From: a virus
IMG/VR virus record: IMGVR_UViG_3300042881_003513
Location: 1 to 63,153 of that record
Direction: 5' to 3' (one strand)
Length of the DNA stretch: 63,153 nt
The position numbers and the translations under genes were made by a program. Shown piece by piece: positions 1 to 63,153 of this stretch (positions are counted from its first letter, which is position 1; every line of letters begins with the position of its first letter). The notes under the pieces were generated by a model. It searched no databases. It was not told the DNA's origin and saw only the letters and a program-made list of their open reading frames with translations.

Positions 1-177
1 GCCGAGCTGCACACCGTCCGCCTGCCTCGGTTCCCGATTCGACCTCGGCATCCACTCAGCATGTTCACGATTGCGTCGGCGACCACGGCCCACGGTGCCA
101 GCCGGGGCGGATGGGCAGACGCTCCAGGCCGCCCGCTCCCGCCCACGGGCGATCTCGGGTTCACTTAACTGCCCCTC
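1..177. repeat. Terminal direct repeat, left copy
   Basis: These 177 bases recur at 62977-63153 with a single difference (G at 128, T at 63104). The pattern is that of a circular or circularly permuted genome read slightly past its join. I see no gene in it. A true physical terminal repeat of a linear phage genome is the alternative, and the one mismatch would then be a sequencing or population variant. Confidence 0.9.
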
Positions 178-365
178 TCCCACTCGCAAAAATCTCCCGT
201 GTCGAAGCCCCCTTTTCCTCTGAAACATGAACGCGAAATTCCCTCATCTTTTTCGCCCAAAAATTTCCAGAAAAACGGCCCGTGTCGAAGGCCCAACAGG
301 GGGAGGCGAATTTTCCGCCATAAAAACAGCTTGACGAAAGCCGTTAATTTGCGGACAACCGAGCC
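178..365 (+). promoter_or_regulatory. Leader region with candidate promoter of the packaging operon
   Basis: No convincing gene lies here. A TTTTCCGC block at 311-318 is followed by TTGACG at 331-336, a 17-base spacer and GACAAC at 354-359, only six bases before the ATG at 366. The same TTTTCCGC and CTTGAC words occur before other transcription units in the window. If this is the promoter, the first mRNA would be nearly leaderless. The -10 match is weak. Confidence 0.45.
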
Positions 366-833
366 ATGCCCGAGCCAAAGCCTGAGCCTCAGACCGTGAA
401 AGTGCCGCTGATTGCGGACCACGTTCAGCGTGCGCGCGAGTGGCGCGTGAAGGGTGGAAAGTCGCACTCGAAGGCGCACATGTCTGAGATGGGGAAAAAA
501 GGGTGGGAAGCGCGGAAGAAGAAGATGCACAGAGGGGTGCCGTTCAACCAGATTTGGCGGTATCGGAAGTGCTTTCAGGGGACGCCAAAGGGGCTGGACA
601 AGGGGACGTTGCCGGTGGTGCCGCCGTCGCCGACGAACCCTGAGATCAAGTGCCCGACGGAGCGGTGCAACTACTCGATGATCGCGAGCGACCGTGTGGC
701 GAGGGTGATGCACGAGTATCGGGCGTTTCGGTTTGAGTGCCCGAGGTGCGGGAAGAAGGCGATTGTTCGCCGTGGGAAAAAAAGCACGATCGGGGCGTTT
801 TTCGCGTGCCGAGTGGAGGCTGTGAAGGAATGA
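366..833 (+). CDS. Zinc-ribbon protein of unknown function
   Basis: A 155-residue basic protein. The first half is rich in Lys and Arg (KGGKSHSKAH, EARKKKM). The second half carries two cysteine pairs, CPTERC near residue 98 and CPRCG near residue 122, which would form a zinc ribbon. This suggests nucleic-acid binding, but no family was recognised. It is the first gene of the packaging operon, and its stop overlaps the next gene's start region. The ATG follows a candidate promoter by six bases. Confidence 0.75.
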   Translation: MPEPKPEPQTVKVPLIADHVQRAREWRVKGGKSHSKAHMSEMGKKGWEARKKKMHRGVPFNQIWRYRKCFQGTPKGLDKGTLPVVPPSPTNPEIKCPTERCNYSMIASDRVARVMHEYRAFRFECPRCGKKAIVRRGKKSTIGAFFACRVEAVKE

Positions 834-835
834 AT

Positions 836-1087
836 ATGCCCGCGCCCACACCTGAGACGGACGCAATGTTCACGGACAATGTGCCCGAGGACGCGCAAAT
901 CGTGGCCTTCTGCGAGCGGCTGGAGCGCGAGCGCAACGCAGCCCGCGCCGAGCGGGAGAAAATCCGCGAGTGGGCGGGGCGCTGTCAGCAGGAGATGGAG
1001 CACCAGGCGCGGATTGCGATGGATTTCAAATCCGAGCGGGACGCACTCCTTACCGAACTCGACGAAGCCGCAAAGGGGAACGCATGA
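836..1087 (+). CDS. Small coiled-coil phage protein
   Basis: An 83-residue protein beginning PAPTPETDAMF and continuing into an acidic/basic helix (CERLERERNAARAEREKI) typical of a coiled coil. Small phage proteins of the TDA...LERE...AR type are common and uncharacterised. The ATG at 836 is preferred to the one at 830 because GAAGGA at 824-829 then sits at a normal Shine-Dalgarno distance. Its stop overlaps the ATG of the terminase small-subunit candidate (ATGA). Confidence 0.7.
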   Translation: MPAPTPETDAMFTDNVPEDAQIVAFCERLERERNAARAEREKIREWAGRCQQEMEHQARIAMDFKSERDALLTELDEAAKGNA

Positions 1088-1803
1088 GCGGACGCCCGCG
1101 ATCGAGGCAGCGCGAGGAGGACGAATACGCGAACGTGGAGCCGCCGCCGGAAGTGCCCGGGCAGTCTTGGATTGACGACATGGTGCAGAAAACGCGGGAG
1201 CCGGAGCCGATGGAAACGGAACCGCTGATGCCGGGCGAGGTGGATGAGGAAGTGGAGTTGCATCCGGTGGCGGAGCCGAAGGAGCCGCGGAGCAAGTCGG
1301 CGGCGTTGCTGCGCCGGCTGCCGCCGGAGATCATGAAGTATCTCGGGGCGTTGCGTGCGTGCCCGGCGCCTGCGATGGCGCGGAAGGCGGCGGGTGTCAG
1401 TGGCGTGAAACTGGCATATTGGCGGCGCGTGCCTGGGTTTTCGGATTTGGAGCGGGAAGCGACGAGCGACGCGAAGGACACGCTGCTCGCCTCGGCCTAC
1501 AACCGGGCCGTGCACGGGGTGGTGAAGCCGGTGTTCCAGCTTGGGAATTTGGTGGGCTACGAGCGGGAGTATTCGGACAAGCTCATGGAAGTTCTGCTGA
1601 AAGGGATGCGGGAGGAGTTCAAGCCCGAGCCGCCGAAGGAGACCGGGACCACGACGAACATCGTCATCACGGATCCGGCGGCGATTGCGGACGTGGTGCG
1701 CCGGCTGAGTCCGACGAGCCAGCCAAAGCAGGCGCAGGCGATCGAGATTGAAGCGCCGAAGCCCATTGCGGCACCCACCCCTCCGCCGGGGAGTGAATTT
1801 TGA
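1084..1803 (+). CDS. Terminase small subunit (probable)
   Basis: A 239-residue protein. Residues 1-75 are acidic and proline-rich. Residues 80-130 look like a helix-turn-helix (RACPAPAMARKAAGVSGVKLAYWRR). After it comes a block AYNRAVHGVVKPVFQLGNL...YSDKLMEVLLKGM of a kind found in phage small terminases, which recognise the packaging site and recruit the large subunit. Residues from 180 onward are a proline-rich tail that may bind the large subunit. It lies about 1.9 kb upstream of the large terminase on the same strand. The assignment rests on pattern and context. Confidence 0.7.
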   Translation: MSGRPRSRQREEDEYANVEPPPEVPGQSWIDDMVQKTREPEPMETEPLMPGEVDEEVELHPVAEPKEPRSKSAALLRRLPPEIMKYLGALRACPAPAMARKAAGVSGVKLAYWRRVPGFSDLEREATSDAKDTLLASAYNRAVHGVVKPVFQLGNLVGYEREYSDKLMEVLLKGMREEFKPEPPKETGTTTNIVITDPAAIADVVRRLSPTSQPKQAQAIEIEAPKPIAAPTPPPGSEF

Positions 1804-1818
1804 AATCCGAACCATGAA
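1802..1818 (+). promoter_or_regulatory. Start-context motif AATCCGAACCATGA, copy 1
   Basis: The ATG at 1814 is preceded by GAAATCCGAACC with no Shine-Dalgarno. The same block precedes other starts at 2472, 32547, 43731 and 52124, and in degenerate form elsewhere. It fixes the start of the downstream gene. Confidence 0.6.
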
Positions 1819-2140
1819 CCGACTCCAACCGATTGAAACAGAGGGCCAAAACCACGACGAAGCGCGGAAGCTGGGGCGATTTGTCGCCTCGGTCGAAGTC
1901 ATCAACTCGAGCGTGGAGGATGCGCGCGCGGTGATGAGCGGGATCGTCGTGCTCGAGGCCGTGACGCGCGACGGCATTATTCATTACGTGGCGCTGTGCG
2001 AGCAGTTTGCCGCGTTGGAGAAGGGCGATGGCATTCCCGAGTATCGCGCGCTCATCGCCAAGCAGGACGGCAAGATCGTGTCGGTGCGGTGGGAGATGGT
2101 CGAAGCGCCGAGCACGCGCCGGCTGAATTGGGACAACTGA
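1814..2140 (+). CDS. Hypothetical protein
   Basis: A 108-residue protein with a regular mix of charged and hydrophobic residues (KLGRFVASVEVINSSVEDARAVMSGIVVLEAVTRDG). No family was recognised. The start is chosen at 1814, after the repeated AATCCGAACCATGA context, rather than at the upstream in-frame ATG at 1748, which would overlap the terminase small subunit heavily. It sits in the packaging operon. Confidence 0.7.
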   Translation: MNRLQPIETEGQNHDEARKLGRFVASVEVINSSVEDARAVMSGIVVLEAVTRDGIIHYVALCEQFAALEKGDGIPEYRALIAKQDGKIVSVRWEMVEAPSTRRLNWDN

Positions 2141-2148
2141 CAATCATC

Positions 2149-2475
2149 ATGGACCCAAGCATGACGAATTACATTCTTGTGAACGAAGCCATGCGGCTCG
2201 CCAGGGATGTTAAGAACCAGCCCGAACAGGAGCCAATGCCAACAGTGGAGCTGCATGGCGTAACCGACGCAAAGCAAGGAAGCCGCGTTCTTTTCAAAGT
2301 CACGCCATCCATCGCCGGGAAAACGATCACGCTCGACATCGAGAACAGCCTTGGTGCTACGGCAGGCTTTTCAGTCACGCTGACGCGCAAGTTTCTCGAC
2401 ACTGAGGACCGAGCGATCCGTGCCGCGCTCGTCACGCTCGGATGGACGCCGCCGCCGGAAAAATCCGAACCATGA
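2149..2475 (+). CDS. Hypothetical protein
   Basis: A 108-residue protein starting MDPSMTNYILVNEA. The centre (GSRVLFKVTPSIAGKTITLDIENS) is beta-strand-like and the end is helical. No family was recognised. Its last four codons (KSEP, stop) are spelled by the repeated AAATCCGAACCATGA motif, which also contains the next gene's ATG, so the two genes are translationally coupled. Confidence 0.65.
   Translation: MDPSMTNYILVNEAMRLARDVKNQPEQEPMPTVELHGVTDAKQGSRVLFKVTPSIAGKTITLDIENSLGATAGFSVTLTRKFLDTEDRAIRAALVTLGWTPPPEKSEP
2460..2475 (+). promoter_or_regulatory. Start-context motif AATCCGAACCATGA, copy 2
   Basis: AAAATCCGAACCATGA encodes the KSEP-stop end of the upstream gene and the ATG (2472) of the zinc peptidase gene. 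There is no Shine-Dalgarno. Confidence 0.6.
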
Positions 2476-2960
2476 CCGGACTCAAAATTGCGCAACGCAT
2501 GATTCGCCTTCTGCCCGGAGTCACCGCCGGGGTCGGAACGTGTGACTGGTACGAGCCGCGCATCCGGCATGTGCATTTGAGCCCGCGCACGGCGCGCGGA
2601 GAGGACATGCGCGCCCTTGCTTGCGCCGCGCACGAGGCCGCGCACGCGGTTCAGCACGTCCGGCTTCACGGGATCAGCTTCCGCGTGTGGCAATCGTGGC
2701 CGGTGCAGTCGCCGCTTGTTCCGCTCGGGCTTTTTTCCGCGACGCTCGCGGCGGTGGCGATGAAGTGGCATCCGTGGCCGGTGGCGATCTTCGCGGCGTG
2801 CGTGGCACTGGGGCGCGTGGCCGCAGTGATGCTCATGGAGTGGGAAGCGAGCACGATCGCGCTCGGCTGGCTGAAGCTCCACGGCTTCGAGCATCCTGAC
2901 TCCGCGCACTATCTGCGCCGACTGTGGCGCTCCTATCTCTGGATCGCGATTGGACTCTGA
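2472..2960 (+). CDS. YugP-type membrane zinc metallopeptidase
   Basis: A 162-residue protein. Residues 20-45 (GTCDWYEPRIRHVHLSPRTARGEDMRAL) and the HEAAHAVQH motif at 54-62 match the layout of the YugP family of neutral zinc metallopeptidases; His54 and His58 would bind zinc and Glu55 would be catalytic. EWEAS at 123-127 corresponds to the family's third-ligand block. Hydrophobic stretches around residues 80-115 suggest membrane insertion. The family is usually about 230 residues and cellular, so this is a compact phage version. Its target is unknown. It lies among packaging genes, with its ATG inside the repeated start motif. Confidence 0.75.
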   Translation: MTGLKIAQRMIRLLPGVTAGVGTCDWYEPRIRHVHLSPRTARGEDMRALACAAHEAAHAVQHVRLHGISFRVWQSWPVQSPLVPLGLFSATLAAVAMKWHPWPVAIFAACVALGRVAAVMLMEWEASTIALGWLKLHGFEHPDSAHYLRRLWRSYLWIAIGL

Positions 2961-2964
2961 ACTT

Positions 2965-3315
2965 ATGAACAAGCAAAAAATGACACTCGGGGAACCTGTT
3001 CTTGAAAAGCTGGAATGGAGTTGGCGACTTTCCATCACCGCGACCGATGGTGAGAACGAGAAATGGTTCGGGGTTGCGGTGGAATCAGAGCCAGATCCCG
3101 TAGAAAGGGATTGCATGGATAAAATCGTCCGCAGCATGTTTGAGGACTACCGAAATCACGACACGCAGTTTGTCCGCTGTCGCGCGTGCGGGCACTTGTC
3201 TGAGATTCCTTGGTCGGAAAAGATTCCCGCGCGCTGCGGAAAATGCGCAGGAGAACATGAGGCCTACTACGAACCAACCCGAGACAGGTTCCAGGCACCG
3301 CGCCCGATCTCATAA
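2965..3315 (+). CDS. Zinc-ribbon hypothetical protein
   Basis: A 116-residue protein. Residues 1-65 form a mixed alpha/beta region. A four-cysteine ribbon follows (CRACG near residue 73 and CGKC near 92). The function is unknown, and nucleic-acid binding is possible. The ATG at 2965 is preferred over 2950 because its context, CTCTGAACTTATGAAC, resembles the repeated CCGAACCATGAAC start context and avoids overlap with the upstream gene. Confidence 0.65.
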   Translation: MNKQKMTLGEPVLEKLEWSWRLSITATDGENEKWFGVAVESEPDPVERDCMDKIVRSMFEDYRNHDTQFVRCRACGHLSEIPWSEKIPARCGKCAGEHEAYYEPTRDRFQAPRPIS

Positions 3316-3355
3316 CCCGGGAACTCACCATAATTACAGCACTTTAATCCCAAAC

Positions 3356-3703
3356 ATGAAAACCGTATTCTCAGAAAAATCCGACGTTGAAATCGCCGAG
3401 CTTCTTTTGAACGATGAAGTGAATAACAACGCCGTCTTTATCGCCGCGCTCATTCGCGAAGCACTTTCGCGGCTTTTGCTGTGTAAGGCAAGGGAGGTTA
3501 ATTTGCTTCATCATGAAACGCTTGAAAGAACGAATCACGGAACCGATTGGTGTCTCGGTCGCGAGTTCCTGCACAAAGGAAAGCGGGAATGGGTAGGATT
3601 TAGCTGGACCCAGGATTCCTCATCCACACAACTCGACAAGCTCATGCAGGCTAGGGCCGCGCTACCTGAGCTTATTCAAAAATTCATCGAAGAGCATCCG
3701 TGA
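3356..3703 (+). CDS. Hypothetical protein
   Basis: A 115-residue protein (MKTVFSEKSDVEIAELLLNDE...). It is mainly helical, with a central LLHHETLERTNHGTDWCLGREF stretch. No family was recognised. Base composition is noticeably more AT-rich than the neighbours, as in the helicase pair at 6111-7717, which hints at separate acquisition. The stop overlaps the GTG start of the large terminase (GTGA). Confidence 0.65.
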   Translation: MKTVFSEKSDVEIAELLLNDEVNNNAVFIAALIREALSRLLLCKAREVNLLHHETLERTNHGTDWCLGREFLHKGKREWVGFSWTQDSSSTQLDKLMQARAALPELIQKFIEEHP

Positions 3704-5979
3704 CCCGCGAACTCATCAGTGGCAAGCTATCCGTCGGCGACCGGGCCGCGTGCAATGCGCCGCGCCTTCATTCCGCCGGGAAATCCGCGTGCATCGTGCA
3801 TGGATGCAAAACGTGCCACCAGGCCAAGGCGGGGAAGCTGTCACCAACGGACAAGCGGTATCTCAGTTTCGTGGAGCAGGGCGACCTTTACCTGAACCTG
3901 ATCGACGCGACGACAGCCTACTTCCAGACGCAGAGCTTCACAGCGTTCCTGCGATTCGCGCGCGACAACTGGCTCGACGATCGACCGATCACGATCCACT
4001 GCGACCAGGGCCGGAGCCGCGCGCCCATGTTGGCCGTGCTGTTCATGGCGAAGGTCTTGGAGATCATCCCGAACACGAGCCTCGACGACGCGATGGATGC
4101 TTTTGAGGCGCAGCACGGGAAGCTGGAGCCGAGCGAGGGCATCGAGACCTACCTGCGCAAGAACTGGCACGGCATCGAGTCTATGCCGGTGAACTACCGG
4201 GGGCCGAACCGTCGCAGCCAGCAATACCGGCCGCCGGACACGAGCCAGATCACGAACGACGAGGCCGTGGCGCTCATCCAAGGCAGCCCGATTGTCCACT
4301 TCGCGACGATGGTGGAGATCGAAGACAAGGATCACAACATGGTGACGCCCGTTCCGAACATCCTCCAGATGCGGATCAACGAGGCGTATGAGTGGTGCAT
4401 CGAGAACGGCATCGCGCCACGGTTGCAGGCGCTCAAGCCGCGACAAAAGGGATCGAGCACGTTCTTCGGCGAGCTTTTCTATCACCATGCGCGCCGCTTC
4501 CACACCGACGGGCTGATCATCGGGGACGAGAGCAGCCGCGTGATGAAGGTGTGGCAGATTTTCACGGAATACAGCATCCGCGACAAGTTTCCGTGGGACT
4601 CGAAGTTCGCCTACGACACAAAGAAGGCGAGCTTCACCTACGCCGACGGCACGAAGGGGCTTTGGGAGTATGACACCGCCAACGACCCGAAAGCCGGCAT
4701 CTCGGGCACGCGCCAGGCGATTTGGTACACTGAGGCCGCGCGCTACCCGAAGTCCGGATCTCGGACGGACGTGAAAGTTATCACGGCGTCGCTGGCGTCG
4801 CTCTCGAAAGGGCCGCGCTCGCTGGCCGCGATGGAGTCCACGGCGGAAGGCGCGAACGGCTTCTTCTACAACAACTGGCAGGGTGCCGTGTCGCTGGAGG
4901 ACATGAAGGCCGGGAAGTTCGGCAACGGCTGGATCAAGATTTTCGCGGCGTGGTTCGAGTTCGCCGACGGCGTGCTGCCGCGCGCGCCGCATTACGAGGA
5001 GCACTTTCACACGACCTACTCCTACCGGGAGAAGCGCGGACGCCAGCTTTACGGGTGGACCGCGGAACAAATCGCGTGGAGGCGCTACACGATCGCGAGC
5101 GAGTGCGACGGGGATGAATCGATCTTCGACCAGGATTACCCGGAGAACGATCGGGACTGCTTCCTCCAGTCAGGCCGCCCGCGCTTCGACGACGACGGCG
5201 TGACGAGGCTGGAAATCATGGCCGAGCGCGAGCACGACCTTGCCGAGCGCGGAATCCTCACCGGGAGCGAGGCGAACGTGATTTTCGTGCCGCAGAAGGA
5301 GGACGCATGGCTTTGGCTGAAGGAAAAACCGATCCGCGGGTGTGCCTACATCGTCGCGATCGATCCATGCCAGGGATCACAGAGCAATGGCGCGAAAAAT
5401 CCCGACGCGCACGCCTGCGTGGTGCTTCGCCAGCCCTACATTTGCGAGAAGAACGTGCTGCATCCGGTCGCAGTCGTCGCGGCGATCCATGTGGAGCCGA
5501 GCGGGTGTCGGTGGGATGATTCGATCATCGCGGAGCGCGCGGTGATGCTCGCGAACTTCTTTGGCAGCGTGATGATCGTGCCGGAGACTGGCAACGGACT
5601 CGGCGTGCTCGTGAAGCTGCGTGATTTTGGCGGGAACATCTACCAGCGGCAGAAACCGGACTCGTTCATCCCCGGCAAGATGCTCCCGACCGCCGGATGG
5701 GAAACGAACTCAGCCACGCGCGACATGTGGGTGGGCGCAATCGCCGATGCAATCCGCGAGGGGCTTTTTGACTGCGCGTTCAGGCCGGCGGTGGCAGAGT
5801 TCCGCACGTTCGTCATTGACGACCGAGGGAAAGCGCAGGCCGCGCCGAGCAAGCATGATGATTTCGTGGCCGCGATCGGCATCGGGCTCTACTGTTTGAA
5901 TTTCGCGGGCGTGTACAAGCCGATCCCGCCGCGCTCGATGTTCGCGGGCGACAAAAAGAGGTCTTCGATGTTCTCGTGA
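3700..5979 (+). CDS. terL: Terminase large subunit fused to an N-terminal phosphatase-like domain
   Basis: A 759-residue protein starting at GTG inside the upstream stop. From about residue 220 it is a DNA-packaging motor: a P-loop-like KPRQKGSS at 246-253, an acidic YTEAA block near 343-347, and a C-terminal RNase H-like nuclease with Asp555 (AIDPCQG), Glu629 (VPETGNG) and Asp720/721 (KHDDF). Residues 60-160 look like a dual-specificity/tyrosine phosphatase fold with HCDQGRSRAP at 100-109, in which Cys101 and Arg107 make the HCX5R signature. Four cysteines or histidines at 30-42 (CIVHGCKTCH) may bind metal. The terminase assignment is strong; phosphatase activity is inferred. Confidence 0.9.
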   Translation: MTRELISGKLSVGDRAACNAPRLHSAGKSACIVHGCKTCHQAKAGKLSPTDKRYLSFVEQGDLYLNLIDATTAYFQTQSFTAFLRFARDNWLDDRPITIHCDQGRSRAPMLAVLFMAKVLEIIPNTSLDDAMDAFEAQHGKLEPSEGIETYLRKNWHGIESMPVNYRGPNRRSQQYRPPDTSQITNDEAVALIQGSPIVHFATMVEIEDKDHNMVTPVPNILQMRINEAYEWCIENGIAPRLQALKPRQKGSSTFFGELFYHHARRFHTDGLIIGDESSRVMKVWQIFTEYSIRDKFPWDSKFAYDTKKASFTYADGTKGLWEYDTANDPKAGISGTRQAIWYTEAARYPKSGSRTDVKVITASLASLSKGPRSLAAMESTAEGANGFFYNNWQGAVSLEDMKAGKFGNGWIKIFAAWFEFADGVLPRAPHYEEHFHTTYSYREKRGRQLYGWTAEQIAWRRYTIASECDGDESIFDQDYPENDRDCFLQSGRPRFDDDGVTRLEIMAEREHDLAERGILTGSEANVIFVPQKEDAWLWLKEKPIRGCAYIVAIDPCQGSQSNGAKNPDAHACVVLRQPYICEKNVLHPVAVVAAIHVEPSGCRWDDSIIAERAVMLANFFGSVMIVPETGNGLGVLVKLRDFGGNIYQRQKPDSFIPGKMLPTAGWETNSATRDMWVGAIADAIREGLFDCAFRPAVAEFRTFVIDDRGKAQAAPSKHDDFVAAIGIGLYCLNFAGVYKPIPPRSMFAGDKKRSSMFS

Positions 5980-5982
5980 GAC

Positions 5983-6018
5983 TTTCCGCTTGACCGAACC
6001 GCGCCCGCTTGATATTTC
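5983..6018 (+). promoter_or_regulatory. Candidate promoter of the helicase operon
   Basis: TTTCCGC runs into TTGACC (5990-5995), followed by a 17-base spacer and TATTTC (6013-6018). The run CTTGACCGAACCGCGCCCG is nearly repeated at 40830-40849 before the recombination genes. It starts four bases after the terminase stop. Confidence 0.5.
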
Positions 6019-6035
6019 CACCGCACTCTCACGAA

Positions 6036-6092
6036 GCGTTGACGCGCTTACACTCCCGGCGGCATTGGCCGAACCGTTCCGCGCGTCAACGC
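6036..6092. repeat. Inverted repeat in the helicase leader
   Basis: GCGTTGACGCGC at 6036-6047 is the exact reverse complement of GCGCGTCAACGC at 6081-6092, with 33 bases between them. It lies between the candidate promoter and the ATG at 6111, so it could be an operator pair or a hairpin in the mRNA leader. No T-run follows, so it is not a simple terminator. Confidence 0.6.
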
Positions 6093-6110
6093 GGACGGAG
6101 GCTTTTCAAA

Positions 6111-7268
6111 ATGAAAATTCAATTTCAACACCTTCATGGTGCTGCGCGCCAGCCCGGTGTAAATGGCGTGAAATTGAGAGGCTATCAAACTTCCATTGTT
6201 AGTGAGACACTGACAGCCCTTGAGACGCATTCCCGCGTCGTTGTGGCATGCCCTACCGGGTCTGGGAAGACCGTGATCGCAATCCACGGACTACTGCCGA
6301 AACTGCGCGGCAAGACAGCATGGGTGACGCACCGGAAGGAACTGGCAAAACAAGCCCGCGAATACGGGCAATCTCTCGACGTATTCATGGCGCAGGGTGA
6401 AATCACTGGAGAATATGACACGATCATCATCGACGAAGGGCACCACGTCTGCGCCGCTCAGTATCGAAAAATCCTTACTGACTACCCCGTCGCGAAAATC
6501 ATCGCGCTGACCGCAACACCCTATCGGCTGGACGGCGTAGGGCTTGGATCGTGTGGCTTCTCTCGGATCGTTCATGGGCCGGATACCTATGACCTGACGG
6601 AAGACGGAACGCTCTGTCCTGTTCGTGTCTATATCCCGCGCTCGGAACACACGGCGGCATGGTCGCCGGATGCCGCCGCGGGCAGGATCATCCAAACGCC
6701 ATTCACGAAGGGAATCGTCTTCTGCCGATCCGTGCGCGAAGCGCAAAAACTAACGCAACTTCTGGCGGATGCCGGCATCAAAGCCGCAAGCATCGACAGC
6801 GCAACCGATCCGAAAAAGCGGGCAAAAATCTTCCGCAGCTTCGCTAAAGGGAAGCTCAAAATCATGTGCAATCACACCATCTTCACAGAAGGCGTGGACG
6901 TGCCGAATGTGGATATGGTGGTATTGAATCGCCACACACTCAGTCGATGCCTTTGGAAACAGATGATCGGGCGTGGAACGCGGAACGCTCCAGGCAAAAG
7001 AGAATGCACGGTGCTGGACCTCGCTGGAAACGGCGTGCTGCACGGCTCAATCTACGACAAGGAAATCTACGACCTCAACGGCAAGGTGGAATCCACCGAA
7101 TCCAGAACACTCACGAAAAGCGAAGCCTCAGATAAGGCAGAAGAATATGAACACAACCAAGGAGAGGAACTAAAAGAATGGAAGCCACAACCGAAACCAA
7201 TCAGGCTAATCGAGAGCTTACAACGACTGAAATCAAAATCTCCATTGCGCAGATTGAAGACCGCTTGA
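6111..7268 (+). CDS. Superfamily 2 DNA helicase
   Basis: A 385-residue ATP-dependent helicase. Motif I CPTGSGKT lies at 47-54, a DEGH Walker B at 108-111, motif III TATPYR follows, and motif VI QMIGRGTR is at 284-291. The order and compact length fit UvsW/RecG-like phage helicases that remodel forks or recombination intermediates. The start at 6111 is chosen because the upstream in-frame extension lies in the promoter and inverted-repeat leader. GC content is lower than in the flanking genes. The 3' end overlaps the next gene by 91 bases. A second, divergent SF2 helicase is at 49614-51170. Confidence 0.85.
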   Translation: MKIQFQHLHGAARQPGVNGVKLRGYQTSIVSETLTALETHSRVVVACPTGSGKTVIAIHGLLPKLRGKTAWVTHRKELAKQAREYGQSLDVFMAQGEITGEYDTIIIDEGHHVCAAQYRKILTDYPVAKIIALTATPYRLDGVGLGSCGFSRIVHGPDTYDLTEDGTLCPVRVYIPRSEHTAAWSPDAAAGRIIQTPFTKGIVFCRSVREAQKLTQLLADAGIKAASIDSATDPKKRAKIFRSFAKGKLKIMCNHTIFTEGVDVPNVDMVVLNRHTLSRCLWKQMIGRGTRNAPGKRECTVLDLAGNGVLHGSIYDKEIYDLNGKVESTESRTLTKSEASDKAEEYEHNQGEELKEWKPQPKPIRLIESLQRLKSKSPLRRLKTA

Positions 7269-7717
7269 TGCGGGTCGCCAAAGCGCAGAGTGAGCTTTCA
7301 GAGATCGACGAAAGCGATGACGAAAGCGATGACGGACATGAGTTCCTTGCAAAAATAAATGAGTTCTCGGCAAAGCTGCGGGCGAAATACGACATCCCAG
7401 AAGGGGTGCATCTGTTTCATCCGTGCGAAAATTCCGCGCTGACAAAGAGCGACATTGCAACCTGCAAGCCCCACATCACCGCATTCGTAAGGGGAAAGAT
7501 GACGGAGAGTGGAATGTCGGATTTGCTGTTTTACTTCGAGGAGTGCGCCGAGTGCGATTACGGATGGGTGCTGGTTGATCGTCCAATGGGGTTCTACGAC
7601 CGAAAAAGATCCGGGGATGCAGGCGAGATACTGGCGGAGATTGTTTCGATCGGAACGCGCTCGCGCTCGAAAAGCACTAAACTACCACGAATAGCGGGCG
7701 TTTTTCCCAGCGAATGA
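7178..7717 (+). CDS. Hypothetical acidic protein overlapping the helicase
   Basis: A 179-residue protein beginning MEATTETNQANREL. It has an Asp/Glu/Ser-rich stretch (EIDESDDESDDGHEF) at about 43-57 and a cysteine-bearing centre (FEECAECDYGW). No family was recognised. GAGGAA upstream of the ATG is a plausible ribosome site. The gene starts inside the helicase gene in another frame, and both reading frames look protein-like. It ends just before a terminator, so it closes the two-gene operon. Confidence 0.6.
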   Translation: MEATTETNQANRELTTTEIKISIAQIEDRLMRVAKAQSELSEIDESDDESDDGHEFLAKINEFSAKLRAKYDIPEGVHLFHPCENSALTKSDIATCKPHITAFVRGKMTESGMSDLLFYFEECAECDYGWVLVDRPMGFYDRKRSGDAGEILAEIVSIGTRSRSKSTKLPRIAGVFPSE

Positions 7718-7765
7718 ACGCTTGCGCGATTTCGTCTCGCGGCTCGGCATGGCGAGGCAAACGCA

Positions 7766-7800
7766 AGGGCGGCACTGGAAACGGTGCCGCCCTCAGTTTT
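7766..7800 (+). terminator. Rho-independent terminator
   Basis: AGGGCGGCAC (7766-7775) pairs perfectly with GTGCCGCCCT (7784-7793) around an eight-base loop, and TTTT follows at 7797-7800. It separates the helicase operon from the promoter of the internal virion protein genes. Confidence 0.8.
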
Positions 7801-7839
7801 CCGCTTGACCTCGCCGATCCGATGCAGGATGCGCGGAGT
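7797..7839 (+). promoter_or_regulatory. Candidate promoter with CCGATGCAGGA block, copy 1
   Basis: TTTTCCGC and TTGACC (7805-7810) are followed by CCGATGCAGGA (7819-7829). Closely similar arrangements stand before the portal gene (23501-23545) and the scaffold gene (32737-32782). It starts within the T-tail of the preceding terminator. No A/T-rich -10 box is visible. Confidence 0.5.
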
Positions 7840-9348
7840 ATGGGCGACGAATATCCTTCCTCTCAGCATCGTATTCACTATCCAGGCCGACGCGATCCCG
7901 CACAGGAAGCCGAAGACAAGCGCCTCACAGAGAAGTCCAAGGTGGCGGCGGCGGACGGCGCAGCCCGCAATGAGCGCGCCGCATTTCTCAGGCACATCCA
8001 AGGAATGCCCGGCGATGGACTGTTGTGGAGGGAAGGGGCACCCGATGCGATGACCTACAAGAACAGCGCCGAGATGAGCGGGAACACCAAGATGACGGAC
8101 TGGATCAAGAAATTCAACGAGAAGCACCCGGAGCGCCCATTCAGGCCGGAAGTGTACACGCCGCAGGCAAGACAGGCCGCGCCCGCAGTGGCTCCCGCCG
8201 CGCCGCAGAGCCGCGTGATGCAGAACGCGCCCGCGGTCGGGGTGCAGGCGTCCGCGAGCAACCCGCAGGTGCGAACCGGGGCACCGGTGGATTTTCCGCA
8301 ACAGATCAAAGATCCGGGGACTGGGGCGTTCGGGCAGACAACGAACGCCATCCGTAACTCGGTTCTCAACGTTCCGAAGGCTGGAGCATCCCCGCTCGAC
8401 ACGCTTCGATCCGCGCCGGATGACACGGCGGCGCGGCAGCGTGTGCTGAACCGGGACTTTAGTGGCCCGAAGCCGGATGGTCGTCCCGACGTGGTGTACG
8501 GCTGGGCGGGCTACGGAGGAACCGGGCGGCAACTCGTCTCGGTTCCGAGGGATGAACGCAATGGTCAGGCCCACAGCGATGCGCGCAGAGAGTTCTATCG
8601 GAAGCATGAGCAGGACAGGGCCGATGCCTACGCGGGCACAATGCAGCGCGGACAGAAGCCTTCAGTCGAAGGATTAAGGGCATGGAACAAAGCGAACCCG
8701 TTCAATTCCGACATGTATGAAAGGGACGCGCGGGCGTACGCCGACGCAGCCGTGGCACCGCGCCCGGTGGCTTTCAATGCGCCTCCGACGGCACTGAATC
8801 AGGCTCAAGCCCGTGCGGCTGGAGCGCCGGTGGATGCGTACAACGCGCAGAGGATGCCGGATGGCAGCTTGGGCTACGCTCGTCCCGAAGGCTCACCCAC
8901 ACTCACGACTGGGCGATCCGCGTCCGTCACGATGCCAAACGGCAAAGTGGAGCGCAGGGCATTTTCAGACACGCCGCTCACGGACGCCGTGACCAACGCG
9001 AGCATCGGGCTGGATTCCCTCGGACTTGGTGGTGGCCCTGGGCTCGCGATGACCGCTGGCGCGATGGGTGCCGGGGCGACGAATACCCGAGGGGGCAGCA
9101 TGATCGCGCAAGCGGTAAAGCCGCCCGGGTCAGACACCGCGGACCCGAACAGCGTCGCGTCGCAGGCGAAAGCAGCCACATCATCGGTTGCGAACACCCC
9201 GATGCCGATCACCAGCGCGGTGAAGCAGGCCGCGACAGGAGCCGCGGGCGATCTTACGTTCGCCGGACTGGATCCGAATCTGAGCGAGGACGAAAAAGCC
9301 AAAAAGCGCGGCGAGATGCTCGCGGCGAAATACAAGCCGCAACTTTAA
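7840..9348 (+). CDS. Probable internal virion protein
   Basis: A 502-residue protein rich in Ala, Pro, Gly, Gln and Thr, with no recognised enzymatic domain. Residues 100-160 are a low-complexity Ala/Pro stretch, and residues 375-420 are Gly/Ala-rich and weakly hydrophobic. The 7840 ATG is used because the longer reading frame from 7714 would run through the terminator and promoter. It is immediately upstream of the giant polyvalent protein and downstream of the terminase. In this position podoviruses often encode proteins packed inside the capsid and ejected with DNA, so this role is inferred from context. Confidence 0.6.
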   Translation: MGDEYPSSQHRIHYPGRRDPAQEAEDKRLTEKSKVAAADGAARNERAAFLRHIQGMPGDGLLWREGAPDAMTYKNSAEMSGNTKMTDWIKKFNEKHPERPFRPEVYTPQARQAAPAVAPAAPQSRVMQNAPAVGVQASASNPQVRTGAPVDFPQQIKDPGTGAFGQTTNAIRNSVLNVPKAGASPLDTLRSAPDDTAARQRVLNRDFSGPKPDGRPDVVYGWAGYGGTGRQLVSVPRDERNGQAHSDARREFYRKHEQDRADAYAGTMQRGQKPSVEGLRAWNKANPFNSDMYERDARAYADAAVAPRPVAFNAPPTALNQAQARAAGAPVDAYNAQRMPDGSLGYARPEGSPTLTTGRSASVTMPNGKVERRAFSDTPLTDAVTNASIGLDSLGLGGGPGLAMTAGAMGAGATNTRGGSMIAQAVKPPGSDTADPNSVASQAKAATSSVANTPMPITSAVKQAATGAAGDLTFAGLDPNLSEDEKAKKRGEMLAAKYKPQL

Positions 9349-9357
9349 TTCACACAC

Positions 9358-12300
9358 ATGGGATTCGACGCATACGAACAGCTCGCAGTTGATCCGGGGG
9401 CGGTGGGCGATGTCGCCCGATCCATTCTCGAGACACCCTCACAGCCCGGCGAAAGCTACGCCGACACGCAATACCGCAGCGCGCAGCAGGCCGGAGCCAC
9501 CGCGCGCATCCAAGCGATCAAGGGCAAGCAGTGGGCCGCCCGCGGCGTGCCAAGCTACCAGGACATGCAGGGCAACACGAAGCCCGTCATGGACGACACC
9601 GGATCGCCGCTGAGCAAGCTCGATCCGAAGCACAACATCGCCTACGACTCCACCGGCTCGCCGAAGAAGATCGATTTCGACGTGGCTGGCGGATCGCCCG
9701 TGCTGAAAGATCCGTTTGAGGGGCTGGAAACCACCACCGACCCGAAGACGGGGCACCAATACAAGATCGCGCCCGGTCTCCCGTGGCGATGGGTGGGAAC
9801 GGACGCGCAGACCGCGCAGAAGGCGGAATTTGCGCGGCAGGACGCAAACCTTTCCAAAGCCAGCGCCGCGCTCGGCCGCAAGCTCACGCTCACTGAATAC
9901 GACGAGAAATTCCACCGTGACGCCATCAAGGACGTGCGCTCGCAGTTGAAGCAGCTCAGCGTAGCCGACACAAATTCCGTGACCGGCGATCCGCTCGACT
10001 ACGACAGCCTCGTGGCCGGCATCAACAGCCAGTTCGACGACCTGAAGAAGAACGACACGACGGCGAACGCGAAGGAATACTTCGGGATGGGCGGCTACAC
10101 ACCGGAGGCACTGAAGGCGCAGCAGGCACTCGACCTGTCCCGCACCGCCGCACTCCGCGCCGCGGCCAAGGGCCACGCGCACGCGCAGACGCTCGACGGA
10201 ATCCGGCAGCAGGCGGAAGCCGTGCGCGCGCAGCGGATGATGATCGAGCAGACGAAGCTCGATCACGAGACCGAGATTCTGAAAGCGCAGGGGATCGATA
10301 TTTCGCAGCCGCGGCAGCAATACGGCGACACGCCAGAGGATTCCGCGCAGAACGAACAGATCGCGCAGTCCGCCGGAGTGCATCCCGCAACCGCGCAGGC
10401 TTACAAGCAGGCAGTGGCCGGGCAGAAGCCGTATGCCATCGAGGGAGGAAAACCGAAGCCGATCGACGGAAAGTATGAGGAGGGACTGACCGCCGCCGCG
10501 CAGGACGGGCTGATCGCCCCGCCCGCGCCAGAAGTGCTCGAAGCCGCACGCACCGCGGACGCCAAGTATCAGGAACTCATAAAGCAGGCGGGAGGGAATC
10601 AGAAGCTCAAGGCATTCATCGCGAGTGGCGTGAAGTCCTACACCGCGTTGCAGGCGGGCATGGCGGCATCCGCGCTGGTTGCGCCATTCGACCCTGAACT
10701 TGCTGCCGGCGGCGCGGCACTGGGCGGCGTCGGCGCGGTAGTGGTTCCGATGCTGGCTCACGGCGTAGCGTTCCTTGCGGGCATGTTCGGCGCAAACAAG
10801 GCGCTCGACGCACTTAGCGAGAAGGCGGCGGAATACAGCGACGACATGGCGAGCATTCAGGCCGCCATCAAGCTGCAACCCGGCGCAGCGCAGCTTGGCA
10901 ACTTCGCAGGCATGGGGCCAGCGGCGATCAAGTCGGCGATGAATCTCAGCAAGGCCGCAGGCGTGGCGGCGGCGGAAGCAACCGGGGCCGGCGCATCCGG
11001 CGCAAAGGCCGCAGCGGGCTACCTCGGCAAGACCGCCGGCACTGGAGCGGTCGGCGGCGCAATCTTCGAGACGACGATCCGCCCTGGCTTCGATTGGATG
11101 GTAGATCAGATCGGCGGTGCGCTCGGTGGAGAGAAGGAGGGCGTGCAGGCTCCAACGGTTGGATCGGTGCTCGAAATGGCAGGCATCGGCGCGCTCCTTT
11201 CGGGGCTTCACCTAAAAATCAAGGACATTGGAACAGCGGAGGCGACCGACATCGTGAAGCGCGGGATGCAGGCGATGAGAGACGGAAAGTCGCTGGACCA
11301 GGTGTTGAGCCCGTCGGAGAACGATGCGTTCATGAGCATCGGCGAAAAGCTCGCGAAGATGAAGGAGAGCGGCGAGGCGCTGATCAAAGACCCGGAGAGG
11401 TTCAGCATCAACGTGCGCCAAGTGCTCACGGGCGAGGATCGCCCCGCTGGCGATTACGCAAAGGTTGCGCGCGATGCCGAGATTCGCCGCACGCCGCGGC
11501 AGAAGGAGATTCGCGACAAGGATACTTTCGAGTTCCAGAAGGACGGGCAGACCGACTGGGAAGCCATCGGGAATAAGCACGGGATCACCGCGGCGGAAGC
11601 GCAGGCGGAATACGCCCGAGCGACACAGATCGCCGGGCCGGTGCAGGCGCGCACCACGAATATCGAAGGCGTGGAGCCGATGAAGGCTGGACTACCGGAA
11701 CCCGAGGCGCAGCCTCCTGCGTCCGCAACAGCGAAGCCGGTCACGCCGAATCCGAAGCCCGCAGAACCCGGCACGACGAACATCGGGGAAAAACTTGGAA
11801 GCGAACTCGACAAGGTGGAGGTCACGCCGGAGCCGCCAGCGCCCACGGAACCCGCGCCTGCGGCGGTCGCGAAGGTATCACCGGAAATCCCGAGCGACCT
11901 AGATCAGCGCATCGCGCCGGTCATGGAAGATTTCACGCAGCGCCTCGCCGACGCCGACCGCAAGATCGCGATGGCGAAAGGGCAAGGGAACAGCGACGTG
12001 ATCGCCGAAGCGAAGGCGGAGAAGGATGCGATTTTCGAGGACATGAAGCAGCGTCTCGGCACGGACATTCCCGAGCAGGTGCCGCAGATCGTCCGCGACC
12101 GCCTCGAAAGCGGAACGCATGATTGGGAGGACGGGAGGGGGCTGCGGGAGAAAGAAGCCTACCGCTACGTCATTGACCAGCACGAAGGCGAGCAAGGAAT
12201 GGGAGAGCCGTCGTTCTACGTGATCCGAAACTTGGATACCGGAAAGGAATCCGATCCTTACGAGAAACGAGAGGATGCAGAGGCTTTCTTGCGCGCTCAT

Positions 12301-15300
12301 GGAAAAGGCGGAGTTGCGCCGGAAGGGTGGGTTGAACCAGAGAAACCATCGGTGCTTCCAGACGCGAAGCCTCCGCACGAAAAGATCATTGGCGAAAGCC
12401 AGTTTCATTCGGACAGGCGTGAACTTGGAAAGCCGACTACCTTTAAGACATGGGAGGCGTATGATAGTTGGCTGAAAACCAAGTCTGACAAGTTCCTGAC
12501 GGATGCGCTGGGAACCCAGGCGAAAAATCTAATTGATCAGATTAAGCAAGAGGCTTCCGGGATGCGTATTCCGAAGAGCGATCGGTCGAATCTGGAAACC
12601 AGAATCAACATCGGTGCGGTGTTCAAGGAGGCGTTGCGTCGTGGATTGCCGGTACCTGAATCCGAGGGGCTTTCGCAATACACGGGATCAAGACCGGCGC
12701 GAAAGGAAGCGCCTAGACAAAATGCATTACCAGAACCACCCGCACCCAATGAGCCAAAGCTACCCGCAAGCGAACGCAACGACCAAAGCCAACCTGAAGG
12801 CGCAAAGCCCGCAGGTGGAGCAAGCGAAGTGGCGAAAACCGAAGAAGGCAAACCCGGCGGCGAGCCCGCTGGACAGGCTGGCGGTAAGCCCGATGCGGAA
12901 ACGGTAGAGCGGCGGAAGAAGATCGTCGGCACGGTGAACGTCGCCATGCGCGGCCACGCGAAGGAGTTGAGCAATCTCGGCCACATCGCCCGCGCGCACG
13001 AGGCGGAGCTTCCCGAATCGAACAAGAGCGGAATCGCGCTCCACAATGGCAAGATCACCGTGGATGCCGAGAAGCTCGACGCGGCGACGGAGCAAATGAC
13101 GCCAAAGGAGCGCGAGACCTACATCAACGCGGCAATCGGCGAGGAGGTTCTTCATAAAGGATTCATGAACTTCGTCAATGAGTCACCCGCGAACCGCGCG
13201 CGCGCGCTGAAGCTCATCGAGGACGAGCCCGCCGCGGTGGAGTATCTGCAAAAACACTACAAGGGATTCGACGCCCTTGATCCGGAACACAAAGCGGCCG
13301 AGATCGCCCGCGTGATCATGCAAGGCAAGGCCGGAGTGACCACCGAGAGCACTTGGAAATTCATCGAGGACTTGATCGCGCACATCAAGCGCATCCTCGG
13401 CAACATGACCGACGCGACGCGCAAGCTGATCGCGGACATCGAGGCGCGGATGAAGGGCGCGGAGACGGAGAAGGCAGCGAAGAAGCCGAAGGCCGAGAAA
13501 CCCGCAACCCGTCCAGAGCGGCGCGATCTTAATCCTGACGAGCAGCGGAAGGTTGATGCCTTGCGCGCGGAGATCAAAAAGCTGAACCAAGGGCGTCCGG
13601 TCGCTGACGACATGGCGATGAACGACAAAGGCGCATCGCTTGCGCGTCTCGAAAAACAGATCGCAGAGAAGCAGGGTGAGATCGATGGGATTTACGACAA
13701 CGCGCGCAAGGCAGAAACGCCAGAGAAACCAAAGCCCAAGAGCAACAGCGTCGGAGTGAACGAGAGGGGGCAGCAGCTTTACGAGGACGAAAACGGCGTG
13801 CGCTACCGCATCGAGGACGGCGTGAAGATTTCCGCGCCCGTGTATATCGTGCCGACTCGCGCGGGCGTGAAAGCCCAGAAGCAGACACCGGAAGGCGAAT
13901 GGCGCACCGCGGAAGAAGCCGCCGCCGAGAAACCGAAACCCCCGCTCCCGAACTTAGAGTCCCAAAAGCCCGCCGTTCTTGAACCGCACGCCACATTTGC
14001 CGAACGCCGCGCGCTGTCCGAGAAGTGGCTGAATACGCTCTCGCCGGATGCGCTGCTGAAGAAGATGGCGGAATACGGCGTCCCGGCCACGCGCGCACAA
14101 AAGGTGTGGGACAAGGCACGCAACCGGAAGCCCGACGACACCAAGGACTACGCCGAGGACTTCCAGCTCGAAGCCGGAGACGATCTTTCATTCTGGGAGA
14201 AGTCCGCGAAATCCCCGCTCCCGAACCGGGGCAGCGTGCTGCCGGAGAAGAAGGCGGATGCGCCGAAGCTCTCGCCGGGCGCGCAGGCCATCAAGGACAA
14301 GCTGGGTGATCTGTTTTCAGCGGCGGCACCTGAGCCGCGTTACGACGCTCCGATCCCGCGCGAGAAGCGCGATGCACTGAACTCTCTGACGGCTGACCTG
14401 ATTGACAGCCACGGCGTTGACACTCCTGAGAAGCTGGCCGCCGCGCTGACGGAACTCGGCCCGAAGGCGTTGGCGTTCTCGCAAAACATTTGGTTCAAGA
14501 TGAAAAGCGAAGGGGCGCAAGGTTCGGCTGAACCAAACTGGAAATCCATCTACGCGCAGCTTGCGCCCGAACCGAAAACCGATATCGTAACACCAGATGA
14601 GCAACCAGCCACTACCCCCAAACTTGAAAGTCCTGCGGATGATAATGGCGATGGTGGAACAACGCCTGGAGGCGCAGAATCCGGGGCTGGTGGAAAAATT
14701 ACAGGAGGAGGGAAAGTGGAAGGCGCAACTGGCGGAACGGGCGAAGAACCTGTTTCAGACGGAGAGGGCGCTTCTTCAGGAGGGAAGATCAAAGCAGGAA
14801 GCGAGGGAGACAGCGATGAACGAGTGGGCGACATTTCCGCCGGACGCGGAAACCTCCGACTCGAACTCAGCGACGGCATCGGCGAAGGCGGACTGACCCG
14901 GAAGTTTCGCGACAACGTATCCGCGATCAAGACGCTTCGCGCGATCGAAGCGGAACGCCGGGACGCAACGCCAGAGGAACAGAAGACGCTCGCGCGGTAT
15001 GTCGGATGGGGTGGACTTGCTGAAAAGGCATTCCAGCCCGGCGGAGAGTTCTACGACGAGATGCAGGCACTCGGACTGAGCGACGACGAGATGGCGAGCG
15101 CGCGCCGCAGCACGACAAACGCGCACTTCACCGCCCCGGAGATGGTGCAGGGCATTTGGGGCGCGCTCGCCAAGATGGGATTCCAGAGCGGGCGCATCAC
15201 GGAGCCTTCAATGGGCATCGGGAGCTTCTACGGCTTCATGCCGGCGGAGATCGCGCGCTACTCCAGCTTGACCGGCATCGAGATGGACAATCTCACGTCT

Positions 15301-18300
15301 CGGATCGCCAAGGTGCTCTATCCTGAGTCAAAAGTATGGAACCGCCCGTTCGAGAAGCACGTCATGGCGGACAACTCACAGGATGTCATCGTGAGCAATT
15401 TCCCGTTCAGTGACGCCGATCACCCGAACGATCCGCGCTACAACAAGATCAACCCGAACCTGCACGATTATTTCTTCCTGAAATCGCTCGATAAGGTGCG
15501 ACCCGGCGGATTCGTGGTCGCCATCACTTCGATCGGCACGATGGACAAGATGGGATCGGCGGTGCGCGAGGTTCTTTCCGCCAAGGCGAATCTTGTCGCG
15601 GCATTCCGACTGCCGAACACGATGTTCAAGGGAAACGCAGCCACGGAAGTCACGACCGACCTGATCATCCTACAAAAACGGGGCCCCGGCGTTCCAATGG
15701 AGCACAAGGACTGGCTGAACCCTGTCCACATCACCACGAGGACCGGAGACGAGATCCGCATCAACCAGTATTTCCGAGACAACCCCTCAAATATGCTCGG
15801 GATCATGACGAGCGAAGGGAAGATGTATGGCAAGACGACCGCCGGAGAGGATGCGAAGAAAGTCGGAAGCAAGGCGCTTCTCTCGGATGGCCGAACCGTC
15901 GCCCAACTCATCGAGCAGATCAAAAAGACGCTCCCTGAAAACATCTTTGTTCCCGAAGACAAGCAGGCGGCGACCATTCGCAATGCCGACGAACTAGAAT
16001 TTGACCCGAACTCTGAAAAGGACGGATCGTTCGTTCTACATAAGAACGAAGTGAAGGTGTTCCGCGGCGGCGAGGTCGAGCGCCCGAGGAAGGAGATTTC
16101 ACCCACCACGAAGCGGCACACGCTGCTTTCCGGCTACATCGAGAGCGGTCACGTCGAGATTGACGACGACGGCACCGTGAAGCGCACCGGGGCGGCGTGG
16201 CCGGAATCGAAGAACCCGACCGACATCAAGCTGCGCGCCGAAATCGAGGCCGGCGACATCACGGGCGAGCAATACAAGGAGTTCCGCGAGGTCGAAGAAA
16301 AATACGAAGACCCGCTCACCGGATCGGAGCGAACCACCACCGTTGAGAGGCAGTTCAGCACGTATGCCTTCGATGGGGATTTCACCAAGGCGGACTATGA
16401 GCGGATCAAGCAGTTGATCCCGTTGAGAAAGTCGCTGAAGGCGGTTCTCCACGCCCAGGTCACGAATGCGGACGACGCCACGCTTGCGGCGATGCAAAAG
16501 GATCTGAACGTGTTTTATGATACCTACGTGAAGGAGAATGGATTCCTGCACGAAGGGAAGACGCGCGCGGCGTTTCAGGATGATCCGTTCTACCCGGCGC
16601 TGATGGCGCTCGAAGATTACGACGCCACGAACAACGAGACGACCAAGACGGACATTTTCAGCAAGCGGACGCGCCCGCGCAAGGAACCGCTCACCGGACT
16701 GACCGGGACCACTCGCGAGAACATGACAAAGATCATGGCGCAGACCGGCAAGGTGGACGTGGAGCTTCAGGCGAAGCTCTCCATGAGAGATCCCGATGAA
16801 CTCGGGGACGAGATGGTGCGCGAGGGGCTTGTGTTCCGGGATGCCGTCACCGGCAACTACGTCGAGCGCGAGGAGTATCTTTCCGGCAACATCTACGAGA
16901 AGCTGCACGCCGCAGAGGAAGCGGCGAAGTCGGACGAATCATTCCGCAAGAACATCGAGGAACTGACGAAGGCGATCCCTGAACTACGCCCCGTTGAGCG
17001 GATCGGATTCTCCTTGGGTGCTGCGTGGATCGATCCGCACACCTATTCCGAGTTCGTAAAGCACATCTACCGCGACCGGGGGCAGGCTTCGGAGTTCAAA
17101 TACAAGAACGGCAGATGGGAGGTCAATGTGCCCGTGCGCGGAAACGCCGAGGGATTTGGAACCGAAGACGTTTCCACCGAGGAACTGATCTCGCAGTCCA
17201 TGAATCTTTCGTCCCCGACGGTTCGCAAGCGATTCGATGACGGATCATCCGTCGTGCTCGAAAAGGAAACGAAGCTGGCGCGGATGGCTCAAAACCGACT
17301 GAAACAGGAGTTCAAGAACTTCATCCTCGACAACCCGGACATCCACGAGCCGCTGGTGAAGAAATTCAACGAACTGGCGAACGCAATCCGCCCGCGCACG
17401 TACGATGCGCCCTACTCCACGCTGGAGGGGATGAATCCTGAAATCTCGCTTCGGAAGCATCAGCTCGATTTCGTTTGGCGCGCGACCGTGGACGGTAAGG
17501 CGGTGGCGGCGCACGTAGTCGGCGGGGGGAAGACGTTCGCCTTCATCGGCGCGGGCATGGAGTGGAAGCGCATGGGGCTCGCGAGCAAGCCCATGTATAT
17601 CGTGCCGAACCATCTTCTGCGCAGTGGGCAGACCGCATCGGACTTCTACCGGATGTATCCGACCGCGAAGATTCTCACGGTGACGGAACGCGATTTCACG
17701 GCAAAGCGCCGACAGAGGCTCATGGCGCGGATTGCAACGGGGAATTGGGACGCCGTGCTGATCGGTCACAGCCAGATCGGATCGATCCCGGTGTCGCCGG
17801 ATCTCATGGCCGCGCACATCCAGGGCGAGCTTGCGGAACTTGAGGAAGCATTGCGCGCCACGAATGACGAGGTGGATCCAAACTCCAAGCAGGGGAAGAA
17901 GCGCATCAAGGCGCTAGAGGCGTCGCTTGCGGCAAAGCGGAGCAAGATGGAGAAGCTGCTCGATCCGCGGCGCGCGGACAAGGCGCTCTACTTCGAGGAG
18001 CTTGGCGTGGATGCCATCATTATTGACGAGGCCCACGAGTTCAAGAATCTGAACTTCTGGACGAAGCTGAACAACATCGGCGGCCTCGGGAGCGCGAACA
18101 CGGAGACGATCAAGACCGCGCAACTGAAGGTGAAGACCGACTACATCCTTCGGCAGAATAATGGCCGCAACCTACTGTTCGCCACTGGCACGCCGATCAC
18201 CAACACGATCGCCGAGGTCTATCTGCTTCAGAAGTACATCGCGCAGGATCTCCTAGACGCCGCCGGCATCAAATACTTTGACGAGTGGGCGCAGATGTTC

Positions 18301-21300
18301 GCGGACGTGCGCGAGGTTGCGGAAATCTCACCCGACGGGCAGACGTTCCAGAACAAGGCGAAATTCGTCGAGTTCAAGAACATGCAGAGCCTTATCACGA
18401 TGTTCCGACGGTATGTGGACATCCAGCGCCAGGAGCAACTGAACCTTCCGGTCCCGCCCCTCTTTGGCGGCAAGATTCAGAACATCGTGTTCCAGCCGAC
18501 TCAGGTTGTTCAGGACTACATGGCCGAGGTCGTCGAGCGCGCGGAGGCGCTGCGCGGCGGGAAAGTGGATCCGAGGGTGGACAACTGGCTCAAGCTGAAC
18601 ACGGACGCCCGAAAGATCAGCACGGACCCGCGGTTGATTGACGCGAATCTGCCGGACGATCCTGAATACAAATCCTCGCGCATCGCGAAGAACACCTACG
18701 AAATCTGGAAGGCGAACGACTACCGCAAGGGCACGCAGATCGTATTTTGTGACCTGTATTCCAACAAGGTCGAGCGCGCCAGGAAGAATGCCTTCGGGGA
18801 GCCGGAGCGTTACAAGCGCGGACCGAAACGCGGGCAGCCCATCGTCGAGAAAGTTGAACTGTTCAACGTGTTCACCGACATGAAGGACAAGCTGATCCGC
18901 ATGGGCGTGCCGGAGGACCAGATCGCCATCATCCACGATTACGAGAAGGATGAGGACAAGGAGGAACTGAAAAGCAACTTCAACGCCGGCAAGATTCGCG
19001 TGCTTCTCGGCACAACGATGAAGCTCGGCACCGGCATGAATCTTCAGCGGCGGATGGTCGCGGTTCACAGCATGGACGCCAATTATCGCCCTGACCAGAT
19101 GACGCAGCGCGAGGGCCGCGGCATCCGGCAGGGAAACCTTTTCCACGAGGCGACTATCGGCGGCAAGAAGGCGCCGGGACGGATGCCGCAGCAACCGAGC
19201 TACGAACTCAGCAAGGACGGCGCGCTCACGACCGGGCCGGGCGGAAAATTCGGCCCTTTCAACATCATCATCACGCGCAACGCGGTAGAGCGCACGCTGG
19301 ACAGCCGTATCTACCAGACGATCACGACGAAAACGAAGATCGTCGAGGATCTGCTGAACGGAGATTACAAGGGCGACACCGCTTCCGACATCAGCGACGC
19401 CGAACTGCGCGGGCAGGAAATGATTGCCGCGGCGAGCGGGAACCCGCTGGTCATGGAGCGCTTCACGCTCGAAAACGAAGTGCGCGATCTGAAGATCAGT
19501 CAGGAGGACTTTGACAGGCGACAGGCGCGAATCCGAAAGGAAATCCGCGAACTCACAAGCGGCATCGAGGAAAATGATCGCGCCATCCCGCATGTGGACG
19601 CGCTTCGGGATGCCCACCGCGCCGCCGACGCCGACATTGATCGCCGGGTCAAGGAGGGCGAGGAGGCCAAGCAAAAGGAACTTTCGGACAAGCATGTATT
19701 CGACCCGGAGACGCCTTTCGTCGTGACTCGGGACGTGAAGAAAAAGGGAAAGCAAACCGAGCTTGAGCTTGCGAAGGAAAAGATCGGAGAGGGCGAGAAG
19801 GAGGAAGTCCCGATGACGATTCTGGACATGCTCAAGGAGCCGCTGAAGAAGACGAAGAACAACCCGGACGGCGAACTCGAATTGCGCGCCTTCGGATTGA
19901 ATGGGCGACTCACGCGGAAATCCGAGCGCATTGAGGCGGCGCAAAGTCTCACGGGAGAATCACGCCTCCGCCACACGTTCAGTTGGAATTACACCGGGGC
20001 CAGCGCGTCGAAGTTTGAATTTGCGACGCAATACAACGACGAGGCGCCAGAGCTTTACAAATACTCAGGAGATAGCCCGCTGCCGAAGTTCAAGGAGCAG
20101 CGCGATTACCTCATCGAGCGCGCCGCGCATCAGTGGCTTTACGACAACGCGAGGCAGACCGATGTTGAAGTGGGCGGAACTCGCTTCACGACATTGCAGG
20201 AGGCAGTCAAGGCACTTGAGCCAAAGCTGAACGCGCTGAAGAAAGGCGAATCGCTTTCGTTCAAGGAGAACGGCGTGGATGTGAGCGTGAAGGCGGAGGA
20301 AAAGAAATCGCTCACCGAGGACGAGAAGAAGAACGCCGACATGCTCGGTGTTGTTCCGATGCTCTATCACGCCAATTTCCCGGCGCTGAAGGACGTTGGT
20401 GCGCAGGCTTACAATCCGCTCGCTTCAAGTGATGCCAGCCAACTGATTTGGCACATCGCCAATTCCCTGAAGTGGATCCCGTCGTCGGAGCAGATTCAAA
20501 AGAACGTCGCCGATCAGAAGAATCAGTTGAAGATGAAGCAGGACGCAGTTCAGACGGCGTTCCCGGAGGCGGATCAACTGGACGAGAAACAGGCGCGACT
20601 CGCGGAGGTGGTGCGTCTCACATCCGGCGATCCGCACGCGCGAACCGCGGATCCGAATGACGATGACGGGCAGATTGCTGACGACGGAAGCGGCGAAACC
20701 TTCTCCGCCGCCGCGCCGGAACGCCGCGCCACCGACGCCGTGGCAGCAGGCGCGAAGGGGCGCGAGGAGACGAAGGAAGACCGCAAGGCGGCGCAGGCCG
20801 CCACGTTCGCGACGAAGCCCCCGGGTGTCGCGTCGCAGATTTGGGATGCCGTCAAGACCGCTGGCAGCGCGACGAAAAGGTGGTGGGGCGAGATGCCAGC
20901 CTACGACACGATTGACAAGGCGATCGGCCAATGGCTCGGGGCAGGGGACAGCGCACCGCTCAAGGGCACCGACATCGTGATCCCCGGCAGACAGAAGGCC
21001 GCGCACGAATCCCGCAAGCTCGTGGAGACGATCGTGAAGCAATTCCCGAACGTGCTCACACGCCAGGCGATCAGCCGCTACATGGAGGCCGACGGCGACA
21101 AGGCCACGCTGCAAAAGTGGGCGGACAAGTCGAAGCCGGAAATGAAGGCGGTGTATGAGCGCGCGCTGAACCTGAACGCCGCGGAGAAGGCGATGGCGGA
21201 CACGGCCAAGACGTTCTTCAAGGAGAAGGGCGAGGAGGCGCAAAAGCTCGGGCTGCTCGGCAACCTGCTGGAGAACTACGTCACGCACTTTGTCGAGAAG

Positions 21301-23256
21301 GCGCCGGCCAACCAGCGCAGCGGGCTCATGGCGCGCATCCTCGGCGATCTCGCCAGCGACACGCCCGCGAGCAAACTGAAGACGAAATTTGACCACGCCA
21401 TCAAGCGCGTGTTCGCGAGCATGTTCGATCTGGAACAGGAAGGGCACTCGCTGCGCGGCGGCGGCGACATCGCAGGCACGCTCGGAGCCTACGCGCAGGC
21501 GGCGAACAACACGGTCGCGGATCGGGTGTTCGTGAAGTCGCTCACCGACATCATGGCGCGCGACGGCCGCCCGATGGCAGTGCCAAGCGGAGCAATCACC
21601 AGGACGGACGGATCGGCGGACTCCCCGCTGCTCATCAAGCCGCACACGCACCCGGCGGACACTTCCGACTACCGCCCGATCTCGCACCCGGCGCTTCGCA
21701 AGTGGAAGTGGCTCGGCAAAGAAGGCGAGAAGGACGTTCTTGTGGAAGGCGAACTACTCATCCACCCCGACCTCTACAAGCGGCTGAAAAACACGCTCGG
21801 CACCTCGGCGCTGAACAACGTGCCGATCATCAAGGCCGTCGGCGAGTTTCAGGCCATCGTGAAGCAGCTCATGCTTTCGTTCTCGCCGTTCCATTTCGTG
21901 CAGGAGGGCACGCACGCCATCGGCCACAAGGTCAACCCCTTCAAAGTGACGGAGATCGACATGGACGATCCGGCGACACGCGAACTAGTGAACGCCGGGC
22001 TCATGCTCGCGAACTGGAACGCCAAGGCGGAATTTGGCGAGGGACTGACGGCGAGCGGCATGGAAAAGCTGCTCTCTCACATCGGACTCGGGAAGCTCGG
22101 GAAGCTGAACGACACGATGAGCGCGTTCCTTTTCGAGAAGTACATCCCCGGTCTGAAAATCGCGATGGCGAAGGAGGCGATGGTGCGCAACATGGAGCGG
22201 TTCAAGAAGGATCTGGCCTCCGGCAAGATGACGCGCGAACAGGTCGCACAGAAGACCGCGCAGCAGGCCAACGACGCATTCGGCGAACAGAACAACCTCT
22301 ACGCGGGCAACAACCCGACGCGCCTGCACTTCGAGCGCCTGCTTTTCCTCGCCCCGGACTTCCTGAAGTCGCGCGCCAAGTTCTTCGCCGATGCGTTCCG
22401 CAAGCACGGCAAGGAGCAACGCAACGCGCTCATCCTGCTCGCCGTCGTCCTCGCAGTGACCGCGAAGCTCCTTGAGCGGATGCTGACCGGCAAGAACGAT
22501 TGGGAGAAGCCTTTCAGCGTGGTGACAGAGGGCCGCGAATACGAGCTGCGCAGCGTCCCCGGCGACGTGATCGCGCTGCTCAAGAACAGGCGGCAGTTCG
22601 TCATGGGGCGTATTTCCCCGCTCATCAGCCGCACCGCGCTCGAAGCGGCCACCGGGCGCGACTGGCGCGGCCAGCAGCGTTCCGGCGCGCAGCAGGTGAA
22701 GGATCTCGCCATGACGCCGCTCCCGCTTGCCCTGCGTGGCGTGATCGACCCGGAGGCACCGGACATCTCCGCGGCGGAGTCGCTGATCAGTTCCTCGGGA
22801 CTGCGCACAATCCGGCACAGCGAAATCACCAAGGCCCGCAAGCTCGGGCGCGAGTGGCAGAAGGCCAACGGAAGCGAGCATGTGGACGAAGTGCATCCGC
22901 CGTCGAAATACGTCGGGATCAAGAACGCGCTCGAAGACGGCGACAGCGCGCGGGCGATGAAGGAATACGGGAAGCTGCTCGCCACGATGCCGAAGGATAA
23001 GGCGGACACCGGATTCCGCTCGTCGCTCATGAAGCCGTTCAGCGGGAGTCTCGCAAACGAGAAGGCGTTCGTCGCCTCACTCGATGCCGACGACCGCGCC
23101 ACGTATCAGGCGGCGATGACGAAGCGCGGACGGATGCTGGCAGCCTTCACGCGCATGTCCGCGACGACGCGCGCGCCGGCCAATGCGCCGCGGGCCGCAG
23201 CGAAGGCCGCGCCGATCGGGAGCCGCAATCTCACGGTGAAGGAGTTCTTCAGGTAG
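9358..23256 (+). CDS. Giant polyvalent protein with DNA methylase and SNF2-type helicase domains
   Basis: A single uninterrupted 4,632-residue protein, 22 percent of the genome. Hydrophobic Gly/Ala-rich segments lie near 430-480 and 540-580. A zincin-like helix with GEEVLHKG lies near 1261. An adenine-specific methylase core has EPSMGIGSFYG (from 1949) and NFPF (2014-2017) in place of NPPY. An SNF2-like helicase follows, with GGGKT (2722-2726), DEAH (2890-2893) and QREGRGIRQG (from 3250). The C-terminal 800 residues are helical with one membrane-like segment (NALILLAVVLAVTAKLL). FSAAAPE occurs at 1653 and 3782 at domain borders. This resembles DarB-like polyvalent proteins that enter the host with the DNA and protect it from defences. 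The virion location is inferred. Confidence 0.85.
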   Translation: MGFDAYEQLAVDPGAVGDVARSILETPSQPGESYADTQYRSAQQAGATARIQAIKGKQWAARGVPSYQDMQGNTKPVMDDTGSPLSKLDPKHNIAYDSTGSPKKIDFDVAGGSPVLKDPFEGLETTTDPKTGHQYKIAPGLPWRWVGTDAQTAQKAEFARQDANLSKASAALGRKLTLTEYDEKFHRDAIKDVRSQLKQLSVADTNSVTGDPLDYDSLVAGINSQFDDLKKNDTTANAKEYFGMGGYTPEALKAQQALDLSRTAALRAAAKGHAHAQTLDGIRQQAEAVRAQRMMIEQTKLDHETEILKAQGIDISQPRQQYGDTPEDSAQNEQIAQSAGVHPATAQAYKQAVAGQKPYAIEGGKPKPIDGKYEEGLTAAAQDGLIAPPAPEVLEAARTADAKYQELIKQAGGNQKLKAFIASGVKSYTALQAGMAASALVAPFDPELAAGGAALGGVGAVVVPMLAHGVAFLAGMFGANKALDALSEKAAEYSDDMASIQAAIKLQPGAAQLGNFAGMGPAAIKSAMNLSKAAGVAAAEATGAGASGAKAAAGYLGKTAGTGAVGGAIFETTIRPGFDWMVDQIGGALGGEKEGVQAPTVGSVLEMAGIGALLSGLHLKIKDIGTAEATDIVKRGMQAMRDGKSLDQVLSPSENDAFMSIGEKLAKMKESGEALIKDPERFSINVRQVLTGEDRPAGDYAKVARDAEIRRTPRQKEIRDKDTFEFQKDGQTDWEAIGNKHGITAAEAQAEYARATQIAGPVQARTTNIEGVEPMKAGLPEPEAQPPASATAKPVTPNPKPAEPGTTNIGEKLGSELDKVEVTPEPPAPTEPAPAAVAKVSPEIPSDLDQRIAPVMEDFTQRLADADRKIAMAKGQGNSDVIAEAKAEKDAIFEDMKQRLGTDIPEQVPQIVRDRLESGTHDWEDGRGLREKEAYRYVIDQHEGEQGMGEPSFYVIRNLDTGKESDPYEKREDAEAFLRAHGKGGVAPEGWVEPEKPSVLPDAKPPHEKIIGESQFHSDRRELGKPTTFKTWEAYDSWLKTKSDKFLTDALGTQAKNLIDQIKQEASGMRIPKSDRSNLETRINIGAVFKEALRRGLPVPESEGLSQYTGSRPARKEAPRQNALPEPPAPNEPKLPASERNDQSQPEGAKPAGGASEVAKTEEGKPGGEPAGQAGGKPDAETVERRKKIVGTVNVAMRGHAKELSNLGHIARAHEAELPESNKSGIALHNGKITVDAEKLDAATEQMTPKERETYINAAIGEEVLHKGFMNFVNESPANRARALKLIEDEPAAVEYLQKHYKGFDALDPEHKAAEIARVIMQGKAGVTTESTWKFIEDLIAHIKRILGNMTDATRKLIADIEARMKGAETEKAAKKPKAEKPATRPERRDLNPDEQRKVDALRAEIKKLNQGRPVADDMAMNDKGASLARLEKQIAEKQGEIDGIYDNARKAETPEKPKPKSNSVGVNERGQQLYEDENGVRYRIEDGVKISAPVYIVPTRAGVKAQKQTPEGEWRTAEEAAAEKPKPPLPNLESQKPAVLEPHATFAERRALSEKWLNTLSPDALLKKMAEYGVPATRAQKVWDKARNRKPDDTKDYAEDFQLEAGDDLSFWEKSAKSPLPNRGSVLPEKKADAPKLSPGAQAIKDKLGDLFSAAAPEPRYDAPIPREKRDALNSLTADLIDSHGVDTPEKLAAALTELGPKALAFSQNIWFKMKSEGAQGSAEPNWKSIYAQLAPEPKTDIVTPDEQPATTPKLESPADDNGDGGTTPGGAESGAGGKITGGGKVEGATGGTGEEPVSDGEGASSGGKIKAGSEGDSDERVGDISAGRGNLRLELSDGIGEGGLTRKFRDNVSAIKTLRAIEAERRDATPEEQKTLARYVGWGGLAEKAFQPGGEFYDEMQALGLSDDEMASARRSTTNAHFTAPEMVQGIWGALAKMGFQSGRITEPSMGIGSFYGFMPAEIARYSSLTGIEMDNLTSRIAKVLYPESKVWNRPFEKHVMADNSQDVIVSNFPFSDADHPNDPRYNKINPNLHDYFFLKSLDKVRPGGFVVAITSIGTMDKMGSAVREVLSAKANLVAAFRLPNTMFKGNAATEVTTDLIILQKRGPGVPMEHKDWLNPVHITTRTGDEIRINQYFRDNPSNMLGIMTSEGKMYGKTTAGEDAKKVGSKALLSDGRTVAQLIEQIKKTLPENIFVPEDKQAATIRNADELEFDPNSEKDGSFVLHKNEVKVFRGGEVERPRKEISPTTKRHTLLSGYIESGHVEIDDDGTVKRTGAAWPESKNPTDIKLRAEIEAGDITGEQYKEFREVEEKYEDPLTGSERTTTVERQFSTYAFDGDFTKADYERIKQLIPLRKSLKAVLHAQVTNADDATLAAMQKDLNVFYDTYVKENGFLHEGKTRAAFQDDPFYPALMALEDYDATNNETTKTDIFSKRTRPRKEPLTGLTGTTRENMTKIMAQTGKVDVELQAKLSMRDPDELGDEMVREGLVFRDAVTGNYVEREEYLSGNIYEKLHAAEEAAKSDESFRKNIEELTKAIPELRPVERIGFSLGAAWIDPHTYSEFVKHIYRDRGQASEFKYKNGRWEVNVPVRGNAEGFGTEDVSTEELISQSMNLSSPTVRKRFDDGSSVVLEKETKLARMAQNRLKQEFKNFILDNPDIHEPLVKKFNELANAIRPRTYDAPYSTLEGMNPEISLRKHQLDFVWRATVDGKAVAAHVVGGGKTFAFIGAGMEWKRMGLASKPMYIVPNHLLRSGQTASDFYRMYPTAKILTVTERDFTAKRRQRLMARIATGNWDAVLIGHSQIGSIPVSPDLMAAHIQGELAELEEALRATNDEVDPNSKQGKKRIKALEASLAAKRSKMEKLLDPRRADKALYFEELGVDAIIIDEAHEFKNLNFWTKLNNIGGLGSANTETIKTAQLKVKTDYILRQNNGRNLLFATGTPITNTIAEVYLLQKYIAQDLLDAAGIKYFDEWAQMFADVREVAEISPDGQTFQNKAKFVEFKNMQSLITMFRRYVDIQRQEQLNLPVPPLFGGKIQNIVFQPTQVVQDYMAEVVERAEALRGGKVDPRVDNWLKLNTDARKISTDPRLIDANLPDDPEYKSSRIAKNTYEIWKANDYRKGTQIVFCDLYSNKVERARKNAFGEPERYKRGPKRGQPIVEKVELFNVFTDMKDKLIRMGVPEDQIAIIHDYEKDEDKEELKSNFNAGKIRVLLGTTMKLGTGMNLQRRMVAVHSMDANYRPDQMTQREGRGIRQGNLFHEATIGGKKAPGRMPQQPSYELSKDGALTTGPGGKFGPFNIIITRNAVERTLDSRIYQTITTKTKIVEDLLNGDYKGDTASDISDAELRGQEMIAAASGNPLVMERFTLENEVRDLKISQEDFDRRQARIRKEIRELTSGIEENDRAIPHVDALRDAHRAADADIDRRVKEGEEAKQKELSDKHVFDPETPFVVTRDVKKKGKQTELELAKEKIGEGEKEEVPMTILDMLKEPLKKTKNNPDGELELRAFGLNGRLTRKSERIEAAQSLTGESRLRHTFSWNYTGASASKFEFATQYNDEAPELYKYSGDSPLPKFKEQRDYLIERAAHQWLYDNARQTDVEVGGTRFTTLQEAVKALEPKLNALKKGESLSFKENGVDVSVKAEEKKSLTEDEKKNADMLGVVPMLYHANFPALKDVGAQAYNPLASSDASQLIWHIANSLKWIPSSEQIQKNVADQKNQLKMKQDAVQTAFPEADQLDEKQARLAEVVRLTSGDPHARTADPNDDDGQIADDGSGETFSAAAPERRATDAVAAGAKGREETKEDRKAAQAATFATKPPGVASQIWDAVKTAGSATKRWWGEMPAYDTIDKAIGQWLGAGDSAPLKGTDIVIPGRQKAAHESRKLVETIVKQFPNVLTRQAISRYMEADGDKATLQKWADKSKPEMKAVYERALNLNAAEKAMADTAKTFFKEKGEEAQKLGLLGNLLENYVTHFVEKAPANQRSGLMARILGDLASDTPASKLKTKFDHAIKRVFASMFDLEQEGHSLRGGGDIAGTLGAYAQAANNTVADRVFVKSLTDIMARDGRPMAVPSGAITRTDGSADSPLLIKPHTHPADTSDYRPISHPALRKWKWLGKEGEKDVLVEGELLIHPDLYKRLKNTLGTSALNNVPIIKAVGEFQAIVKQLMLSFSPFHFVQEGTHAIGHKVNPFKVTEIDMDDPATRELVNAGLMLANWNAKAEFGEGLTASGMEKLLSHIGLGKLGKLNDTMSAFLFEKYIPGLKIAMAKEAMVRNMERFKKDLASGKMTREQVAQKTAQQANDAFGEQNNLYAGNNPTRLHFERLLFLAPDFLKSRAKFFADAFRKHGKEQRNALILLAVVLAVTAKLLERMLTGKNDWEKPFSVVTEGREYELRSVPGDVIALLKNRRQFVMGRISPLISRTALEAATGRDWRGQQRSGAQQVKDLAMTPLPLALRGVIDPEAPDISAAESLISSSGLRTIRHSEITKARKLGREWQKANGSEHVDEVHPPSKYVGIKNALEDGDSARAMKEYGKLLATMPKDKADTGFRSSLMKPFSGSLANEKAFVASLDADDRATYQAAMTKRGRMLAAFTRMSATTRAPANAPRAAAKAAPIGSRNLTVKEFFR
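14597..14896 (+). CDS. Overprinted small protein inside the giant gene (candidate)
   Basis: A 99-residue reading frame, MSNQPLPPNLKVLRMIMAM..., lies in a second frame within the giant gene. It has a normal soluble composition, with two amphipathic helices and an ending EGRSKQEARETAMNEWATFPP that resembles small phage proteins known to me with a ...eAre.A..EW...P tail. Over the same bases the giant protein is a Gly/Ser/Thr-rich linker (about residues 1747-1845), which is the pattern expected when one frame constrains the other. No clear Shine-Dalgarno is present. It could also be chance. Confidence 0.45.
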   Translation: MSNQPLPPNLKVLRMIMAMVEQRLEAQNPGLVEKLQEEGKWKAQLAERAKNLFQTERALLQEGRSKQEARETAMNEWATFPPDAETSDSNSATASAKAD

Positions 23257-23282
23257 GATTTTCCGCTTGCCAACGCGCGGGG
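23257..23282 (+). promoter_or_regulatory. Candidate promoter of the RNA and portal region
   Basis: GATTTTCCGCTTGCCA starts directly after the stop of the giant gene and matches the TTTTCCGCTTGAC words before other operons. It would transcribe the structured RNA and the tRNA. A short degenerate ACATCCGAATCATGA follows at 23284-23298, but it opens a frame of only five codons. Confidence 0.4.
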
Positions 23283-23315
23283 AACATCCGAATCATGACC
23301 GCAGTTCTTTGAGTT

Positions 23316-23405
23316 GCGCGGGGAACCGGGGCAACACCTCGAAAGGGTGCCGGGTCCAGCCTAAGCGGTCCGCAAAACCGCGAAGCGGGTAGCAGCCGCC
23401 CGCGC
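23316..23405 (+). ncRNA. Candidate structured RNA upstream of the tRNA
   Basis: GCGCGGG (23316-23322) pairs with CCCGCGC (23399-23405), closing a 90-base unit. Inside are a long hairpin with a CGAAA loop (about 23325-23355) and a perfect GCGGT/ACCGC hairpin (23365-23381). No protein start is credible here. The closing stem and hairpins resemble a tRNA or riboswitch-like fold. U33, U8 and a T-loop are not recognisable, so it is not called a tRNA. The GGGCAA, GAAA and AGCCTAA words recall cyclic-di-GMP-I riboswitches only loosely. Confidence 0.4.
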
Positions 23406-23421
23406 ATCTCAGAGAACAAAT

Positions 23422-23498
23422 CGCAGGATGGCGCAGTCCGGTAGCGCGCTTGGCTCATACCCAAGAGGACGCGGGTTCAAATCCCGCTCCTGCAACCA
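23422..23498 (+). tRNA. tRNA-Met (CAT), initiator-like
   Basis: A complete 77-base cloverleaf with encoded CCA. The acceptor CGCAGGA/TCCTGCA has a C1 x A72 mismatch, the hallmark of bacterial initiator tRNA. The D-arm is GCGC AGTCCGGTA GCGC, the anticodon arm CTTGG CTCATAC CCAAG, the variable loop AGGAC, and the T-arm GCGGG TTCAAAT CCCGC. Two of the three G:C pairs expected at 29-31/39-41 of initiators are present; the third is T:A. The 11-24 pair is C:G, as in elongators. It lies 47 bases upstream of the portal start. Confidence 0.9.
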
Positions 23499-23500
23499 AT

Positions 23501-23545
23501 TTCGGCTTGACTCCGCGAAACCGATGCAGGACGCGGCGGACACTC
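23501..23545 (+). promoter_or_regulatory. Candidate promoter with CCGATGCAGGA block, copy 2
   Basis: TTCGGC runs into TTGACT (23507-23512), then CCGATGCAGGACGCGGCGGA (23521-23540) and the portal ATG at 23546. It is the best match to copies 1 (7797) and 3 (32737). It begins directly after the tRNA CCA end. Confidence 0.5.
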
Positions 23546-25789
23546 ATGGAACTTCCCAAGCCACAGCCCGCGTTTGACGGGAACGATTTCACCGTTCTAC
23601 CCCCGGCCCCGGCGCCGACGCGGTTCAAGACGAACCTGCAACTCACGCCCGACCAACGCGAGGAACTGAAACACCGATGCCTGACGCGGATCACGGAGCT
23701 TCAGCGCGAGATGGGACTGAGCGGCGAGGGCGCGGTGGACGGCGGATCGTGGATGGACCGGCGCAAGCGGTATCAGGATCTCTTTGACAACGACAACTCC
23801 TGGCGCGCGGCGATGTATGGCGGCGTCTTCGACAAGAGCAACCTGACGCTCGGCACGGCACAGCGGTTCGTGCGCGAGATGCACAGCAAGGCCGCGGACG
23901 ATCTTCTCGGCACGCGCCCATTTTTCGCCGCGGTGAAATATCAGAACGTGGGCGACGACCAGACAGCGCGCGCGGTGGAGGAACTGGTGCAGCAGCGCGT
24001 GGACCAGAGCGACGTGCAGACGGAACTTCGATCCGCCCTTCGCAGCGCACTCATCCGCAACGAGTGCGTGGTGAAGATCCGCTGGATCAAGCGCAGCACG
24101 CCCTACGTCGGCCCCGCAGTGGTGCTCGTGGACGCGAACGGCGAGCCGATCAAGACACCGAACGGCCTCATGGTCTATGAGAACGACGACTTTCTGCCCG
24201 ACCCGAACGTAGAGGAGCAGGCGCGACTGGAGAAAGATCCGCTGTTCGTGATGCGGCAGGGAGAGTTTCAATACAAGCAGTTCGACCGGCTCCCGCAGGA
24301 GTTGATCCAATTTGAGGGCGTCGAGTGCCGTGAAGTGGACTACCGATCATTCCTCTGCCCGCTCCGGTGCCCGGACATTCACGAGGCGGACGCGGTGTTC
24401 CAGCTTTACGACGACACGCCGCAGCGCATCAAGGAGACCTACGGCGAATACGAGGGCTTCGACGAGTATTGGGCCGGCAGCGTGACGGACGAGGGCAGCG
24501 GCGAGATGCGCGCGAAGGAGACGCACGGCGAACAGCGCGATACCGTCGTGAGCCGCCTGAACATCTTCCGGCGCATGGCCGAGTGCTACGTGCGCTTCGA
24601 TGCCGACGGCGACGGATTCGAGGAGGAGATTTTCTGCGTGCTGGACCGGAGCTGTGAAGACCTCGTGTATTACGAATACCTCGCGAACGTGATGCACAAG
24701 CGCCCGTTTGAAGCGATCCCCGGCGTCGCGCGCGTTCCGAACCGCTGGTATGGCGAGGGCGTGATCCAGGCGGTGATCGATCAGGACACCTACATTGACG
24801 CGCAGTTTAACCGCTTCAACATCAAGGACAGCAAGGAGAACAGCGTCACGTTCCGAGACCCGATGGCGGTGCGCGAGTGGAAGAACGGCGCGCAGGTGGA
24901 ATTTGGCGGCGACAAGATTTACGACGTGGAGCCGGGCTACGACAAGGATCACCGCCCGCCGATGTGGAACGTGAACCTCACGGAGAAATCCGAGATCGGG
25001 CTGGAACTGCTCACGATGGCGCAGCAGCAGCTCAACCTGATGTTCGGCGTGATCGGCGCGAAGGACGCCAGCGCGAGCGACCTGAATAGCAGCCGGACGG
25101 CGACGGGCATCCTGAACATCGAGCGCACGAGCAACCTGCTCATCAAGAACAGCGAGATCCAGCACCAGAAGGCGATCATCGGGATCATGGGCCAGGTGGT
25201 GACAATCGTGCTGGAGAACATCCGCGACACCGAGCTTCTGCTTTCCAAGGACGGCAAGATGCTGCTCACGATCAACCGCGAGGAGGCGCGCACCATCGAG
25301 CGGGAAATCCGACTCCTGCTCACGCGCTCGCGTTCGTCCGAGATGCTTTCCACAAACCAGCAGGCGCTCGCAGTGGCGGAGAAATACCACATGACGCGCG
25401 CGCAGATGCCGGAAGTGGCGCGCACGCTGCGTCCGCTATTCCTCTCGCAACTCAAGGCGCTCGAAGTGGCCGATCCCGATGAGCTTTGCCCGAACATCTC
25501 CGACGAGGAGATCAAGGTGTGGCAGGAAAAGAGCCAGCAGTCCGCACAGGCGCAACTCCGCCGCGAGACGCGCGAAGCCATCGCCTACAAGGACTGCCCG
25601 CCGAGCGTGCAAGCGCAGTGGGAAACGGAGATGGGATTCCAGCCCGCGAGCCCCGAGGAGCGAGCGCAGAAGGCCAAGCAGGACTTCACGCTCAAAAATC
25701 CCGAGTTTGTCATGCCGGCGGTTCCGCAGCCCGGCGCGCACGGCGCGGAAGAAGCCGGCGAAACCGAAACCGGAGCACCCGCGCAGTGA
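23546..25789 (+). CDS. Portal protein
   Basis: A 747-residue protein forming the dodecameric ring through which DNA enters and leaves the capsid. Features fit large podovirus portals: an N-terminal helical region, a central block NRWYGEGVIQAVIDQDTYID near residue 400 typical of portal stem/wing regions, then LTMAQQQLNLMFGVIGAKDASASDLNSSRTATGI, and a long helical C-terminus ending in an acidic tail. The start at 23546 is required because the upstream in-frame extension would run through the tRNA gene. The next gene's GTG overlaps its stop. Confidence 0.85.
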   Translation: MELPKPQPAFDGNDFTVLPPAPAPTRFKTNLQLTPDQREELKHRCLTRITELQREMGLSGEGAVDGGSWMDRRKRYQDLFDNDNSWRAAMYGGVFDKSNLTLGTAQRFVREMHSKAADDLLGTRPFFAAVKYQNVGDDQTARAVEELVQQRVDQSDVQTELRSALRSALIRNECVVKIRWIKRSTPYVGPAVVLVDANGEPIKTPNGLMVYENDDFLPDPNVEEQARLEKDPLFVMRQGEFQYKQFDRLPQELIQFEGVECREVDYRSFLCPLRCPDIHEADAVFQLYDDTPQRIKETYGEYEGFDEYWAGSVTDEGSGEMRAKETHGEQRDTVVSRLNIFRRMAECYVRFDADGDGFEEEIFCVLDRSCEDLVYYEYLANVMHKRPFEAIPGVARVPNRWYGEGVIQAVIDQDTYIDAQFNRFNIKDSKENSVTFRDPMAVREWKNGAQVEFGGDKIYDVEPGYDKDHRPPMWNVNLTEKSEIGLELLTMAQQQLNLMFGVIGAKDASASDLNSSRTATGILNIERTSNLLIKNSEIQHQKAIIGIMGQVVTIVLENIRDTELLLSKDGKMLLTINREEARTIEREIRLLLTRSRSSEMLSTNQQALAVAEKYHMTRAQMPEVARTLRPLFLSQLKALEVADPDELCPNISDEEIKVWQEKSQQSAQAQLRRETREAIAYKDCPPSVQAQWETEMGFQPASPEERAQKAKQDFTLKNPEFVMPAVPQPGAHGAEEAGETETGAPAQ

Positions 25790-26118
25790 GCCCCGCCCAG
25801 GCGCACAACCACAAAATCGCCGCCGAAGGGCTCGGTCGCATCACCCGCCTGATCGCGCAACCGGACTTCATCTGGTTCCTGCGCGAAGCGGCCGGAAAGG
25901 AACTCACGAGGCTCGACAATCTCATCCATGACCGCAAAGAATCGAAGGAAGATCGCGAGGCCGCACTGTCCGAATGGCTCGCCGTGAAGCGGCTCGCCGA
26001 GTGGCCGGAAACCTTTGCGAATGACTGCGGGAAAACCCTCGGGCACGAGCACCGAATTACGCTTGACATCACCGAACCGAAACCGGACGCAGCCCGCGCC
26101 ACCGAAACCACCACCTAA
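25786..26118 (+). CDS. Hypothetical protein downstream of portal
   Basis: A 110-residue helical protein starting at GTG in a GTGA overlap with the portal stop. The segment ITRLIAQPDFIWFLREAAGKEL...REAALSEWLAVKRLAEWPE is charged and amphipathic. No family was recognised. Tight coupling to the portal suggests a virion assembly role, which is inference. Confidence 0.65.
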   Translation: MSPAQAHNHKIAAEGLGRITRLIAQPDFIWFLREAAGKELTRLDNLIHDRKESKEDREAALSEWLAVKRLAEWPETFANDCGKTLGHEHRITLDITEPKPDAARATETTT

Positions 26119-26127
26119 AACACTCTC

Positions 26128-26739
26128 ATGAATCAAATCGAACCTCGTACCGCTGAAACCCTCAAAACCAATCTCGGCGTCTCAAACGCGGAGCCGCCTG
26201 CGGCCACGCTCGCGCGCGGCCTCGTGGATGTGAACGGAAACATCCGACTTCAGGCTCCGAACAACGCCATCTCGCCTCGCGGCATCAACACCGGAGAGCA
26301 CCCGGCGAAGGCCTCGACCGACGGCACCGATTCCACGCCGGTCATCACCGAAACCTATCTCAGTGAAATTCATGTGCCAGCAAACTGCACCATCACCGGA
26401 ATTGAGCTTTTCAACGGAAGCAACGTGACAGGGAACGTGACCGTCGGACTCGCGGACGCGCTCGGAAACCCTATCGCGGCGGCTCAGTCGGCCAGCACTG
26501 CCGGCAGCGGCACGGACGCCTACCAGCGCATTCCGTTCGCTGCGCCCTATGTCGCCAGTGGTCCGGCCACCTATTTCATTCAGGTCCAGTACAGCAGCGC
26601 GACCGCGCGCTATAATACGCACGCGGTCGGCAGGCACGCCACCGGAAAGCAGACCGGACAGACCTACGGAACCCTCACGGCATTCACTCCGCCGACCACT
26701 TTCACAACGGCCATTGGGAATATCGCCGGCCCTTACTAA
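26128..26739 (+). CDS. Probable virion surface protein
   Basis: A 203-residue protein rich in Ala, Thr, Gly and Asn, with alternating beta-strand-like segments (TYLSEIHVPANCTITGIELF, GNVTVGLADALG, TYFIQVQYS). It has no lysine-rich DNA-binding features. It is followed by other beta-rich proteins, so a capsid decoration or tail component is likely. No family was recognised. Confidence 0.6.
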   Translation: MNQIEPRTAETLKTNLGVSNAEPPAATLARGLVDVNGNIRLQAPNNAISPRGINTGEHPAKASTDGTDSTPVITETYLSEIHVPANCTITGIELFNGSNVTGNVTVGLADALGNPIAAAQSASTAGSGTDAYQRIPFAAPYVASGPATYFIQVQYSSATARYNTHAVGRHATGKQTGQTYGTLTAFTPPTTFTTAIGNIAGPY

Positions 26740-26745
26740 ACCGAA

Positions 26746-27009
26746 ATGCGAACCCTCGACCTCAACTCGATCTACGACGCGAACGGCGGTGTGTATGTGA
26801 CCGGCACAAGCGCCAACACCGGTCCGTTCTCCGGCATCTTCGCCCACACCGACACCGTGATCGCGTCCCTGACGTGCGCCAAGTGGACGGGATCGCCCGC
26901 ATCCGTCACCGTGAAGGCGGGGACATTCCTGATGTTCCCCGGCGGCGCGACCGCCGTGACGCTCACCAGCGGAACCTGCACCTTGATGAATCGCCCCGCC
27001 TCACAATAA
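26746..27009 (+). CDS. Small beta-rich virion protein
   Basis: An 87-residue protein (MRTLDLNSIYDANGGVYVTG...) of almost pure predicted beta strands (SVTVKAGTFLMFPGGATAVTLTSGTCTL). It may be a decoration or fibre-base protein. No family was recognised. It sits between two virion genes. Confidence 0.55.
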   Translation: MRTLDLNSIYDANGGVYVTGTSANTGPFSGIFAHTDTVIASLTCAKWTGSPASVTVKAGTFLMFPGGATAVTLTSGTCTLMNRPASQ

Positions 27010-27069
27010 CCCCCGCGCCGGCTCGACCTCACCGGGCTTCACGACGTTTAGCGGAACAATACTTTTAAT

Positions 27070-28947
27070 ATGGGACTCACCTGCACGCTGACCGGAACCA
27101 TTTACCGCGACGACGGCGCGGTGGCAACAGGCGCGGTGGTGAGCTTCACGCTCTGCGCGCCTCGGAACACGCACTGGACATCGAACAACCGCGTCGTCCT
27201 GCGCGCGGTTCTTTCCGCGACCACCGACGGGAGCGGGAACTTCTCGCAGGTGGTCGCCCGGAACGATGAACTCACTCCGGCCGGAACGTATTGGAAGGTG
27301 GAATGCGCCGATGCCGCGCTGCTGAAGCACATCGCAGCGAACGCGGACACGCTGAATGTGATCGACGCGCCGGATCTGGATGCCTCCGCGCAGGTGTTCA
27401 GCGGATTGGACGACCCGGATGCGGATTGGGTGGCGCACGGGCACGCGCAGACGCTCACGGCGGCGAAAAAGCTGCAAGCCGCAACGAATCTCGGACTGAA
27501 CCTGTCCGCGTCGCAACTGCTCGGACAGGCTTCGAGCGGCGGCACCGGGCTTCCGGTTGCTGTCACGCTCGGCACCGGCCTGGCGATGAGCGGCACGACG
27601 CTGAATGCTACAAGCTCCGTGAGCGACGGCGACAAGGGCGATATAACAGTCAGCAACACCGGCGCGACGTGGACGATTGACAACGACACCATCACGCTCG
27701 CGAAACTGGCGCACATGTCAACGGCTCGCGTTGTGGGGCGCACAACAGCCGGGACGGGCACGCCGGAACTACTGACAATCAGCGGCACCGGCAGCGTGGC
27801 GATGACTACCTCGCCGAGCTTCACGACGCCCGCCCTCGGCACCCCGTCCGCAATCGTCCTAACGAACGCCACCGGCACGGCGAGCATTAACATCAACGGC
27901 ACGGTAGGCGCGACCACGCCGGATACTGTTGCGGGGACGACAATCACCGGCACCAGCAGCCTCACCCTCGGCACGAACGGCGGCACCGGCGGCAGCATCG
28001 TGCTGAACGGAGCGACCAGCGGAAGCTCGACGCTATCTGTGTCGGCGACTGGCGTGCTTGCGCTTCCATCATTCACTGCTGGCAGTATCACTGTTGGCAG
28101 CGGCATAGTGAGCGCAGCTATCCTAACTGCGCAGAATCCAAGCGTCGCCACGCTTGGAATAGATATAAATCCATACAACAGCGCGACTCAGGTGACGGCT
28201 GGTCATCCGTGGATGCGTCTCGGCGGGGGTTCATCCGAACGCCTGATGATCAACGCTGGCTTGACTGGCGGTTATGTGGATATTTGCACAGACCTTGGCT
28301 CCGGTTTGATCGTGCATGACGGCACCGGGGGGCATGAGACATTCCTCACAACGCCAGCCACGGGCACACTGCGAGTCACGACGGACGGCAGCACGCTCGG
28401 CACCGTTGAAGCGGCGACCGGCACATTCACCACGCTGACCGCAAGCGCGACCACCAGCCTCCTCCTCGGCACCGCAGGCAGCGCCGTGGGCACCATCGGC
28501 TTCCGCAACGCCACATCGGGCACCACGACGCTTGCGCCTGCGACGGGCGCGCTCGGCACGGGCACGGTTACGCTCCCACTGAGTGGCACGCTGGCGACGC
28601 TGGAGGGCACGGAGACGCTCACAAACAAGCGCATCACGCAGCGCAGCGGCACCGCTACATCCAGCGTGACGCCGACGATCAACACGGACAACGTGGACTT
28701 TTACAGCCTCACCGCGCAGGCGGCGGACATTACCAGTTTCACCACGAACCTTTCCGGCACCCCTACGGAGGGGCAGACGCTCTGGATAGCCATCACCGGC
28801 ACGGCGGCGCGGGCAATCACTTGGGGCGCGACGTTTGAAGCGGGGGCGGTTGCGCTACCGACCACGACCGTCTCGACTGACCGCCTTGACGTGGCATTCG
28901 TTTGGAACACCGTCACCTCGAAATGGCGCTGCATGGCCTCCGGCTAA
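27070..28947 (+). CDS. Tail fibre-like protein
   Basis: A 625-residue repetitive protein rich in Gly, Thr, Ser and Ala. Residues 1-130 form an N-terminal domain with a beta start (CTLTGTIYRDDGAVATGAVVSF). The middle has phage-fibre style repeats (GTASININGTVGATTPDTVAGTTITGTSSLTLG, TLGTVEAATGTFTTLTA), and the end has GTETLTNKRITQRSG, a motif common in phage tail and receptor-binding proteins. TTPDTVAGTT is shared with the fibre at 38557. A trimeric beta-helical shaft is inferred. Receptor binding is likely but unproven. Confidence 0.7.
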   Translation: MGLTCTLTGTIYRDDGAVATGAVVSFTLCAPRNTHWTSNNRVVLRAVLSATTDGSGNFSQVVARNDELTPAGTYWKVECADAALLKHIAANADTLNVIDAPDLDASAQVFSGLDDPDADWVAHGHAQTLTAAKKLQAATNLGLNLSASQLLGQASSGGTGLPVAVTLGTGLAMSGTTLNATSSVSDGDKGDITVSNTGATWTIDNDTITLAKLAHMSTARVVGRTTAGTGTPELLTISGTGSVAMTTSPSFTTPALGTPSAIVLTNATGTASININGTVGATTPDTVAGTTITGTSSLTLGTNGGTGGSIVLNGATSGSSTLSVSATGVLALPSFTAGSITVGSGIVSAAILTAQNPSVATLGIDINPYNSATQVTAGHPWMRLGGGSSERLMINAGLTGGYVDICTDLGSGLIVHDGTGGHETFLTTPATGTLRVTTDGSTLGTVEAATGTFTTLTASATTSLLLGTAGSAVGTIGFRNATSGTTTLAPATGALGTGTVTLPLSGTLATLEGTETLTNKRITQRSGTATSSVTPTINTDNVDFYSLTAQAADITSFTTNLSGTPTEGQTLWIAITGTAARAITWGATFEAGAVALPTTTVSTDRLDVAFVWNTVTSKWRCMASG

Positions 28948-28955
28948 AACACACT

Positions 28956-29318
28956 ATGGACTACACCCTACTCAAATCCGAAGCCGCAAAAGATGCGGAC
29001 TTCACCCAACTCGTCCCGGCTCCGGCTGGACTCATCCCTCGGCGCAGCATCAAGATCGCGCTGCTCGGCCTCGGTAAGCTCGCCGCCGTTTCCGCAGCAA
29101 TCCCGGCTTACGTGTCCGACCCTGACTTCGATCAGATTGACGTGCTCGACCCGCTCACGCAGTCCGTATTCGGCCAGCTTGTGACAGGCGGGGTAATAAC
29201 CGCAGACGACCTCGCCGCAATCAACGCCCTCGGCACGAAGCAGATTCCCCGCTGGCATGCACTCGGCTTCGAGCGCGAGCCGGATTTCGCAGACATTGAC
29301 CGCGCAAACCAATCTTAA
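28956..29318 (+). CDS. Hypothetical protein
   Basis: A 120-residue protein (MDYTLLKSEAAKDADFTQLV...). A hydrophobic helix is seen near residue 35 (IKIALLGLGKLAAVSAAIPAYV), followed by an acidic helical C-terminus. No family was recognised. It lies between fibre genes. The start at 28956 follows an A/C-rich leader without Shine-Dalgarno. Confidence 0.6.
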   Translation: MDYTLLKSEAAKDADFTQLVPAPAGLIPRRSIKIALLGLGKLAAVSAAIPAYVSDPDFDQIDVLDPLTQSVFGQLVTGGVITADDLAAINALGTKQIPRWHALGFEREPDFADIDRANQS

Positions 29319-29321
29319 CCT

Positions 29322-29822
29322 ATGCCTACCACATTCAGCTACAACCTCGGCGCGGCGGTATCCACCGCGACAATCACCCTTAACTCGCTGGCGTCCTCCG
29401 CGACGGCGGGGAGGCAATCCACGGAAATTAGCCTGCTCGATGGCAACTACAACACGCCAGAGAGTGTGGACTTTTTGCTCACGGTGTCCCTCGCGACCGG
29501 CACCGTGGCGAACGACAAATCCGTCTATCTCTGGATCGCCGGAAGTCTAGACGGCACGAATTACGAGTTTGGCCCACCGACAGTCGGCGCGAGTGATGCG
29601 GCCTACACATTCAGCACGGCACCGGGCACCGTCGCGCCGCCGTGGATTGGCGCTGCGACGCCGCAATTCCAAGCGCAGAGCACTACGCAGACCTGCAAGC
29701 TCACCATCATCCGCCCGCCTCAGAAGATCGTCGCCGTGGTGCTGAATTACAGCGGCATCGCGCTTCATGCCAGCGCAGGCAACAGCCTGCAATATCGCAC
29801 CCGTTTCGGCGACCTCCGCTAA
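29322..29822 (+). CDS. Beta-rich virion protein
   Basis: A 166-residue protein of Ser/Thr/Ala-rich beta strands (STATITLNSLASSATAGRQST, NDKSVYLWIAGSLDGTNYEFG). It resembles small tail or decoration proteins in composition. The stop overlaps the start of the next gene (TAATG). No family was recognised. Confidence 0.6.
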   Translation: MPTTFSYNLGAAVSTATITLNSLASSATAGRQSTEISLLDGNYNTPESVDFLLTVSLATGTVANDKSVYLWIAGSLDGTNYEFGPPTVGASDAAYTFSTAPGTVAPPWIGAATPQFQAQSTTQTCKLTIIRPPQKIVAVVLNYSGIALHASAGNSLQYRTRFGDLR

Positions 29823-30601
29823 TGGACGATTACGGATACAGCGCAGGCATCGCACGGAACGCCAGCGAATCGGAGTATCCCGATTTGTGGCGCAATCTCG
29901 TGGGCCTGTTTGTTCCAAGCGCGCAGCCGGGCTGGAGGCTTATGGATTTAAGCGGTGGCGAGACCAGTTACGCAATGAGCGGCACCAAGCGGACAAGCAC
30001 GAATCGTGGCAAAACTTTGAGTTTCACTTCGCCTGACTACGTGCATTTGCCATTGTCGCTGCGCAACAAAATCTCGGTGAACAATTTCACCGTGATGCTT
30101 TGGTTCCGCCCGACTGCAACAATGCCAGCCTTGTGCGGTCTGATTTCGTGCGACACCGGGTATTATGGCTACCCATTCTCGATCCGACTGCTGACAGGGT
30201 TGTCCTACCTGACCAACCTTTCTAACAACTTGGATTCCGGCTTCGTGCCGACCGTTGGACAATGGGCGCATGTGGCGGTGACTTTGAGCAATGCCGGAAA
30301 AAAAATCTACATCAACGGCACACTCAGGGCGACTAACGCGTATAATACGCCTCCATACACCGCGACCATTCCAGCAAATGACCCGCTGGCGCTGGGGTAT
30401 GATTACTCCAGCGCGTCTGGAAGAAGTTTCACCGGAGACATGGATGACATTCGCGTTTATCAGCGCACCCTCTCCGCCTCCGAAATCATGCGCTCCTACA
30501 TGGGCGCATCCCCGCTCGTCCCGCTGAACCGCCCGTATTTCAACTCCCCGTCCGCTCCACCCGCAGCGAATACCACCAACTTTTTCCGATTCTTCCGATG
30601 A
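29822..30601 (+). CDS. LamG/concanavalin-A-like virion protein
   Basis: A 259-residue protein. Residues 75-240 have the laminin G-like pattern: FTVMLWFRPTA, QWAHVAVTLSNAGKKIYINGTL, and the closing signature GDMDDIRVYQRTLSASEI. Such domains bind carbohydrate, so host-surface or virion-surface attachment is likely. It is the last gene of the virion block before lysis. Its stop overlaps the next start (ATGA). Confidence 0.8.
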   Translation: MDDYGYSAGIARNASESEYPDLWRNLVGLFVPSAQPGWRLMDLSGGETSYAMSGTKRTSTNRGKTLSFTSPDYVHLPLSLRNKISVNNFTVMLWFRPTATMPALCGLISCDTGYYGYPFSIRLLTGLSYLTNLSNNLDSGFVPTVGQWAHVAVTLSNAGKKIYINGTLRATNAYNTPPYTATIPANDPLALGYDYSSASGRSFTGDMDDIRVYQRTLSASEIMRSYMGASPLVPLNRPYFNSPSAPPAANTTNFFRFFR

Positions 30602-30681
30602 CCATCCACGAACGAACCCAAGCCGCACGTTACATTTTTGGCATCATTGCGTGCGTCGCGCTTTTACTTGCACTGCAATGA
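30598..30681 (+). CDS. 27-residue membrane peptide
   Basis: MTIHERTQAARYIFGIIACV continues into a hydrophobic end (ALLLALQ). The peptide has a short basic/polar head and one membrane span. It overlaps both neighbours by ATGA junctions, which supports real translation. It opens the lysis cassette, and a holin-accessory role is inferred. Confidence 0.5.
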   Translation: MTIHERTQAARYIFGIIACVALLLALQ

Positions 30682-30971
30682 GCGACACCGAACAAGAGCA
30701 AAACAGAGCCGAGGCACGCCGCTGGAAATTCGACGGCACCGTGAACCTCGGGCACGTCCTCACTGCTGCCGTGATGCTCATTGGCGGACTTGGCGTGTGG
30801 ACACAGGGGCGAGAGGTGATGATTCGGCAAGACGCTCGTCTGGCATTGGTGGAAACCACGATGGCTGAGGTTAAATCCAACCTGTCCAAAATCTCCGAGT
30901 CGCAGCAACTCGCAATCCGCACGCAGGATAAGCTGGCGGCGACCTTAGATGCTATCAGCCGCAAGCCGTGA
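30678..30971 (+). CDS. Membrane protein with coiled coil, possible holin component
   Basis: A 97-residue protein with a charged N-terminus, one membrane span at about 25-42 (LGHVLTAAVMLIGGLGVW) and a helical C-terminal half. This layout matches small phage proteins next to holins and endolysins. Function is inferred from position. Confidence 0.6.
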   Translation: MSDTEQEQNRAEARRWKFDGTVNLGHVLTAAVMLIGGLGVWTQGREVMIRQDARLALVETTMAEVKSNLSKISESQQLAIRTQDKLAATLDAISRKP

Positions 30972-31198
30972 ACCGAACCCTCTACATCATCCTCGCCGTT
31001 TTCGCGGCGCTCTGCATGTTCACCGGCTGTGCCACGCAACACCGCGGCAACGAGACGGCCCCACTCGTGCGGCATCTCACCACCGCCACGGCTGCCACTG
31101 CGCGGGCGCGCCGCGACGGCAAGGAAGTGAAGCGCATCCTCTCCCGCGTGGACTACAAGGCCGGAAGGATTCTCCGGCTGCTGGAGGACGAACCGTGA
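30968..31198 (+). CDS. Small lipoprotein, possible outer-membrane spanin
   Basis: A 76-residue protein starting at GTG in a GTGA overlap. The N-terminus is a lipoprotein signal (LAVFAALCMFTGCA), with the lipobox cysteine near residue 20. The rest is a basic helix. Together with the next gene it could bridge the inner and outer membranes during lysis. A Gram-negative-type envelope is implied if so. Confidence 0.6.
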   Translation: MNRTLYIILAVFAALCMFTGCATQHRGNETAPLVRHLTTATAATARARRDGKEVKRILSRVDYKAGRILRLLEDEP

Positions 31199-31575
31199 GG
31201 CCGTGCCTGCCGTTGCTCATACTGTGGGTGTTGCTGGCGATGGCGAACTCGCAGACTGTCCCCACGGCACTCCCCGTTACTGACGGCAAGACGCGCACGG
31301 AGATCGTGAAGCTGGTGAAGCAGATGCAGGTGTTATTCCACGAAGCGCAGGCGCAGACGGACTCCGTTCTCGCACAACTCGCCATCCTCACGACCGCCCA
31401 CAATGCCGCGCTCGTGGAGACGCAGGCCGTGCAGGGCACGCTCGACACACGCACGCGGGAGCGGGACAAGGCGCGGCTGGATGCGGCGAATCAGGCGAAA
31501 GCGAAGTGGATGTGGTTCTCTGCATTCAGCCTGACGGCCATCGGGTTTGCAGCCTTTGCATATTTCAAACGATGA
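31195..31575 (+). CDS. Coiled-coil envelope protein, possible spanin partner
   Basis: A 126-residue protein starting at GTG in a GTGA overlap. The N-terminus is a signal-like hydrophobic segment (LPLLILWVLLAMANSQ), the middle is a long coiled coil, and the C-terminus has a membrane span (WMWFSAFSLTAIGFAAFAYFKR). It may span the periplasm. Exact lysis role is inferred from the neighbours. Confidence 0.55.
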   Translation: MRPCLPLLILWVLLAMANSQTVPTALPVTDGKTRTEIVKLVKQMQVLFHEAQAQTDSVLAQLAILTTAHNAALVETQAVQGTLDTRTRERDKARLDAANQAKAKWMWFSAFSLTAIGFAAFAYFKR

Positions 31576-31988
31576 AAGCCTTCCTTACCCGACTACTTAA
31601 AACGCTGGCGATGAACTTCGCCTCGCGGAAATTCTTGATGACCCTGTTCGCCATCTGGACGGAATGGGGGCTGTATTGGGCGACCGTGAGAACCCTCTAC
31701 ACGTTCACCACGCCGGAGCAACTGACTGCATTCGTTTCGATCACTCAACACTTCCAGTGGGCGGTCACGACGATGTTGCTCGCCTATCTCGGAATCCAGA
31801 CGGCGGAGAATTTCTCCAACGCGGCGGCGGCGAAGTTCGAGAGTGTCGCGCAGAATGTCGCATCGAGCACCAAGAGCGAAGTGAAGACCGAGAACGTGCA
31901 ACGCATCGTCCATGAGTACGCCGAGCGATACAAGGACGACCCGAGCTACGCGCCGATCAAGAAAGACACCGAGGAGAAGTTCCGATGA
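31572..31988 (+). CDS. Two-span membrane protein, holin candidate
   Basis: A 138-residue protein with an N-terminal basic amphipathic segment, two membrane spans (about 22-45, LMTLFAIWTEWGLYWATV, and 60-82, FQWAVTTMLLAYLGIQTA) and a charged cytoplasmic tail. It is immediately upstream of the endolysin with an ATGA overlap, the usual holin position. Confidence 0.6.
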   Translation: MKAFLTRLLKTLAMNFASRKFLMTLFAIWTEWGLYWATVRTLYTFTTPEQLTAFVSITQHFQWAVTTMLLAYLGIQTAENFSNAAAAKFESVAQNVASSTKSEVKTENVQRIVHEYAERYKDDPSYAPIKKDTEEKFR

Positions 31989-32452
31989 ACTGGCCCACCG
32001 AAGCACAGTGCCCGAAGTTCTACGGGCCAAAGGGCGAGAACCAGACGCAGATCGTCCTGCCTTACCCGATGGTGTTGGACTGGGACAAGGCCACGCGCAT
32101 CACCGAGATGACGTGCCACGAGAAGGTCGCAGATGCGATGCTGCGAGTGTTCACGAAGCTGAAAGGCGAATACGGCGAGGAGAAGCTGCGCGAGCTTGGG
32201 ATCGATCAGTTTGGGGGCTGCCTGAACGTGCGGCTCAAGCGCGGGAGCAAAAGCGCGTGGTCAATCCATTCATGGGGGTGCGCCGTCGATCTTGATGCGG
32301 ACAGGAACATGCTCAAGGAGACGAAGCGCACTGCGCGGTTTGCCCGCCTCGAATACCTGCCGATGTGGAAAATCATCGAGGGCGAGGGCGCAGTCAGCTA
32401 TGGCCGCGCGAGGGACTTCGACTGGATGCACTGGCAGTTTGCCCGGCCATGA
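31985..32452 (+). CDS. Endolysin, M15-type L-alanyl-D-glutamate/D-Ala-D-Ala peptidase
   Basis: A 155-residue peptidoglycan peptidase. SIHSWGCAVDLD holds zinc ligands His95 and Asp102, and DFDWMHWQF holds the third ligand His149 with Asp146 nearby, the M15/VanY pattern. It cuts cell-wall cross-links at the end of infection. It has no signal peptide, so it needs the adjacent holin candidate. The length is typical of single-domain phage M15 endolysins. Confidence 0.88.
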   Translation: MNWPTEAQCPKFYGPKGENQTQIVLPYPMVLDWDKATRITEMTCHEKVADAMLRVFTKLKGEYGEEKLRELGIDQFGGCLNVRLKRGSKSAWSIHSWGCAVDLDADRNMLKETKRTARFARLEYLPMWKIIEGEGAVSYGRARDFDWMHWQFARP

Positions 32453-32535
32453 ACTTCGCCGCCACTGGCATCCTCGCGGTGTTCATCTTCGCTGGCATCG
32501 TCGTGCTCTGCGCCACGCTTGGCGGGAAAAAATAG
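32449..32535 (+). CDS. 28-residue membrane peptide
   Basis: MNFAATGILAVFIFAGIVVL leads into a short basic end (GGKK). It is one membrane span overlapping the endolysin stop by ATGA. Probably a lysis accessory; the tight overlap is the main evidence. Confidence 0.5.
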   Translation: MNFAATGILAVFIFAGIVVLCATLGGKK

Positions 32536-32551
32536 AAATCTGAACCATGAA
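32536..32551 (+). promoter_or_regulatory. Start-context motif AATCCGAACCATGA, copy 3
   Basis: GAAATCTGAACCATGA precedes the ATG at 32547 directly after the stop of the membrane peptide. It has one base change from the consensus. Confidence 0.55.
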
Positions 32552-32723
32552 CAAAACACTGCCGGCGGCATTCAACAGCGGGGGAGTCGAGGGAAATCAC
32601 TACTCCCTGAACAACAAGGAGACCCGGAGGAAGCTGCGCGAATGGGAGAAGCGCAGGCCGAACGGCAAGCCGCACACCGCCGGCGTCCCTCGCGGAAAAT
32701 TCGGATCGATCAACCCAGGGTAA
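32547..32723 (+). CDS. Small basic hypothetical protein
   Basis: A 58-residue protein, with a centre NNKETRRKLREWEKRRPNGK and a Gly/Pro-rich end. No family was recognised. It could bind nucleic acid or the capsid. The start is set by the repeated start-context motif. Confidence 0.55.
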   Translation: MNKTLPAAFNSGGVEGNHYSLNNKETRRKLREWEKRRPNGKPHTAGVPRGKFGSINPG

Positions 32724-32736
32724 CGACCGCGAAAGA

Positions 32737-32782
32737 TTTTGCTTGCCATCCGCGAACGCGATGAAGCAGGCGGCGGATCGCA
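32737..32782 (+). promoter_or_regulatory. Candidate capsid promoter, CCGATGCAGGA-like copy 3
   Basis: TTTTGC runs into TTGCCA (32743-32748), then TCCGCGAACGCGATGAAGCA and GGCGGCGGA before the ATG at 32783. It aligns with copies 1 and 2 over more than 40 bases. Confidence 0.45.
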
Positions 32783-33877
32783 ATGGAAAACACAGCACCA
32801 GCGGAGGTCACAGATCCCGCAAGCGCAGCAGCGACAGCAACGCCCGCGGAAACGCAGGCGACTCCAACCGCGACCGGCGACCCCTTCGACGACGTTCTTG
32901 CACAGCAAGAGGCGGAGTTGGCGAGGATGCAGGCCGCGAACCAGCCAGAAACCGAAGCAGTTCCCGCAGCGATCACGACCGAACCGGAACCGCAGGCAGG
33001 CGAAACCACGCCGCCCGCGGACCCGAAATCGGATCGCATCCTGCCAAACCGCGTCTCCACCGCACAGTTCAGCGACACCGAGCAGCAAGCGATTGCGCTC
33101 GGCAAGGCGCTGAAGGATGCAGGGGAGACGGTGCCAAGCCTGAAGGAGCGCATCGAGATTGTCGAAGCGCGCCAGCAGAAGCAGGCGCCCGTAGCCACAC
33201 CAGACCCCGAACCCGAACCACAGCACGGCGACGCGCTGACGGAACTGGACGAGAAGCTGAATGCGGCGATGGACCGGCGAAAGGAACTCGCGAAGTCACT
33301 CGGCACCGAGGAACTGGAGGAGGCCAAGGACGAGATCGAGCAACTGAGGCAGCAGAAGGCGGCCGTTGAATCGCAGCAGGCGAAAGCCGCCGCGGAAAAA
33401 CAGGACGCATTCGCCACAGAACGCTCGAACTCAATCAAGGCCGCGAAGGGGCAATTCCCTTCATCCACTGATCCGAAGTCCGAACTGGCACAAGCCATCG
33501 CTGCACGCATCGAGTCGATCGCCAAAGATCCCGCTCGCAGTGTTCTCCTGAGTGATCCGAAGGCTCCCGAAGTCATCGCCGCCGAAGCCGCCATGCAACT
33601 GGCGAAACTGCGCGCCGCCGACAACGGAACCTCGGTCGCCAAGGAACTCGCCGCGCTCATGGAGTCGGACGCCCCCGCGCAAGCGGCAGCGACCGCAACC
33701 CAACCGACGCCGCAAGTCCGCAAGCCCACGACCGCAGGAGGGGCCGCGAGCATACCGCCCGCGACACCGCCCGCGCCAAAGGCTCTCTCGCTCGCAGAAG
33801 CCGCAAACATGAGTCTCGCAGACCTGGAGAAGCTATCACCCACTCCGGGGAACTCGGGATACGTGCTGCGCAGGTAG
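32783..33877 (+). CDS. Capsid scaffolding protein (probable)
   Basis: A 364-residue acidic, Ala/Pro/Glu/Gln-rich protein with long coiled-coil segments (about 150-215, DELEE and LRQQKAAVESQQAKAAAEKQ). Its low complexity and position directly before the major capsid gene fit a scaffold that guides procapsid assembly and is later removed. A short C-terminal block (LSLAEAANMSLADLEKLSPT) may bind the capsid protein. Assignment is from composition and order. Confidence 0.65.
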   Translation: MENTAPAEVTDPASAAATATPAETQATPTATGDPFDDVLAQQEAELARMQAANQPETEAVPAAITTEPEPQAGETTPPADPKSDRILPNRVSTAQFSDTEQQAIALGKALKDAGETVPSLKERIEIVEARQQKQAPVATPDPEPEPQHGDALTELDEKLNAAMDRRKELAKSLGTEELEEAKDEIEQLRQQKAAVESQQAKAAAEKQDAFATERSNSIKAAKGQFPSSTDPKSELAQAIAARIESIAKDPARSVLLSDPKAPEVIAAEAAMQLAKLRAADNGTSVAKELAALMESDAPAQAAATATQPTPQVRKPTTAGGAASIPPATPPAPKALSLAEAANMSLADLEKLSPTPGNSGYVLRR

Positions 33878-33917
33878 TCCACCAACAACCCAACCCAAAT
33901 CTCACATCTCTAATCCA

Positions 33918-35504
33918 ATGAAAAATCGCAATATCTTCCGGCTGCTCTTCGTGGCCGCACTCGCATTCGTCTCCGGCCCGCTGGCTCTCGCCGCGCTGTT
34001 CGGATTCCTCACTGTCCCGGCGCTCGGCACGAGCTACCCGGTAGCCAACGCCACCACCAAGGGCGACCTCACCACGCAGAACGCCAATCTCGAACAGGAG
34101 ATTTGGGCGCTCAAGGTCGTGAAGGGCGCGGACGCCGCATACCAGGACAATCCGCTCGCGGATGGATTCATGGGTGAAGGCGACGCAGGCAAGGCCATCG
34201 TCAAAATCACCGACACCGAGAAGGTGTCCGGCTCCACCGTGCATGTCACGACCTACGGCGGCTTCGGCGGCCCCGGCGTGCAGGGCGCGGGCGTCCGCAC
34301 CGGTTCGGCCAACAAGATTCAGGCCGGCTCGTTCGACGTGAAGATCGGTCGCCAGTGGTTCGGCGTGGGCTACCAGAGCGTCGCCCGCGATGAAACGATG
34401 GTCGGCGGTCGTCTCGACGGCATGATCAAGCAGGGCCTGAGCCAGCAGCACGCCATCAAGAACAACGACGATATGCTTCGCCTCATGATCGCGAAGTCTG
34501 AGGCGTCCAGCCGGAACAAGATGTTCACGGTGGGCGGCCCTTCGACCATCGCGACGATCAAGACGGCGCACTACATGGACACCGCGACGATCGGCAACAC
34601 GCGGAACATCCTCACCAGCAACGGCGCGCTTCCGATGGCGACCGGCGCGATGGACTCCGGCGGCAGCCGCGTGAAGAACTACATGGTCTTCGGCACGCAC
34701 TACGCCCTGAGCCACCTCAAGAGCGAAAGCGACTACCTCGCCGGCATCCGCCTGGCGGGTGAGCGCGGGGACAAGAACCCGCAGTTCAAGGGCAACTTCG
34801 TGGATTGGGACGGCGTGGGAATCTACCGCTGGGACCAGCTCGATCACGGGAACTGGGGACCGATTGGATCCCTGCTCGCCCCGCGCCTCTACCTCGGAGC
34901 GGCACTCGCCCCGACGTTCAGCGGCACCACGGTCAATGGCGGCACCATCGCCGTGAAGGGCGGCGGCAGCGCGGCGGCGGCAGCAGTCACGCCCGCCCCT
35001 GAGTACACCCGCTACTTCAGCAACGCCCCGTGGACCTACCACTGGGGCGCCACCATCGCCGCGGACACCGCCACGCTGCGCTACATCCTCGTCATCAACC
35101 CCTCGACGGGCGTGTGGGGCGTGTTCGGCTTCAAGGTCAACACCGGCCTCGAAATCACCCTGTTCAGCAAGGTCGTGCTCGGCCTCACCGGGGAAACCAC
35201 TGATTGGGCATTCCCGATCGGCTCCCTCGTGGTCGAGTGCAACATCCTCGGCACCCCGTTCGGTCGCTCGCTCGGCCTCGGCGCGGAAGCCCTTATCTGC
35301 GGCGTCGGCACGATCAACGGCTCGAAAGTGAGCCCGCAGTTCGGCAAGCGCACCGAGGAGCACCTGAATCATGACATGGATCATGAAATCGGTGCGGAGA
35401 AGGTGTGGGGCGCGGCCCTTGTGGAGCGTTCTGACGGTGTGTGCCCCGGCTTCGTGGTCTCGTGCCACGCACTGCCTGTGCCCGGCGCTCCCGTCATCGC
35501 CTAG
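33918..35504 (+). CDS. Major capsid protein, N4 gp56-like, with hydrophobic N-terminus
   Basis: A 528-residue protein. Residues 60-300 (FDVKIGRQWFGVGYQSVARDETMVGGRL and the surrounding block) and the end EEHLNHDMDHEIGAEKVWG recall N4-like HK97-fold capsid proteins. Residues 5-36 are strongly hydrophobic (IFRLLFVAALAFVSGPLALA) and look like a signal or membrane segment, which is unusual for a capsid protein. No alternative ATG exists until residue 85. It may be a cleaved leader. The gene has an A/C-rich leader without Shine-Dalgarno and is followed by a terminator, so it is probably highly expressed. Confidence 0.75.
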   Translation: MKNRNIFRLLFVAALAFVSGPLALAALFGFLTVPALGTSYPVANATTKGDLTTQNANLEQEIWALKVVKGADAAYQDNPLADGFMGEGDAGKAIVKITDTEKVSGSTVHVTTYGGFGGPGVQGAGVRTGSANKIQAGSFDVKIGRQWFGVGYQSVARDETMVGGRLDGMIKQGLSQQHAIKNNDDMLRLMIAKSEASSRNKMFTVGGPSTIATIKTAHYMDTATIGNTRNILTSNGALPMATGAMDSGGSRVKNYMVFGTHYALSHLKSESDYLAGIRLAGERGDKNPQFKGNFVDWDGVGIYRWDQLDHGNWGPIGSLLAPRLYLGAALAPTFSGTTVNGGTIAVKGGGSAAAAAVTPAPEYTRYFSNAPWTYHWGATIAADTATLRYILVINPSTGVWGVFGFKVNTGLEITLFSKVVLGLTGETTDWAFPIGSLVVECNILGTPFGRSLGLGAEALICGVGTINGSKVSPQFGKRTEEHLNHDMDHEIGAEKVWGAALVERSDGVCPGFVVSCHALPVPGAPVIA

Positions 35505-35524
35505 TTTGTGTGGTTCATAGCCGG

Positions 35525-35573
35525 CCCCGGCGGAGCGTCATGTCTCCGCCGGGGCGCAGTCTTTCAATTTTCA
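35525..35573 (+). terminator. Terminator after the capsid gene
   Basis: CCCCGGCGGAG (35525-35535) pairs perfectly with CTCCGCCGGGG (35544-35554) around an eight-base loop. A weak T-rich tail (CTTTCAATTTT) follows. It would allow partial read-through into the tail genes. Confidence 0.7.
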
Positions 35574-35580
35574 ATCCTCT

Positions 35581-36135
35581 ATGTCTGCCAAAATCAAACT
35601 CGTCACCTACGGAACCGCACGCAACGTCATGCCCTCTTTGCAGGGAAGGAGCGGCAGGGTCTATGACCGCGCCCACTTCCACGAGAAGGACATGCGACAC
35701 CAGACGGCAGAGTTCGACCTGGACGAGTTCCAGAATACGATCCTGCCCGACATCGCGAAGCATCCGAACGTGATCAAGTGGTGGCCGGTGGTCGCGGTGG
35801 CCGAATCCGGCGACGACGTGAAGCGGCTGACGGAGGAACTTGCGGCGGCGAAAGCGGAGATCGCGCGCCTGAAATCGGAGATCGCGCGCCTGAAATCCGA
35901 GCAGACAAACACCCGGACGCCGGATGCCTTTACCGGACTCGTGAACGCGACCGGAGCCAACGAGCCCGCCGCGCAAGCCGCGCGTCCGCTGGCCGAACTC
36001 GGACACCGCGAGCTTCGCGCGATGATGAAGGAGCGCGGAATCCCGCTGATCGGAAACCCGAACAAGGACGACATGATCGCCCTTCTCAGCGCGCCGAAAC
36101 CCGATGCCGCGCCCGCTGACGACATCGAGACGTAG
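35581..36135 (+). CDS. Hypothetical head-completion protein with SAP-like end
   Basis: A 184-residue protein. Residues 1-75 are alpha/beta. Residues 85-105 hold a tandem duplication EIARLKS-EIARLKS, encoded by an almost exact 21-base repeat, within a coiled coil. The C-terminus (ELRAMMKERGIPLIGNPNKDDMIALL) resembles a SAP or Rho-N-like helical motif that can bind DNA. It lies between the capsid and the adaptor, so a head-completion role is possible. Confidence 0.6.
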   Translation: MSAKIKLVTYGTARNVMPSLQGRSGRVYDRAHFHEKDMRHQTAEFDLDEFQNTILPDIAKHPNVIKWWPVVAVAESGDDVKRLTEELAAAKAEIARLKSEIARLKSEQTNTRTPDAFTGLVNATGANEPAAQAARPLAELGHRELRAMMKERGIPLIGNPNKDDMIALLSAPKPDAAPADDIET

Positions 36136-36155
36136 CAACCCCCCGGATCACCCCG

Positions 36156-37163
36156 ATGACGATCCACACGCTCGCCAAGCAACTGATGCGGGATCTCGGC
36201 CTGCGCACGCTCACCCCGGCTGGCGCGACCGACAACAGCGACACCCGCGGGCCTTCGCCGGGCGACCTAGACTCCATCTGCGCGGCCATCAACGGCGCGT
36301 ATGTCGAGCTTTGGGACCGGAGCCCGAGCGCCATGTTCGAGCGGCGCACCGGTGCCGTTCTGCGGGCGCCCACGGCAGTCACCGTGAGCTGCACGCAATA
36401 CTCGAACACGATCAGCATCACATCCGGCTACGCCTCATGGATGCTCGGCTGCACCATCGTCTTCGCGAGCGGCGACACGCAGGACAACGAAATCCTCGAA
36501 TCCAGCACGCAGCTTCTCCGCCCGTTCCTCGGCGCGACCGGCAGCTACTCGGCCACGGTCTATTGCGACGCCATCCAGCTTCCGAGCACGGACATGGTGA
36601 TCCTCGACCCGGTGGAGATCCGCGGGCAGCGCGTGCTCTTGCCGGCATCGAGCTGGGAGGAGCTTCAGAGATATGCCGGCGTGATCCGAACCATGCACGG
36701 CTGGAACAGCGTCGGCTACGGCAGCGCGGCGATGAACAAACTGAGCGGACAGCCAGTTTCCTACTTTGTGGACACCCGGTATGAGCAGACCGGCACGGCG
36801 ACGCGCACGACCTACCTGCGAATCGGGCCGATGCCGTCGGCGGACTACCCGCTCGACTACCGGCTGCTGGCGACACCGCCCGTCGTCACGGCGGACGACA
36901 TTGACAACGGGGATCACACGACCGACCCGGGCACGGATACCGTAGTCTGGTTCCCTGAACTCACGATTTACGCGGTGGCGCGGCAGCATCTCAGCGGCGA
37001 CCCTCTTTTCACGAACATCGCCGGGCGCGCGGAGATTTTCCGGCAGTATGAACTCGCGATCAAGTCGCTCCAGAATGCCAAACCGCAGGGAGCAAGCCAA
37101 CAGGCGGCGAACTACACGCCGCCGTTCCGGGGGCGGCGTCGCGGCGCCGGATACCTCTATTGA
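36156..37163 (+). CDS. Head-tail adaptor (tail tubular A-like)
   Basis: A 335-residue protein. The N-terminus IHTLAKQLMRDLG... and the C-terminal block FPELTIYAVARQHLSGDPLFTNIAGRAEIFRQYELAIKSL have the shape of podovirus adaptor or gatekeeper proteins that dock below the portal. Basic residues close the protein (RGRRRGAG). The next gene starts in its stop codon (TTGA). Confidence 0.6.
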   Translation: MTIHTLAKQLMRDLGLRTLTPAGATDNSDTRGPSPGDLDSICAAINGAYVELWDRSPSAMFERRTGAVLRAPTAVTVSCTQYSNTISITSGYASWMLGCTIVFASGDTQDNEILESSTQLLRPFLGATGSYSATVYCDAIQLPSTDMVILDPVEIRGQRVLLPASSWEELQRYAGVIRTMHGWNSVGYGSAAMNKLSGQPVSYFVDTRYEQTGTATRTTYLRIGPMPSADYPLDYRLLATPPVVTADDIDNGDHTTDPGTDTVVWFPELTIYAVARQHLSGDPLFTNIAGRAEIFRQYELAIKSLQNAKPQGASQQAANYTPPFRGRRRGAGYLY

Positions 37164-38557
37164 GCCTCGGGGCGCGCAGGGACTACGGACTTTCGCAGGC
37201 GCAGAATCGGCTGCTTGAGCCATCCACGATCTACCCGACGGCCAACGTCCGGGATCTCGTGCTCGTGGAGGACGTGCTGCTCGACGCCGGTTACACCCCG
37301 GTTCTCATTGGTACGCCACGGAAGGGCGCGAGCAACTACCGCCTCGTCTCGCAGAAAGAGGCGGATGGCGACGGAGACAAGCAATACATGCGGCGGGTGT
37401 GGGCCACGTCGCAGAACGCGCAGGAGGCGCACAACCTTTCCCTGAAGTATCTGGAGGGCGGCCACGCCGCGCCGACATACATCCGCAAGTACACGATCCT
37501 CAAGAGCGCCTACGCCGCGCTCACGGCCGGCACGCCGCTCACGGCGGTCATCGGCATCGCGCTCACCGCGGGCGGCAGCGGCTACCTGACAGCCCCCACG
37601 GTGACATTCAGCGGGGGATCGGGCACCGGGGCGGCGGCGATCGCGCAGATTCGCGACGGGGCCGTGGTCGCGCTTTTGCTCACGGCGGAGGGCACCGGAT
37701 ACGTCACGACGCCCACGGTCGCATTCAGTGGCGGCGGCGGCACGGGCGCGACGGCAACGGCATCCATCCAGGACCAGACCGCGATCCTGATCGACCAAGA
37801 GGCAGTGCCCGAGCAGGGCGAGATGGGGAACCTTTTCTACTCAGTCACGCGCGTATGGCAGACGCTACCGGGGCCGGCGACGATCCGCTACGAGATCGAC
37901 GGAGAGACGCAGACCGACGTTTCCGTGACGAAGCAGATGGTGGCGAAGCCGTCCGCGCCCTACACGCAAGTCGCCGGATCGGACATCATCTATCAGCCGA
38001 TTTCCTCGGTTCACGGATGGAAAATCACGAGCACGCTGCTGAACTTCGCTGGCATCTCCATCACGAAGACAGGGACGATTCAAATCCGCTATCCGTCCGT
38101 GGTGACTGGATCGCCGACGCTTTCCAGCTTCCAAGGCAAAGACGGATCGGTGATCGTGGATCTGAATTGGCCGATTGTCGCGGGAGGCTCGCGGCAGGCG
38201 ATTTCCACCACCACATTCACCTACGGCGATTCGGCGACGATCGTGACGGCGGATTCCTACTTCACCCCACCGTTGACAGACATGGTGTACAACGGCCTGT
38301 TCTACAACGTCAATTTGCGCGGTGTGGCGGTGGTAGGTGATGTAGTCGGCCCTCCCAATTACATAAAGGTGCCGGATTTCAACACCGCAAGCAATAACAA
38401 GAAGTGGGGCTACGTCGCCGTCGCCGGCCCGATATGGACAGGGACGAGCGGCGCGAGCGCGTTCCTGTCCGCGGTGTCCAATATCATCTACTCCTGCGAC
38501 GCCGCCCGCTGGAAATATAACCTCGTACGGCTGGCAGTCACAAGAGTCACCGGATAA
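37160..38557 (+). CDS. Tail protein with duplicated Gly-rich beta motif
   Basis: A 465-residue protein with a TTG start overlapping the upstream stop. Residues 110-200 hold two copies of a motif LTAGGSGYLTAPTVTFSGG...GTGA and LTAEGTGYVTTPTVAFSGG...GTGA, common in phage tail and fibre-associated proteins. The rest is beta-rich. It may be a tail tube or nozzle component. The stop overlaps the fibre start. Confidence 0.65.
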   Translation: MSLGARRDYGLSQAQNRLLEPSTIYPTANVRDLVLVEDVLLDAGYTPVLIGTPRKGASNYRLVSQKEADGDGDKQYMRRVWATSQNAQEAHNLSLKYLEGGHAAPTYIRKYTILKSAYAALTAGTPLTAVIGIALTAGGSGYLTAPTVTFSGGSGTGAAAIAQIRDGAVVALLLTAEGTGYVTTPTVAFSGGGGTGATATASIQDQTAILIDQEAVPEQGEMGNLFYSVTRVWQTLPGPATIRYEIDGETQTDVSVTKQMVAKPSAPYTQVAGSDIIYQPISSVHGWKITSTLLNFAGISITKTGTIQIRYPSVVTGSPTLSSFQGKDGSVIVDLNWPIVAGGSRQAISTTTFTYGDSATIVTADSYFTPPLTDMVYNGLFYNVNLRGVAVVGDVVGPPNYIKVPDFNTASNNKKWGYVAVAGPIWTGTSGASAFLSAVSNIIYSCDAARWKYNLVRLAVTRVTG

Positions 38558-40794
38558 TGCCTGAATCGCCCGACATTCCAGAGGAGGTCATCGCGAGAAT
38601 CCGCGAAGTCATGCCGCATTCCCTCCCGGTGCATCAACCGGAACCCGACCGGAACGAGCCGATGCCGTATCAGCGCCCGGACGGAAAGGATCTGATAGAC
38701 GGCGAGGACGAGCGCGGCTTTGCCGTGACGCCCGTTCCAAAGAGCACTTCCGGCACCATCGGCAGCTTCGTCGGACAGGTCTCGGTGTCCCCGGACACGC
38801 TGCTGAACGACTTCCCGGACGACATGGACGGGCAGACGCCGAAGATTCTCAGCGTCAGCGACGCGACTGAGATTTACGCACACGCCACGGTGGACGGGGC
38901 CGGAGTGGTGACTGCGAGGGTCGTCGCCGCGGGTGCCTCGGTGCCGGACGACGATCCGGAGTCGGGGGATTTCTATTGGCACTTGGCGAGCGTGACGATG
39001 GCGACCGATGGCGCGGATAACGTGCCCGTGATCACCGTGGATCAACACCGATGGGGGCCGATTGAGGAATTGCAGCGATACTTCCGGGAGTTCCACATTC
39101 AGCCATCCGGCGCATATCGCGCGGTGGTGTACAACGGCACGCTGTTCGGGCAACTGCCGACCGGGTTCTCGGTGGACAATAACCCGTTCTTCGAGCTGAC
39201 CGGACTCGCGAGCGGGGATAAAATCTATGCGGCGATCACGTGGGATAGGCGCGTGCTGGCGAATGGAAATATCGTCGGCACGATCACCTCGCGCACCATC
39301 GCGAAGGCGGCAGCAGTGCCGTCGAATAACGAGCTGACTGCGACGCGATACTACCTGCTTGCGACCGTCACTCTCGGTGCTGGAAACATTCCCGTCATTG
39401 CGCAAAGCCGATGGGGGCCGATTGACGATCTGCCGGGGACTGCATCGAACCCCTATCTCATGCCGCCGTCGCCGGGGACGCAAACCACCGCGCAAACAGA
39501 CTATTGGAATTTGACTGAGACGGGAAAGGGCAAGGACACAGGAGCGGCAAATCTCGCGCCGACTTACGACTCTGTGCAGTTGAACAAAACGGGCTTTGTG
39601 CGGTTTGTCACCGACGACGGCGATCTGAAAGCATTCGTCCGCCCGGCCACAATCAACTCCATCGGGCAGATAACACTCGCAGGCCCGGAAGACCTTGCCG
39701 TGGACTTCCCGTCGCTGACGCTGGAGTTCGGAACGCTCGGCTACACCGGAGGCACTCCCGGCGGCACCATCACCGGCACATGGAACGATGGCTTCACCTT
39801 AGACCTCCTGCTGCCCTACACGGTTTTCGGAACCCCGGTGACACTCTCGCCGGGATCGTCGGTCAGCGTGAGCGGACAGGGAATCACAGGCGACCCGCTG
39901 ATATTCAGCATCCCAAGGGGTGACGTAGGGGAGACTGGGCCGACTGGGCCGACCGGGGCCACCGGAGCGACGGGGCCGACTGGGCCGGCAGGTGGGCCGC
40001 TCTCGATGCACACCATCGGCGGCTCCAACTTCGACGGGACTCAGGATGTGACCAGCTTCCCGGTGCCGGGGCCAATCGGCGGGACGACGCCGGACACGAT
40101 TGCGGGGACGACGGGGACGTTTGATTCCACGCTGACAGTTGGTGCCCACAGCAGCGCAGGCACGATCAACGTCAAGAACTCCAGTGGCACCACCACAGCG
40201 TCCATTGACGGCAGCGACGGCTCTGCCCAGTTCGGATATAACGGCGGGAATATAGGGTTGATGATTGACCAATCCGGCAACATCACCACTAACAATAATG
40301 CCGACGCAACCTTACACGCCTTCATCGCGGAGGACAGTGTCAGCGCCGCTAATGGTGCAGTTACCCTCGGAGCTAACACAGGCACCGACGCATGGATTCA
40401 CAGCGATGGCACCGCCTCGTTCGCGAGTGGTGGCTTGGAGATCGACCAATACGGCAACATCACTACCAACAACAACGCCTCGGCGGACTTGTACGATCTC
40501 ACTGCATCCAACACAATCAACTCTGCTGAAGGAGGCACGCTTGGTAGTGCAGGGGTGAGCTTCAAGAGCCTCCGACACGGCACAACCGGCGCAATGGTGG
40601 CGGGCGTGGTGACCGTGACCGACGGTGCCTGCACCGCAAACACGCGTTACTTCTTCACCGTCCACACCATCGGCACCGTGGCGAATCCATCAACATACCG
40701 CGTGACGACGCGCACCACAAACACGTCGTTCGTCGTCACGGCATCTGACTTGACAGACACGAGCACGCTGGACTGGTTTGCCATCGAACCTTGA
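38557..40794 (+). CDS. Tail fibre with collagen-like repeat
   Basis: A 745-residue protein. Residues 1-100 are proline-rich and may anchor to the tail. Residues 465-485 are collagen-like Gly-Pro-Thr/Gly-Ala-Thr triplets (GETGPTGPTGATGATG). GGTTPDTIAGTTGTF follows, shared in pattern with the fibre at 27070, then repeats (QYGNITTNNNASADLYDL and QSGNITTNNNADATLHAF) and a beta-rich tip. Likely the receptor-binding fibre. Confidence 0.75.
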   Translation: MPESPDIPEEVIARIREVMPHSLPVHQPEPDRNEPMPYQRPDGKDLIDGEDERGFAVTPVPKSTSGTIGSFVGQVSVSPDTLLNDFPDDMDGQTPKILSVSDATEIYAHATVDGAGVVTARVVAAGASVPDDDPESGDFYWHLASVTMATDGADNVPVITVDQHRWGPIEELQRYFREFHIQPSGAYRAVVYNGTLFGQLPTGFSVDNNPFFELTGLASGDKIYAAITWDRRVLANGNIVGTITSRTIAKAAAVPSNNELTATRYYLLATVTLGAGNIPVIAQSRWGPIDDLPGTASNPYLMPPSPGTQTTAQTDYWNLTETGKGKDTGAANLAPTYDSVQLNKTGFVRFVTDDGDLKAFVRPATINSIGQITLAGPEDLAVDFPSLTLEFGTLGYTGGTPGGTITGTWNDGFTLDLLLPYTVFGTPVTLSPGSSVSVSGQGITGDPLIFSIPRGDVGETGPTGPTGATGATGPTGPAGGPLSMHTIGGSNFDGTQDVTSFPVPGPIGGTTPDTIAGTTGTFDSTLTVGAHSSAGTINVKNSSGTTTASIDGSDGSAQFGYNGGNIGLMIDQSGNITTNNNADATLHAFIAEDSVSAANGAVTLGANTGTDAWIHSDGTASFASGGLEIDQYGNITTNNNASADLYDLTASNTINSAEGGTLGSAGVSFKSLRHGTTGAMVAGVVTVTDGACTANTRYFFTVHTIGTVANPSTYRVTTRTTNTSFVVTASDLTDTSTLDWFAIEP

Positions 40795-40827
40795 TCAACC
40801 CGTAGTGACATCCGCCCGCCCCGAATC

Positions 40828-40859
40828 GTCTTGCACCGAACCGCGCCCGGCCATAAAAC
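40828..40859 (+). promoter_or_regulatory. Candidate promoter of the recombination operon
   Basis: TTGCAC (40831-40836), a 17-base spacer and TAAAAC (40854-40859) lie seven bases before the ATG at 40867, so the mRNA would be nearly leaderless. CTTGCACCGAACCGCGCCCG is nearly the same as the block at 5989-6006. Confidence 0.5.
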
Positions 40860-40866
40860 GGCAGCA

Positions 40867-41337
40867 ATGTCACCGGACGACCTCAGATCATTGACCGCGA
40901 AGGGCTACGTCCGCGGGGAGGACGGCGTGTGGAGCAGACCGGATTCCGAGCGTCGGCCGGGCGCGCCGGCAGTGTCCGAAGTGGAAAAGCTTGCAAAGGC
41001 GTGCGGCCCGAAGGTGAGCCCGCTCGTGCGGAAGTTCGAGGAAATCTGGCGCAGGCTGCAAGGCCCGCACCTGACGCCCGAGCACCGATTCATGAAGGAG
41101 CGGAAGTTTCGCTTCGACTTCGCGCACCTGGTCGCGCACGTCGCCGTCGAATTAGAGGGCGGCATCCACTCAGGCGGACGGCACAATCGGGCGAGCGGCT
41201 TCAAGAAGGACTGCGAGAAATACAACTTTGCCGCGCGCGACGGCTGGATCCTTTTCCGGCTCTGCACAGGAATGGTCACGGACGCGAACGTGATCCCGAT
41301 CATCGCGGTCATCCGCCGCAAACTTTCCGAATCATGA
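40867..41337 (+). CDS. Endonuclease-like protein (PD-(D/E)XK type)
   Basis: A 156-residue protein. The block FRFDFAHLVAHVAVELEGGIHSGGRHNRASGFKKDCEKYNFAARDGWILFRL has the DFA...ELEGG layout of small phage restriction-endonuclease-fold nucleases, with Asp and Glu as likely metal ligands. It may resolve branched DNA or nick during replication. It is the first gene of the recombination operon. Confidence 0.7.
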   Translation: MSPDDLRSLTAKGYVRGEDGVWSRPDSERRPGAPAVSEVEKLAKACGPKVSPLVRKFEEIWRRLQGPHLTPEHRFMKERKFRFDFAHLVAHVAVELEGGIHSGGRHNRASGFKKDCEKYNFAARDGWILFRLCTGMVTDANVIPIIAVIRRKLSES

Positions 41338-41338
41338 A
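41324..41338 (+). promoter_or_regulatory. Start-context motif, degenerate copy
   Basis: TTTCCGAATCATGAA contains the SES-stop end of the nuclease gene and the ATG at 41334. It differs from the consensus CCGAACCATGA at one base. Confidence 0.5.
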
Positions 41339-41648
41339 CAAACCATCCAAGATCAAGATCGACGTCTCGAAAATCCTAAAGGAGCACCTTTTCAAAGGAC
41401 AGAAGGGCACCTACCTCGACTGCGCCATCTGGCCCAACAAGAACGGCACGGGCGAATACGGCGACACGCACTACATCACGCAGGAGATTTCCAAGGAGGC
41501 GCGCGACCGCGGCGAGAGGGGCGCGATCATCGGGAGCCTCACATGGATCGAGGAACCGAAAGCCGCGCCCGCCCCGAGGCCGTCGCAGCCGCAGCGTCCG
41601 ACGCCGCCCGACGATCCCGATGCGCGGGGTGATGATGTGCCGTTCTAA
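41334..41648 (+). CDS. Single-stranded DNA-binding-like protein
   Basis: A 104-residue protein. The N-terminal domain (KGQKGTYLDCAIWPNKNGTGEYGDTHYITQEISKE) resembles small phage ssDNA-binding-like proteins. A Pro-rich linker leads to an acidic end, DDVPF, like the SSB tip that recruits partner proteins. It sits beside nuclease and annealase genes, which supports the role. Confidence 0.65.
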   Translation: MNKPSKIKIDVSKILKEHLFKGQKGTYLDCAIWPNKNGTGEYGDTHYITQEISKEARDRGERGAIIGSLTWIEEPKAAPAPRPSQPQRPTPPDDPDARGDDVPF

Positions 41649-41916
41649 AAAAGCGCCACCAAAAAATAATTTCACCCGCGATTTCCGCGCAGCACGCAGG
41701 GAACAAACAACTTACGAGGTCAAGCAGAATCTCAAAAAAAGATTTCTGTTGCCAGATTGGGACATTTGGGGCCAAGTGTGCGGCATGACAAAAGCAGACG
41801 ATTACAGGGCGCGCATTCCGAAAAGGCTGCTCGCCAAGATCAAAAGAAAGGCACGCGAGGCCCGAAGAACCATCCCGAGCGAAATCATTCTCGCCATCGA
41901 GAAGCACGTCGCCTGA
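41635..41916 (+). CDS. Ribbon-helix-helix-like small protein
   Basis: A 93-residue protein. Residues 50-93 (ARIPKRLLAKIKRKAREARR...SEIILAIEKHV) match the Arc/CopG ribbon-helix-helix layout of small DNA-binding repressors. The N-terminal half is lysine-rich and AT-rich in DNA, unlike its neighbours. Translation might begin at the internal ATG at 41785, giving a 43-residue minimal repressor. It overlaps the upstream gene by 14 bases. Confidence 0.5.
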   Translation: MCRSKKAPPKNNFTRDFRAARREQTTYEVKQNLKKRFLLPDWDIWGQVCGMTKADDYRARIPKRLLAKIKRKAREARRTIPSEIILAIEKHVA

Positions 41917-41950
41917 AAAAAATAACTGCCATGTTCACGAAAGGAACCAA

Positions 41951-42205
41951 ATGACCACCGCGCCCATCTGGAAGCAGTTCAATGACTGCAAAACAATCGC
42001 TGACGCCGTGCGCGTGTCACACGCAATCTTTCAGGCCGTGGCCGACAACGGATTCTTCCGCGGTGAACCACTCGCTACTGTGCCGCGCCCGATTCGTCGC
42101 CCCGATGATTTGAAGGGGTGGAAGAAGAAAGTGCTGAAATGGACGCGCACGCTGCCCGCCTCCCTCCTCGCTCACTTCAAGCAAATCCACACACTCACAA
42201 AATGA
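41951..42205 (+). CDS. Hypothetical protein
   Basis: An 84-residue protein (MTTAPIWKQFNDCKTIADAVRVSHAI...). It is helical and basic in the second half. No family was recognised. Its stop overlaps the next start (ATGA). Confidence 0.55.
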   Translation: MTTAPIWKQFNDCKTIADAVRVSHAIFQAVADNGFFRGEPLATVPRPIRRPDDLKGWKKKVLKWTRTLPASLLAHFKQIHTLTK

Positions 42206-42306
42206 ACCCGCTATCACCACTCTGGAACCGCGCCCGAATCGCCATCGCGCTCGGTGCCGTCCTCGCCATCGTCGTCGCAACTCAAATCCTCGTGAACCGC
42301 AAATGA
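42202..42306 (+). CDS. 34-residue membrane peptide
   Basis: MNPLSPLWNRARIAIALGAV leads into one membrane span (LAIVVATQILV) and a basic end. ATGA overlaps join it to both neighbours. It is an early-region membrane peptide; role unknown. Confidence 0.5.
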   Translation: MNPLSPLWNRARIAIALGAVLAIVVATQILVNRK

Positions 42307-42587
42307 CTCTCGCCGACGCCGAAATCAAAACCGGACTCCAAGGCCGCGAAGTGCCGAGGATCGACCGGGAGAAGTTTAGCATGGGGCCAGCGCAGGCCGA
42401 CCGCTTCAACTCCGTCGGCGATCCGCACCGATGCCAGCTTGGGAAGTGGGTGCTGGAGAAGGGCGTCGTGACGCTCAAGGATAACGACGGCACCTATTAC
42501 AAGGCGTGGTGGCAGGATCACATTTTCCACCTTGTCGGCTACGGCCCGACGTTCGCCGACGCCTGCGAAATGGCGCTCGGCAAGTAA
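42303..42587 (+). CDS. Hypothetical protein
   Basis: A 94-residue protein (MTLADAEIKTGLQGREVPRID...). The second half (GKWVLEKGVVTLKDNDGTYYKAWWQDHIFHLVGYGPTF) is beta-rich with aromatic residues. No family was recognised. It lies directly upstream of the annealase gene, so a recombination-related role is possible. Confidence 0.6.
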   Translation: MTLADAEIKTGLQGREVPRIDREKFSMGPAQADRFNSVGDPHRCQLGKWVLEKGVVTLKDNDGTYYKAWWQDHIFHLVGYGPTFADACEMALGK

Positions 42588-42616
42588 CTCAACAACCAAC
42601 CAACCACACAACCACA

Positions 42617-43531
42617 ATGTCAGACCAACAACTCGCAGCTACCACCAACAAACCGAGCGCCCTCGCAGTCATGGCCGCGCGCTTCTCGCTTGAACCGAGC
42701 AAGCTCCTCTCCACGCTCAAGGCGACCGTATTCAAGGGCGCGTCGGACGACGAGATGTGCGCGCTCGTCGTCGTCGCCAATGAATATGGGCTGAACCCGC
42801 TCACGAAGGAAATCTACGCCTTCCCCGCCAAGGGCGGCGGCATCGTGCCCGTCGTCTCGATTGACGGCTGGATCAACCGCATGAACTCGCATCCGCAGTT
42901 CGACGGCATCGAGTTCGCCGACAGCTTCGACGCCGCCGGAAAGCCGGTGAGCGTCACAGCGTCCATCTTCCGAAAGGATCGCACGCGCCCGACCATCGTG
43001 ACCGAATACTACGGGGAGTGCTACCGCAGCTCCGATCCGTGGAATAAGTGCCCGGCGCGGATGCTCCGGCATAAGGCGCTCATGCAGTGCGTGCGCGTGG
43101 CGTTTGGCTTTGCTGGCGTGCATGACGAGGACGACGCAGCCGCGATCACTTCATCTGTGACGATCTCCGAAATCCCGCGCGCCCAACTCACTGACACGCG
43201 CGCAGTCGAGGCAGAAGTGATCCCGCCGGACAAGCGTCCCGATCCGCGCCCGAAGGCAGAGAAGCCCAAGGCGAAGCCCGAACCCGCGCCCGAAAAGACG
43301 CCGGCACCCGCGAGTGATCCCGCTCCCGCTCCCGAAACTCCCCTCGGAAAGCTGCGCGCGATGCTCGCGGAAGGCGGATGGACCGATGACGAATGCGTGA
43401 AACTCGCGATCTCGGTGTTCCCGGCTCTCAAGCACATCAAGACCGTGGACGAGATCCCGGCCTCGAGGATCGCTGACATCATCGAGGACTGGGCCACCGC
43501 CGAGGGCGCGATGAAGACGATCAGGGGGTAG
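42617..43531 (+). CDS. Red-beta/RecT-type single-strand annealing protein
   Basis: A 304-residue protein. Residues 10-185 match the lambda Bet/RecT layout: ALAVMAARFSLEPSKLLSTLKATVFKG, DDEMCALVVVANEYGLNPLTKEIYAFPAKGGGIVPVVSIDGW, and PARMLRHKALMQCVRVAFGFAGV. It anneals single-stranded DNA during recombination and concatemer formation. The middle is Pro/Glu/Lys-rich and the C-terminal helix domain may bind its exonuclease partner. The start follows a CAACCACA-rich leader without Shine-Dalgarno. Confidence 0.9.
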   Translation: MSDQQLAATTNKPSALAVMAARFSLEPSKLLSTLKATVFKGASDDEMCALVVVANEYGLNPLTKEIYAFPAKGGGIVPVVSIDGWINRMNSHPQFDGIEFADSFDAAGKPVSVTASIFRKDRTRPTIVTEYYGECYRSSDPWNKCPARMLRHKALMQCVRVAFGFAGVHDEDDAAAITSSVTISEIPRAQLTDTRAVEAEVIPPDKRPDPRPKAEKPKAKPEPAPEKTPAPASDPAPAPETPLGKLRAMLAEGGWTDDECVKLAISVFPALKHIKTVDEIPASRIADIIEDWATAEGAMKTIRG

Positions 43532-43533
43532 CC

Positions 43534-43734
43534 ATGCCCGAAGGCAAAAGGATCACCACGCTGGAGCAACTCGCCGCGGCGAGCGCGGCGAAGAAGGCGA
43601 TTGTCACACGCACTCAGTTCTTCACCAACCGGCACATGCCCGCTGCCTTTATCCTCAATATGTCCGGCAGCGTGCTCCACTGCATGATGAGGCAAGGAAT
43701 GTTCATCTACACCCCGAAAAAATCCGAACCATGA
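43534..43734 (+). CDS. Small hypothetical protein
   Basis: A 66-residue protein (MPEGKRITTLEQLAAASAAKKAIV...) placed between the annealase and exonuclease genes. It ends KKSEP-stop in the repeated start motif and so is translationally coupled to the exonuclease. No family was recognised. Confidence 0.6.
   Translation: MPEGKRITTLEQLAAASAAKKAIVTRTQFFTNRHMPAAFILNMSGSVLHCMMRQGMFIYTPKKSEP
43718..43733 (+). promoter_or_regulatory. Start-context motif AATCCGAACCATGA, copy 4
   Basis: AAAATCCGAACCATGA encodes the SEP-stop of the upstream gene and the ATG at 43731. It is an exact match to copy 2. Confidence 0.6.
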
Positions 43735-44864
43735 TCAGATCATCCACATCCCCATCCAATTTGCACAGGCGCGTGCGCTGCCCTGGCTCGCACGCGGCTG
43801 AATTGGGCCTGCCCGAGCAGAACAGCGAATACGCCGAGGAAGGCACCCGCCTGCACGCCGCGCTGGAAGACAGCGCGGGATGCGAAGGACTCGACGAAAA
43901 GCAGATCGAACTCGTGCTTTCGACACGGGAAATCTTCGCCGAGGTCATCGAGCGCACGGTCGCTGCGATGGCGATTCCGCCGGATGCACCGTTCACAGAG
44001 GGCTACGAGCGCGAGCTTCGCGTGCGGAGCAAGCTGCGCACGGTGATGATCGGCCATTGCGACCATTGGCGCTACTACCCCGATCAGAAGGTGCTGGTGA
44101 TCACGGACGCCAAGTTCGGATTCATCGAAGTCACGCCGGCCCCGCTTAACCTTCAACTGCGCGCATACGCGGTGATGGGCTCACAGGAGTGGGATGTTGA
44201 ACATGCCGTCGTCGCCATCGCGCAGCCTCGCGCCGGCATGATCGACGACGCCGAGAAACTGACGATCGCGCAGTATGACCGCGCCGACCTCGCCCTAGCT
44301 CACGCGCAGATTCTTGAATGGGAGTGCGAATGGTTGAAGCCGTTCGCGCCGCGCGTGCCTTCCGAGGATGCGTGCAGGTATTGCAAGGCCAAGCTGCTTT
44401 GCAATCAGTACGCCGAGCGGATGGGATCGCTGAAGGGTGATGTCGTCGCCGGGATTGCTGATCTGCCGGAGGATCGGTTTGCCCTGCTTTTCGAGGCGCT
44501 GAAAATCGCGGCGAAAGCCGACACGCAAAAAGCAATCTTGGCCGAGGCCCGCGTGCGCGTCGCCGAGGGGCGGCTACCCGGCTACCGACTCAAGCCGAAC
44601 GCAGCGCGACGGTCGATCACCGACAACGCGAAGGCGTCGGCGATCCTTCGGGACGGGCTTGCGTTCACGCAGGATGAGATCGCGGAAGCGAGTTCGCTTT
44701 CACTCGGCGAGGCCGTGACCGTGCTTCGCCGCAAAGTGAAGTTCAAAAACGAGGCCGAGGCGACCAAGTGCCTGCGCGACACGCTGGCGTCGGTGATCGA
44801 ACTCAAAACGCCGGAACCGAGCGTGGTTCCGGTTTCATCGCATGATGCTGCGAGGACTGTGTAG
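43731..44864 (+). CDS. DUF2800-type exonuclease (Cas4/lambda-exo-like)
   Basis: A 377-residue PD-(D/E)XK nuclease. NLHRRVRCPGSHAAE and EEGTRLHAALE open the domain, GHCDHWRYYPDQKVLVITDAKFG carries the catalytic Asp and Lys block, QLRAYAVMG and QPRAGM follow, and CRYCKAKLLC is the cysteine cluster. It trims double-stranded DNA to give single strands for the annealase three kilobases of operon upstream. Assignment is confident by motif order. Confidence 0.88.
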   Translation: MIRSSTSPSNLHRRVRCPGSHAAELGLPEQNSEYAEEGTRLHAALEDSAGCEGLDEKQIELVLSTREIFAEVIERTVAAMAIPPDAPFTEGYERELRVRSKLRTVMIGHCDHWRYYPDQKVLVITDAKFGFIEVTPAPLNLQLRAYAVMGSQEWDVEHAVVAIAQPRAGMIDDAEKLTIAQYDRADLALAHAQILEWECEWLKPFAPRVPSEDACRYCKAKLLCNQYAERMGSLKGDVVAGIADLPEDRFALLFEALKIAAKADTQKAILAEARVRVAEGRLPGYRLKPNAARRSITDNAKASAILRDGLAFTQDEIAEASSLSLGEAVTVLRRKVKFKNEAEATKCLRDTLASVIELKTPEPSVVPVSSHDAARTV

Positions 44865-44917
44865 CGATGAAGCTCAAGGGATGCACCGGGAACGCGCTCC
44901 GAAACGGGACTGACTTC

Positions 44918-45934
44918 ATGACTACCAACACGCCTCCTCAACTGAACGCCAGGGTGCCGTCCGTATCATCCGCTGGTTCGGAGCCGGATTTAGTCGGCGC
45001 GAGCACACGATGCGATGGGAGCCGTGGCGGTGCGCGTGGTGTGCGGTCGGATTCAGATTTGGCACCGGACAAGAGGCCCAATGGAGTCAGCGTGGCGCTT
45101 GCTTCCGCGCAAGGTAGTCCGGTGCCATTCACTTTGCTGGCTGGCGACTGCCGCGAGACTTTGCGCGGGCTGCCGGCCGCGTGCGCGCAATGCTGCGTGA
45201 CCTCGCCGCCATACTGGAATCTCCGCGACTACGGGCACGCCGACCAAATCGGGCAGGAGGCGACGCCAGAGGAATACGTTGCCAGTCTCGTGAAGGTGTT
45301 TCGCGAAGTCCGGCGGGTGCTCGCGCCCGATGGGACACTGTGGCTGAACCTCGGAGATACCTACTGGAAGAAGCAACTCGTCGGCATCCCGTGGCGCGTG
45401 GCGCTTGCTTTGCAGGCGGATTCGTGGTGGCTGCGCTCGGAAATCATCTGGCATAAAGAAAACGCGATGCCGGAGAGCACGACGGACCGGCCAAGTCGTA
45501 GCCACGAAACAATCTTTCTGTTCGGTGCCTCCGAGAGCTACCGTTACGACGCAGAAGCAATCAAAGAGCCGATCCAGTCAGACCGCGCGCCGAGCCGAAA
45601 GGCGAAGGCCACTGGCGCGGGGCACTCCGAACTTCGAGGAGGCACACCCTACGACGGGAGCGGGACGCATCGCAACCGCCGCACGGTCTGGACGGTGCCA
45701 ACGGCACCGTATCCGAATGCTCACTTCGCCGTTTATCCGGCGACTCTCATCGCGCCTTGTATCCTCGCCGGGAGTCAGCCCGGCGAGGTGGTGCTCGATC
45801 CTTTCGGCGGGAGTGGAACGACGGGAGCCACCGCGCTGACTCTCGGGAGAAAAACGATCCTGTGCGAACTCAACCCGGAATACGCGAAGCTCATCGAGCA
45901 ACGCACGACAACCACCTTTGGATTGCCTCTATGA
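44918..45934 (+). CDS. DNA methyltransferase (N4-cytosine/N6-adenine, SPPYW type)
   Basis: A 338-residue protein counted from ATG 44918; an upstream in-frame ATG is at 44867. TSPPYWNLRDYG is motif IV, and DPFGGSGTTG near the C-terminus is the S-adenosylmethionine motif I, giving the beta-class order seen in SPPYW enzymes. The first 70 residues are unrelated, Ser/Arg/Gly-rich and may be non-native sequence joined to a captured gene; they lie downstream of a degenerate attC-like word at 44862. Probable role is modification of phage DNA against host restriction. Confidence 0.8.
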   Translation: MTTNTPPQLNARVPSVSSAGSEPDLVGASTRCDGSRGGARGVRSDSDLAPDKRPNGVSVALASAQGSPVPFTLLAGDCRETLRGLPAACAQCCVTSPPYWNLRDYGHADQIGQEATPEEYVASLVKVFREVRRVLAPDGTLWLNLGDTYWKKQLVGIPWRVALALQADSWWLRSEIIWHKENAMPESTTDRPSRSHETIFLFGASESYRYDAEAIKEPIQSDRAPSRKAKATGAGHSELRGGTPYDGSGTHRNRRTVWTVPTAPYPNAHFAVYPATLIAPCILAGSQPGEVVLDPFGGSGTTGATALTLGRKTILCELNPEYAKLIEQRTTTTFGLPL

Positions 45935-46152
45935 ACCGTCCAAATTACGACAACGTAGCTGACGCAATACGCGGCGCAATGGCTAGGCTGTGCCGGGCTG
46001 TATCACGTCGAATGATGCCGGATGAACCAACGCCGGAAGATAGGATCGAGATGCTGGAGGCATACGCGGCGGCGTGCGCCTTGCTGGAGTCATGCCAGCC
46101 GAACGACAAGCTCTGCCGCGAGCAGGGCGGAAAGGACTCCGATGGCAGGTGA
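45931..46152 (+). CDS. Small hypothetical protein
   Basis: A 73-residue helical protein (DNVADAIRGAMARLCRAVSRRMMPDEPTPEDRIEMLEAYAAAC...). It overlaps the methylase stop by ATGA. The last 18 residues lie inside the first attC-like site, which implies that recombination could alter its end. No family was recognised. Confidence 0.55.
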   Translation: MNRPNYDNVADAIRGAMARLCRAVSRRMMPDEPTPEDRIEMLEAYAAACALLESCQPNDKLCREQGGKDSDGR

Positions 46153-46191
46153 ACCGCGGCGACATGGAGACGGCGCAGCGCATGGTTCGCT
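46098..46191 (+). other. attC-like integron recombination site 1
   Basis: GCCGAAC (46098-46104) and GTTCGCT (46185-46191) are complementary-type ends (RYYYAAC/GTTRRRY). GAACGACAAGCTC and GCGCAGCGCATGG are the conserved inner blocks shared with the other four sites. Pairing of GCTCTGCCG with CGGCGCAGC is imperfect. Confidence 0.55.
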
Positions 46192-46237
46192 TCCTCGCCT
46201 ACCCGCAAGACCTTGGGTTGCGAGTCAGCAATACTCC

Positions 46238-46375
46238 ATGCGCTTCATCCTCTCACGAGACAACGAAATACTGTGGCGGTGTGACTTCGTGCCGATGCCG
46301 GTACTCAAGGCGATGGTGGACGCCGCCAATGCAGCAATGGAAGCGAACGAAAAGCTCACCGACGCGCCGGGATAG
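46238..46375 (+). CDS. Small hypothetical cassette protein
   Basis: A 45-residue protein (MRFILSRDNEILWRCDFVPM...). Its last codons (EKLTDAPG, stop) are inside attC-like site 2, and the same ending EKLTDAP occurs in the methylase at 48400-49239. A longer version from an upstream start is possible. No function was recognised. Confidence 0.45.
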   Translation: MRFILSRDNEILWRCDFVPMPVLKAMVDAANAAMEANEKLTDAPG

Positions 46376-46461
46376 CGCGTCAAAAACACACTGACTCTTA
46401 TGAAAAAGATACCCATCAAAAACACGAAGAAGGCGCGTTCGAGTGCAGCGCATGGTTCGGC
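46343..46461 (+). other. attC-like integron recombination site 2
   Basis: R'' GCGAAC (46343-46348) and R' GTTCGGC (46455-46461) flank arms GCTCACCGACGCGCC (46454-excluded; 46354-46368) and GGCGCGTTCGAGTGCAGC (46432-46449). They pair over 15 positions, leaving G, T and A unpaired on the second arm, the extrahelical-base pattern of attC. The site includes the stop of the upstream gene and the ATG at 46400. About 115 bases recur at 49207-49324. Confidence 0.75.
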
Positions 46462-46663
46462 GCACTCGTTGGCTGCAACTATTGCCGCCGCCCTGTTCAC
46501 GAGCGGGGACGGCAAGAGGGCGTCCAGACTACATTTCATCCTCGAAAGCGGGGACGTGTGGGGCGGCTGGAGTGAAGCGGCAGTCGCAGCACAGATCGAG
46601 AAGCTGCTCAGTGCGCCGAACGATGGAACTTACGGACAGACCCCTCACAACCCGACCACATGA
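46400..46663 (+). CDS. Cassette protein with attC-encoded N-terminus
   Basis: An 87-residue protein. Residues 1-20 (MKKIPIKNTKKARSSAAHGS) are encoded by the attC-like site and recur as MKKKTVKNTKKARSSAAHGS in the gene at 49263. The rest (LAATIAAALFTSGDGKRASRLHFILESGD...) is unrelated to the other copy. It appears to be a translational fusion across the recombination point. No function was recognised. Confidence 0.5.
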   Translation: MKKIPIKNTKKARSSAAHGSAHSLAATIAAALFTSGDGKRASRLHFILESGDVWGGWSEAAVAAQIEKLLSAPNDGTYGQTPHNPTT

Positions 46664-46977
46664 GCACGCCAAGAATCTGCCCAAGCTGCAATAACTACCT
46701 GTTTGACGACGAAGCGCCGAAATGCGTCTGCGCAAATAACTGCGCGCCCGAACCGGAGCGTTCGAGTGAGGGGGCTGTTACGTGCAGTGACTTGATCTGC
46801 GAATGGGAAGCCGCGCTCTCGACGGCAGAGAAGATGATGAAGGAGACCGAACGCAAGGAAGGCTCCACATACTACTACTGGCAGGGGCGATACGATGAGG
46901 CCGAAAGCGCGTTGGATCGGGCGCGGAGACATTCGCAGATCGGTGAGCACAGCAACACGCCGACACCACACCAATGA
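46660..46977 (+). CDS. Zinc-ribbon hypothetical protein
   Basis: A 105-residue protein with CPSCN near residue 8 and CVCANNC near residues 23-29, which would bind zinc, and an acidic helical C-terminal half (CEWEAALSTAEKMMKETERKEG). It overlaps its neighbours by ATGA. No family was recognised. Confidence 0.55.
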   Translation: MSTPRICPSCNNYLFDDEAPKCVCANNCAPEPERSSEGAVTCSDLICEWEAALSTAEKMMKETERKEGSTYYYWQGRYDEAESALDRARRHSQIGEHSNTPTPHQ

Positions 46978-47951
46978 GCACTCCACCTGACCTACTCACT
47001 CCGCACGGCAGCACGACAACAGGCGTGTTTGCTGCTGCGGCTGGTTATCTTTCCGCCGTTGAAGTTCACGACCCTGCCACGAAGCAGAGTGCATCTTGGA
47101 GCGGGGGGACTTCTAAAACACAAGCCGAAGGCCCAATCCACATCATCTCGCTCGGCGCGGGCGTGCAAAGCTCTACGATGGCGCTGATGGCGGCGCACGG
47201 CGAGATCACGCCGATGCCCACGGCGGCGGTGTTCGCGGACACACACGCGGAACCGGAAAGCGTGTATCGCTGGCTCGAATGGCTGGAAACGAAACTGCCG
47301 TTTCCGGTGCATCGCGTGAGCAAAGGCGACCTCGCCCGCGTGTCGCTGACTGTGCGCGACAAGAAAGACGGCACCGGAAAATGGGTGAAGTCCCTAATCC
47401 CGGCGTTCATCCAGAATCCAGACGGAAGCCGTGGAATCATGGGGCGTGCCTGCACGTTCGATTACAAGGTGATGCAGTTGGAAGCTGCGGCGAAACGAAT
47501 CGGCGAGATCAAGCGGAACCAAAAGACGGTCGGCGTGATCCAGTGGATCGGAATCAGCCTCGACGAAGCGCATCGCATGAAGCCTGCACGCAAGGCGTGG
47601 GTGGAGCATCGCTGGCCGCTGATAGACGCGGGCATGAAGCGGCACGATTGCTTGCGGTGGATGGAGCGGATGGGCTACCCGAAGCCTCCGCGCTCGGCCT
47701 GCATCTACTGCCCGTTTCACAGCGACGCTGAATGGCGAAGATTGAAGGACGAGGAGCCGAAAGAGTTTGCTCGCGCGGTGCAATTCGAGCGCGACCTGCA
47801 ACACGCGAAATCTCAGACGGACAACCAGCGTGGAAAGCCGTTCCTGCACAACTCACTGAAACCGCTCGACCAGGTGGATCTGAGCACGGACATCGAACGC
47901 GGACAGGGCGAGATGTTCGGAAACGACTGCACGGGGCTTTGCGGCGTATGA
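46974..47951 (+). CDS. PAPS reductase/ATP-pyrophosphatase-like enzyme
   Basis: A 325-residue protein. SLGAGVQSSTMALM (from residue 59) is a PP-loop-like ATP-binding motif, and FADTHAEPESVYRWLEWL and GRACTFDYKVMQLE are typical of phage phosphoadenosine-phosphosulfate reductase-like proteins. Cysteines at 243 and 246 (CIYC) and 319 and 323 may bind a metal or iron-sulfur cluster. The first 55 residues are unrelated. Such proteins are thought to modify nucleic acids or nucleotides; the substrate is unknown. It lies between attC-like sites 2 and 3, so it may be a captured cassette gene. Confidence 0.7.
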   Translation: MSTPPDLLTPHGSTTTGVFAAAAGYLSAVEVHDPATKQSASWSGGTSKTQAEGPIHIISLGAGVQSSTMALMAAHGEITPMPTAAVFADTHAEPESVYRWLEWLETKLPFPVHRVSKGDLARVSLTVRDKKDGTGKWVKSLIPAFIQNPDGSRGIMGRACTFDYKVMQLEAAAKRIGEIKRNQKTVGVIQWIGISLDEAHRMKPARKAWVEHRWPLIDAGMKRHDCLRWMERMGYPKPPRSACIYCPFHSDAEWRRLKDEEPKEFARAVQFERDLQHAKSQTDNQRGKPFLHNSLKPLDQVDLSTDIERGQGEMFGNDCTGLCGV

Positions 47952-48033
47952 CTCGTGCAACCGCCAGCGTCCGCTTTCGAGGAATGCGTGTGGGGCTTCC
48001 GAAGGGTAGCGCCGACCCTCGGCACTCTGAGTC

Positions 48034-48162
48034 GGGGAACAATCAAGCTCAGAGACCGCGAGCCGGGAGCGGGGCATCTGAAACAATACCGGCATCCAAA
48101 ATACCATGAAACACCGAATCCAAACCGCCAAGCTCGCGGTTCTCTGCAGCGCCTTGTTAGCC
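48034..48162 (+). other. attC-like integron recombination site 3
   Basis: R''-like GGGGAAC (48034-48040) and R' GTTAGCC (48156-48162). Arms GCTCAGAGACCGCGAGC (48047-48063) and GCTCGCGGTTCTCTGCAGC (48132-48150) pair perfectly over 17 positions, with one G and one A left unpaired. It overlaps the start of the lipoprotein gene. Confidence 0.75.
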
Positions 48163-48378
48163 CTTGGCGCTTGCTCGAAAGACCCAATCAGCAAGGCCGG
48201 AACGAACAATCCTGAAATCACCGTTGAACTCCTATTCGAGAAGGACGGCGTGAAGGTCTATCGCTTCACGGACTCGGGTAGAAGCATCTACTACACCGAT
48301 GCGCGTGGGCGCACGGACTGGTCAGTGAACCAAGGCAAGAACGGCGTCCGTCACTTCGGCGTGGAGACAGCGCAATGA
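48106..48378 (+). CDS. Small lipoprotein
   Basis: A 90-residue protein. Its signal peptide (AVLCSALLALGACSKDP, lipobox Cys near 24) is encoded largely within attC-like site 3. The mature part is beta-rich (EITVELLFEKDGVKVYRFTDSGRSIYYTDARG) and resembles a class of short phage lipoproteins of the DUF4884 kind. It would be exported to the envelope, perhaps for superinfection exclusion. That role is inference. Confidence 0.6.
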   Translation: MKHRIQTAKLAVLCSALLALGACSKDPISKAGTNNPEITVELLFEKDGVKVYRFTDSGRSIYYTDARGRTDWSVNQGKNGVRHFGVETAQ

Positions 48379-48382
48379 AAAG

Positions 48383-48472
48383 GGCTAACGAATAAGCTCA
48401 TGGACACGCCTCACTTCGCTCTCGAATTACAGGAACCGCTCAAGGCGTGTTCCATGCAGCGCATGGGTCTGC
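48383..48472 (+). other. attC-like integron recombination site 4
   Basis: R'' GGCTAAC (48383-48389) and a degenerate R' GGTCTGC (48466-48472). Arms GCTCATGGACACGCCT (48396-48411) and AGGCGTGTTCCATGCAGC (48443-48460) pair over 16 positions, with extrahelical G and A. The ATG at 48400 lies in the first arm. Confidence 0.65.
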
Positions 48473-49239
48473 GAACGCCCGGACAAGAGCCGCGCGTGGC
48501 ACGCACGAAAGATGCGGTGCGGAGCGGAGTGGGCGGAGTTCTGCGCTCCGTGTATGAGGACCAGCACGACATCCTCGAAGCCATCCGGCAACTGCACTGC
48601 CCCGAAGGCTACGAAGCAGATTTGACGTTTGGAAATGGTAGCTTCTGGAAGCGCCTGCCGCGCCCGAAATACTGCTTCGACGTGACGCCGCTGCATGAGG
48701 GCGTGGTGCAAGCGGACTCGCGGATGCTGCCGCTCGCGCCAGCGAGCCTCGGCAACGCCGTGTTCGATCCGCCGTTCCTGACCTACGTGCAAGCCGGACG
48801 CGCCCACAAAGAGGGCAAGGTGGCGATGACTGCGCGCTTCGGTGGATACTACCGCTACGACGAACTGGAAGACCACTACCGGGACACAATCAGCGAGTGC
48901 TACCGAGTCCTGCGCCCGAAGGGCAAACTGGTCTTCAAGTGCCAAGACATCATCCACAATCACCGGATGCACTGCACGCACGTCAACGTCATCCAGATGG
49001 CCGAAATCGAAGGCTTCCGGCTCGCGGATTTGTTCGTGCTTCCGGCCCGCCATCGGATGCCGTCGCCGCAACGCGGCACCCAACGGCACGCACGAATCTT
49101 CCACAGTTACTTTTTGGTGTTCGAGCGCGATGCCTCTGCGGGCGGCGGGGGTGCGGAGCTGGGGGCAAATAAGAGCAAGCGTGGAACGAAGAGCGGCGCG
49201 CGTTCGCAGACCGAAAAGCTCACCGACGCGCCGAGATAG
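48400..49239 (+). CDS. DNA methyltransferase-like protein (DPPF type)
   Basis: A 279-residue protein. FDPPF at 122-126 is a motif IV, with a class-typical context (ECYRVLRPKGKLVFKCQD and a Gly-rich pocket around ADLTFGNGSFWK). Residues 1-25 are encoded by attC-like site 4, and the last residues (EKLTDAPR) by site 5. It probably methylates DNA; base specificity is unknown. A shorter start at the MQRMG methionine (residue 20) is possible. Confidence 0.7.
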   Translation: MDTPHFALELQEPLKACSMQRMGLRTPGQEPRVARTKDAVRSGVGGVLRSVYEDQHDILEAIRQLHCPEGYEADLTFGNGSFWKRLPRPKYCFDVTPLHEGVVQADSRMLPLAPASLGNAVFDPPFLTYVQAGRAHKEGKVAMTARFGGYYRYDELEDHYRDTISECYRVLRPKGKLVFKCQDIIHNHRMHCTHVNVIQMAEIEGFRLADLFVLPARHRMPSPQRGTQRHARIFHSYFLVFERDASAGGGGAELGANKSKRGTKSGARSQTEKLTDAPR

Positions 49240-49324
49240 CGCCTCGCAAACACACTGACTTTATGAAAAAGAAAACCGTCAAAAACACGAAGAAGGCGCG
49301 TTCGAGTGCAGCGCATGGTTCGGC
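49207..49324 (+). other. attC-like integron recombination site 5
   Basis: Nearly the same sequence as site 2. Arms GCTCACCGACGCGCC (49218-49232) and GGCGCGTTCGAGTGCAGC (49295-49312) pair identically, and R' GTTCGGC is at 49318-49324. R'' is degenerate (ACC in place of AAC). It holds the methylase stop and the ATG at 49263. Identity with site 2 begins and ends at the site borders. Confidence 0.72.
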
Positions 49325-49511
49325 GATTCCCGCGTCGAAGCTACTACGAGCCGAAGCAACCCGCCTCGACGTGCTGAAACACGCGATGCCAGATGCAGCC
49401 GAGGACATGATAGCGGCTCAGGTGTGGGCCTACAACATGGCGGCGGCATACCTCGACGCTCTAGGCGCGCCGGAGAAACTGGTGCGCTACGTGCCTTCGC
49501 CGAACAGATGA
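49263..49511 (+). CDS. Cassette protein with attC-encoded N-terminus
   Basis: An 82-residue protein. Residues 1-20 (MKKKTVKNTKKARSSAAHGS) are encoded by attC-like site 5 and match the gene at 46400. The rest is a helical segment (ASKLLRAEATRLDVLKHAMPDAAEDMIAAQVWAYNMAAAYLDAL) unlike the other copy. The stop follows a GCCGAAC word at 49499. Function unknown. Confidence 0.5.
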   Translation: MKKKTVKNTKKARSSAAHGSAIPASKLLRAEATRLDVLKHAMPDAAEDMIAAQVWAYNMAAAYLDALGAPEKLVRYVPSPNR

Positions 49512-49536
49512 TTCCGCAGAAAAAAATCCGCATATC

Positions 49537-49617
49537 ATGAAAAAGACAGAACTGATCGAACAGCTACAAATCGCGATTCGGCGCAAGCACTACAACTACG
49601 CGACCGTGAACCAATGA
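49537..49617 (+). CDS. 26-residue peptide upstream of helicase
   Basis: MKKTELIEQLQIAIRRKHYN leads into YATVNQ and a stop overlapping the ATG of the helicase (ATGA). AAATCCGCATATCATGA precedes it, a degenerate start-context motif. It may be a real small protein or a leader peptide that couples translation. Confidence 0.4.
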   Translation: MKKTELIEQLQIAIRRKHYNYATVNQ

Positions 49618-51170
49618 TCGCCCGCCCTTACCAATCCGCCTCCGTCGAGAGCGTAGAGCAGGCATTTCGCGAGTTTTCCAAAGTGCTCGGCGTGGCTGCG
49701 ACCGGGGCCGGAAAGACGATCGTGTTCTCGATGTTCACGCAGCGGCACCTTGCGGAATCGGACACGAACCGCGTGCTCATCATCGCGCACCGCGAGGAAC
49801 TGCTGACTCAGGCGGCGCAGAAACTCATGCGCGCGACGGGTATCAACTCCGAACTGGAGCGCGCGGATGCGCGCGCAAGCCTCGACGCCCGCGTGGTGGT
49901 CGCGAGCATTCAGACACTCTGCCGACGCTTCGAGCGGTTCCCGGCGAACCATTTCACGCGGATCATCGTGGATGAATGCCATCACGCACTGGCGGACAGC
50001 TACCAGCCGGCGCTCCAGTATTTCCTCGGCGGCAGCGCGAAAGTCTTGGGCGTGACTGCAACGCCGGGAACGAAGGGCAAGAAGGCGCTCGGGAATTTCT
50101 TCGAGACGATCGCTTTCGAGGTCGGGCTGATTGAGTTGATCCGCGCGGGCTACCTATCCCCGATCAGCGTCAAGAGCTTCCCGCTCATCGGCGGGGGCGC
50201 GGAACCGATCTCGTTTGCGGTCAAGAATGGCGACTACGATCAGGAGCAGGTGGATCACGCCCTCGATCCCTACCTTGAGAGCATCGTTGCGCGGCTCGGC
50301 GCGGAGATTGGCGACCGTAAGACGCTCGTTTTTCTGCCGCTCATCAAGACGGTGGAGCGGTTCGTGGCGCTGTGCAATGCGGCGGGACTGAAGGCCGCGG
50401 GCGTGAGCGGCGTGAGCGAGGAACGGGCAGACATCCTTTCCGCGCACGGCACGGACTTTCAGATCCTCGCGAACTCGATGTTGCTGACCGAGGGCTATGA
50501 CGACCCGGCGATCTCGGCGATGATGATCCTGCGGCCGACGCGCTCAGAGATTCTTTTCTCGCAAATGGTGGGGCGCGGCACGCGAGTCTATTGCCCGTGG
50601 GGATGCACCGAACGATGCACGCACGGATCGCGGAAGCGCAACCTGCTGTTGTTGGATCCGCTTTGGCTCCACGAGGACATGAACCTGGTGCGACCGGCGA
50701 ACCTTGTGACCGGACGAGACGAGGACCGCAGGAGCATGAGCGAGCGCGTGGCGGCGAAGCAGGAGGAACTCGATCTTCTGAACATGCTCGCCGACGCGGA
50801 GCATGACCGGGAAAAATCACTCGCCGAGAAGCTGGCGCGCATGGAGAAGCGAAAGACGAAGACGATCAGCGTGGAGGAGTGGGCGGTGCTCGCGCACGCG
50901 CCGAACATTGCGGATTTTGAACCGACGATGCGGTGGCACGAATCGCCGATCTCGCCAAAGCAGGCGGAAATGCTGGTGCGCTTCGGCTTCGACGCCGGGA
51001 GCGTCCGGGGCCGCGGGCACGCATCGGCGCTGCTAGACGTGTTCTTTTCCCGCCGGAAGCAGGGACTCGCGACCGTGGCGCAGGTGCGGCTGATGACGAG
51101 GATGAAGCACCCGAACCCTGAGACGGAGACTTTCGCCGGCGCGAAGGCGTGGCTCGACCAACGATTTTAA
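49614..51170 (+). CDS. Superfamily 2 helicase, second copy
   Basis: A 518-residue ATP-dependent helicase. ATGAGKT at 29-35, DECH at 120-123, VTATP at about 145 and FSQMVGRGTR near 315-324 give the motif set. A helical Arg/Glu-rich extension follows. Candidate role is fork remodelling or opening of duplex DNA for the nearby primase. It differs in sequence from the helicase at 6111. Confidence 0.85.
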   Translation: MIARPYQSASVESVEQAFREFSKVLGVAATGAGKTIVFSMFTQRHLAESDTNRVLIIAHREELLTQAAQKLMRATGINSELERADARASLDARVVVASIQTLCRRFERFPANHFTRIIVDECHHALADSYQPALQYFLGGSAKVLGVTATPGTKGKKALGNFFETIAFEVGLIELIRAGYLSPISVKSFPLIGGGAEPISFAVKNGDYDQEQVDHALDPYLESIVARLGAEIGDRKTLVFLPLIKTVERFVALCNAAGLKAAGVSGVSEERADILSAHGTDFQILANSMLLTEGYDDPAISAMMILRPTRSEILFSQMVGRGTRVYCPWGCTERCTHGSRKRNLLLLDPLWLHEDMNLVRPANLVTGRDEDRRSMSERVAAKQEELDLLNMLADAEHDREKSLAEKLARMEKRKTKTISVEEWAVLAHAPNIADFEPTMRWHESPISPKQAEMLVRFGFDAGSVRGRGHASALLDVFFSRRKQGLATVAQVRLMTRMKHPNPETETFAGAKAWLDQRF

Positions 51171-51182
51171 GAAAACCACAAA

Positions 51183-51371
51183 ATGAACCTGCCAACCTAC
51201 AAGGAATACTCGTACGACGAGCCGATCCAGAAACAGACCGCGATCCACATGAACCACCTGCTCGATTTCATCCACAACGCCAACCCGCCTTTGAAGGTGA
51301 AGGAAGCGGCGAAATTCATCGCTGACGAAATGGCGATGCACCGCGAGCTGCGCGAGGAGGACGAGGTATGA
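51183..51371 (+). CDS. Small hypothetical protein
   Basis: A 62-residue acidic helical protein (MNLPTYKEYSYDEPIQKQTA...). It overlaps the methylase gene by ATGA. No family was recognised. Confidence 0.55.
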   Translation: MNLPTYKEYSYDEPIQKQTAIHMNHLLDFIHNANPPLKVKEAAKFIADEMAMHRELREEDEV

Positions 51372-51877
51372 GCGATCTTTTTGGCGGAAAAAAAGACGAC
51401 TGGGCGACCCCGCAGTGGTTGTTCGACGCGCTCGATGATGAGTTTGATTTCGGGCTGGACCCGTGCTGCTACGCGCACACGGCGAAGTGCGATCTGTTCT
51501 TCACCGAGGCGGACGACGGGCTGGCGCAGTCATGGCATGGCCGGAGCGTGTACGTGAATCCGCCCTATTCCGAGATGAACGACTGGATGAGGAAGTGCGC
51601 GGACGAGTCGCGCAAGGGCGCGAAGGTGATCGTGGCGCTCGTGCCGGCGCGCACGGACACGAAGGCGTGGCAGGATACCGTGCTCCGAACCGCGGACGAG
51701 ATCCGATTCATCCGCGGGCGCGTGCAATTTGTCGGCGCGGAGGCAGGGGCGAAATTCCCGAGCGCACTGGTGATCTGGCGGCACCGGCTGAACCTGCTCG
51801 ACCGGAACCCGTCGCGGCATTCGCTGAAGGTGGGCGGTTTCGACATTCGCGCGCTGAAGCCGAAGGGGGCAAAATGA
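51368..51877 (+). CDS. Dam-type N6-adenine methyltransferase
   Basis: A 169-residue protein of the phage Dam family. DDWATPQWLFDALDDEFDFGLDPCC is the start block and NPPY at 64-67 is the catalytic motif IV. The order fits phage N6-adenine methylases that protect DNA from restriction or time replication. It is the last of four methylase-type genes in the window. Confidence 0.85.
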   Translation: MSDLFGGKKDDWATPQWLFDALDDEFDFGLDPCCYAHTAKCDLFFTEADDGLAQSWHGRSVYVNPPYSEMNDWMRKCADESRKGAKVIVALVPARTDTKAWQDTVLRTADEIRFIRGRVQFVGAEAGAKFPSALVIWRHRLNLLDRNPSRHSLKVGGFDIRALKPKGAK

Positions 51878-52086
51878 GCGAGGCCGAGATCCACGCCGTC
51901 GCGAACCAGATCGCGACCGAAACGGCAACGAGGCTGTGCGCCGTGCTGCGGGACGGCGGCGCGCTGCCGCTTCTTGATTCTCAGGAGCCCGTAGTGCTCC
52001 TGTCACTGAAGCTGGCGGCGACGCAGGGCTTCGAGCAGGGATTCGCGGCGTGTGCCGCGATGACCGAGAGAACCCCAAAAGCATGA
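51874..52086 (+). CDS. Small hypothetical protein
   Basis: A 70-residue helical protein (MSEAEIHAVANQIATETATRL...) linked by ATGA to the methylase. No family was recognised. Confidence 0.5.
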   Translation: MSEAEIHAVANQIATETATRLCAVLRDGGALPLLDSQEPVVLLSLKLAATQGFEQGFAACAAMTERTPKA

Positions 52087-52127
52087 GTAACCACGCAATC
52101 CACCGCAGCCAGAAATCCGAAGCATGA
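52083..52127 (+). CDS. 14-residue leader-type peptide
   Basis: MSNHAIHRSQKSEA, stop. It overlaps the upstream stop and contains the start-context motif and the primase ATG at its end. Probably a coupling leader rather than a functional protein. Confidence 0.3.
   Translation: MSNHAIHRSQKSEA
52111..52127 (+). promoter_or_regulatory. Start-context motif AATCCGAACCATGA, copy 5
   Basis: AGAAATCCGAAGCATGA contains the ATG at 52124 of the primase-helicase, with one base different from the consensus. Confidence 0.55.
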
Positions 52128-54421
52128 ACCTCGACGAAATCAAAGAATCCCTGCGCGAGCGCGCGGCAGAACTCGCAACCTTCCTTTTTCCCACCGGCAA
52201 GATGGCCGGCAGAGAGTGGCAGATCGGCGACGTGAGCGGATCGCCGGGATCGTCGCTTTCGATCTGCACGAGCGGCTTGAAGGCTGGCGTGTGGAAGGAC
52301 TGGAGCACGGGGGAGACCGGCACCTTGCTCGACCTCTGGGCGATGCGGCACGGCTACCACGGCGGCGACGGATGGGTGGCGAAGGCGGGCGAAGAGTGCG
52401 CGTCGTGGCTCGGCGGGCAATTTGAGAAGCGCCAGAAAGACGGCACGACGGCACCCGCGGCAACCAATGGGAGCCATCCGGCACCCGCTCGCCCGCGCGT
52501 GGCAACACCCCCGCCGCGTCCGACGCCGAGGGTGAAGCCAGCGGCGCTCCCGGCGCTGCCAAGCTACGCCGACGAGTGGCAGAAGTGCGTGGAGGCGATG
52601 ACGAGCAAGGCGCTGGCGCAACTCTGCGAGCAACGCGGCTTTTCGCTGTCGTTCGGTGGCTGGCTCGTGGCGCAAGGGCTCATCGGCCTGCATGAGACTC
52701 GGCACGGACTGGCACTCGCGCTGCCGGTGCATGACGAGAGCGGCGCGGTGATCGCGGCGCACGTTCGCAACCGACAGAAGGACGCGGCGGGCAACCCGCT
52801 CGATCCGCCGCCTCCGAAATGGCAGTATCGCTATCACGGCGAGCAATCGCCTGGCACGCGGCCGCTCATCATCGGCGACATCGCCAAGGCATCGAAACTC
52901 TACACGTTCGAGAGCCAGTGGGACGCCTTCGCGGTGATCGACCGGCTCGGGCTGCACCGCGGCGAGGCTGAATGGCCGCCGATTGCGTTTTTCATCACGC
53001 GCGGTGCCAGCAACGCGGCGATCCTCGCCCGCTACATCACCGAGGGGCGCGCGCTCATCCTCTGGCCGCAGAACGACCAGCCGACCGAGGCGGGGAAGAT
53101 TCCGGCGGAGGAGTGGGTGAAAAGCATCGTGTCGCTCGCTGGAAGTGTGCCGTGCAGGCGCGTGGCGACGCCGAAAGAATACGAGGATCCAAACGACTGG
53201 CTGAACAAGGACCGAGAGGCTGGCGCGATCCAGCTTTTTGAGGCGATCTCCCAAGCTGTGCCAGCGCGCACGACGAAGCTGCCGCCGATGCGGGACATGG
53301 CTTTCGCCATCCGGCCCGAGAATCGTTCGCCGGTTCCGCCGGAGGTGATCAAGGGCATCCTCCACCGCGGATCGAAGATGGTGATCGGCGGGACGAGCAA
53401 GGGGCGGAAATCGTTTTCCCTGCTCGATCTCGCTGTTGCTGTGGCGACCGGCGGCAAGTGGTGGGGCTTCGATTGCAATCAGGGGCGCGTGCTCTACCTC
53501 AACTTCGAGATCCAGCAGCCGTTCCTCGAGGCGCGCGTGTTCGACATCACGCAGGCGAGGGAGACGACGGTGATGCCGGGATATTTCCAAAGCATCTCGC
53601 TCCGCGGTTCGATCGAGACGGTGGAAGACCTGGCAAAAGACCTGATCGCCTACATCCTCGATTTGGAGCCATTCGCCATGATCATCTTCGATCCGGTGTA
53701 CAAGCTCATGGCTGGCAAGGACGAGAACAAGGCGGGTGACGTGGGCACGATCATGGCGCACCTTGAGCGCGTGAGCGTGGAGACCGGCGCGGCGATCGTC
53801 TTCGGCGCGCATTACTCCAAGGGGAACCAGTCGGCGAAGGAGAGCATTGACCGCATCGGCGGCTCCGGCGTGTTCGCCCGCGATCCTGACGCGATCCTGA
53901 CGATGACCGGGCACGAAGTGGAGAACGCTTTCACCGTGGAGGCGACGCTTCGCAACTACAAGCCGATCGATCCTTTCGTCGTCGGCTGGCAGTATCCGCT
54001 TTTCTCGCGTGATGACTCGGGGCTGGATCCCGCGGCGCTGAAGATGCCGCCGGGGAAGAAGGGCGAGAAGGAGAAGGGCGGCGACCGGTGGGAGGGCGGG
54101 CGCAACCTTCGGAAGAACGACCGGCTTTTGCCCGCGCTCGAACTGCTGCGACTCTGCTACACCGAGGTTCCGCGTGCCGTGCGGATGTACGACGCGACGC
54201 GGAAGGCGGTGGCGACGATGTTCGACGGTCTCGGCAACCCGCTGAAGGAGGACACGGCGAAGAAGTATTTCTACAAGCTGAAGGACGACGGTTACATCGT
54301 GAAGGATTCCGGTTCATCCAACTGGATCACCACGAAGCTCGGCGACGATTACCTCGACGCGCGGGCCGCAAAAGATTCCGCAGAACCAACAACTGAACCA
54401 ACAACTGAACCAACAACATGA
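52124..54421 (+). CDS. Primase-helicase (RepA/DnaB-like ATPase)
   Basis: A 765-residue protein. Residues 1-110 are an alpha/beta domain. Residues 235-400 resemble a Toprim-like primase region (TFESQWDAFAVIDRLG, FFITRGASNAAILARYI). Residues 415-580 are a RecA/AAA ATPase with Walker A GGTSKGRKS (422-430) and Walker B IIFDP (Asp523). The C-terminal 100 residues resemble a winged helix, followed by three EPTT repeats. It would prime and unwind phage DNA. No separate polymerase was recognised, so host polymerase is presumably used. Confidence 0.78.
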   Translation: MNLDEIKESLRERAAELATFLFPTGKMAGREWQIGDVSGSPGSSLSICTSGLKAGVWKDWSTGETGTLLDLWAMRHGYHGGDGWVAKAGEECASWLGGQFEKRQKDGTTAPAATNGSHPAPARPRVATPPPRPTPRVKPAALPALPSYADEWQKCVEAMTSKALAQLCEQRGFSLSFGGWLVAQGLIGLHETRHGLALALPVHDESGAVIAAHVRNRQKDAAGNPLDPPPPKWQYRYHGEQSPGTRPLIIGDIAKASKLYTFESQWDAFAVIDRLGLHRGEAEWPPIAFFITRGASNAAILARYITEGRALILWPQNDQPTEAGKIPAEEWVKSIVSLAGSVPCRRVATPKEYEDPNDWLNKDREAGAIQLFEAISQAVPARTTKLPPMRDMAFAIRPENRSPVPPEVIKGILHRGSKMVIGGTSKGRKSFSLLDLAVAVATGGKWWGFDCNQGRVLYLNFEIQQPFLEARVFDITQARETTVMPGYFQSISLRGSIETVEDLAKDLIAYILDLEPFAMIIFDPVYKLMAGKDENKAGDVGTIMAHLERVSVETGAAIVFGAHYSKGNQSAKESIDRIGGSGVFARDPDAILTMTGHEVENAFTVEATLRNYKPIDPFVVGWQYPLFSRDDSGLDPAALKMPPGKKGEKEKGGDRWEGGRNLRKNDRLLPALELLRLCYTEVPRAVRMYDATRKAVATMFDGLGNPLKEDTAKKYFYKLKDDGYIVKDSGSSNWITTKLGDDYLDARAAKDSAEPTTEPTTEPTT

Positions 54422-55731
54422 CCACACCAAACAACACCCCGCTCCACATCGTCTCACTTGAGATCGAGAACGTAAAACGCCTGTCCGCCGTGCAGATCAC
54501 GCCGGACGGGTCCACCGTCGTCATCGGCGGCGACAATGCCCAAGGCAAAAGCTCCGTGCTCGACGCCATCACGCTCGCCCTCGAAGGTCTCGGCGGCGCC
54601 ACCGGAAAAAACACCACGCGGCCCGTCCACGGCGGCGCGGCGAAAGGCAGGGTGGTGCTCGACCTTGGCGAGATCATCGTCACGCGCACATTCACTCAGG
54701 CCGGAGGCGGCACGCTGACTGTCACCACGGCGGAGGGCGTGAAATTCTCCAGCCCGCAGGCGATGCTCGACACGATGCTCGGGAAGATCAGTTTCGACCC
54801 GCTCGCTTTCACTCGGCAGAAGCCGGCGGACCAGCTCACGACGCTGCGCGAGCTGTGCGGGATCTCCACGGCGCTGCTCGACTCAGCGCGCGCGGCGACG
54901 TTTGAGGAGCGCACGGGAGTCAATCGCGCGGTGAAGGACAAGGAGGCGCTGATCGCCGGGATGCCGCACCATGACGACGCACCCGCGGAGCCGGTGAGCG
55001 CGGCGGCAATCACCGAGGAATTGAAGGCGGCGAACGCAGCGAACGCAGGGCGCAGTGCTTTCATTGCGGCCGGCAAGGAAAAAGCGAGCGAGCACGTCGC
55101 GCAGACCGAGCGGATCGCGAAGCAGAAGGCGGAGATCGCCCGGATGGAGGCCGCGCTCAACGCGGAAAAAACGCGGCTCGCCGACATGGAACGGGGCGAA
55201 AAGCTGCTCGCAAGCGATCTGAGCGAGATGCGGATCAAGGCCGCGGAGATGCAGGAGACCGACACGGCGGCGCTGACCGCGAAGCTGGACCAGGTGGGCG
55301 CGCTGAATCAAAAGCTGCGCGAGAACCAGCAGGCAGAGGAGGCGAACGCGGCGTTGACCGCGCTGCGAGACAAGGCCGAGGCACTGACGGCGAAGCTGGC
55401 GGAAATTGACGCGAAGAAGCGGGCGAAGCTCGATGGCGCGACGTATCCAGTGCAGGGGCTGGCGCTCGGTGACGACGGGATCCTGTTCAACGGGCTTCCG
55501 TTCTCGCAGGCTTCGAGCGCGGAGCAACTGCGCGTGTCCGTGGGCATCGGGCTGGCGAGCAATCCCCGGCTGCGCGTGCTGCTTGTGCGCGATGGCAGTC
55601 TCCTCGACCCTGCCAGCCTCGCCATGATGCGCGAAATGGCGGAGAGCGCGGAGGCTCAGGTGTGGATCGAGCGCGTTTCAAAGGGCGACGAATGCACGGT
55701 GATCATCCAGGACGGGAGGATCGAGCCGTGA
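54418..55731 (+). CDS. SMC/RecF-like ATPase
   Basis: A 437-residue protein. Walker A GGDNAQGKSS (37-46), a long coiled coil (about 210-330) and a C-terminal ABC-like block (QASSAEQLRVSVGIGLASNPRLRVLLVRDGSLLD) give the SbcC/RecF layout. It probably acts in recombination or repair with the nuclease genes. It overlaps the primase-helicase by ATGA. Confidence 0.8.
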   Translation: MTTPNNTPLHIVSLEIENVKRLSAVQITPDGSTVVIGGDNAQGKSSVLDAITLALEGLGGATGKNTTRPVHGGAAKGRVVLDLGEIIVTRTFTQAGGGTLTVTTAEGVKFSSPQAMLDTMLGKISFDPLAFTRQKPADQLTTLRELCGISTALLDSARAATFEERTGVNRAVKDKEALIAGMPHHDDAPAEPVSAAAITEELKAANAANAGRSAFIAAGKEKASEHVAQTERIAKQKAEIARMEAALNAEKTRLADMERGEKLLASDLSEMRIKAAEMQETDTAALTAKLDQVGALNQKLRENQQAEEANAALTALRDKAEALTAKLAEIDAKKRAKLDGATYPVQGLALGDDGILFNGLPFSQASSAEQLRVSVGIGLASNPRLRVLLVRDGSLLDPASLAMMREMAESAEAQVWIERVSKGDECTVIIQDGRIEP

Positions 55732-55970
55732 TCACCTTCAAAAACGCGACCGACAAGCACATCACCGCGGTAACCGGCACCGATTGGAGGGGCGGCTACA
55801 TCGTGCTCGACGCGCTGCCAAGCTGCTTTGCTGGCAGCGACAAGATCACGCTCGACGACGCGCGCGAGCTGGCGCGGATCATCCGGCGGCGTGGCTTCAC
55901 CGTGGAGGAGGATGCGGGCAAAGGCGTGGACTTCTCGATAGACTTCACCTTCTCGGAGGCGAAACCGTGA
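55728..55970 (+). CDS. Small hypothetical protein
   Basis: An 80-residue protein from GTG at 55728 in a GTGA overlap (ITFKNATDKHITAVTG...). It has a helical central part (DDARELARIIRRRGF) and an acidic end. No family was recognised. Confidence 0.55.
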   Translation: MITFKNATDKHITAVTGTDWRGGYIVLDALPSCFAGSDKITLDDARELARIIRRRGFTVEEDAGKGVDFSIDFTFSEAKP

Positions 55971-56221
55971 TCGCGCACCCGCGCACATCGGAATTGCTCG
56001 AGCGGATCCGCCGGCGGGATGGGCAGGTGGGCGTCGCACTCGGCAACGCACCCGAGGAGTGGGTGAAGCTGGCGCGCGAGTTGGAGGCCGAGCTGGACGA
56101 GGCGCGGCGCAGGCTGGCGATCTACGCTGCCGAGCGTGAGCATAACGCAATGAAGGCGCTGGAATACAAGGCCGAGCTGGATCATTACGTGAAGATGGGC
56201 CTGATCGTCCGGCGGGAGTGA
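55967..56221 (+). CDS. Small coiled-coil protein
   Basis: An 84-residue protein from GTG at 55967 (IAHPRTSELLERIRRRDG...). The centre is a strong coiled coil (LARELEAELDEARRRLAIYAAE). It is the last plus-strand gene before a bidirectional terminator. Confidence 0.55.
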   Translation: MIAHPRTSELLERIRRRDGQVGVALGNAPEEWVKLARELEAELDEARRRLAIYAAEREHNAMKALEYKAELDHYVKMGLIVRRE

Positions 56222-56225
56222 TCAC

Positions 56226-56264
56226 GAAAAAGCCCGCGCCCTCATGACGAGGAGCGCGGGCTTT
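56226..56264. terminator. Bidirectional terminator between converging operons
   Basis: AAAGCCCGCG (56229-56238) pairs perfectly with CGCGGGCTTT (56255-56264). A-run and T-run on opposite sides let it work for both strands, separating the plus and minus operons. Confidence 0.85.
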
Positions 56265-56283
56265 GGACGGGCGCGGTTCAGTG

Positions 56284-56472
56284 CTACGGGCTGATCCGAT
56301 CGGCGAGCGCGCGGGCTTGTTCCGCGCGGATGCGGTCTATTTCCCGGCGGCGGCGGTTATTCTGGCGCACGAAGGCCCCGCGGCGTCCGAGTTCCCGGCG
56401 CGCTTCGGCGAAGGTGATGCCGCGCGCGGATGCCGTGGCGAGGGTGAGGGTGTTTAGGTCGTGGCTTTTCAT
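56284..56472 (-). CDS. Duplicated small basic protein, copy A
   Basis: A 62-residue protein, 87 percent identical to the one at 59300-59488. The conserved end (RRGAFVRQNNRRRREIDRIR...) is Arg-rich and helical. Possible DNA or RNA binding. The promoter would lie upstream in the minus operon. Confidence 0.6.
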   Translation of the reverse strand: MKSHDLNTLTLATASARGITFAEARRELGRRGAFVRQNNRRRREIDRIRAEQARALADRISP

Positions 56473-56711
56473 TTGGTGGCGAGGTGCAGGTCGCTGATTG
56501 CGTTCCTGACTTTGGCGAGGTCGGTGAGGATGCCGAGGAGCGCGTTATGCGCGAGGTATTCGGCGACGGTGCCATTTCCATCTATGGTGAGGGCGGCGCG
56601 GAGTATCGCGAGTTCTTCAGAGAGGGCTCTTACGGCGTGTCGCGACCTCTTGATTCGGAGGATCGCGTGTTCGGTGATCGCGGGTTTCAGTTTCGGTGCT
56701 GGCTTTTTCAT
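56469..56711 (-). CDS. Hypothetical protein
   Basis: An 80-residue helical basic protein (MKKPAPKLKPAITEHAILRI...). No family was recognised. ATGA-type overlaps with both neighbours indicate coupled translation; the start context is CACCAAATGAAAA. Confidence 0.55.
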   Translation of the reverse strand: MKKPAPKLKPAITEHAILRIKRSRHAVRALSEELAILRAALTIDGNGTVAEYLAHNALLGILTDLAKVRNAISDLHLATK

Positions 56712-56854
56712 TTGGTGGTGGTGTTGGGTTCGGTTTGGGTGAGTGCTTCGAGAAATCCAAGGATCGTCTCGGTCGGAGAGATCCCCGGCTGTTGGAGCAT
56801 TTCCGCGAGCTGCGCGGCTTTCTGCCAGAGGTCGGTGTCGTGGGGCTTGTTCAT
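56708..56854 (-). CDS. Small hypothetical protein
   Basis: A 48-residue helical protein (MNKPHDTDLWQKAAQLAEML...). It overlaps the next gene by ATGA. No family was recognised. Confidence 0.45.
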   Translation of the reverse strand: MNKPHDTDLWQKAAQLAEMLQQPGISPTETILGFLEALTQTEPNTTTK

Positions 56855-56867
56855 GGTTCGGAGTGGG

Positions 56868-57665
56868 TTAGGCGATGAGCGCGCGAAACTCGCGCACGGT
56901 GACGGGCCGGGAATAGACGAAAAACTCCCCGTGCAGTTCGCGGTGCGCTTGATAGCGTGCTTCCCCGGTGCCTGCGTTGTGATCCATCGGCTCGCCGACG
57001 AGGAAAGCGCCGCGCTGTTGGATGCGCGGCGGGAGCACTTCCAGCATTTCCCAATGCCGATCCTTTGTGCATTCCTGCCACTCGCCCGGGGTGTTCTGTT
57101 TGGCGGCTTTTGCTGCAATCCATTCGTCCATGAAGACGATCTGCGCGCCGGGGTATCGGATCTGAACCTGTGCGAGATTTTCCCCGCTCCAATGGCCGAG
57201 GCGCGTGACCGGGTCGGCGGTGTCAATGATGCTGCTTTCCCCTGGGACCGCAAAAGCGATCTCGCGCTTCGTGGACTGGCATAGCGCGCCTTCCGTTTCG
57301 TGGACCGCTGCGCTTCCGTCGTTCACGACTTCCAGCGCGGTAAATGAGCAGCGCAGATTTTCGTTCACCCACGCGAGCAGGCCCGCGGCGGTGTAGTTGA
57401 AGGGCTTTCCCTCTAGCCTTTTCCATTCAGATGACTCGTTACAGTCGGCGGCGTAGCAGTGCAAGACGTAGCCTGTGAAATCGAACGGGCGCGCGGTGTA
57501 TTTCGTCCGCTCGCAGCCGTGTATCTCAAGGTAGATCATCACGCCGTCGTCATTCGCAAGGCGCGTGCGGATCCTGCAATTTCCAACGTCTGAGGATGGT
57601 GCTTTTTCCCAGCCTGCGCCCTCAAAGATGAGTGCGGATGTTTCGTTTTTTGTCGCGGTTTTCAT
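56868..57665 (-). CDS. DUF1419-containing protein
   Basis: A 265-residue protein. The end (GAFLVGEPMDHNAGTGEARYQAHRELHGEFFVYSRPVTVREFRAL) resembles the DUF1419 domain seen in phages and plasmids. The first half is beta-rich with Cys/His (ADCNESSEWKRLEGKP). Function unknown. The start at 57665 is used; the upstream in-frame extension is Arg/Ser-rich and looks non-coding. Confidence 0.6.
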   Translation of the reverse strand: MKTATKNETSALIFEGAGWEKAPSSDVGNCRIRTRLANDDGVMIYLEIHGCERTKYTARPFDFTGYVLHCYAADCNESSEWKRLEGKPFNYTAAGLLAWVNENLRCSFTALEVVNDGSAAVHETEGALCQSTKREIAFAVPGESSIIDTADPVTRLGHWSGENLAQVQIRYPGAQIVFMDEWIAAKAAKQNTPGEWQECTKDRHWEMLEVLPPRIQQRGAFLVGEPMDHNAGTGEARYQAHRELHGEFFVYSRPVTVREFRALIA

Positions 57666-57744
57666 GGGTCGGTTTTGTGTGTGGTTTGTGATGGACTCGT
57701 CAGCGCGGGGCATTACCCGCGGACGCCTTTCGGCGTTTCGTCCT
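57666..57744 (-). promoter_or_regulatory. Short intergenic gap
   Basis: Seventy-nine bases with no gene. An A/C-rich leader (minus strand CACACACAAAACCGACCCATG) precedes the 57665 start. A CGGACGAAACGCC-type stretch shows weak pairing. No terminator is clear. Confidence 0.3.
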
Positions 57745-58509
57745 TTAGGAGAGGCGGAGCGATGAGCCGAGGGCACCGCGGGCACCGATGCTGATCTGTC
57801 CGCCGGCGATGCGACCCTGCGCGCGGGCGTTGCTATCAAAGCGCGAGCCGGAGCGCGAGCGCGAGCGGAGGCGGAGAACCTTCTTCCCGTAGTCCTCGAC
57901 CTCCTGCGTCTGCTTTTCAATCGTCGCGAGGCTCTTTTCGACGAGCGCAAGCGCCAGCGTGTTTCCGGCGGCGGTGCTGGCCGCGGCTGCTTCGACCTTC
58001 ACCGATGCGACCGTTTCGCGGGCCGCTGCGGAGAGGCGGGCGGTCACGGTTTCCACGGCACCGAGACGGAAGTTGTTCCAGTAGGTTCGACCGCAGCCCG
58101 CGCATCCTTTCGCGGCGAGGCGATCAATCTCCTTCGTGAGCCATGCGTAGAGGTAGCGCACGGCGTTCATGTCGCTCGGGCGACCGATCAGGCAGTAACC
58201 GTCAGGCCCCGCGTAGAGTTTGCATTGGTTCAACTTGGCGATCACCATTCCGAGTTGGCCCTTCCAGCGGGCGGAGCCGTCGCGATCGAGCGGATCTTGC
58301 GGGCAGTGGATCACGTTCTCGGCGGGCTCGCTTCCGTCCAGCGCGATGTCGGCGCCGCTCAACTTAAAGCGGTCCATGATGTCTTGAGCCTTGGCAGCGG
58401 CGAGCGCGGCCTCGTGCGGATTGGCGGACTGGGCGAGGCGGAGCAACTTCGCCGCTTTCGCGAGTGCTTCGTTGTGGGTCATAGGGGCGGATGATTCAGT
58501 AGTGGTCAT
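57745..58509 (-). CDS. DUF2786/DUF7168-like protein
   Basis: A 254-residue protein. The N-terminus (EALAKAAKLLRLAQSANPHEAALAAAKAQDIMDRFKLSGADI) is the DUF2786 pattern, common in phages and plasmids. CAGCGRTYW near residue 141 is a cysteine pair. The C-terminus is Ser/Arg/Gly-rich. Function unknown. Confidence 0.7.
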   Translation of the reverse strand: MTTTESSAPMTHNEALAKAAKLLRLAQSANPHEAALAAAKAQDIMDRFKLSGADIALDGSEPAENVIHCPQDPLDRDGSARWKGQLGMVIAKLNQCKLYAGPDGYCLIGRPSDMNAVRYLYAWLTKEIDRLAAKGCAGCGRTYWNNFRLGAVETVTARLSAAARETVASVKVEAAAASTAAGNTLALALVEKSLATIEKQTQEVEDYGKKVLRLRSRSRSGSRFDSNARAQGRIAGGQISIGARGALGSSLRLS

Positions 58510-58593
58510 GTTTTTGGTTTGTGTGTGGTTTCGGTTCGGCGGACTGCCTCCCCGCTTGCGCGCCCCACCGAGGCGAGGCGCGCAGCGGAGAGG

Positions 58594-58872
58594 CTAGCGG
58601 CAGAGTTCCGCGATCTGCGCGCGGCAGTCGGCGATTGCGCGATGGAGATTCGGGCGGTGCAGCGATTCCCCGCCGGTTGCGCGGGGCATCATCATATCCA
58701 GATATTCCCGGCCCTTTGACGATTCGAGGATCGAGAGAGTTTCGCTCAGTTGCTTCGCGCGGAGAGCGCGCGCTTCCGGCCCAGTGATCCACTTTTGTGC
58801 GGCGTAGTCGTAGGCGCTGCACTCGACCGGATCGAGCGGGCGAGGAATGCGGGCTTGCGTGGCGGCGCTCAC
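58594..58872 (-). CDS. Hypothetical protein
   Basis: A 92-residue protein from GTG in a GTGA overlap with its upstream gene. Predicted helices (EARALRAKQLSETLSILESSKGREYLDMMM) dominate. No family was recognised. Confidence 0.55.
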   Translation of the reverse strand: MSAATQARIPRPLDPVECSAYDYAAQKWITGPEARALRAKQLSETLSILESSKGREYLDMMMPRATGGESLHRPNLHRAIADCRAQIAELCR

Positions 58873-59264
58873 TTGGCACCTCCTGTCGCGATGGCGATGG
58901 CGGCGCGGGCGTTGATCGCCGCGTCGTCCAGTTCGATCAGTGCTGCGGTGGTGATGGCGCGGCAATGGGAATCAACGGCGTTCGCCAGTCGCTCCAACGC
59001 GGAGAGCAGGCAAGGACTCGCGGCGATGAGGCGGGCGTTGGCCGGCTCGCCGTCGCGCATTTCACAAATTAGCGATCCGGTTTCGCAGCGCCAGTCTTCC
59101 GGTGTCGCTCCAAATTCAATCTGTGTCTCAGCGGTGGCGATCCATCGCTGATCGTGGAGCGGATGCCTTCCGCCATGTACCGGACAGGGCATGACTTTCC
59201 ACGGTCCGGGCGTGTGCGCCGTCTGCGTGTCAACGGGGGCGTTGGTGGTGGTGATGTTTTTCAT
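58869..59264 (-). CDS. Phage HTPGPW-type hypothetical protein
   Basis: A 131-residue protein. HTPGPWKV at 17-24 and ANARLIAASPCLLSALERL near 75-95 match an abundant phage family with unknown function. The start MKNIT lies behind CCCGACAAAACCATGAAA, a leader shared with the gene at 59488. Confidence 0.65.
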   Translation of the reverse strand: MKNITTTNAPVDTQTAHTPGPWKVMPCPVHGGRHPLHDQRWIATAETQIEFGATPEDWRCETGSLICEMRDGEPANARLIAASPCLLSALERLANAVDSHCRAITTAALIELDDAAINARAAIAIATGGAK

Positions 59265-59299
59265 GGTTTTGTCGGGTTTTGTTGGGTTGCTGTGTCGTG

Positions 59300-59488
59300 C
59301 TAGGGGCTGATCCTGTCCGCCGTTGCGCGGGCTTGCTCGGCGCGGATTCTGTCAATCTCCCGGCGGCGGCGGTTATTCTGGCGCACGAATGCGCCTCGGC
59401 GTGACAGTTCGCGGCGGGCTTCGGCAAACGTGATGTTGCTGGCGTTCGCGATGGATAGTGTAAGGGAGTTCAGATCGTGGGATTTCAT
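59300..59488 (-). CDS. Duplicated small basic protein, copy B
   Basis: A 62-residue protein (MKSHDLNSLTLSIANASNIT...). Its paralogue is at 56284-56472; differences cluster in residues 8-19. The leader is CCCGACAAAACCATGAAA. Confidence 0.6.
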   Translation of the reverse strand: MKSHDLNSLTLSIANASNITFAEARRELSRRGAFVRQNNRRRREIDRIRAEQARATADRISP

Positions 59489-59579
59489 GGTTTTGTCGGG
59501 TTGTTGGTTCAGCGGTGCCGGGAATGGCCCCGCACGTCCGCCCCCTGCGCGCGGCAAGGGGCGGGTTGTGCGGGGTCTT

Positions 59580-59774
59580 TTAGAGCGTGGCGCGTTCTGC
59601 TACGCGGTCGGTGATTTCGCAATTTGAGCGCGCGGCCTCGATGAAGTCGCACCACGTCACTCGGACATCGGTGGGATAGTCGTTCTGCGTTTTGCGCGAG
59701 CGTTTGAGTGACACGAATTGAGGGAACGCCCGCCAGAAGGCAGCGCGGAGTTGTGTGAGGTTCATGGTTTTCAT
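59580..59774 (-). CDS. Small hypothetical protein
   Basis: A 64-residue basic protein (MKTMNLTQLRAAFWRAFPQF...). Aromatic-rich, possibly nucleic-acid binding. No family was recognised. The methionine at 59765 is a second possible start. Confidence 0.5.
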   Translation of the reverse strand: MKTMNLTQLRAAFWRAFPQFVSLKRSRKTQNDYPTDVRVTWCDFIEAARSNCEITDRVAERATL

Positions 59775-59792
59775 GGGTTGGAGTGGTGAAGG

Positions 59793-60143
59793 TTAACCGA
59801 CGGTCAACTCTGCTTTGATTCGGCGCAGAGCAGTCGCGATGTGAGAATCGTTAAGGCCAGCGTTGTAAAGATGGCAGTAGTCGCGTCCGGTGAATGGCAG
59901 CACGCGCTTCCATGCGCCGCCCGCAAAGCCTGGGTGTGCGTCGTCATAGGCGCGATTGCGATCAACGACCGTGTGCAGGCCGTGCATCGTGAGCAGGCCA
60001 GTCTTTCCGCCATCCGCAGCGGCGATATTGACGCCAAGCGCCTTCGCGGCAGTGGCGATGTCGGTTTTCAGTTGCGCGAAGTCGGCGGGTGTAATTTTCA
60101 TCGTGTGGAGCGGTTTCTCGATGTGTGGTGTGATGTTTTTCAT
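59793..60143 (-). CDS. Hypothetical protein
   Basis: A 116-residue protein starting MKNITPHIEKP; the first four residues match MKNIT of the 58869 gene. The middle (FAQLKTDIATAAKALGVNIAAADGG) is helical. No family was recognised. Confidence 0.55.
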   Translation of the reverse strand: MKNITPHIEKPLHTMKITPADFAQLKTDIATAAKALGVNIAAADGGKTGLLTMHGLHTVVDRNRAYDDAHPGFAGGAWKRVLPFTGRDYCHLYNAGLNDSHIATALRRIKAELTVG

Positions 60144-60165
60144 GGATTGGGTTTGGTTGAGAGGG

Positions 60166-60330
60166 TTAGCGGGCGCCGCACTTGCAGCAGTGGGATTCAC
60201 CGCGGAGAACGGTGTGCAGGCCGTGAGTGGCCGCGACGCATTCGCCGACGGACTGAGCGAGGGCGACCGATGCGCTGCGATCGATGCGGCTGATCAGGAT
60301 GGTCGGGCGGGGCTTTTGCGTGGTGTTCAT
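60166..60330 (-). CDS. Small cysteine-tailed protein
   Basis: A 54-residue protein (MNTTQKPRPTILISRIDRSA...) ending CCKCGAR. It is the first gene of the minus operon. The start lies seven bases after a CATACT box, so the mRNA could be leaderless. Confidence 0.5.
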   Translation of the reverse strand: MNTTQKPRPTILISRIDRSASVALAQSVGECVAATHGLHTVLRGESHCCKCGAR

Positions 60331-60429
60331 GGATGGGAGTATGCAACAAAGTGAAAACCGCGCAAGGATTATTTTCGCAAAGTGCAATTTTACCTATGAA
60401 AAAAAGATTCACGAAAAACGAAACGAGCA
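60331..60429. promoter_or_regulatory. Divergent control region
   Basis: AT-rich spacer between the minus operon and the XRE-type regulator. On the minus strand TTGCGC, 16 bases and CATACT precede the 60330 start. AAAGTGAAA and AAAGTGCAA words 34 bases apart may be operator halves. An ATG at 60396 is in frame with the regulator and could extend it by 23 residues. Confidence 0.5.
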
Positions 60430-60470
60430 CTTGCCAGCGTTGCGAATTTGTGAAATCGTGCGGAATGAAT
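60430..60470 (+). repeat. 41-base leader repeat, copy 1
   Basis: CTTGCCAGCGTTGCGAATTT continues into GTGAAATCGTGCGGAATGAA. It matches 60764-60804 at about 33 of 40 positions and ends at the ATG of each gene. TTGCCA, 17 bases and AATCGT are promoter-like, with the ATG five bases later. Confidence 0.6.
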
Positions 60471-60755
60471 AAACCCGAAAAACCGCCGTCCTTCGCCGAT
60501 GAACTCAAGACCGAACGCCTCCGTGCTGGCCTCACGCAGACCGATTGCGCCAGGCTCCTCGATGTGAGCCTGCACACGATTTGCAAGTGGGAGAAGGGAG
60601 CGAGCGCGCTGTCGCTCACGCAAGAAGCGGCACTCGGCAGACTGCGCGCAGCGAAGCCCGCGGTGCCCTCGCTCCAGCAGCAGTTGAGCGCGATGCCGCG
60701 GGCGAAGCTGGAGCGGCTCGCGGCCTCGTTGGTGAAGGGCGGAAATAAAAAGTGA
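60465..60755 (+). CDS. XRE-type helix-turn-helix regulator
   Basis: A 96-residue protein. LKTERLRAGLTQTDCARLLDVSLHTICKWEKG (about 13-44) is a helix-turn-helix of the Xre/Cro kind. The C-terminal helices may dimerise. It is the first gene of the divergent right operon and probably represses one of the two promoters. A longer form from ATG 60396 would add a short cysteine-bearing N-terminus. Confidence 0.75.
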   Translation: MNKPEKPPSFADELKTERLRAGLTQTDCARLLDVSLHTICKWEKGASALSLTQEAALGRLRAAKPAVPSLQQQLSAMPRAKLERLAASLVKGGNKK

Positions 60756-60763
60756 AAATCGTT

Positions 60764-60804
60764 CTTGCGATCGTTTCCATATTGTGAAATCGTGCGGCAT
60801 GAAC
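60764..60804 (+). repeat. 41-base leader repeat, copy 2
   Basis: CTTGCGATCGTTTCCATATT continues into GTGAAATCGTGCGGCATGAA, ending at the ATG at 60799. It may be a second promoter or operator recognised by the same regulator. Confidence 0.6.
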
Positions 60805-61263
60805 AAGACCACAAACCAAGCATCCACCCTCGTAAAACTCACCGATGAACTGCGCGCGCTCGGCGTTGATACGGCATTCGAGGACATCACCGGAGCCGTG
60901 AGCTTCGACGCGAAAGACGGGCGTCATTTCGTCGTCGGAAACGTCAACAGCATCGTCGGCGCCGACATCTACGCCAGCCGCGCCAGCTTCGAGCGCGGGG
61001 ACCTTCCTCAAGGCGATTGGGAAACCGCCAGCGAGGATCCCGCCAGCATCGCGAAGGAATTGCACGCGCTCGCCTTTCCGCTCACCAAGGCGCAGCTTCG
61101 GAAGGAAATCACCAAAGTGAAGTTCGCGATTCGCTACGCCGAGATTCACCACGGTTACAACAGCCCGCAGCGCGCCGAGGTGATCAAGCGACACACGGCC
61201 CTGCAAGTGGCTCTCGGCGCGATCGAGCTCCGTGAACTCGGAATTGAACCCGTGAAATCGTAG
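60799..61263 (+). CDS. Hypothetical protein
   Basis: A 154-residue protein. The first 60 residues are alpha/beta and the rest is helical and basic (FPLTKAQLRKEITKVKFAIRYAEIHHGYNSP). No family was recognised. It shares its 5' leader with the regulator gene, so co-regulation is likely. Confidence 0.6.
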   Translation: MNKTTNQASTLVKLTDELRALGVDTAFEDITGAVSFDAKDGRHFVVGNVNSIVGADIYASRASFERGDLPQGDWETASEDPASIAKELHALAFPLTKAQLRKEITKVKFAIRYAEIHHGYNSPQRAEVIKRHTALQVALGAIELRELGIEPVKS

Positions 61264-61311
61264 TGCGGACACAACTCAACGCCGAGCGCAAAAAAAAGAA
61301 GGAAACAGCCA

Positions 61312-61914
61312 ATGAGCCGACACGCTGACACATTCTTTCGGCGGGAGCCGATCTACCGCGCGATGGCAGACATGCCGGCACTCACCCACTGGCGCGACCG
61401 CGGGCGACCGTGGACGCCGGAGCAGTCGGACGTGCTCCCTTGGATCGTCGCCCTTGGCGTGACGCTGGCCGACGCACAGAGGATTCTCCCGGCGGCTCGA
61501 GTCAAGGGCGTGGTGGAGTTTCTCCCGGCGCGCAACCTCTGGCGCGGCACTGAGGACACGCGACGGCTGGAGGACGTGGCCGATCTCCTGACGCGGAGGA
61601 AGCGCGCGAAGCGCACTCCCAAGCAGCGAGCGGCGAAGCCCGCGCAGCGCAGCACGGCACCGGCTCCCGGCCCGCGAGTCCGATGCAACGACCGCATGGC
61701 CGCGGCGCTCGTCGTGTTCGAGCGATGGAGGAAGGCGAGCAAGGTGCCAGCGTGGACCTTCGCGGACCTCGTTCGCTCGTTCGTGATCCACTCGGGCGAC
61801 GGGAAAGCCGATACCATGCGACGCTACATCCGAGCCCTGCACGCGGCCGGATGGCTCGTCAAGGATGCGGATGGAATGCTCTCAGCCTCATCACCGACGA
61901 CGCCGGCACCGTAG
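61312..61914 (+). CDS. Hypothetical protein with possible winged helix
   Basis: A 200-residue basic protein. Residues 95-130 are Arg/Lys/Pro-rich (RRKRAKRTPKQRAAKPAQRS). Residues 145-190 (FADLVRSFVIHSGDGKADTMRRYIRALHAAGWLV) resemble a winged helix. DNA binding is likely. It ends 15 bases before a terminator. Confidence 0.6.
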   Translation: MSRHADTFFRREPIYRAMADMPALTHWRDRGRPWTPEQSDVLPWIVALGVTLADAQRILPAARVKGVVEFLPARNLWRGTEDTRRLEDVADLLTRRKRAKRTPKQRAAKPAQRSTAPAPGPRVRCNDRMAAALVVFERWRKASKVPAWTFADLVRSFVIHSGDGKADTMRRYIRALHAAGWLVKDADGMLSASSPTTPAP

Positions 61915-61929
61915 CCAGCCACTCCAAGC

Positions 61930-61964
61930 AAGCCCGGCCTGCACTCCAGCTCGCCGGGCTTTTT
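61930..61964 (+). terminator. Rho-independent terminator
   Basis: AAGCCCGGC (61930-61938) pairs with GCCGGGCTT (61953-61961), and the T-run continues to 61964, with TTTTT again at 61973-61977. It closes the rightward operon. Confidence 0.85.
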
Positions 61965-61998
61965 GCTGCCTGTTTTTAATGGTTAAGGTATGTAAGAA

Positions 61999-62200
61999 GG
62001 GACGATTCGGGATGAATTTAGGGACGAATTACAAACCGTCCCGCGGGGGGCTCACACGACGGGATAGTTCTAGGGATGTTTTGTTGTGTGGACACACTAG
62101 TGGTCCACAACAACCATCCCTAGACACATCCCGGCAGTGAGCGGCGACTTTTCGGGGGGCTCGGAAAACTCAAAAACAAAACCGTCCCGAAATCCGTCCC
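61999..62200. repeat. Cluster of GGGAYG repeats
   Basis: GGGACG or GGGATG hexamers on one strand or the other start at 61999, 62009, 62021, 62037, 62073, 62115, 62127, 62183 and 62195. Nine in 200 bases, in both orientations, suggest binding sites for an initiator or regulator. Confidence 0.5.
62070..62123. repeat. Long imperfect inverted repeat
   Basis: CTAGGGATGTTTTGTTGTGT at 62070-62089 is nearly the reverse complement of CACAACAACCATCCCTAG at 62106-62123. The centre is ACACTAGT. Each arm carries one GGGATG repeat. It may form a cruciform or bind a dimeric protein. Confidence 0.65.
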
Positions 62201-62976
62201 GCCGATTTGAGGCGGAAATCAGACGCTCAAAACCTGCACGCCGGAAAGCAGGGGCTGGGACAAGCCGGGGATCGGATTCCACCAGACCGCGCACGCCTTC
62301 GCGAGCTTTGCCGCCGCCTTGCCAGCGCGGGGATTCCACCAAGGGCAGGACAGCGGACGACTCAACAGAAGGGCACCACGGGGCGTACAGCGCGTCGGAT
62401 TTTTGGCGAAATGGGCGAAATCGGGCGTTTCGGGGCTTTTTGCGGGTTCGGGCCGGTTTCATGGACTTCGGGCCAAGACGAGGACGGGGTGCCAATATCA
62501 CACCTCGACCCCCGAGCTGCGATACAGCACGGAAGATTCACGCACCTTTATTACGGAAGAAGCGTAAAAAGGTCAACAAACGACAGACAGACCGTGATCG
62601 GGAAATCGGAAACTCCACACGGAGGCCAACCCTGCGCGCGTGGCCGAACGTGCATGGCCGGCGAACATCGGGTCGGCGGAAGGCCAGGTGCCGGAGCGTG
62701 GTCACGGGCGGTCACACCGGAAGCCGGAAGCTTGACTGCGGCATCGCCGCTCGTCCACGATGCCGGCCGAACCGGATACGGTGATCGAGCGAATCGCGAC
62801 CGAAATCCTGTAATTACCATAACGAAAAGACCGCCGGAAGTTATGGAAATTAGAGCGAATGCCGTAAGTGTCTCGGAATCAGCAACTTAGCAAAAGTGAT
62901 AACATCCCACAATAGACAAAAAATCAAATTGAAACCGAAAAGCGAAAACCACCGACCGACGACCGCGGCCTCGACC

Positions 62977-63153
62977 GCCGAGCTGCACACCGTCCGCCTG
63001 CCTCGGTTCCCGATTCGACCTCGGCATCCACTCAGCATGTTCACGATTGCGTCGGCGACCACGGCCCACGGTGCCAGCCGGGGCGGATGGGCAGACGCTC
63101 CAGTCCGCCCGCTCCCGCCCACGGGCGATCTCGGGTTCACTTAACTGCCCCTC
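62977..63153. repeat. Terminal direct repeat, right copy
   Basis: It repeats 1-177 with one mismatch. Joining the two copies gives a 62,976 bp circle. Confidence 0.9.

Follow-up and report, generated by a model that had tools for sequence, protein, structure and literature searches.

Bacteria shuffle antibiotic-resistance genes by way of attC, DNA sites that fold. A 63-kb phage record (63,153 nucleotides, all of which is here called the window) carries seven such sites at 46102–49320, in 3.2 kb. A sequence-only reading had proposed an integron cassette array with five attC-like sites; all five exist, 3–4 nt from the starts given for them, but the count is seven with the addition of SB and SC. 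The array itself is supported by covariance matches and by cassette variation among relatives. It meets the CALIN criterion (at least two attC within a few kilobases, without an integrase) and fails that of a complete integron, the intI gene being absent from the window. We put at roughly 80% the probability that it is an integrase-less CALIN of a phage-carried integron lineage, with reversed cassettes, served by an integrase in trans and used to swap DNA-modification genes.

A covariance search had been suggested as the check on the array, and two models, R2 and R3, each detected all seven sites. The training set of R2 (A3) consists mostly of sites found by their structure; R3 derives from 25 attC sites near Verrucomicrobiota intI genes, sites whose choice and alignment came from R2. 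The E-values are rough. With R3 the seven sites rank 1–7 in the window (E 3e-12 to 0.006), and the next match has E 1.1. All are listed on the + strand, which at every window site is the attC bottom strand. The first site of the array is S1 (46102–46187; R2 E 3.8e-7, not in training; R3 E 5e-4), followed by S2 (46346–46457; R2 E 7.4e-21, trained; R3 E 6.8e-9), SB (46619–46796, core AAC/GAT; R2 E 9.3e-7, not trained; R3 E 0.0059), SC (46939–47046, core ATC/GTT; R2 E 1.1e-9, not trained; R3 E 0.0017), S3 (48038–48158; R2 E 2.2e-17, trained; R3 E 3e-12), S4 (48387–48468, right core GGT; R2 E 4.4e-17, trained; R3 E 6.5e-8) and S5 (49210–49320, left core ACC; R2 E 4.1e-18, trained; R3 E 3.1e-5). 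By both models S1, SB and SC score more weakly than S2–S5. A structural finder that ignores stem sequence and relies on core triplets, spacing, pairing and the two extra bases recovered S3 and S4 and gave 2 matches in 40 dinucleotide shuffles (63 kb, both strands). Model R1 (A1, 17 host sites) was dropped because MAFFT misaligned the loops, leaving it without base pairs. An Rfam search of the window at gathering thresholds returned tRNA only (whether Rfam holds an attC family was not checked). R2 has no match at E ≤ 1 in the known phage CALINs MW202573, P12002L and TJE1 (L175–L177); it is therefore specific to window-type attC, and its counts are lower bounds.

The stems of 17 phage sites bear out the pairing, with 84.1% of cells paired (slid registers give no more than 46.9%), changes on both sides in 10 of 17 stem pairs, and a covariation score of 0.455 versus 0.112 when shuffled. 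DNA folding energy is not decisive: it is ordinary for S2 (z −0.25) and S5 (z 0.14), S3 and S4 have modest values (z −1.6 and −1.8), and the − strand of S4 folds as well (z −2.85). We ruled out coding repeats as the identity of the sites, because the right arms of the window sites run through all three frames. An exact-pattern host search yielded 29 genome stretches, 28 of which lack a finder match and appear to be fortuitous or coding; the finder backed only L101, a Verrucomicrobia MAG contig.

Most sites have an AAC/GTT core; for the window variants ACC (S5), ATC (SC), GGT (S4) and GAT (SB), the cassette's partner box carries the compensating change (S4/S5 and SB/SC). The GTTRRRY-type ends first ascribed to the sites hold for S3 (GTTAGCC) but not for the others, most of which end in GTTCG.., and cores are variable. 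Similarly, the unpaired bases described for four sites are present in S3 and S4, where a T and a C lie five bases apart in the right arm, read on the + strand (the ‘G’ of that description is this C on the other strand), but S2 and S5 keep the C without the T. Both extrahelical bases, as T-N5-C, occur in 15 of 17 aligned phage sites. In the part of PMC3053210 available to us, T-N6-G/C performs best and T-N5-C is given 15% excision by IntI1.

Between an exonuclease (PD-(D/E)XK; 43731–44864; phrog_69 E 9.3e-36) and an N6/N4 DNA methylase (44867–45934; PF01555 E 4.7e-51) on the left and a ResIII/DEAD helicase (49614–51170; PF04851 E 1.8e-26) on the right, all on the + strand, lie seven cassette genes on that same strand. 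Gene 1 (46142–46375, 77 amino acids) is an open reading frame (ORF) that starts within S1 and whose tail enters S2; gene 2 (46400–46663, 87 amino acids), another ORF, starts within S2 and has no Pfam or PHROG match. The gene 3 ORF (46660–46977, 105 amino acids) overlaps gene 2 by ATGA inside SB; it has no Pfam or PHROG family above cut-off, and neither does the longest opposite-strand ORF of its cassette, which exceeds it by 8 amino acids. Gene 4 (46974–47951, 325 amino acids), starting within SC, is phosphoadenosine phosphosulfate (PAPS) reductase-like (phrog_424 E 2.3e-50; no match in Pfam or NCBIfam). Starting within S3, gene 5 (48106–48378, 90 amino acids) encodes a small DUF4884 protein (PF16225 E 1.2e-7, 31.8 bits, cut-off 30) with an N terminus that reads as lipoprotein-like. 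Gene 6 (48400–49239, 279 amino acids), a DNA methyltransferase (phrog_24333 E 5.7e-71; PF01555 E 2.2e-4, below cut-off), starts within S4, and the gene 7 ORF (49263–49511, 82 amino acids), with no Pfam or PHROG family found, within S5. Cargo that can be named is mostly for DNA modification (N6/N4 and C5 methylases, MT-A70 and Mom-like proteins). Of the loci examined around relatives of these genes, attC occurs in 6 of 61 for the methylase, in 1 of 78 for the PAPS reductase (80 found; L256 and L257 excluded as contigs already covered) and in 0 of 14 for the lipoprotein.

Start codons in the loops could mean that the hairpins act in RNA, coupling the translation of phage genes, and are not recombination sites. 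ATGA overlaps occur at 18 of 58 sites versus 10.5% of control positions, and an ATG frame opens inside 46 of 58 sites versus 45% of random positions, only a moderate enrichment. We find coupling alone scarcely credible, as it would leave unexplained the pairing of neighbouring sites across a whole cassette, switching at the left core and detection by R3, an integrase-linked attC model; the right arms of the window sites, moreover, read in all three frames.

That pairing is a property of cassette ends: 34 of 46 adjacent site pairs in 12 arrays have a run of at least 8 nt of complementarity, compared with 68 of 3,318 other pairings (2%) and a maximum of 8 adjacent pairs in 2,000 permutations. 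The S4–S5 box pairing spans 13 nt. The other 12 of the 46 fall short of 8 nt, window SC–S3 among them; the L004 B2–B3 boxes likewise do not match. The test allowed a one-base register shift and took L129 as three hits, omitting weaker + hits and two − hits; we rely on it rather than on an earlier box comparison in which SB, SC, E, B4 and B6 were chosen partly by R box. The phage set for this test and for the polarity test below includes the MAG contig L101. Since several loci share cassettes (L255/L001, L377/L381, L382/L383 and L086/L091/L092), the counts are not all independent.

Close relatives bear out the cassette variation that had been put forward as a test of the array. In L001 and L002 the flanks adjoining the array are 97–99% identical to those of the window, in L004 the left flank is 99.6% identical and the right flank 89–98% identical and interrupted, and in all three the cassette content differs, with breaks that fall at the left core of sites. 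S1 is common to L001 and L004, and S2 is the break point in comparison with both. L001 lacks the methylase (gene 6) cassette; its join, at CTAA|CGAA, is the canonical exchange point, and the shared sequence there is only CGAA and a gapped AAGCTCA. The attC shape with its covariation, the cassette-end pairing and the left-core switching are thus demonstrated as patterns in the DNA; recombination at the bottom-strand AA|C is inferred from this footprint alone, as is activity of the sites.

The same joins bear on whether the sites are inert repeats, with cassettes swapped by phage homologous recombination through common leaders, trailers and attC arms. Cassettes do have 5′ leaders and 3′ trailers in common, from which we infer that homologous recombination also acts, and the mismatched boxes of SC–S3 and L004 B2–B3 would suit it. 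As the whole explanation it is decidedly unlikely: it would scramble the R boxes, yet these differ between sites, and each pairs for the most part with the following site alone. Joins also change at the core, and the one in L001 has only the short shared sequence given above. Among site pairs, 5 of 1,770 have the same left flank and different bodies and none has the same right flank and different bodies. S2 and S5 have a common body with both flanks different, and in L086/L090 the body is 99% identical and the right flank 70%, so the attC body does not always move with the gene.

The window cassettes run backwards relative to their sites: the bottom strand of attC serves as the coding strand of the genes, which have their starts within the site. 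The criterion of a standard integron gene cassette, a gene in the attC direction, is therefore not met by cassettes of the window set. The longest ORF lies on the attC-bottom-strand side in 41 of 47 phage-set cassettes (5 of 6 in the window) versus 4 of 26 integrase-linked host cassettes; sites of L165 came from the loose finder, not a model, and intervals above 1.6 kb were skipped (one each in L178, L171 and L174). Among methylase relatives, 15 of 15 attC hits share the strand of the gene. Every scanned cassette gene with a family match (Pfam or NCBIfam above cut-off, or PHROG) is on the attC-bottom-strand side, and where the opposite-strand ORF is longer, 0 of 10 such ORFs pass a Pfam cut-off. 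In six further viral loci the longest ORF is reversed in 9 of 15 cassettes, weaker than in the first set, and in integrase (IntI)-bearing loci in 8 of 15 (mixed polarity); cassette genes with a family match in IntI-bearing viral loci are all reversed. The longest-ORF test is crude in GC-rich DNA and by itself shows no reversal in these later sets. For the window and its relatives, we regard reversed polarity as demonstrated from gene and site orientation.

Polarity also weighs on the idea, floated in the sequence-only reading as capture of host cassettes, that the phage picked up a piece of an ordinary host chromosomal integron, a CALIN, whose attC are now passive. Among 288 Verrucomicrobiota genomes, 23 have window-type attC and 79 have intI above cut-off; the accessible part of PMC9892861 ties phage integrons and CALINs to host integrons; and of 30 single genomic sites, 9 are reversed-like and 21 standard-like by a weak test. 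We nevertheless think such a pick-up unlikely, given the contrast of 41/47 with 4/26 above, the differing content of close relatives and the existence of a distinct phage clade of IntI next to attC of this type; genes antiparallel to their attC do not fit ordinary host cassettes.

That clade was found in 12 viral contigs carrying an integron integrase. Phage IntI proteins form one clade (100/100) in a tree with 14 of 20 host loci, all Verrucomicrobiota, namely those whose extracted protein was long enough. The IntI of L178 scores 259.8 bits with TIGR02249, slightly below the cut-off of 265, and its matches in the 288 Verrucomicrobiota genomes are at most 43% identical. In 10 of the 12 contigs attC lie on the IntI strand (24 of 24 attC hits) with an attI-like element before intI, which in L178 is at 723–768. 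Nine of 10 loci show a pairing of 9–12 nt between the final attC ahead of intI and the flank of the attI-like core. An IntI with an adjacent attI-like element, beside attC of the same type, is thus evident in other viral contigs, as judged by homology and layout.

The window, as first noted, has no integron integrase, with neither a TIGR02249 nor a PF00589 match. Another tyrosine recombinase of phage or host, such as an ordinary phage integrase or XerC/D, might work the sites, and non-IntI PF00589 proteins do occur in the array-bearing contigs G010, G302 and G308. We consider this very improbable: the window and its relatives G001–G004 are without any PF00589 protein, and most aligned sites have, on one side, the pair of extrahelical bases read by IntI in the accessible part of PMC3053210. 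Evidence that the window once had its own integrase is slight. The array end box and candidate attI remnant (TCGCCGAAC, then GATTCCGCA..CCGCATATCATG; 49497–49541, + strand) shows a 9-nt pairing with the right box of S5, and the attI-like score of 49500–49541 is equalled by 1 of 3,000 random positions; there is no nhmmer match at E ≤ 5, and the likeness to attI is weak. A possible intI remnant of 26 codons (49537–49617, + strand), resembling the N terminus of phage IntI, is suggestive only: among 1,673 peptides it ranks sixth by HMM, at E 2.5, which a blind search would not count as significant.

The initial presumption that cassette capture by a phage would be unusual needs qualifying: a screen of 10,705 phage genomes found 17 CALINs (Qi et al. 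2023, PMC9892861, seen in part), and in that study IntI1 recombined five of the six phage attC tried. Those CALINs resemble the window in being attC arrays without integrase and with methylase cassettes; unlike it, TJE1 and PH101 have cassettes all in one direction, and the attC of P12002L are divergent. CALINs in phages are thus known; the reversed cassettes are new, as far as the accessible part of that paper goes, which describes no array with genes reversed against their attC. The window array had no match in 50,697 phage records, and a literature search found no account of reversed cassettes or of a phage IntI clade. Verrucomicrobiota integrons such as L169 (G154:C1) have attC shaped like those of the phages (at most L169 sites T and C, again five apart, lie on the arm where the phage sites have them, and the L169 site at 5725–5806 scores R2 E 6e-13); unlike the window, these integrons have genes that run with attC, starting just after R′. 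Treponema-type integrons (PMC3607928, in part) have in common with the phages a single direction for intI and the cassette genes, but there intI is reversed, whereas the phages reverse the cassette genes and keep the standard intI–attI–attC order. The virus Rctr41k (KX853513) has an IntI-like protein (38% identical) labelled xerD, with methyltransferases nearby; its five weak attC-like hits (E 0.0004–0.008) are all on the other strand, after the gene, so its genes would be unreversed and its intI turned round.

We propose that a cassette in this CALIN of a phage integron lineage is an attC followed by a gene in the opposite sense, the phage coding strand being the recombining attC bottom strand. 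The gene would begin in the attC loop, in some cases overlapping the stop of the preceding gene, and an inserted cassette would thereby enter the phage operon with its own start. IntI would join folded bottom strands at the left-box 5′-AA|C-3′, by which a single unit of attC and gene is removed or inserted, and would come in trans from a phage with a phage-clade IntI or from a host integron. These phages probably infect Verrucomicrobiota, and exchange may give them a way to swap DNA-modification genes, for which defence against host restriction is the simplest purpose. Activity, integrase source, host phylum, cargo function and loss of the window’s own intI are all inferences. To a further proposal we give even odds: that this is a native phage integron lineage, with its own IntI clade, attI directly before intI and reversed cassettes, translated from within attC, in the phage operon as an exchangeable store of DNA-modification genes, that the window phage no longer has its own intI and uses an integrase shared with relatives that co-infect, and that unrelated phages draw on one cassette pool, not expressible by bacterial integrons, to exchange genes for counter-defence. 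The mixed longest-ORF polarity of the IntI-bearing loci lowered these odds slightly.

Bacterial integrons themselves store restriction, methylation and other phage-related cassettes (PMC8618304, in part). The phage side appears to exchange DNA-modification genes with that bacterial machine turned round. In the reversed layout the attC bottom strand is the coding (non-template) strand, from which we infer that recombination could be linked to transcription. Reversed polarity could also keep phage and host cassette pools apart, for which a simple experiment is possible. If true, this would let phages trade counter-defence genes by site-specific means, and would help to account for the methylases in phage arrays.

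The five attC-like sites proposed in the sequence-only reading are all present in the window sequence, and the covariance-model check of that claim was positive, with two models each returning seven sites. Model R2, built from 17 aligned phage sites, placed all seven on the + strand (46102–49320); three of them lay outside its training set (E = 1e-9 to 9e-7), and no further match was better than E = 0.042. R2 also matched 6 of 20 Verrucomicrobiota loci taken around integron integrase (intI) genes, and 25 sites from these loci, chosen and aligned by R2 but all bacterial and each no more than about 10 kb from an intI detected by TIGR02249, served to build model R3. The top seven R3 matches in the window were the same seven sites (E = 3e-12 to 0.006; next match, 1.1). 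A motif-free finder, which required a core triplet, pairing over 5, 5 and 8 positions and one additional C and T in set positions, detected S3 and S4 (the fifth and sixth sites of the array) and four sites in L001, a close relative of the window phage; the full window gave two matches when dinucleotide-shuffled 40 times. The stems of the 17 phage sites covary: 84.1% of alignment cells were paired, compared with 66.3% after shuffling and at most 46.9% after sliding, and both sides had changed in 10 of 17 pairs, although most of these sites were found by structure and selection thus favours paired cells. On the + strand, the 3′ arm of S3 and S4 carries the two extra bases, a T and a C spaced five apart, an arrangement found in 15 of the 17 phage sites in the alignment; the + strand is therefore the attC bottom strand.

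A cassette in an integron array takes its two boxes from neighbouring sites, the right box from the first and the left box from the second, and these are expected to pair. Twelve arrays, 11 from viral contigs and one from L101, a contig of a Verrucomicrobia metagenome-assembled genome (MAG), supplied 58 sites supported by the models. At least 8 contiguous complementary bases occurred in 34 of 46 adjacent pairs, versus 68 of 3,318 other pairings and, for boxes of the same site, 1 of 58; at most 8 pairs reached this length in any of 2,000 permutations. The cassette cores covary too (ACC with GGT, ATC with GAT). Twelve adjacent pairs fail, including SC–S3 (the fourth and fifth sites) of the window.

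Cassette variation among related phages, which the sequence-only reading had made one of its tests, was found in the close relatives L001, L002 and L004, whose array content differs from that of the window with breaks at left cores. The flanks adjoining the array are 97–99% identical to those of the window in L001 and L002; in L004 the left flank is 99.6% identical and the right 89–98%, with insertions. The methylase cassette of the window is missing from L001 (window S4, AAGGGCTAACGAATAAGC; window S5, CGCAGACCGAAAAGC; L001, AAGGGCTAACGAAAAGC). Among 1,770 pairs of 60 sites, five combined a common left flank with differing bodies and none combined a common right flank with differing bodies; in four, body and right flank agreed but the left flanks differed. 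Exceptions were S2/S5, with only the body in common, and L086/L090, with a common body and right flanks 70% identical. Because leaders and trailers are common to several cassettes, homologous exchange also contributes to the array differences. Short 3′ trailers and 5′ leaders common to different cassettes occur at window 47964–48065/L001 5876–5976 and window 48448–48542/L001 7336–7430, which suggests that the enzyme core can be swapped between common cassette ends. Elsewhere in L004, a helicase (9470–10029 and 10858–12013) is split by an insertion that is intein-like by reading, with an HNH-like stretch immediately upstream.

Of the 47 phage-set cassettes, 41 (5 of 6 in the window) have their longest frame on the attC bottom strand, compared with 4 of 26 cassettes of intI-linked host arrays; the fraction was 9 of 15 in a later set and 8 of 15 in IntI-bearing loci. 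Longest frames are a crude guide to polarity in GC-rich DNA, and gene families were therefore checked as well. All scanned cassette genes with a family match (three each in the window and L001, two in L377, one each in L004, L090 and L386) are on the attC bottom strand, although the scan covered mainly that strand; none of 10 opposite-strand frames, taken from cassettes where that frame was longer, passed the Pfam cut-off. Around relatives of the methylase, attC matches were on the strand of the gene in 15 of 15 cases. An ATG inside the site opens a frame of at least 60 residues in 46 of 58 cases (45% of random positions), and 18 of 58 sites have an ATGA overlap with the upstream frame (10.5% of random positions). 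The host array L169 has the usual order, with the gene beginning directly after the attC end box R′. The 3.1-kb contig L101 (CAIKBP010000157.1), from the Verrucomicrobia MAG bin, has five attC matches, with three of four cassettes apparently reversed; it may be a phage fragment.

No integron integrase was found in the window, as the sequence-only reading had stated, or in its relatives G001–G004. G303 (locus L178), with a methylase 72% identical to that of the window, encodes an integron integrase (TIGR02249, 259.8 bits, below the cut-off of 265) with a stretch that we take to be the IntI-specific insertion. Counting relatives at 64% identity or more, this IntI is encoded on 12 viral contigs, of which 10 have R2 attC matches, 24 of 24 on the intI strand, with two near-copy pairs among the loci. 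An element of 31–53 nt, starting with AAC(A/G) and stopping at the start codon, precedes intI. Its flank pairs with the last attC right box over 9–12 nt in 9 of 10 loci, L380 being the exception, or in 7 of 8 once near-copies are left out, which marks the element as the attI junction. In L178 the element occurs twice, before intI (723–768) and further on (2530–2572), each adjoining a cassette (the second junction by reading).

The 12 phage IntI form one long branch (length 2.2, support 100/100) separate from 14 Verrucomicrobiota IntI; all were fetched by one query, so the single clade is partly by construction, but the branch length is not. The L178 IntI has no match above 43% identity in 288 Verrucomicrobiota genomes and none above 40% in the phage records. 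Phage genes lie beside IntI in L378 (small and large terminase, portal), L382 (terminase), L377 (virion protein) and L386 (exonuclease, helicase and primase). In L386, a PAPS reductase cassette, 50% identical to that of the window, starts inside attC beside attI and intI. By reading, genes resembling terminase and portal follow the array in G303, but of two proteins compared with PHROGs one had a weak match of unknown function and the other had no match, so only the collection's call identifies this contig as viral. The 77-kb viral contig L129 has two opposed attC groups (17–93 and 378–477, −; 4324–4908, +) and, 2.2 kb from attC, a non-IntI tyrosine recombinase (7123–8103). Virus Rctr41k (KX853513) has an IntI-like gene annotated as xerD (4680–5678) and, on the opposite strand, five weak, intergenic attC-like matches (6645–10097), two preceding methyltransferases; it is possibly a phage integron with standard cassette polarity and a turned intI.

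The window array closes on its right side with a box complementary to S5 over 9 nt, followed by sequence resembling the attI-like element (equal score at 1 of 3,000 random positions), although nhmmer gave no match there, and then by a 26-codon frame resembling the IntI N terminus (E = 2.5 among 1,673 peptides). This is suggestive of an attI/intI relic, which is not shown.

The window covers the entire 63,153-base virus record, with terminase, portal, major head, helicase and tail proteins recognized by profile. Its terminase had 37 matches among 50,697 phage records (22–26% identity for the ten listed), and the array region had no DNA match in those records. A single 4,632-codon open frame (9358–23256) lies between the terminase and portal genes, and a tRNA-Met gene (23422–23498) lies where the portal frame begins. 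Of 288 Verrucomicrobiota genomes, 23 contain attC sites of the window type, some of these sites with near-identical arms, and L101 carries an array of the window kind; Verrucomicrobiota is the probable host phylum, although this is not shown.

Phage CALINs (attC arrays without an integrase) as such are already known (PMC9892861). Neither reversed cassettes nor this phage IntI clade turned up in the open-licence papers searched, a body of literature without preprints and most subscription journals. DNA modification is the commonest kind of nameable cassette gene, and many have no family. Named cargo comprises a methyltransferase, a PAPS reductase-like protein and a DUF4884 protein in the window; MT-A70, a Mom-like XF1762 protein and a GNAT protein in L001; and a C5 cytosine methylase (L004), Mom (L090) and MT-A70 (L377) elsewhere. 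We infer that the modification cassettes serve against restriction, a role likewise suggested for phage methylase cassettes by Qi et al. (PMC9892861).

Follow-up and report, generated by a model that had tools for sequence, protein, structure and literature searches.

A cluster of inverted GGGAYG repeats around a stem-loop as the probable replication origin of a tailed phage

The stretch of DNA analysed here as a whole, referred to below as the window, is a viral contig of 63,153 bp. Its last 177 bases (62977-63153) repeat the first 177 (1-177) with a single mismatch at offset 127, and the map therefore closes to about 62,976 bp; the window represents a tailed-phage genome that closes into a circle. 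It encodes phage-type proteins (a terminase, a portal, a major head protein, a Bet-like annealing protein and an exonuclease) together with methyltransferases, a DarB-like giant protein and a primase-helicase. The presence of one sibling contig in a Verrucomicrobiota bin suggests Verrucomicrobiota as the host. A nucleotide search against named phages and plasmids gave no match.

Downstream of gene 61312 (61312..61914, + strand), which encodes a 200-aa protein, extends a gene-free region of 1,427 bp that runs from 61915 to 62976 and, across the circular junction, from 1 to 365. A large gene-free setting had already been noted in the preliminary description of this DNA, and our analysis confirmed it. 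The GC-rich hairpin followed by a T run at 61932..61964 (+ strand) is, judging by its sequence, the probable terminator of gene 61312, and it stands between this gene and the repeats. At 62795..62934 lies an AT-rich, well conserved stretch (GC 0.32-0.50) that could serve as an unwinding element. Beyond the junction, a non-coding 140-bp block at 165-305 holds two copies of CCCGTGTCGAAG and is almost invariant among four siblings; it is a candidate for a packaging site or for a strong regulatory region ahead of the first genes.

The nine GGGACG/GGGATG hexamers that were said to lie in both orientations within 200 bases are indeed present at 61999-62200. These GGGAYG sites were located at 61999, 62009, 62021 and 62073 on the + strand and at 62037, 62115, 62127, 62183 and 62195 on the - strand, and a tenth, relaxed site (GGGATA) was found at 62061. 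The three left outer repeats (GGGACG, GGGATG and GGGACG; 61999..62026, + strand) are followed by an inverted outer repeat at 62037..62042 (- strand), which is part of AAACCGTCCC, and the two right outer repeats (CCGTCCC) occupy 62183..62200 (- strand). Between them lies a 74-bp stem-loop (62060..62133) with one pair of repeats, 12 bp apart, in each arm: GGGATA at 62061 and GGGATG at 62073 on one side, CATCCC at 62115 and 62127 on the other. The arms 62060-62081 and 62112-62133 are 82% complementary and form a single stem-loop with the inner arms. Thus, the 54-base central inverted repeat reported previously exists, but it is only the inner part (approximately 62069-62124) of this larger structure. 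The single-strand DNA fold of 62055-62140 had a z of -8.1. Inside the pairs the repeats are spaced by 10-12 bp, that is, about one helical turn, a feature absent from the earlier account. The second-densest GGGAYG cluster of the window contains 3 sites per 202 bp, and the maximum count per 202 bp in 40 Markov-1 genomes of the same composition was 4. Since some more frequent words attain 7-8 copies in 220 bp within genes, the hexamer count alone is good but not extreme, and the argument rests on the arrangement of the repeats and their conservation.

To describe this conservation we used as siblings three viral contigs with close relatives of 61312-61914, two of which share one version, and the version from the Verrucomicrobiota bin. 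The repeats and the stem-loop were kept in all four sibling contigs (three distinct versions). Within four sequences, 5 of the 28 predicted stem pairs were altered on both sides. The inner stem and the loop differ between siblings with the pairing kept, and the spacers between the paired repeats change in step (TCTA/TAGA, TCGA/TCGA and TGGA/TCCA). Sequence conservation among the siblings was lower in the stem-loop (0.82-0.83) than in its flanks (0.92).

A divergent allele was observed in L022 and L023, which are otherwise 91-97% identical to the window and in which the sequence is sharply replaced from about 60108 to 62229. The replaced block spans the HTH gene, gene 61312 and the putative origin, with homology resuming exactly at 62229, and it looks like a modular exchange of a replication/regulation cassette. 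In these phages the 61312 protein version is 48% identical, the C-terminus of the primase-helicase is nearly identical, and the repeat region is longer, with twelve GGGAYG sites, two relaxed sites and a repeat-armed hairpin. As the replaced block retains GGGAYG, the hexamer is conserved and its surroundings are not.

The primase-helicase gene (52124..54421, + strand) is located 7.6 kb from the cluster, which directly follows gene 61312. Its product belongs to PHROG 2597 and has an AAA_25 helicase core; a Pfam primase domain was not detected in it. The 61312 protein, which gave no protein match among named phages, carries a C-terminal winged helix (about aa 127-192) and is a candidate reader of the repeats. 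The AF2 model had a local pLDDT of about 70-82 in the winged helix and of 54 as a whole, and the structural comparison was made with the winged helix only; IclR-type regulators were among the closest PDB matches, with a probability near 1 across some 67 residues and an E of about 0.01. When the winged-helix profile was run against the 69 window proteins, the best non-self match was the C-terminus of the primase-helicase (E 0.0019), where the resembling part covers aa ~660-735 (54101..54328, + strand; pLDDT 35 in the AF2 model of this C-terminus). The pairwise score of the two segments was 62, compared to 26 ± 4.3 for shuffles, and 1 of 2,000 shuffles scored higher. The pattern T-x-[KR][KR]-[YW] is common to the helices KEDTAKKYF of the primase, KADTMRRYI of the 61312 protein and SEKTIRRWI of phages with GGGACA repeats. 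Because of this similarity, the 61312 protein and the primase C-terminus are both putative GGGAYG readers, and either or both may recognise the hexamer. In the Verrucomicrobiota-bin sibling (two contigs joined by an exact 127-mer overlap) the putative recognition helix of the primase reads KQNTAAHYW, whereas the 61312 relative retains the basic pair and GGGAYG is retained as well. The 61312 protein is therefore the more likely main reader, and the primase may not be the reader. Other genomes encode the N-terminal domain of the 61312 protein on its own. The host-order genome G045 contains it alone at five or more places (L033-L037), with some copies interrupted by stops, and these copies form a small multi-copy gene family.

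For a wider comparison we examined the gap following the primase-helicase gene in 26 named phages whose primase-helicase is of the same family. In 15 of them the top hexamer formed a cluster with p < 1e-6 for that word: GGGACA in Javan17, 249, 311, 355, 534 and 629, AGGACA in Javan68, CGAAAA in Javan173, Javan199 and phiKSM96, and CGGAAA, AGCTAT, CGGGCA, ACTGCA and CCGCAA in MissE1, EFC-1, Castelnaud, Aster and Vegas, respectively. The remaining 11, e.g. Javan74, 157, 235 and 377, lack a strong cluster in this gap, and no clear hexamer cluster was seen in the gaps of BFK20 and Caulobacter RW. The origins of phage BFK20 and of S. thermophilus phages have reportedly been the subject of earlier work. 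Several of the gaps contain hairpins, and the hairpin arms of EFC-1 hold the hexamer. In a set of 16 non-redundant streptococcal phages, the resemblance between gap hexamers correlated with the identity of the last ~70 residues of the primase-helicase (Mantel r 0.62, partial r 0.63, p 0.0001, the p-value being indicative since these phages have a recent past in common and we ourselves chose how to measure hexamer similarity), and with the rest of the protein r was 0.08. Moreover, GGGACA or AGGACA was present in 7/7 phages with SEKT[IV]RRW, and CGAAAA in 3/3 phages with KERT[IV]ENY. The primase tails of the named phages look like helix-turn-helix segments. The correlation of the hexamer with the identity of the tail, and not with that of the rest of the protein, is strong comparative evidence that in the named phages the hexamer is read by the tail and that replication starts in the gap. 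No earlier report of such a covariation was found in the searched collection of papers available without subscription.

The prophage G045, whose primase-helicase is 59% identical to that of the window, has, directly after the primase gene, a gene related to the 61312 N-domain; GGGATACGGTTT repeats come next, with a stem-loop whose arms hold GGGATACGGTTT. By eye, the gene after this stem-loop looks like a terminase small subunit. The GGGACGGTTTT-like repeats of the window and the GGGATACGGTTT repeats look related. Of the host-order prophages, G045 and L211 had a clear hexamer cluster following the primase gene; those of L206, L210 and L212 were suggestive, and none was seen in L207, L208, L209, L213 and L214. 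When viral contigs were searched for the GGGAYR architecture pattern, at least 119 loci were found, a number that includes siblings and mixes unrelated repeats, some of them tandem arrays (L161). The complete scan with scrambled hexamers as a control gave 36 loci, and GGGAYR clusters were thus enriched at least threefold. Many of the matches listed are GGGACA or GGGATG clusters that adjoin primase or helicase genes, for example in L118, L103, L119, L129, L066, L054 and L107, and those of L071 and L105 lie inside primosomal or O-like initiator genes. Also among the matches listed are about 40 mutually related phages of 41-47 kb with a GGGACA cluster, spaced by about 12 bp, just before the terminase small-subunit gene (for example, 10074-10221 in L133).

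These observations lead us to consider the repeat cluster probably the replication origin of this tailed phage. The preliminary description had named a replication origin, a partition site and a major operator as candidates; the comparison strongly favours the origin, the partition site is left with weak ParA-like matches, and the operator remains a minor rival. Several points count against the origin. The cluster lies 7.6 kb from the primase-helicase gene, whereas the hexamer clusters of related phages adjoin theirs; the primase helix is changed in the Verrucomicrobiota-bin sibling; there are GGGACA clusters adjacent to terminase genes; and a strong cluster is missing from 11 of the 26 named phages. 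In addition, the GC skew, proposed earlier as a check, showed no clear turning point in the window.

If the cluster is an origin, the GGGAYG hexamers, with their spacing of about a helical turn and their inverted groups, would be binding sites for the winged-helix domain, which is carried by the 61312 product and, in related form, by the C-terminus of the primase-helicase. By binding there, this domain would bring the primase-helicase together on the cluster, and the DNA would be opened, with the AT-rich stretch 62795-62934 as a possible place of unwinding. The repeat-armed stem-loop, extruded or single-stranded, could then act as a loading or priming site, by analogy with pRN1, RSF1010 and P4.

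In comparison with known systems, the window combines a cluster of short repeats in non-coding DNA with a phage-encoded primase-helicase, as in the iteron origins of the P4/SaPI type. It differs from phage P4 alpha and its origin (PMC4234260) in the AAA_25/RecA-like helicase core, in the presence of a second protein with a similar winged helix and in having repeats built into the stem-loop. In SaPI Rep and SCCmec Cch2, the C-terminal domain of the helicase reads short iterons in the gap following the helicase gene (PMC7581432); the window resembles them in its short-iteron cluster, but a distance of 7.6 kb separates this cluster from the primase-helicase gene, and the helicase is of another family. 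The origin of pRN1 is a stem-loop of about 100 nt after the primase-helicase gene, functions when moved, and has a conserved pairing but not a conserved sequence (PMC4234260). The large stem-loop of the window is likewise less conserved in sequence than its flanks with the pairing kept; however, pRN1 has an SF3 helicase and lacks iterons, whereas the window has an AAA_25 core and repeats that surround and arm the stem. The oriV of RSF1010 relies on a separate repeat reader, RepC, the helicase RepA and a primase recognising the hairpins ssiA and ssiB (PMC4234260, PMC4538821). Unlike RSF1010, the window has no long direct iterons of the kind read by RepC, only hexamers in both orientations, and its primase and helicase are fused. 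The putative origin is a variant of the P4/SaPI/pRN1 kind, with a distant primase gene and an adjoining separate reader-like protein. The system of PLE RepA and ICP1 Odn has a DNA-binding domain that varies together with the origin, and a copy of this domain sits on a second protein (PMC8263062). The protein families are different here, and no nuclease domain was recognised in the 61312 product. Since the Odn nuclease borrows the origin-reading domain for a different purpose (PMC8263062), the 61312 protein could also serve in regulation or interference.

Other explanations were weighed against the origin. The repeats could belong to a packaging site (pac/cos) bound by the terminase small subunit, given that the gene-free region precedes the terminase genes (1084-1803 and 3700-5979) and ends near them, and that the about 40 related phages among the matches listed have their GGGACA clusters immediately before the small-subunit gene. 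However, elsewhere the hexamer clusters lie next to primase genes and change together with the C-terminus of the primase, and that of G045 directly follows the primase and 61312-like genes. Moreover, the block at 165-305 with its two CCCGTGTCGAAG copies is nearer the terminase genes and a better candidate. Packaging is an unlikely function of the repeats. A major operator, at which an HTH repressor (60396-60755) or the 61312 protein would control transcription, is suggested by the nearby HTH gene and by the winged helix of the 61312 product. Yet the nearest + strand gene start is about 1.1 kb downstream and a terminator lies ahead of the cluster; the paired changes preserve a stem for which an operator has no use, and elsewhere this anatomy goes along with primase genes. 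An operator would also leave unexplained why, in relatives, the hexamer is linked to the C-terminus of the primase. We therefore regard an operator as improbable.

The paired changes and the strong RNA fold (z -5.6) would also suit a structured RNA encoded in the gene-free region, but the Rfam scan matched only a tRNA and no Rfam family corresponds to the repeat/stem-loop element, and the outer repeats of both orientations are conserved as motifs outside the stem-loop; such an RNA seems very unlikely. Equally slight is the probability of a partition site, a recombination/attachment site or a mobile repeat element. Inverted repeats do flank the core, and one small protein gave ParA-like matches, although these are weak (E 0.0002-0.0009). 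No convincing integrase, HUH Rep or transposase was found among the scanned proteins, the only integrase match being a weak one (E 0.002) to a protein beside the major head gene, and the pattern was missing from 212 of 213 host-order genomes, the sole match being a sibling phage.

With the origin reading, a repeat cluster of no evident function becomes an origin that can be tested. We tentatively propose, as a possibility rather short of an even chance, a code running through this widespread family of primase-helicase phages, in which the helix-turn-helix tail of the primase-helicase specifies its own origin hexamer, and in which Verrucomicrobiota-associated phages have copied the tail onto a small protein beside a relocated origin, resulting in a two-protein recognition (initiator, copy-control factor or decoy). 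A general link between primase tail and origin word would be the most interesting outcome. It suggests that sequence alone could suffice to locate the origins of many uncultivated phages and to pair them with their initiators, the recipe being a hexamer cluster with hairpins after a primase-helicase gene combined with a comparison of primase tails. It also puts natural variants on offer for how a winged helix changes its target word.

Elsewhere in the window, the gene at 9358-23256 has a product of 4,632 aa with matches to DarB-like antirestriction families and to methyltransferase/helicase families, and a tRNA-Met (CAU) gene lies at 23422-23498, between this giant gene and the portal gene. 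Two near-duplicate genes for 62-aa proteins (56284-56472 and 59300-59488, minus strand) both start with MKSHDLN and share RRGAFVRQNNRRRREIDRIRAEQARA, and the interval between them differs in one sibling.
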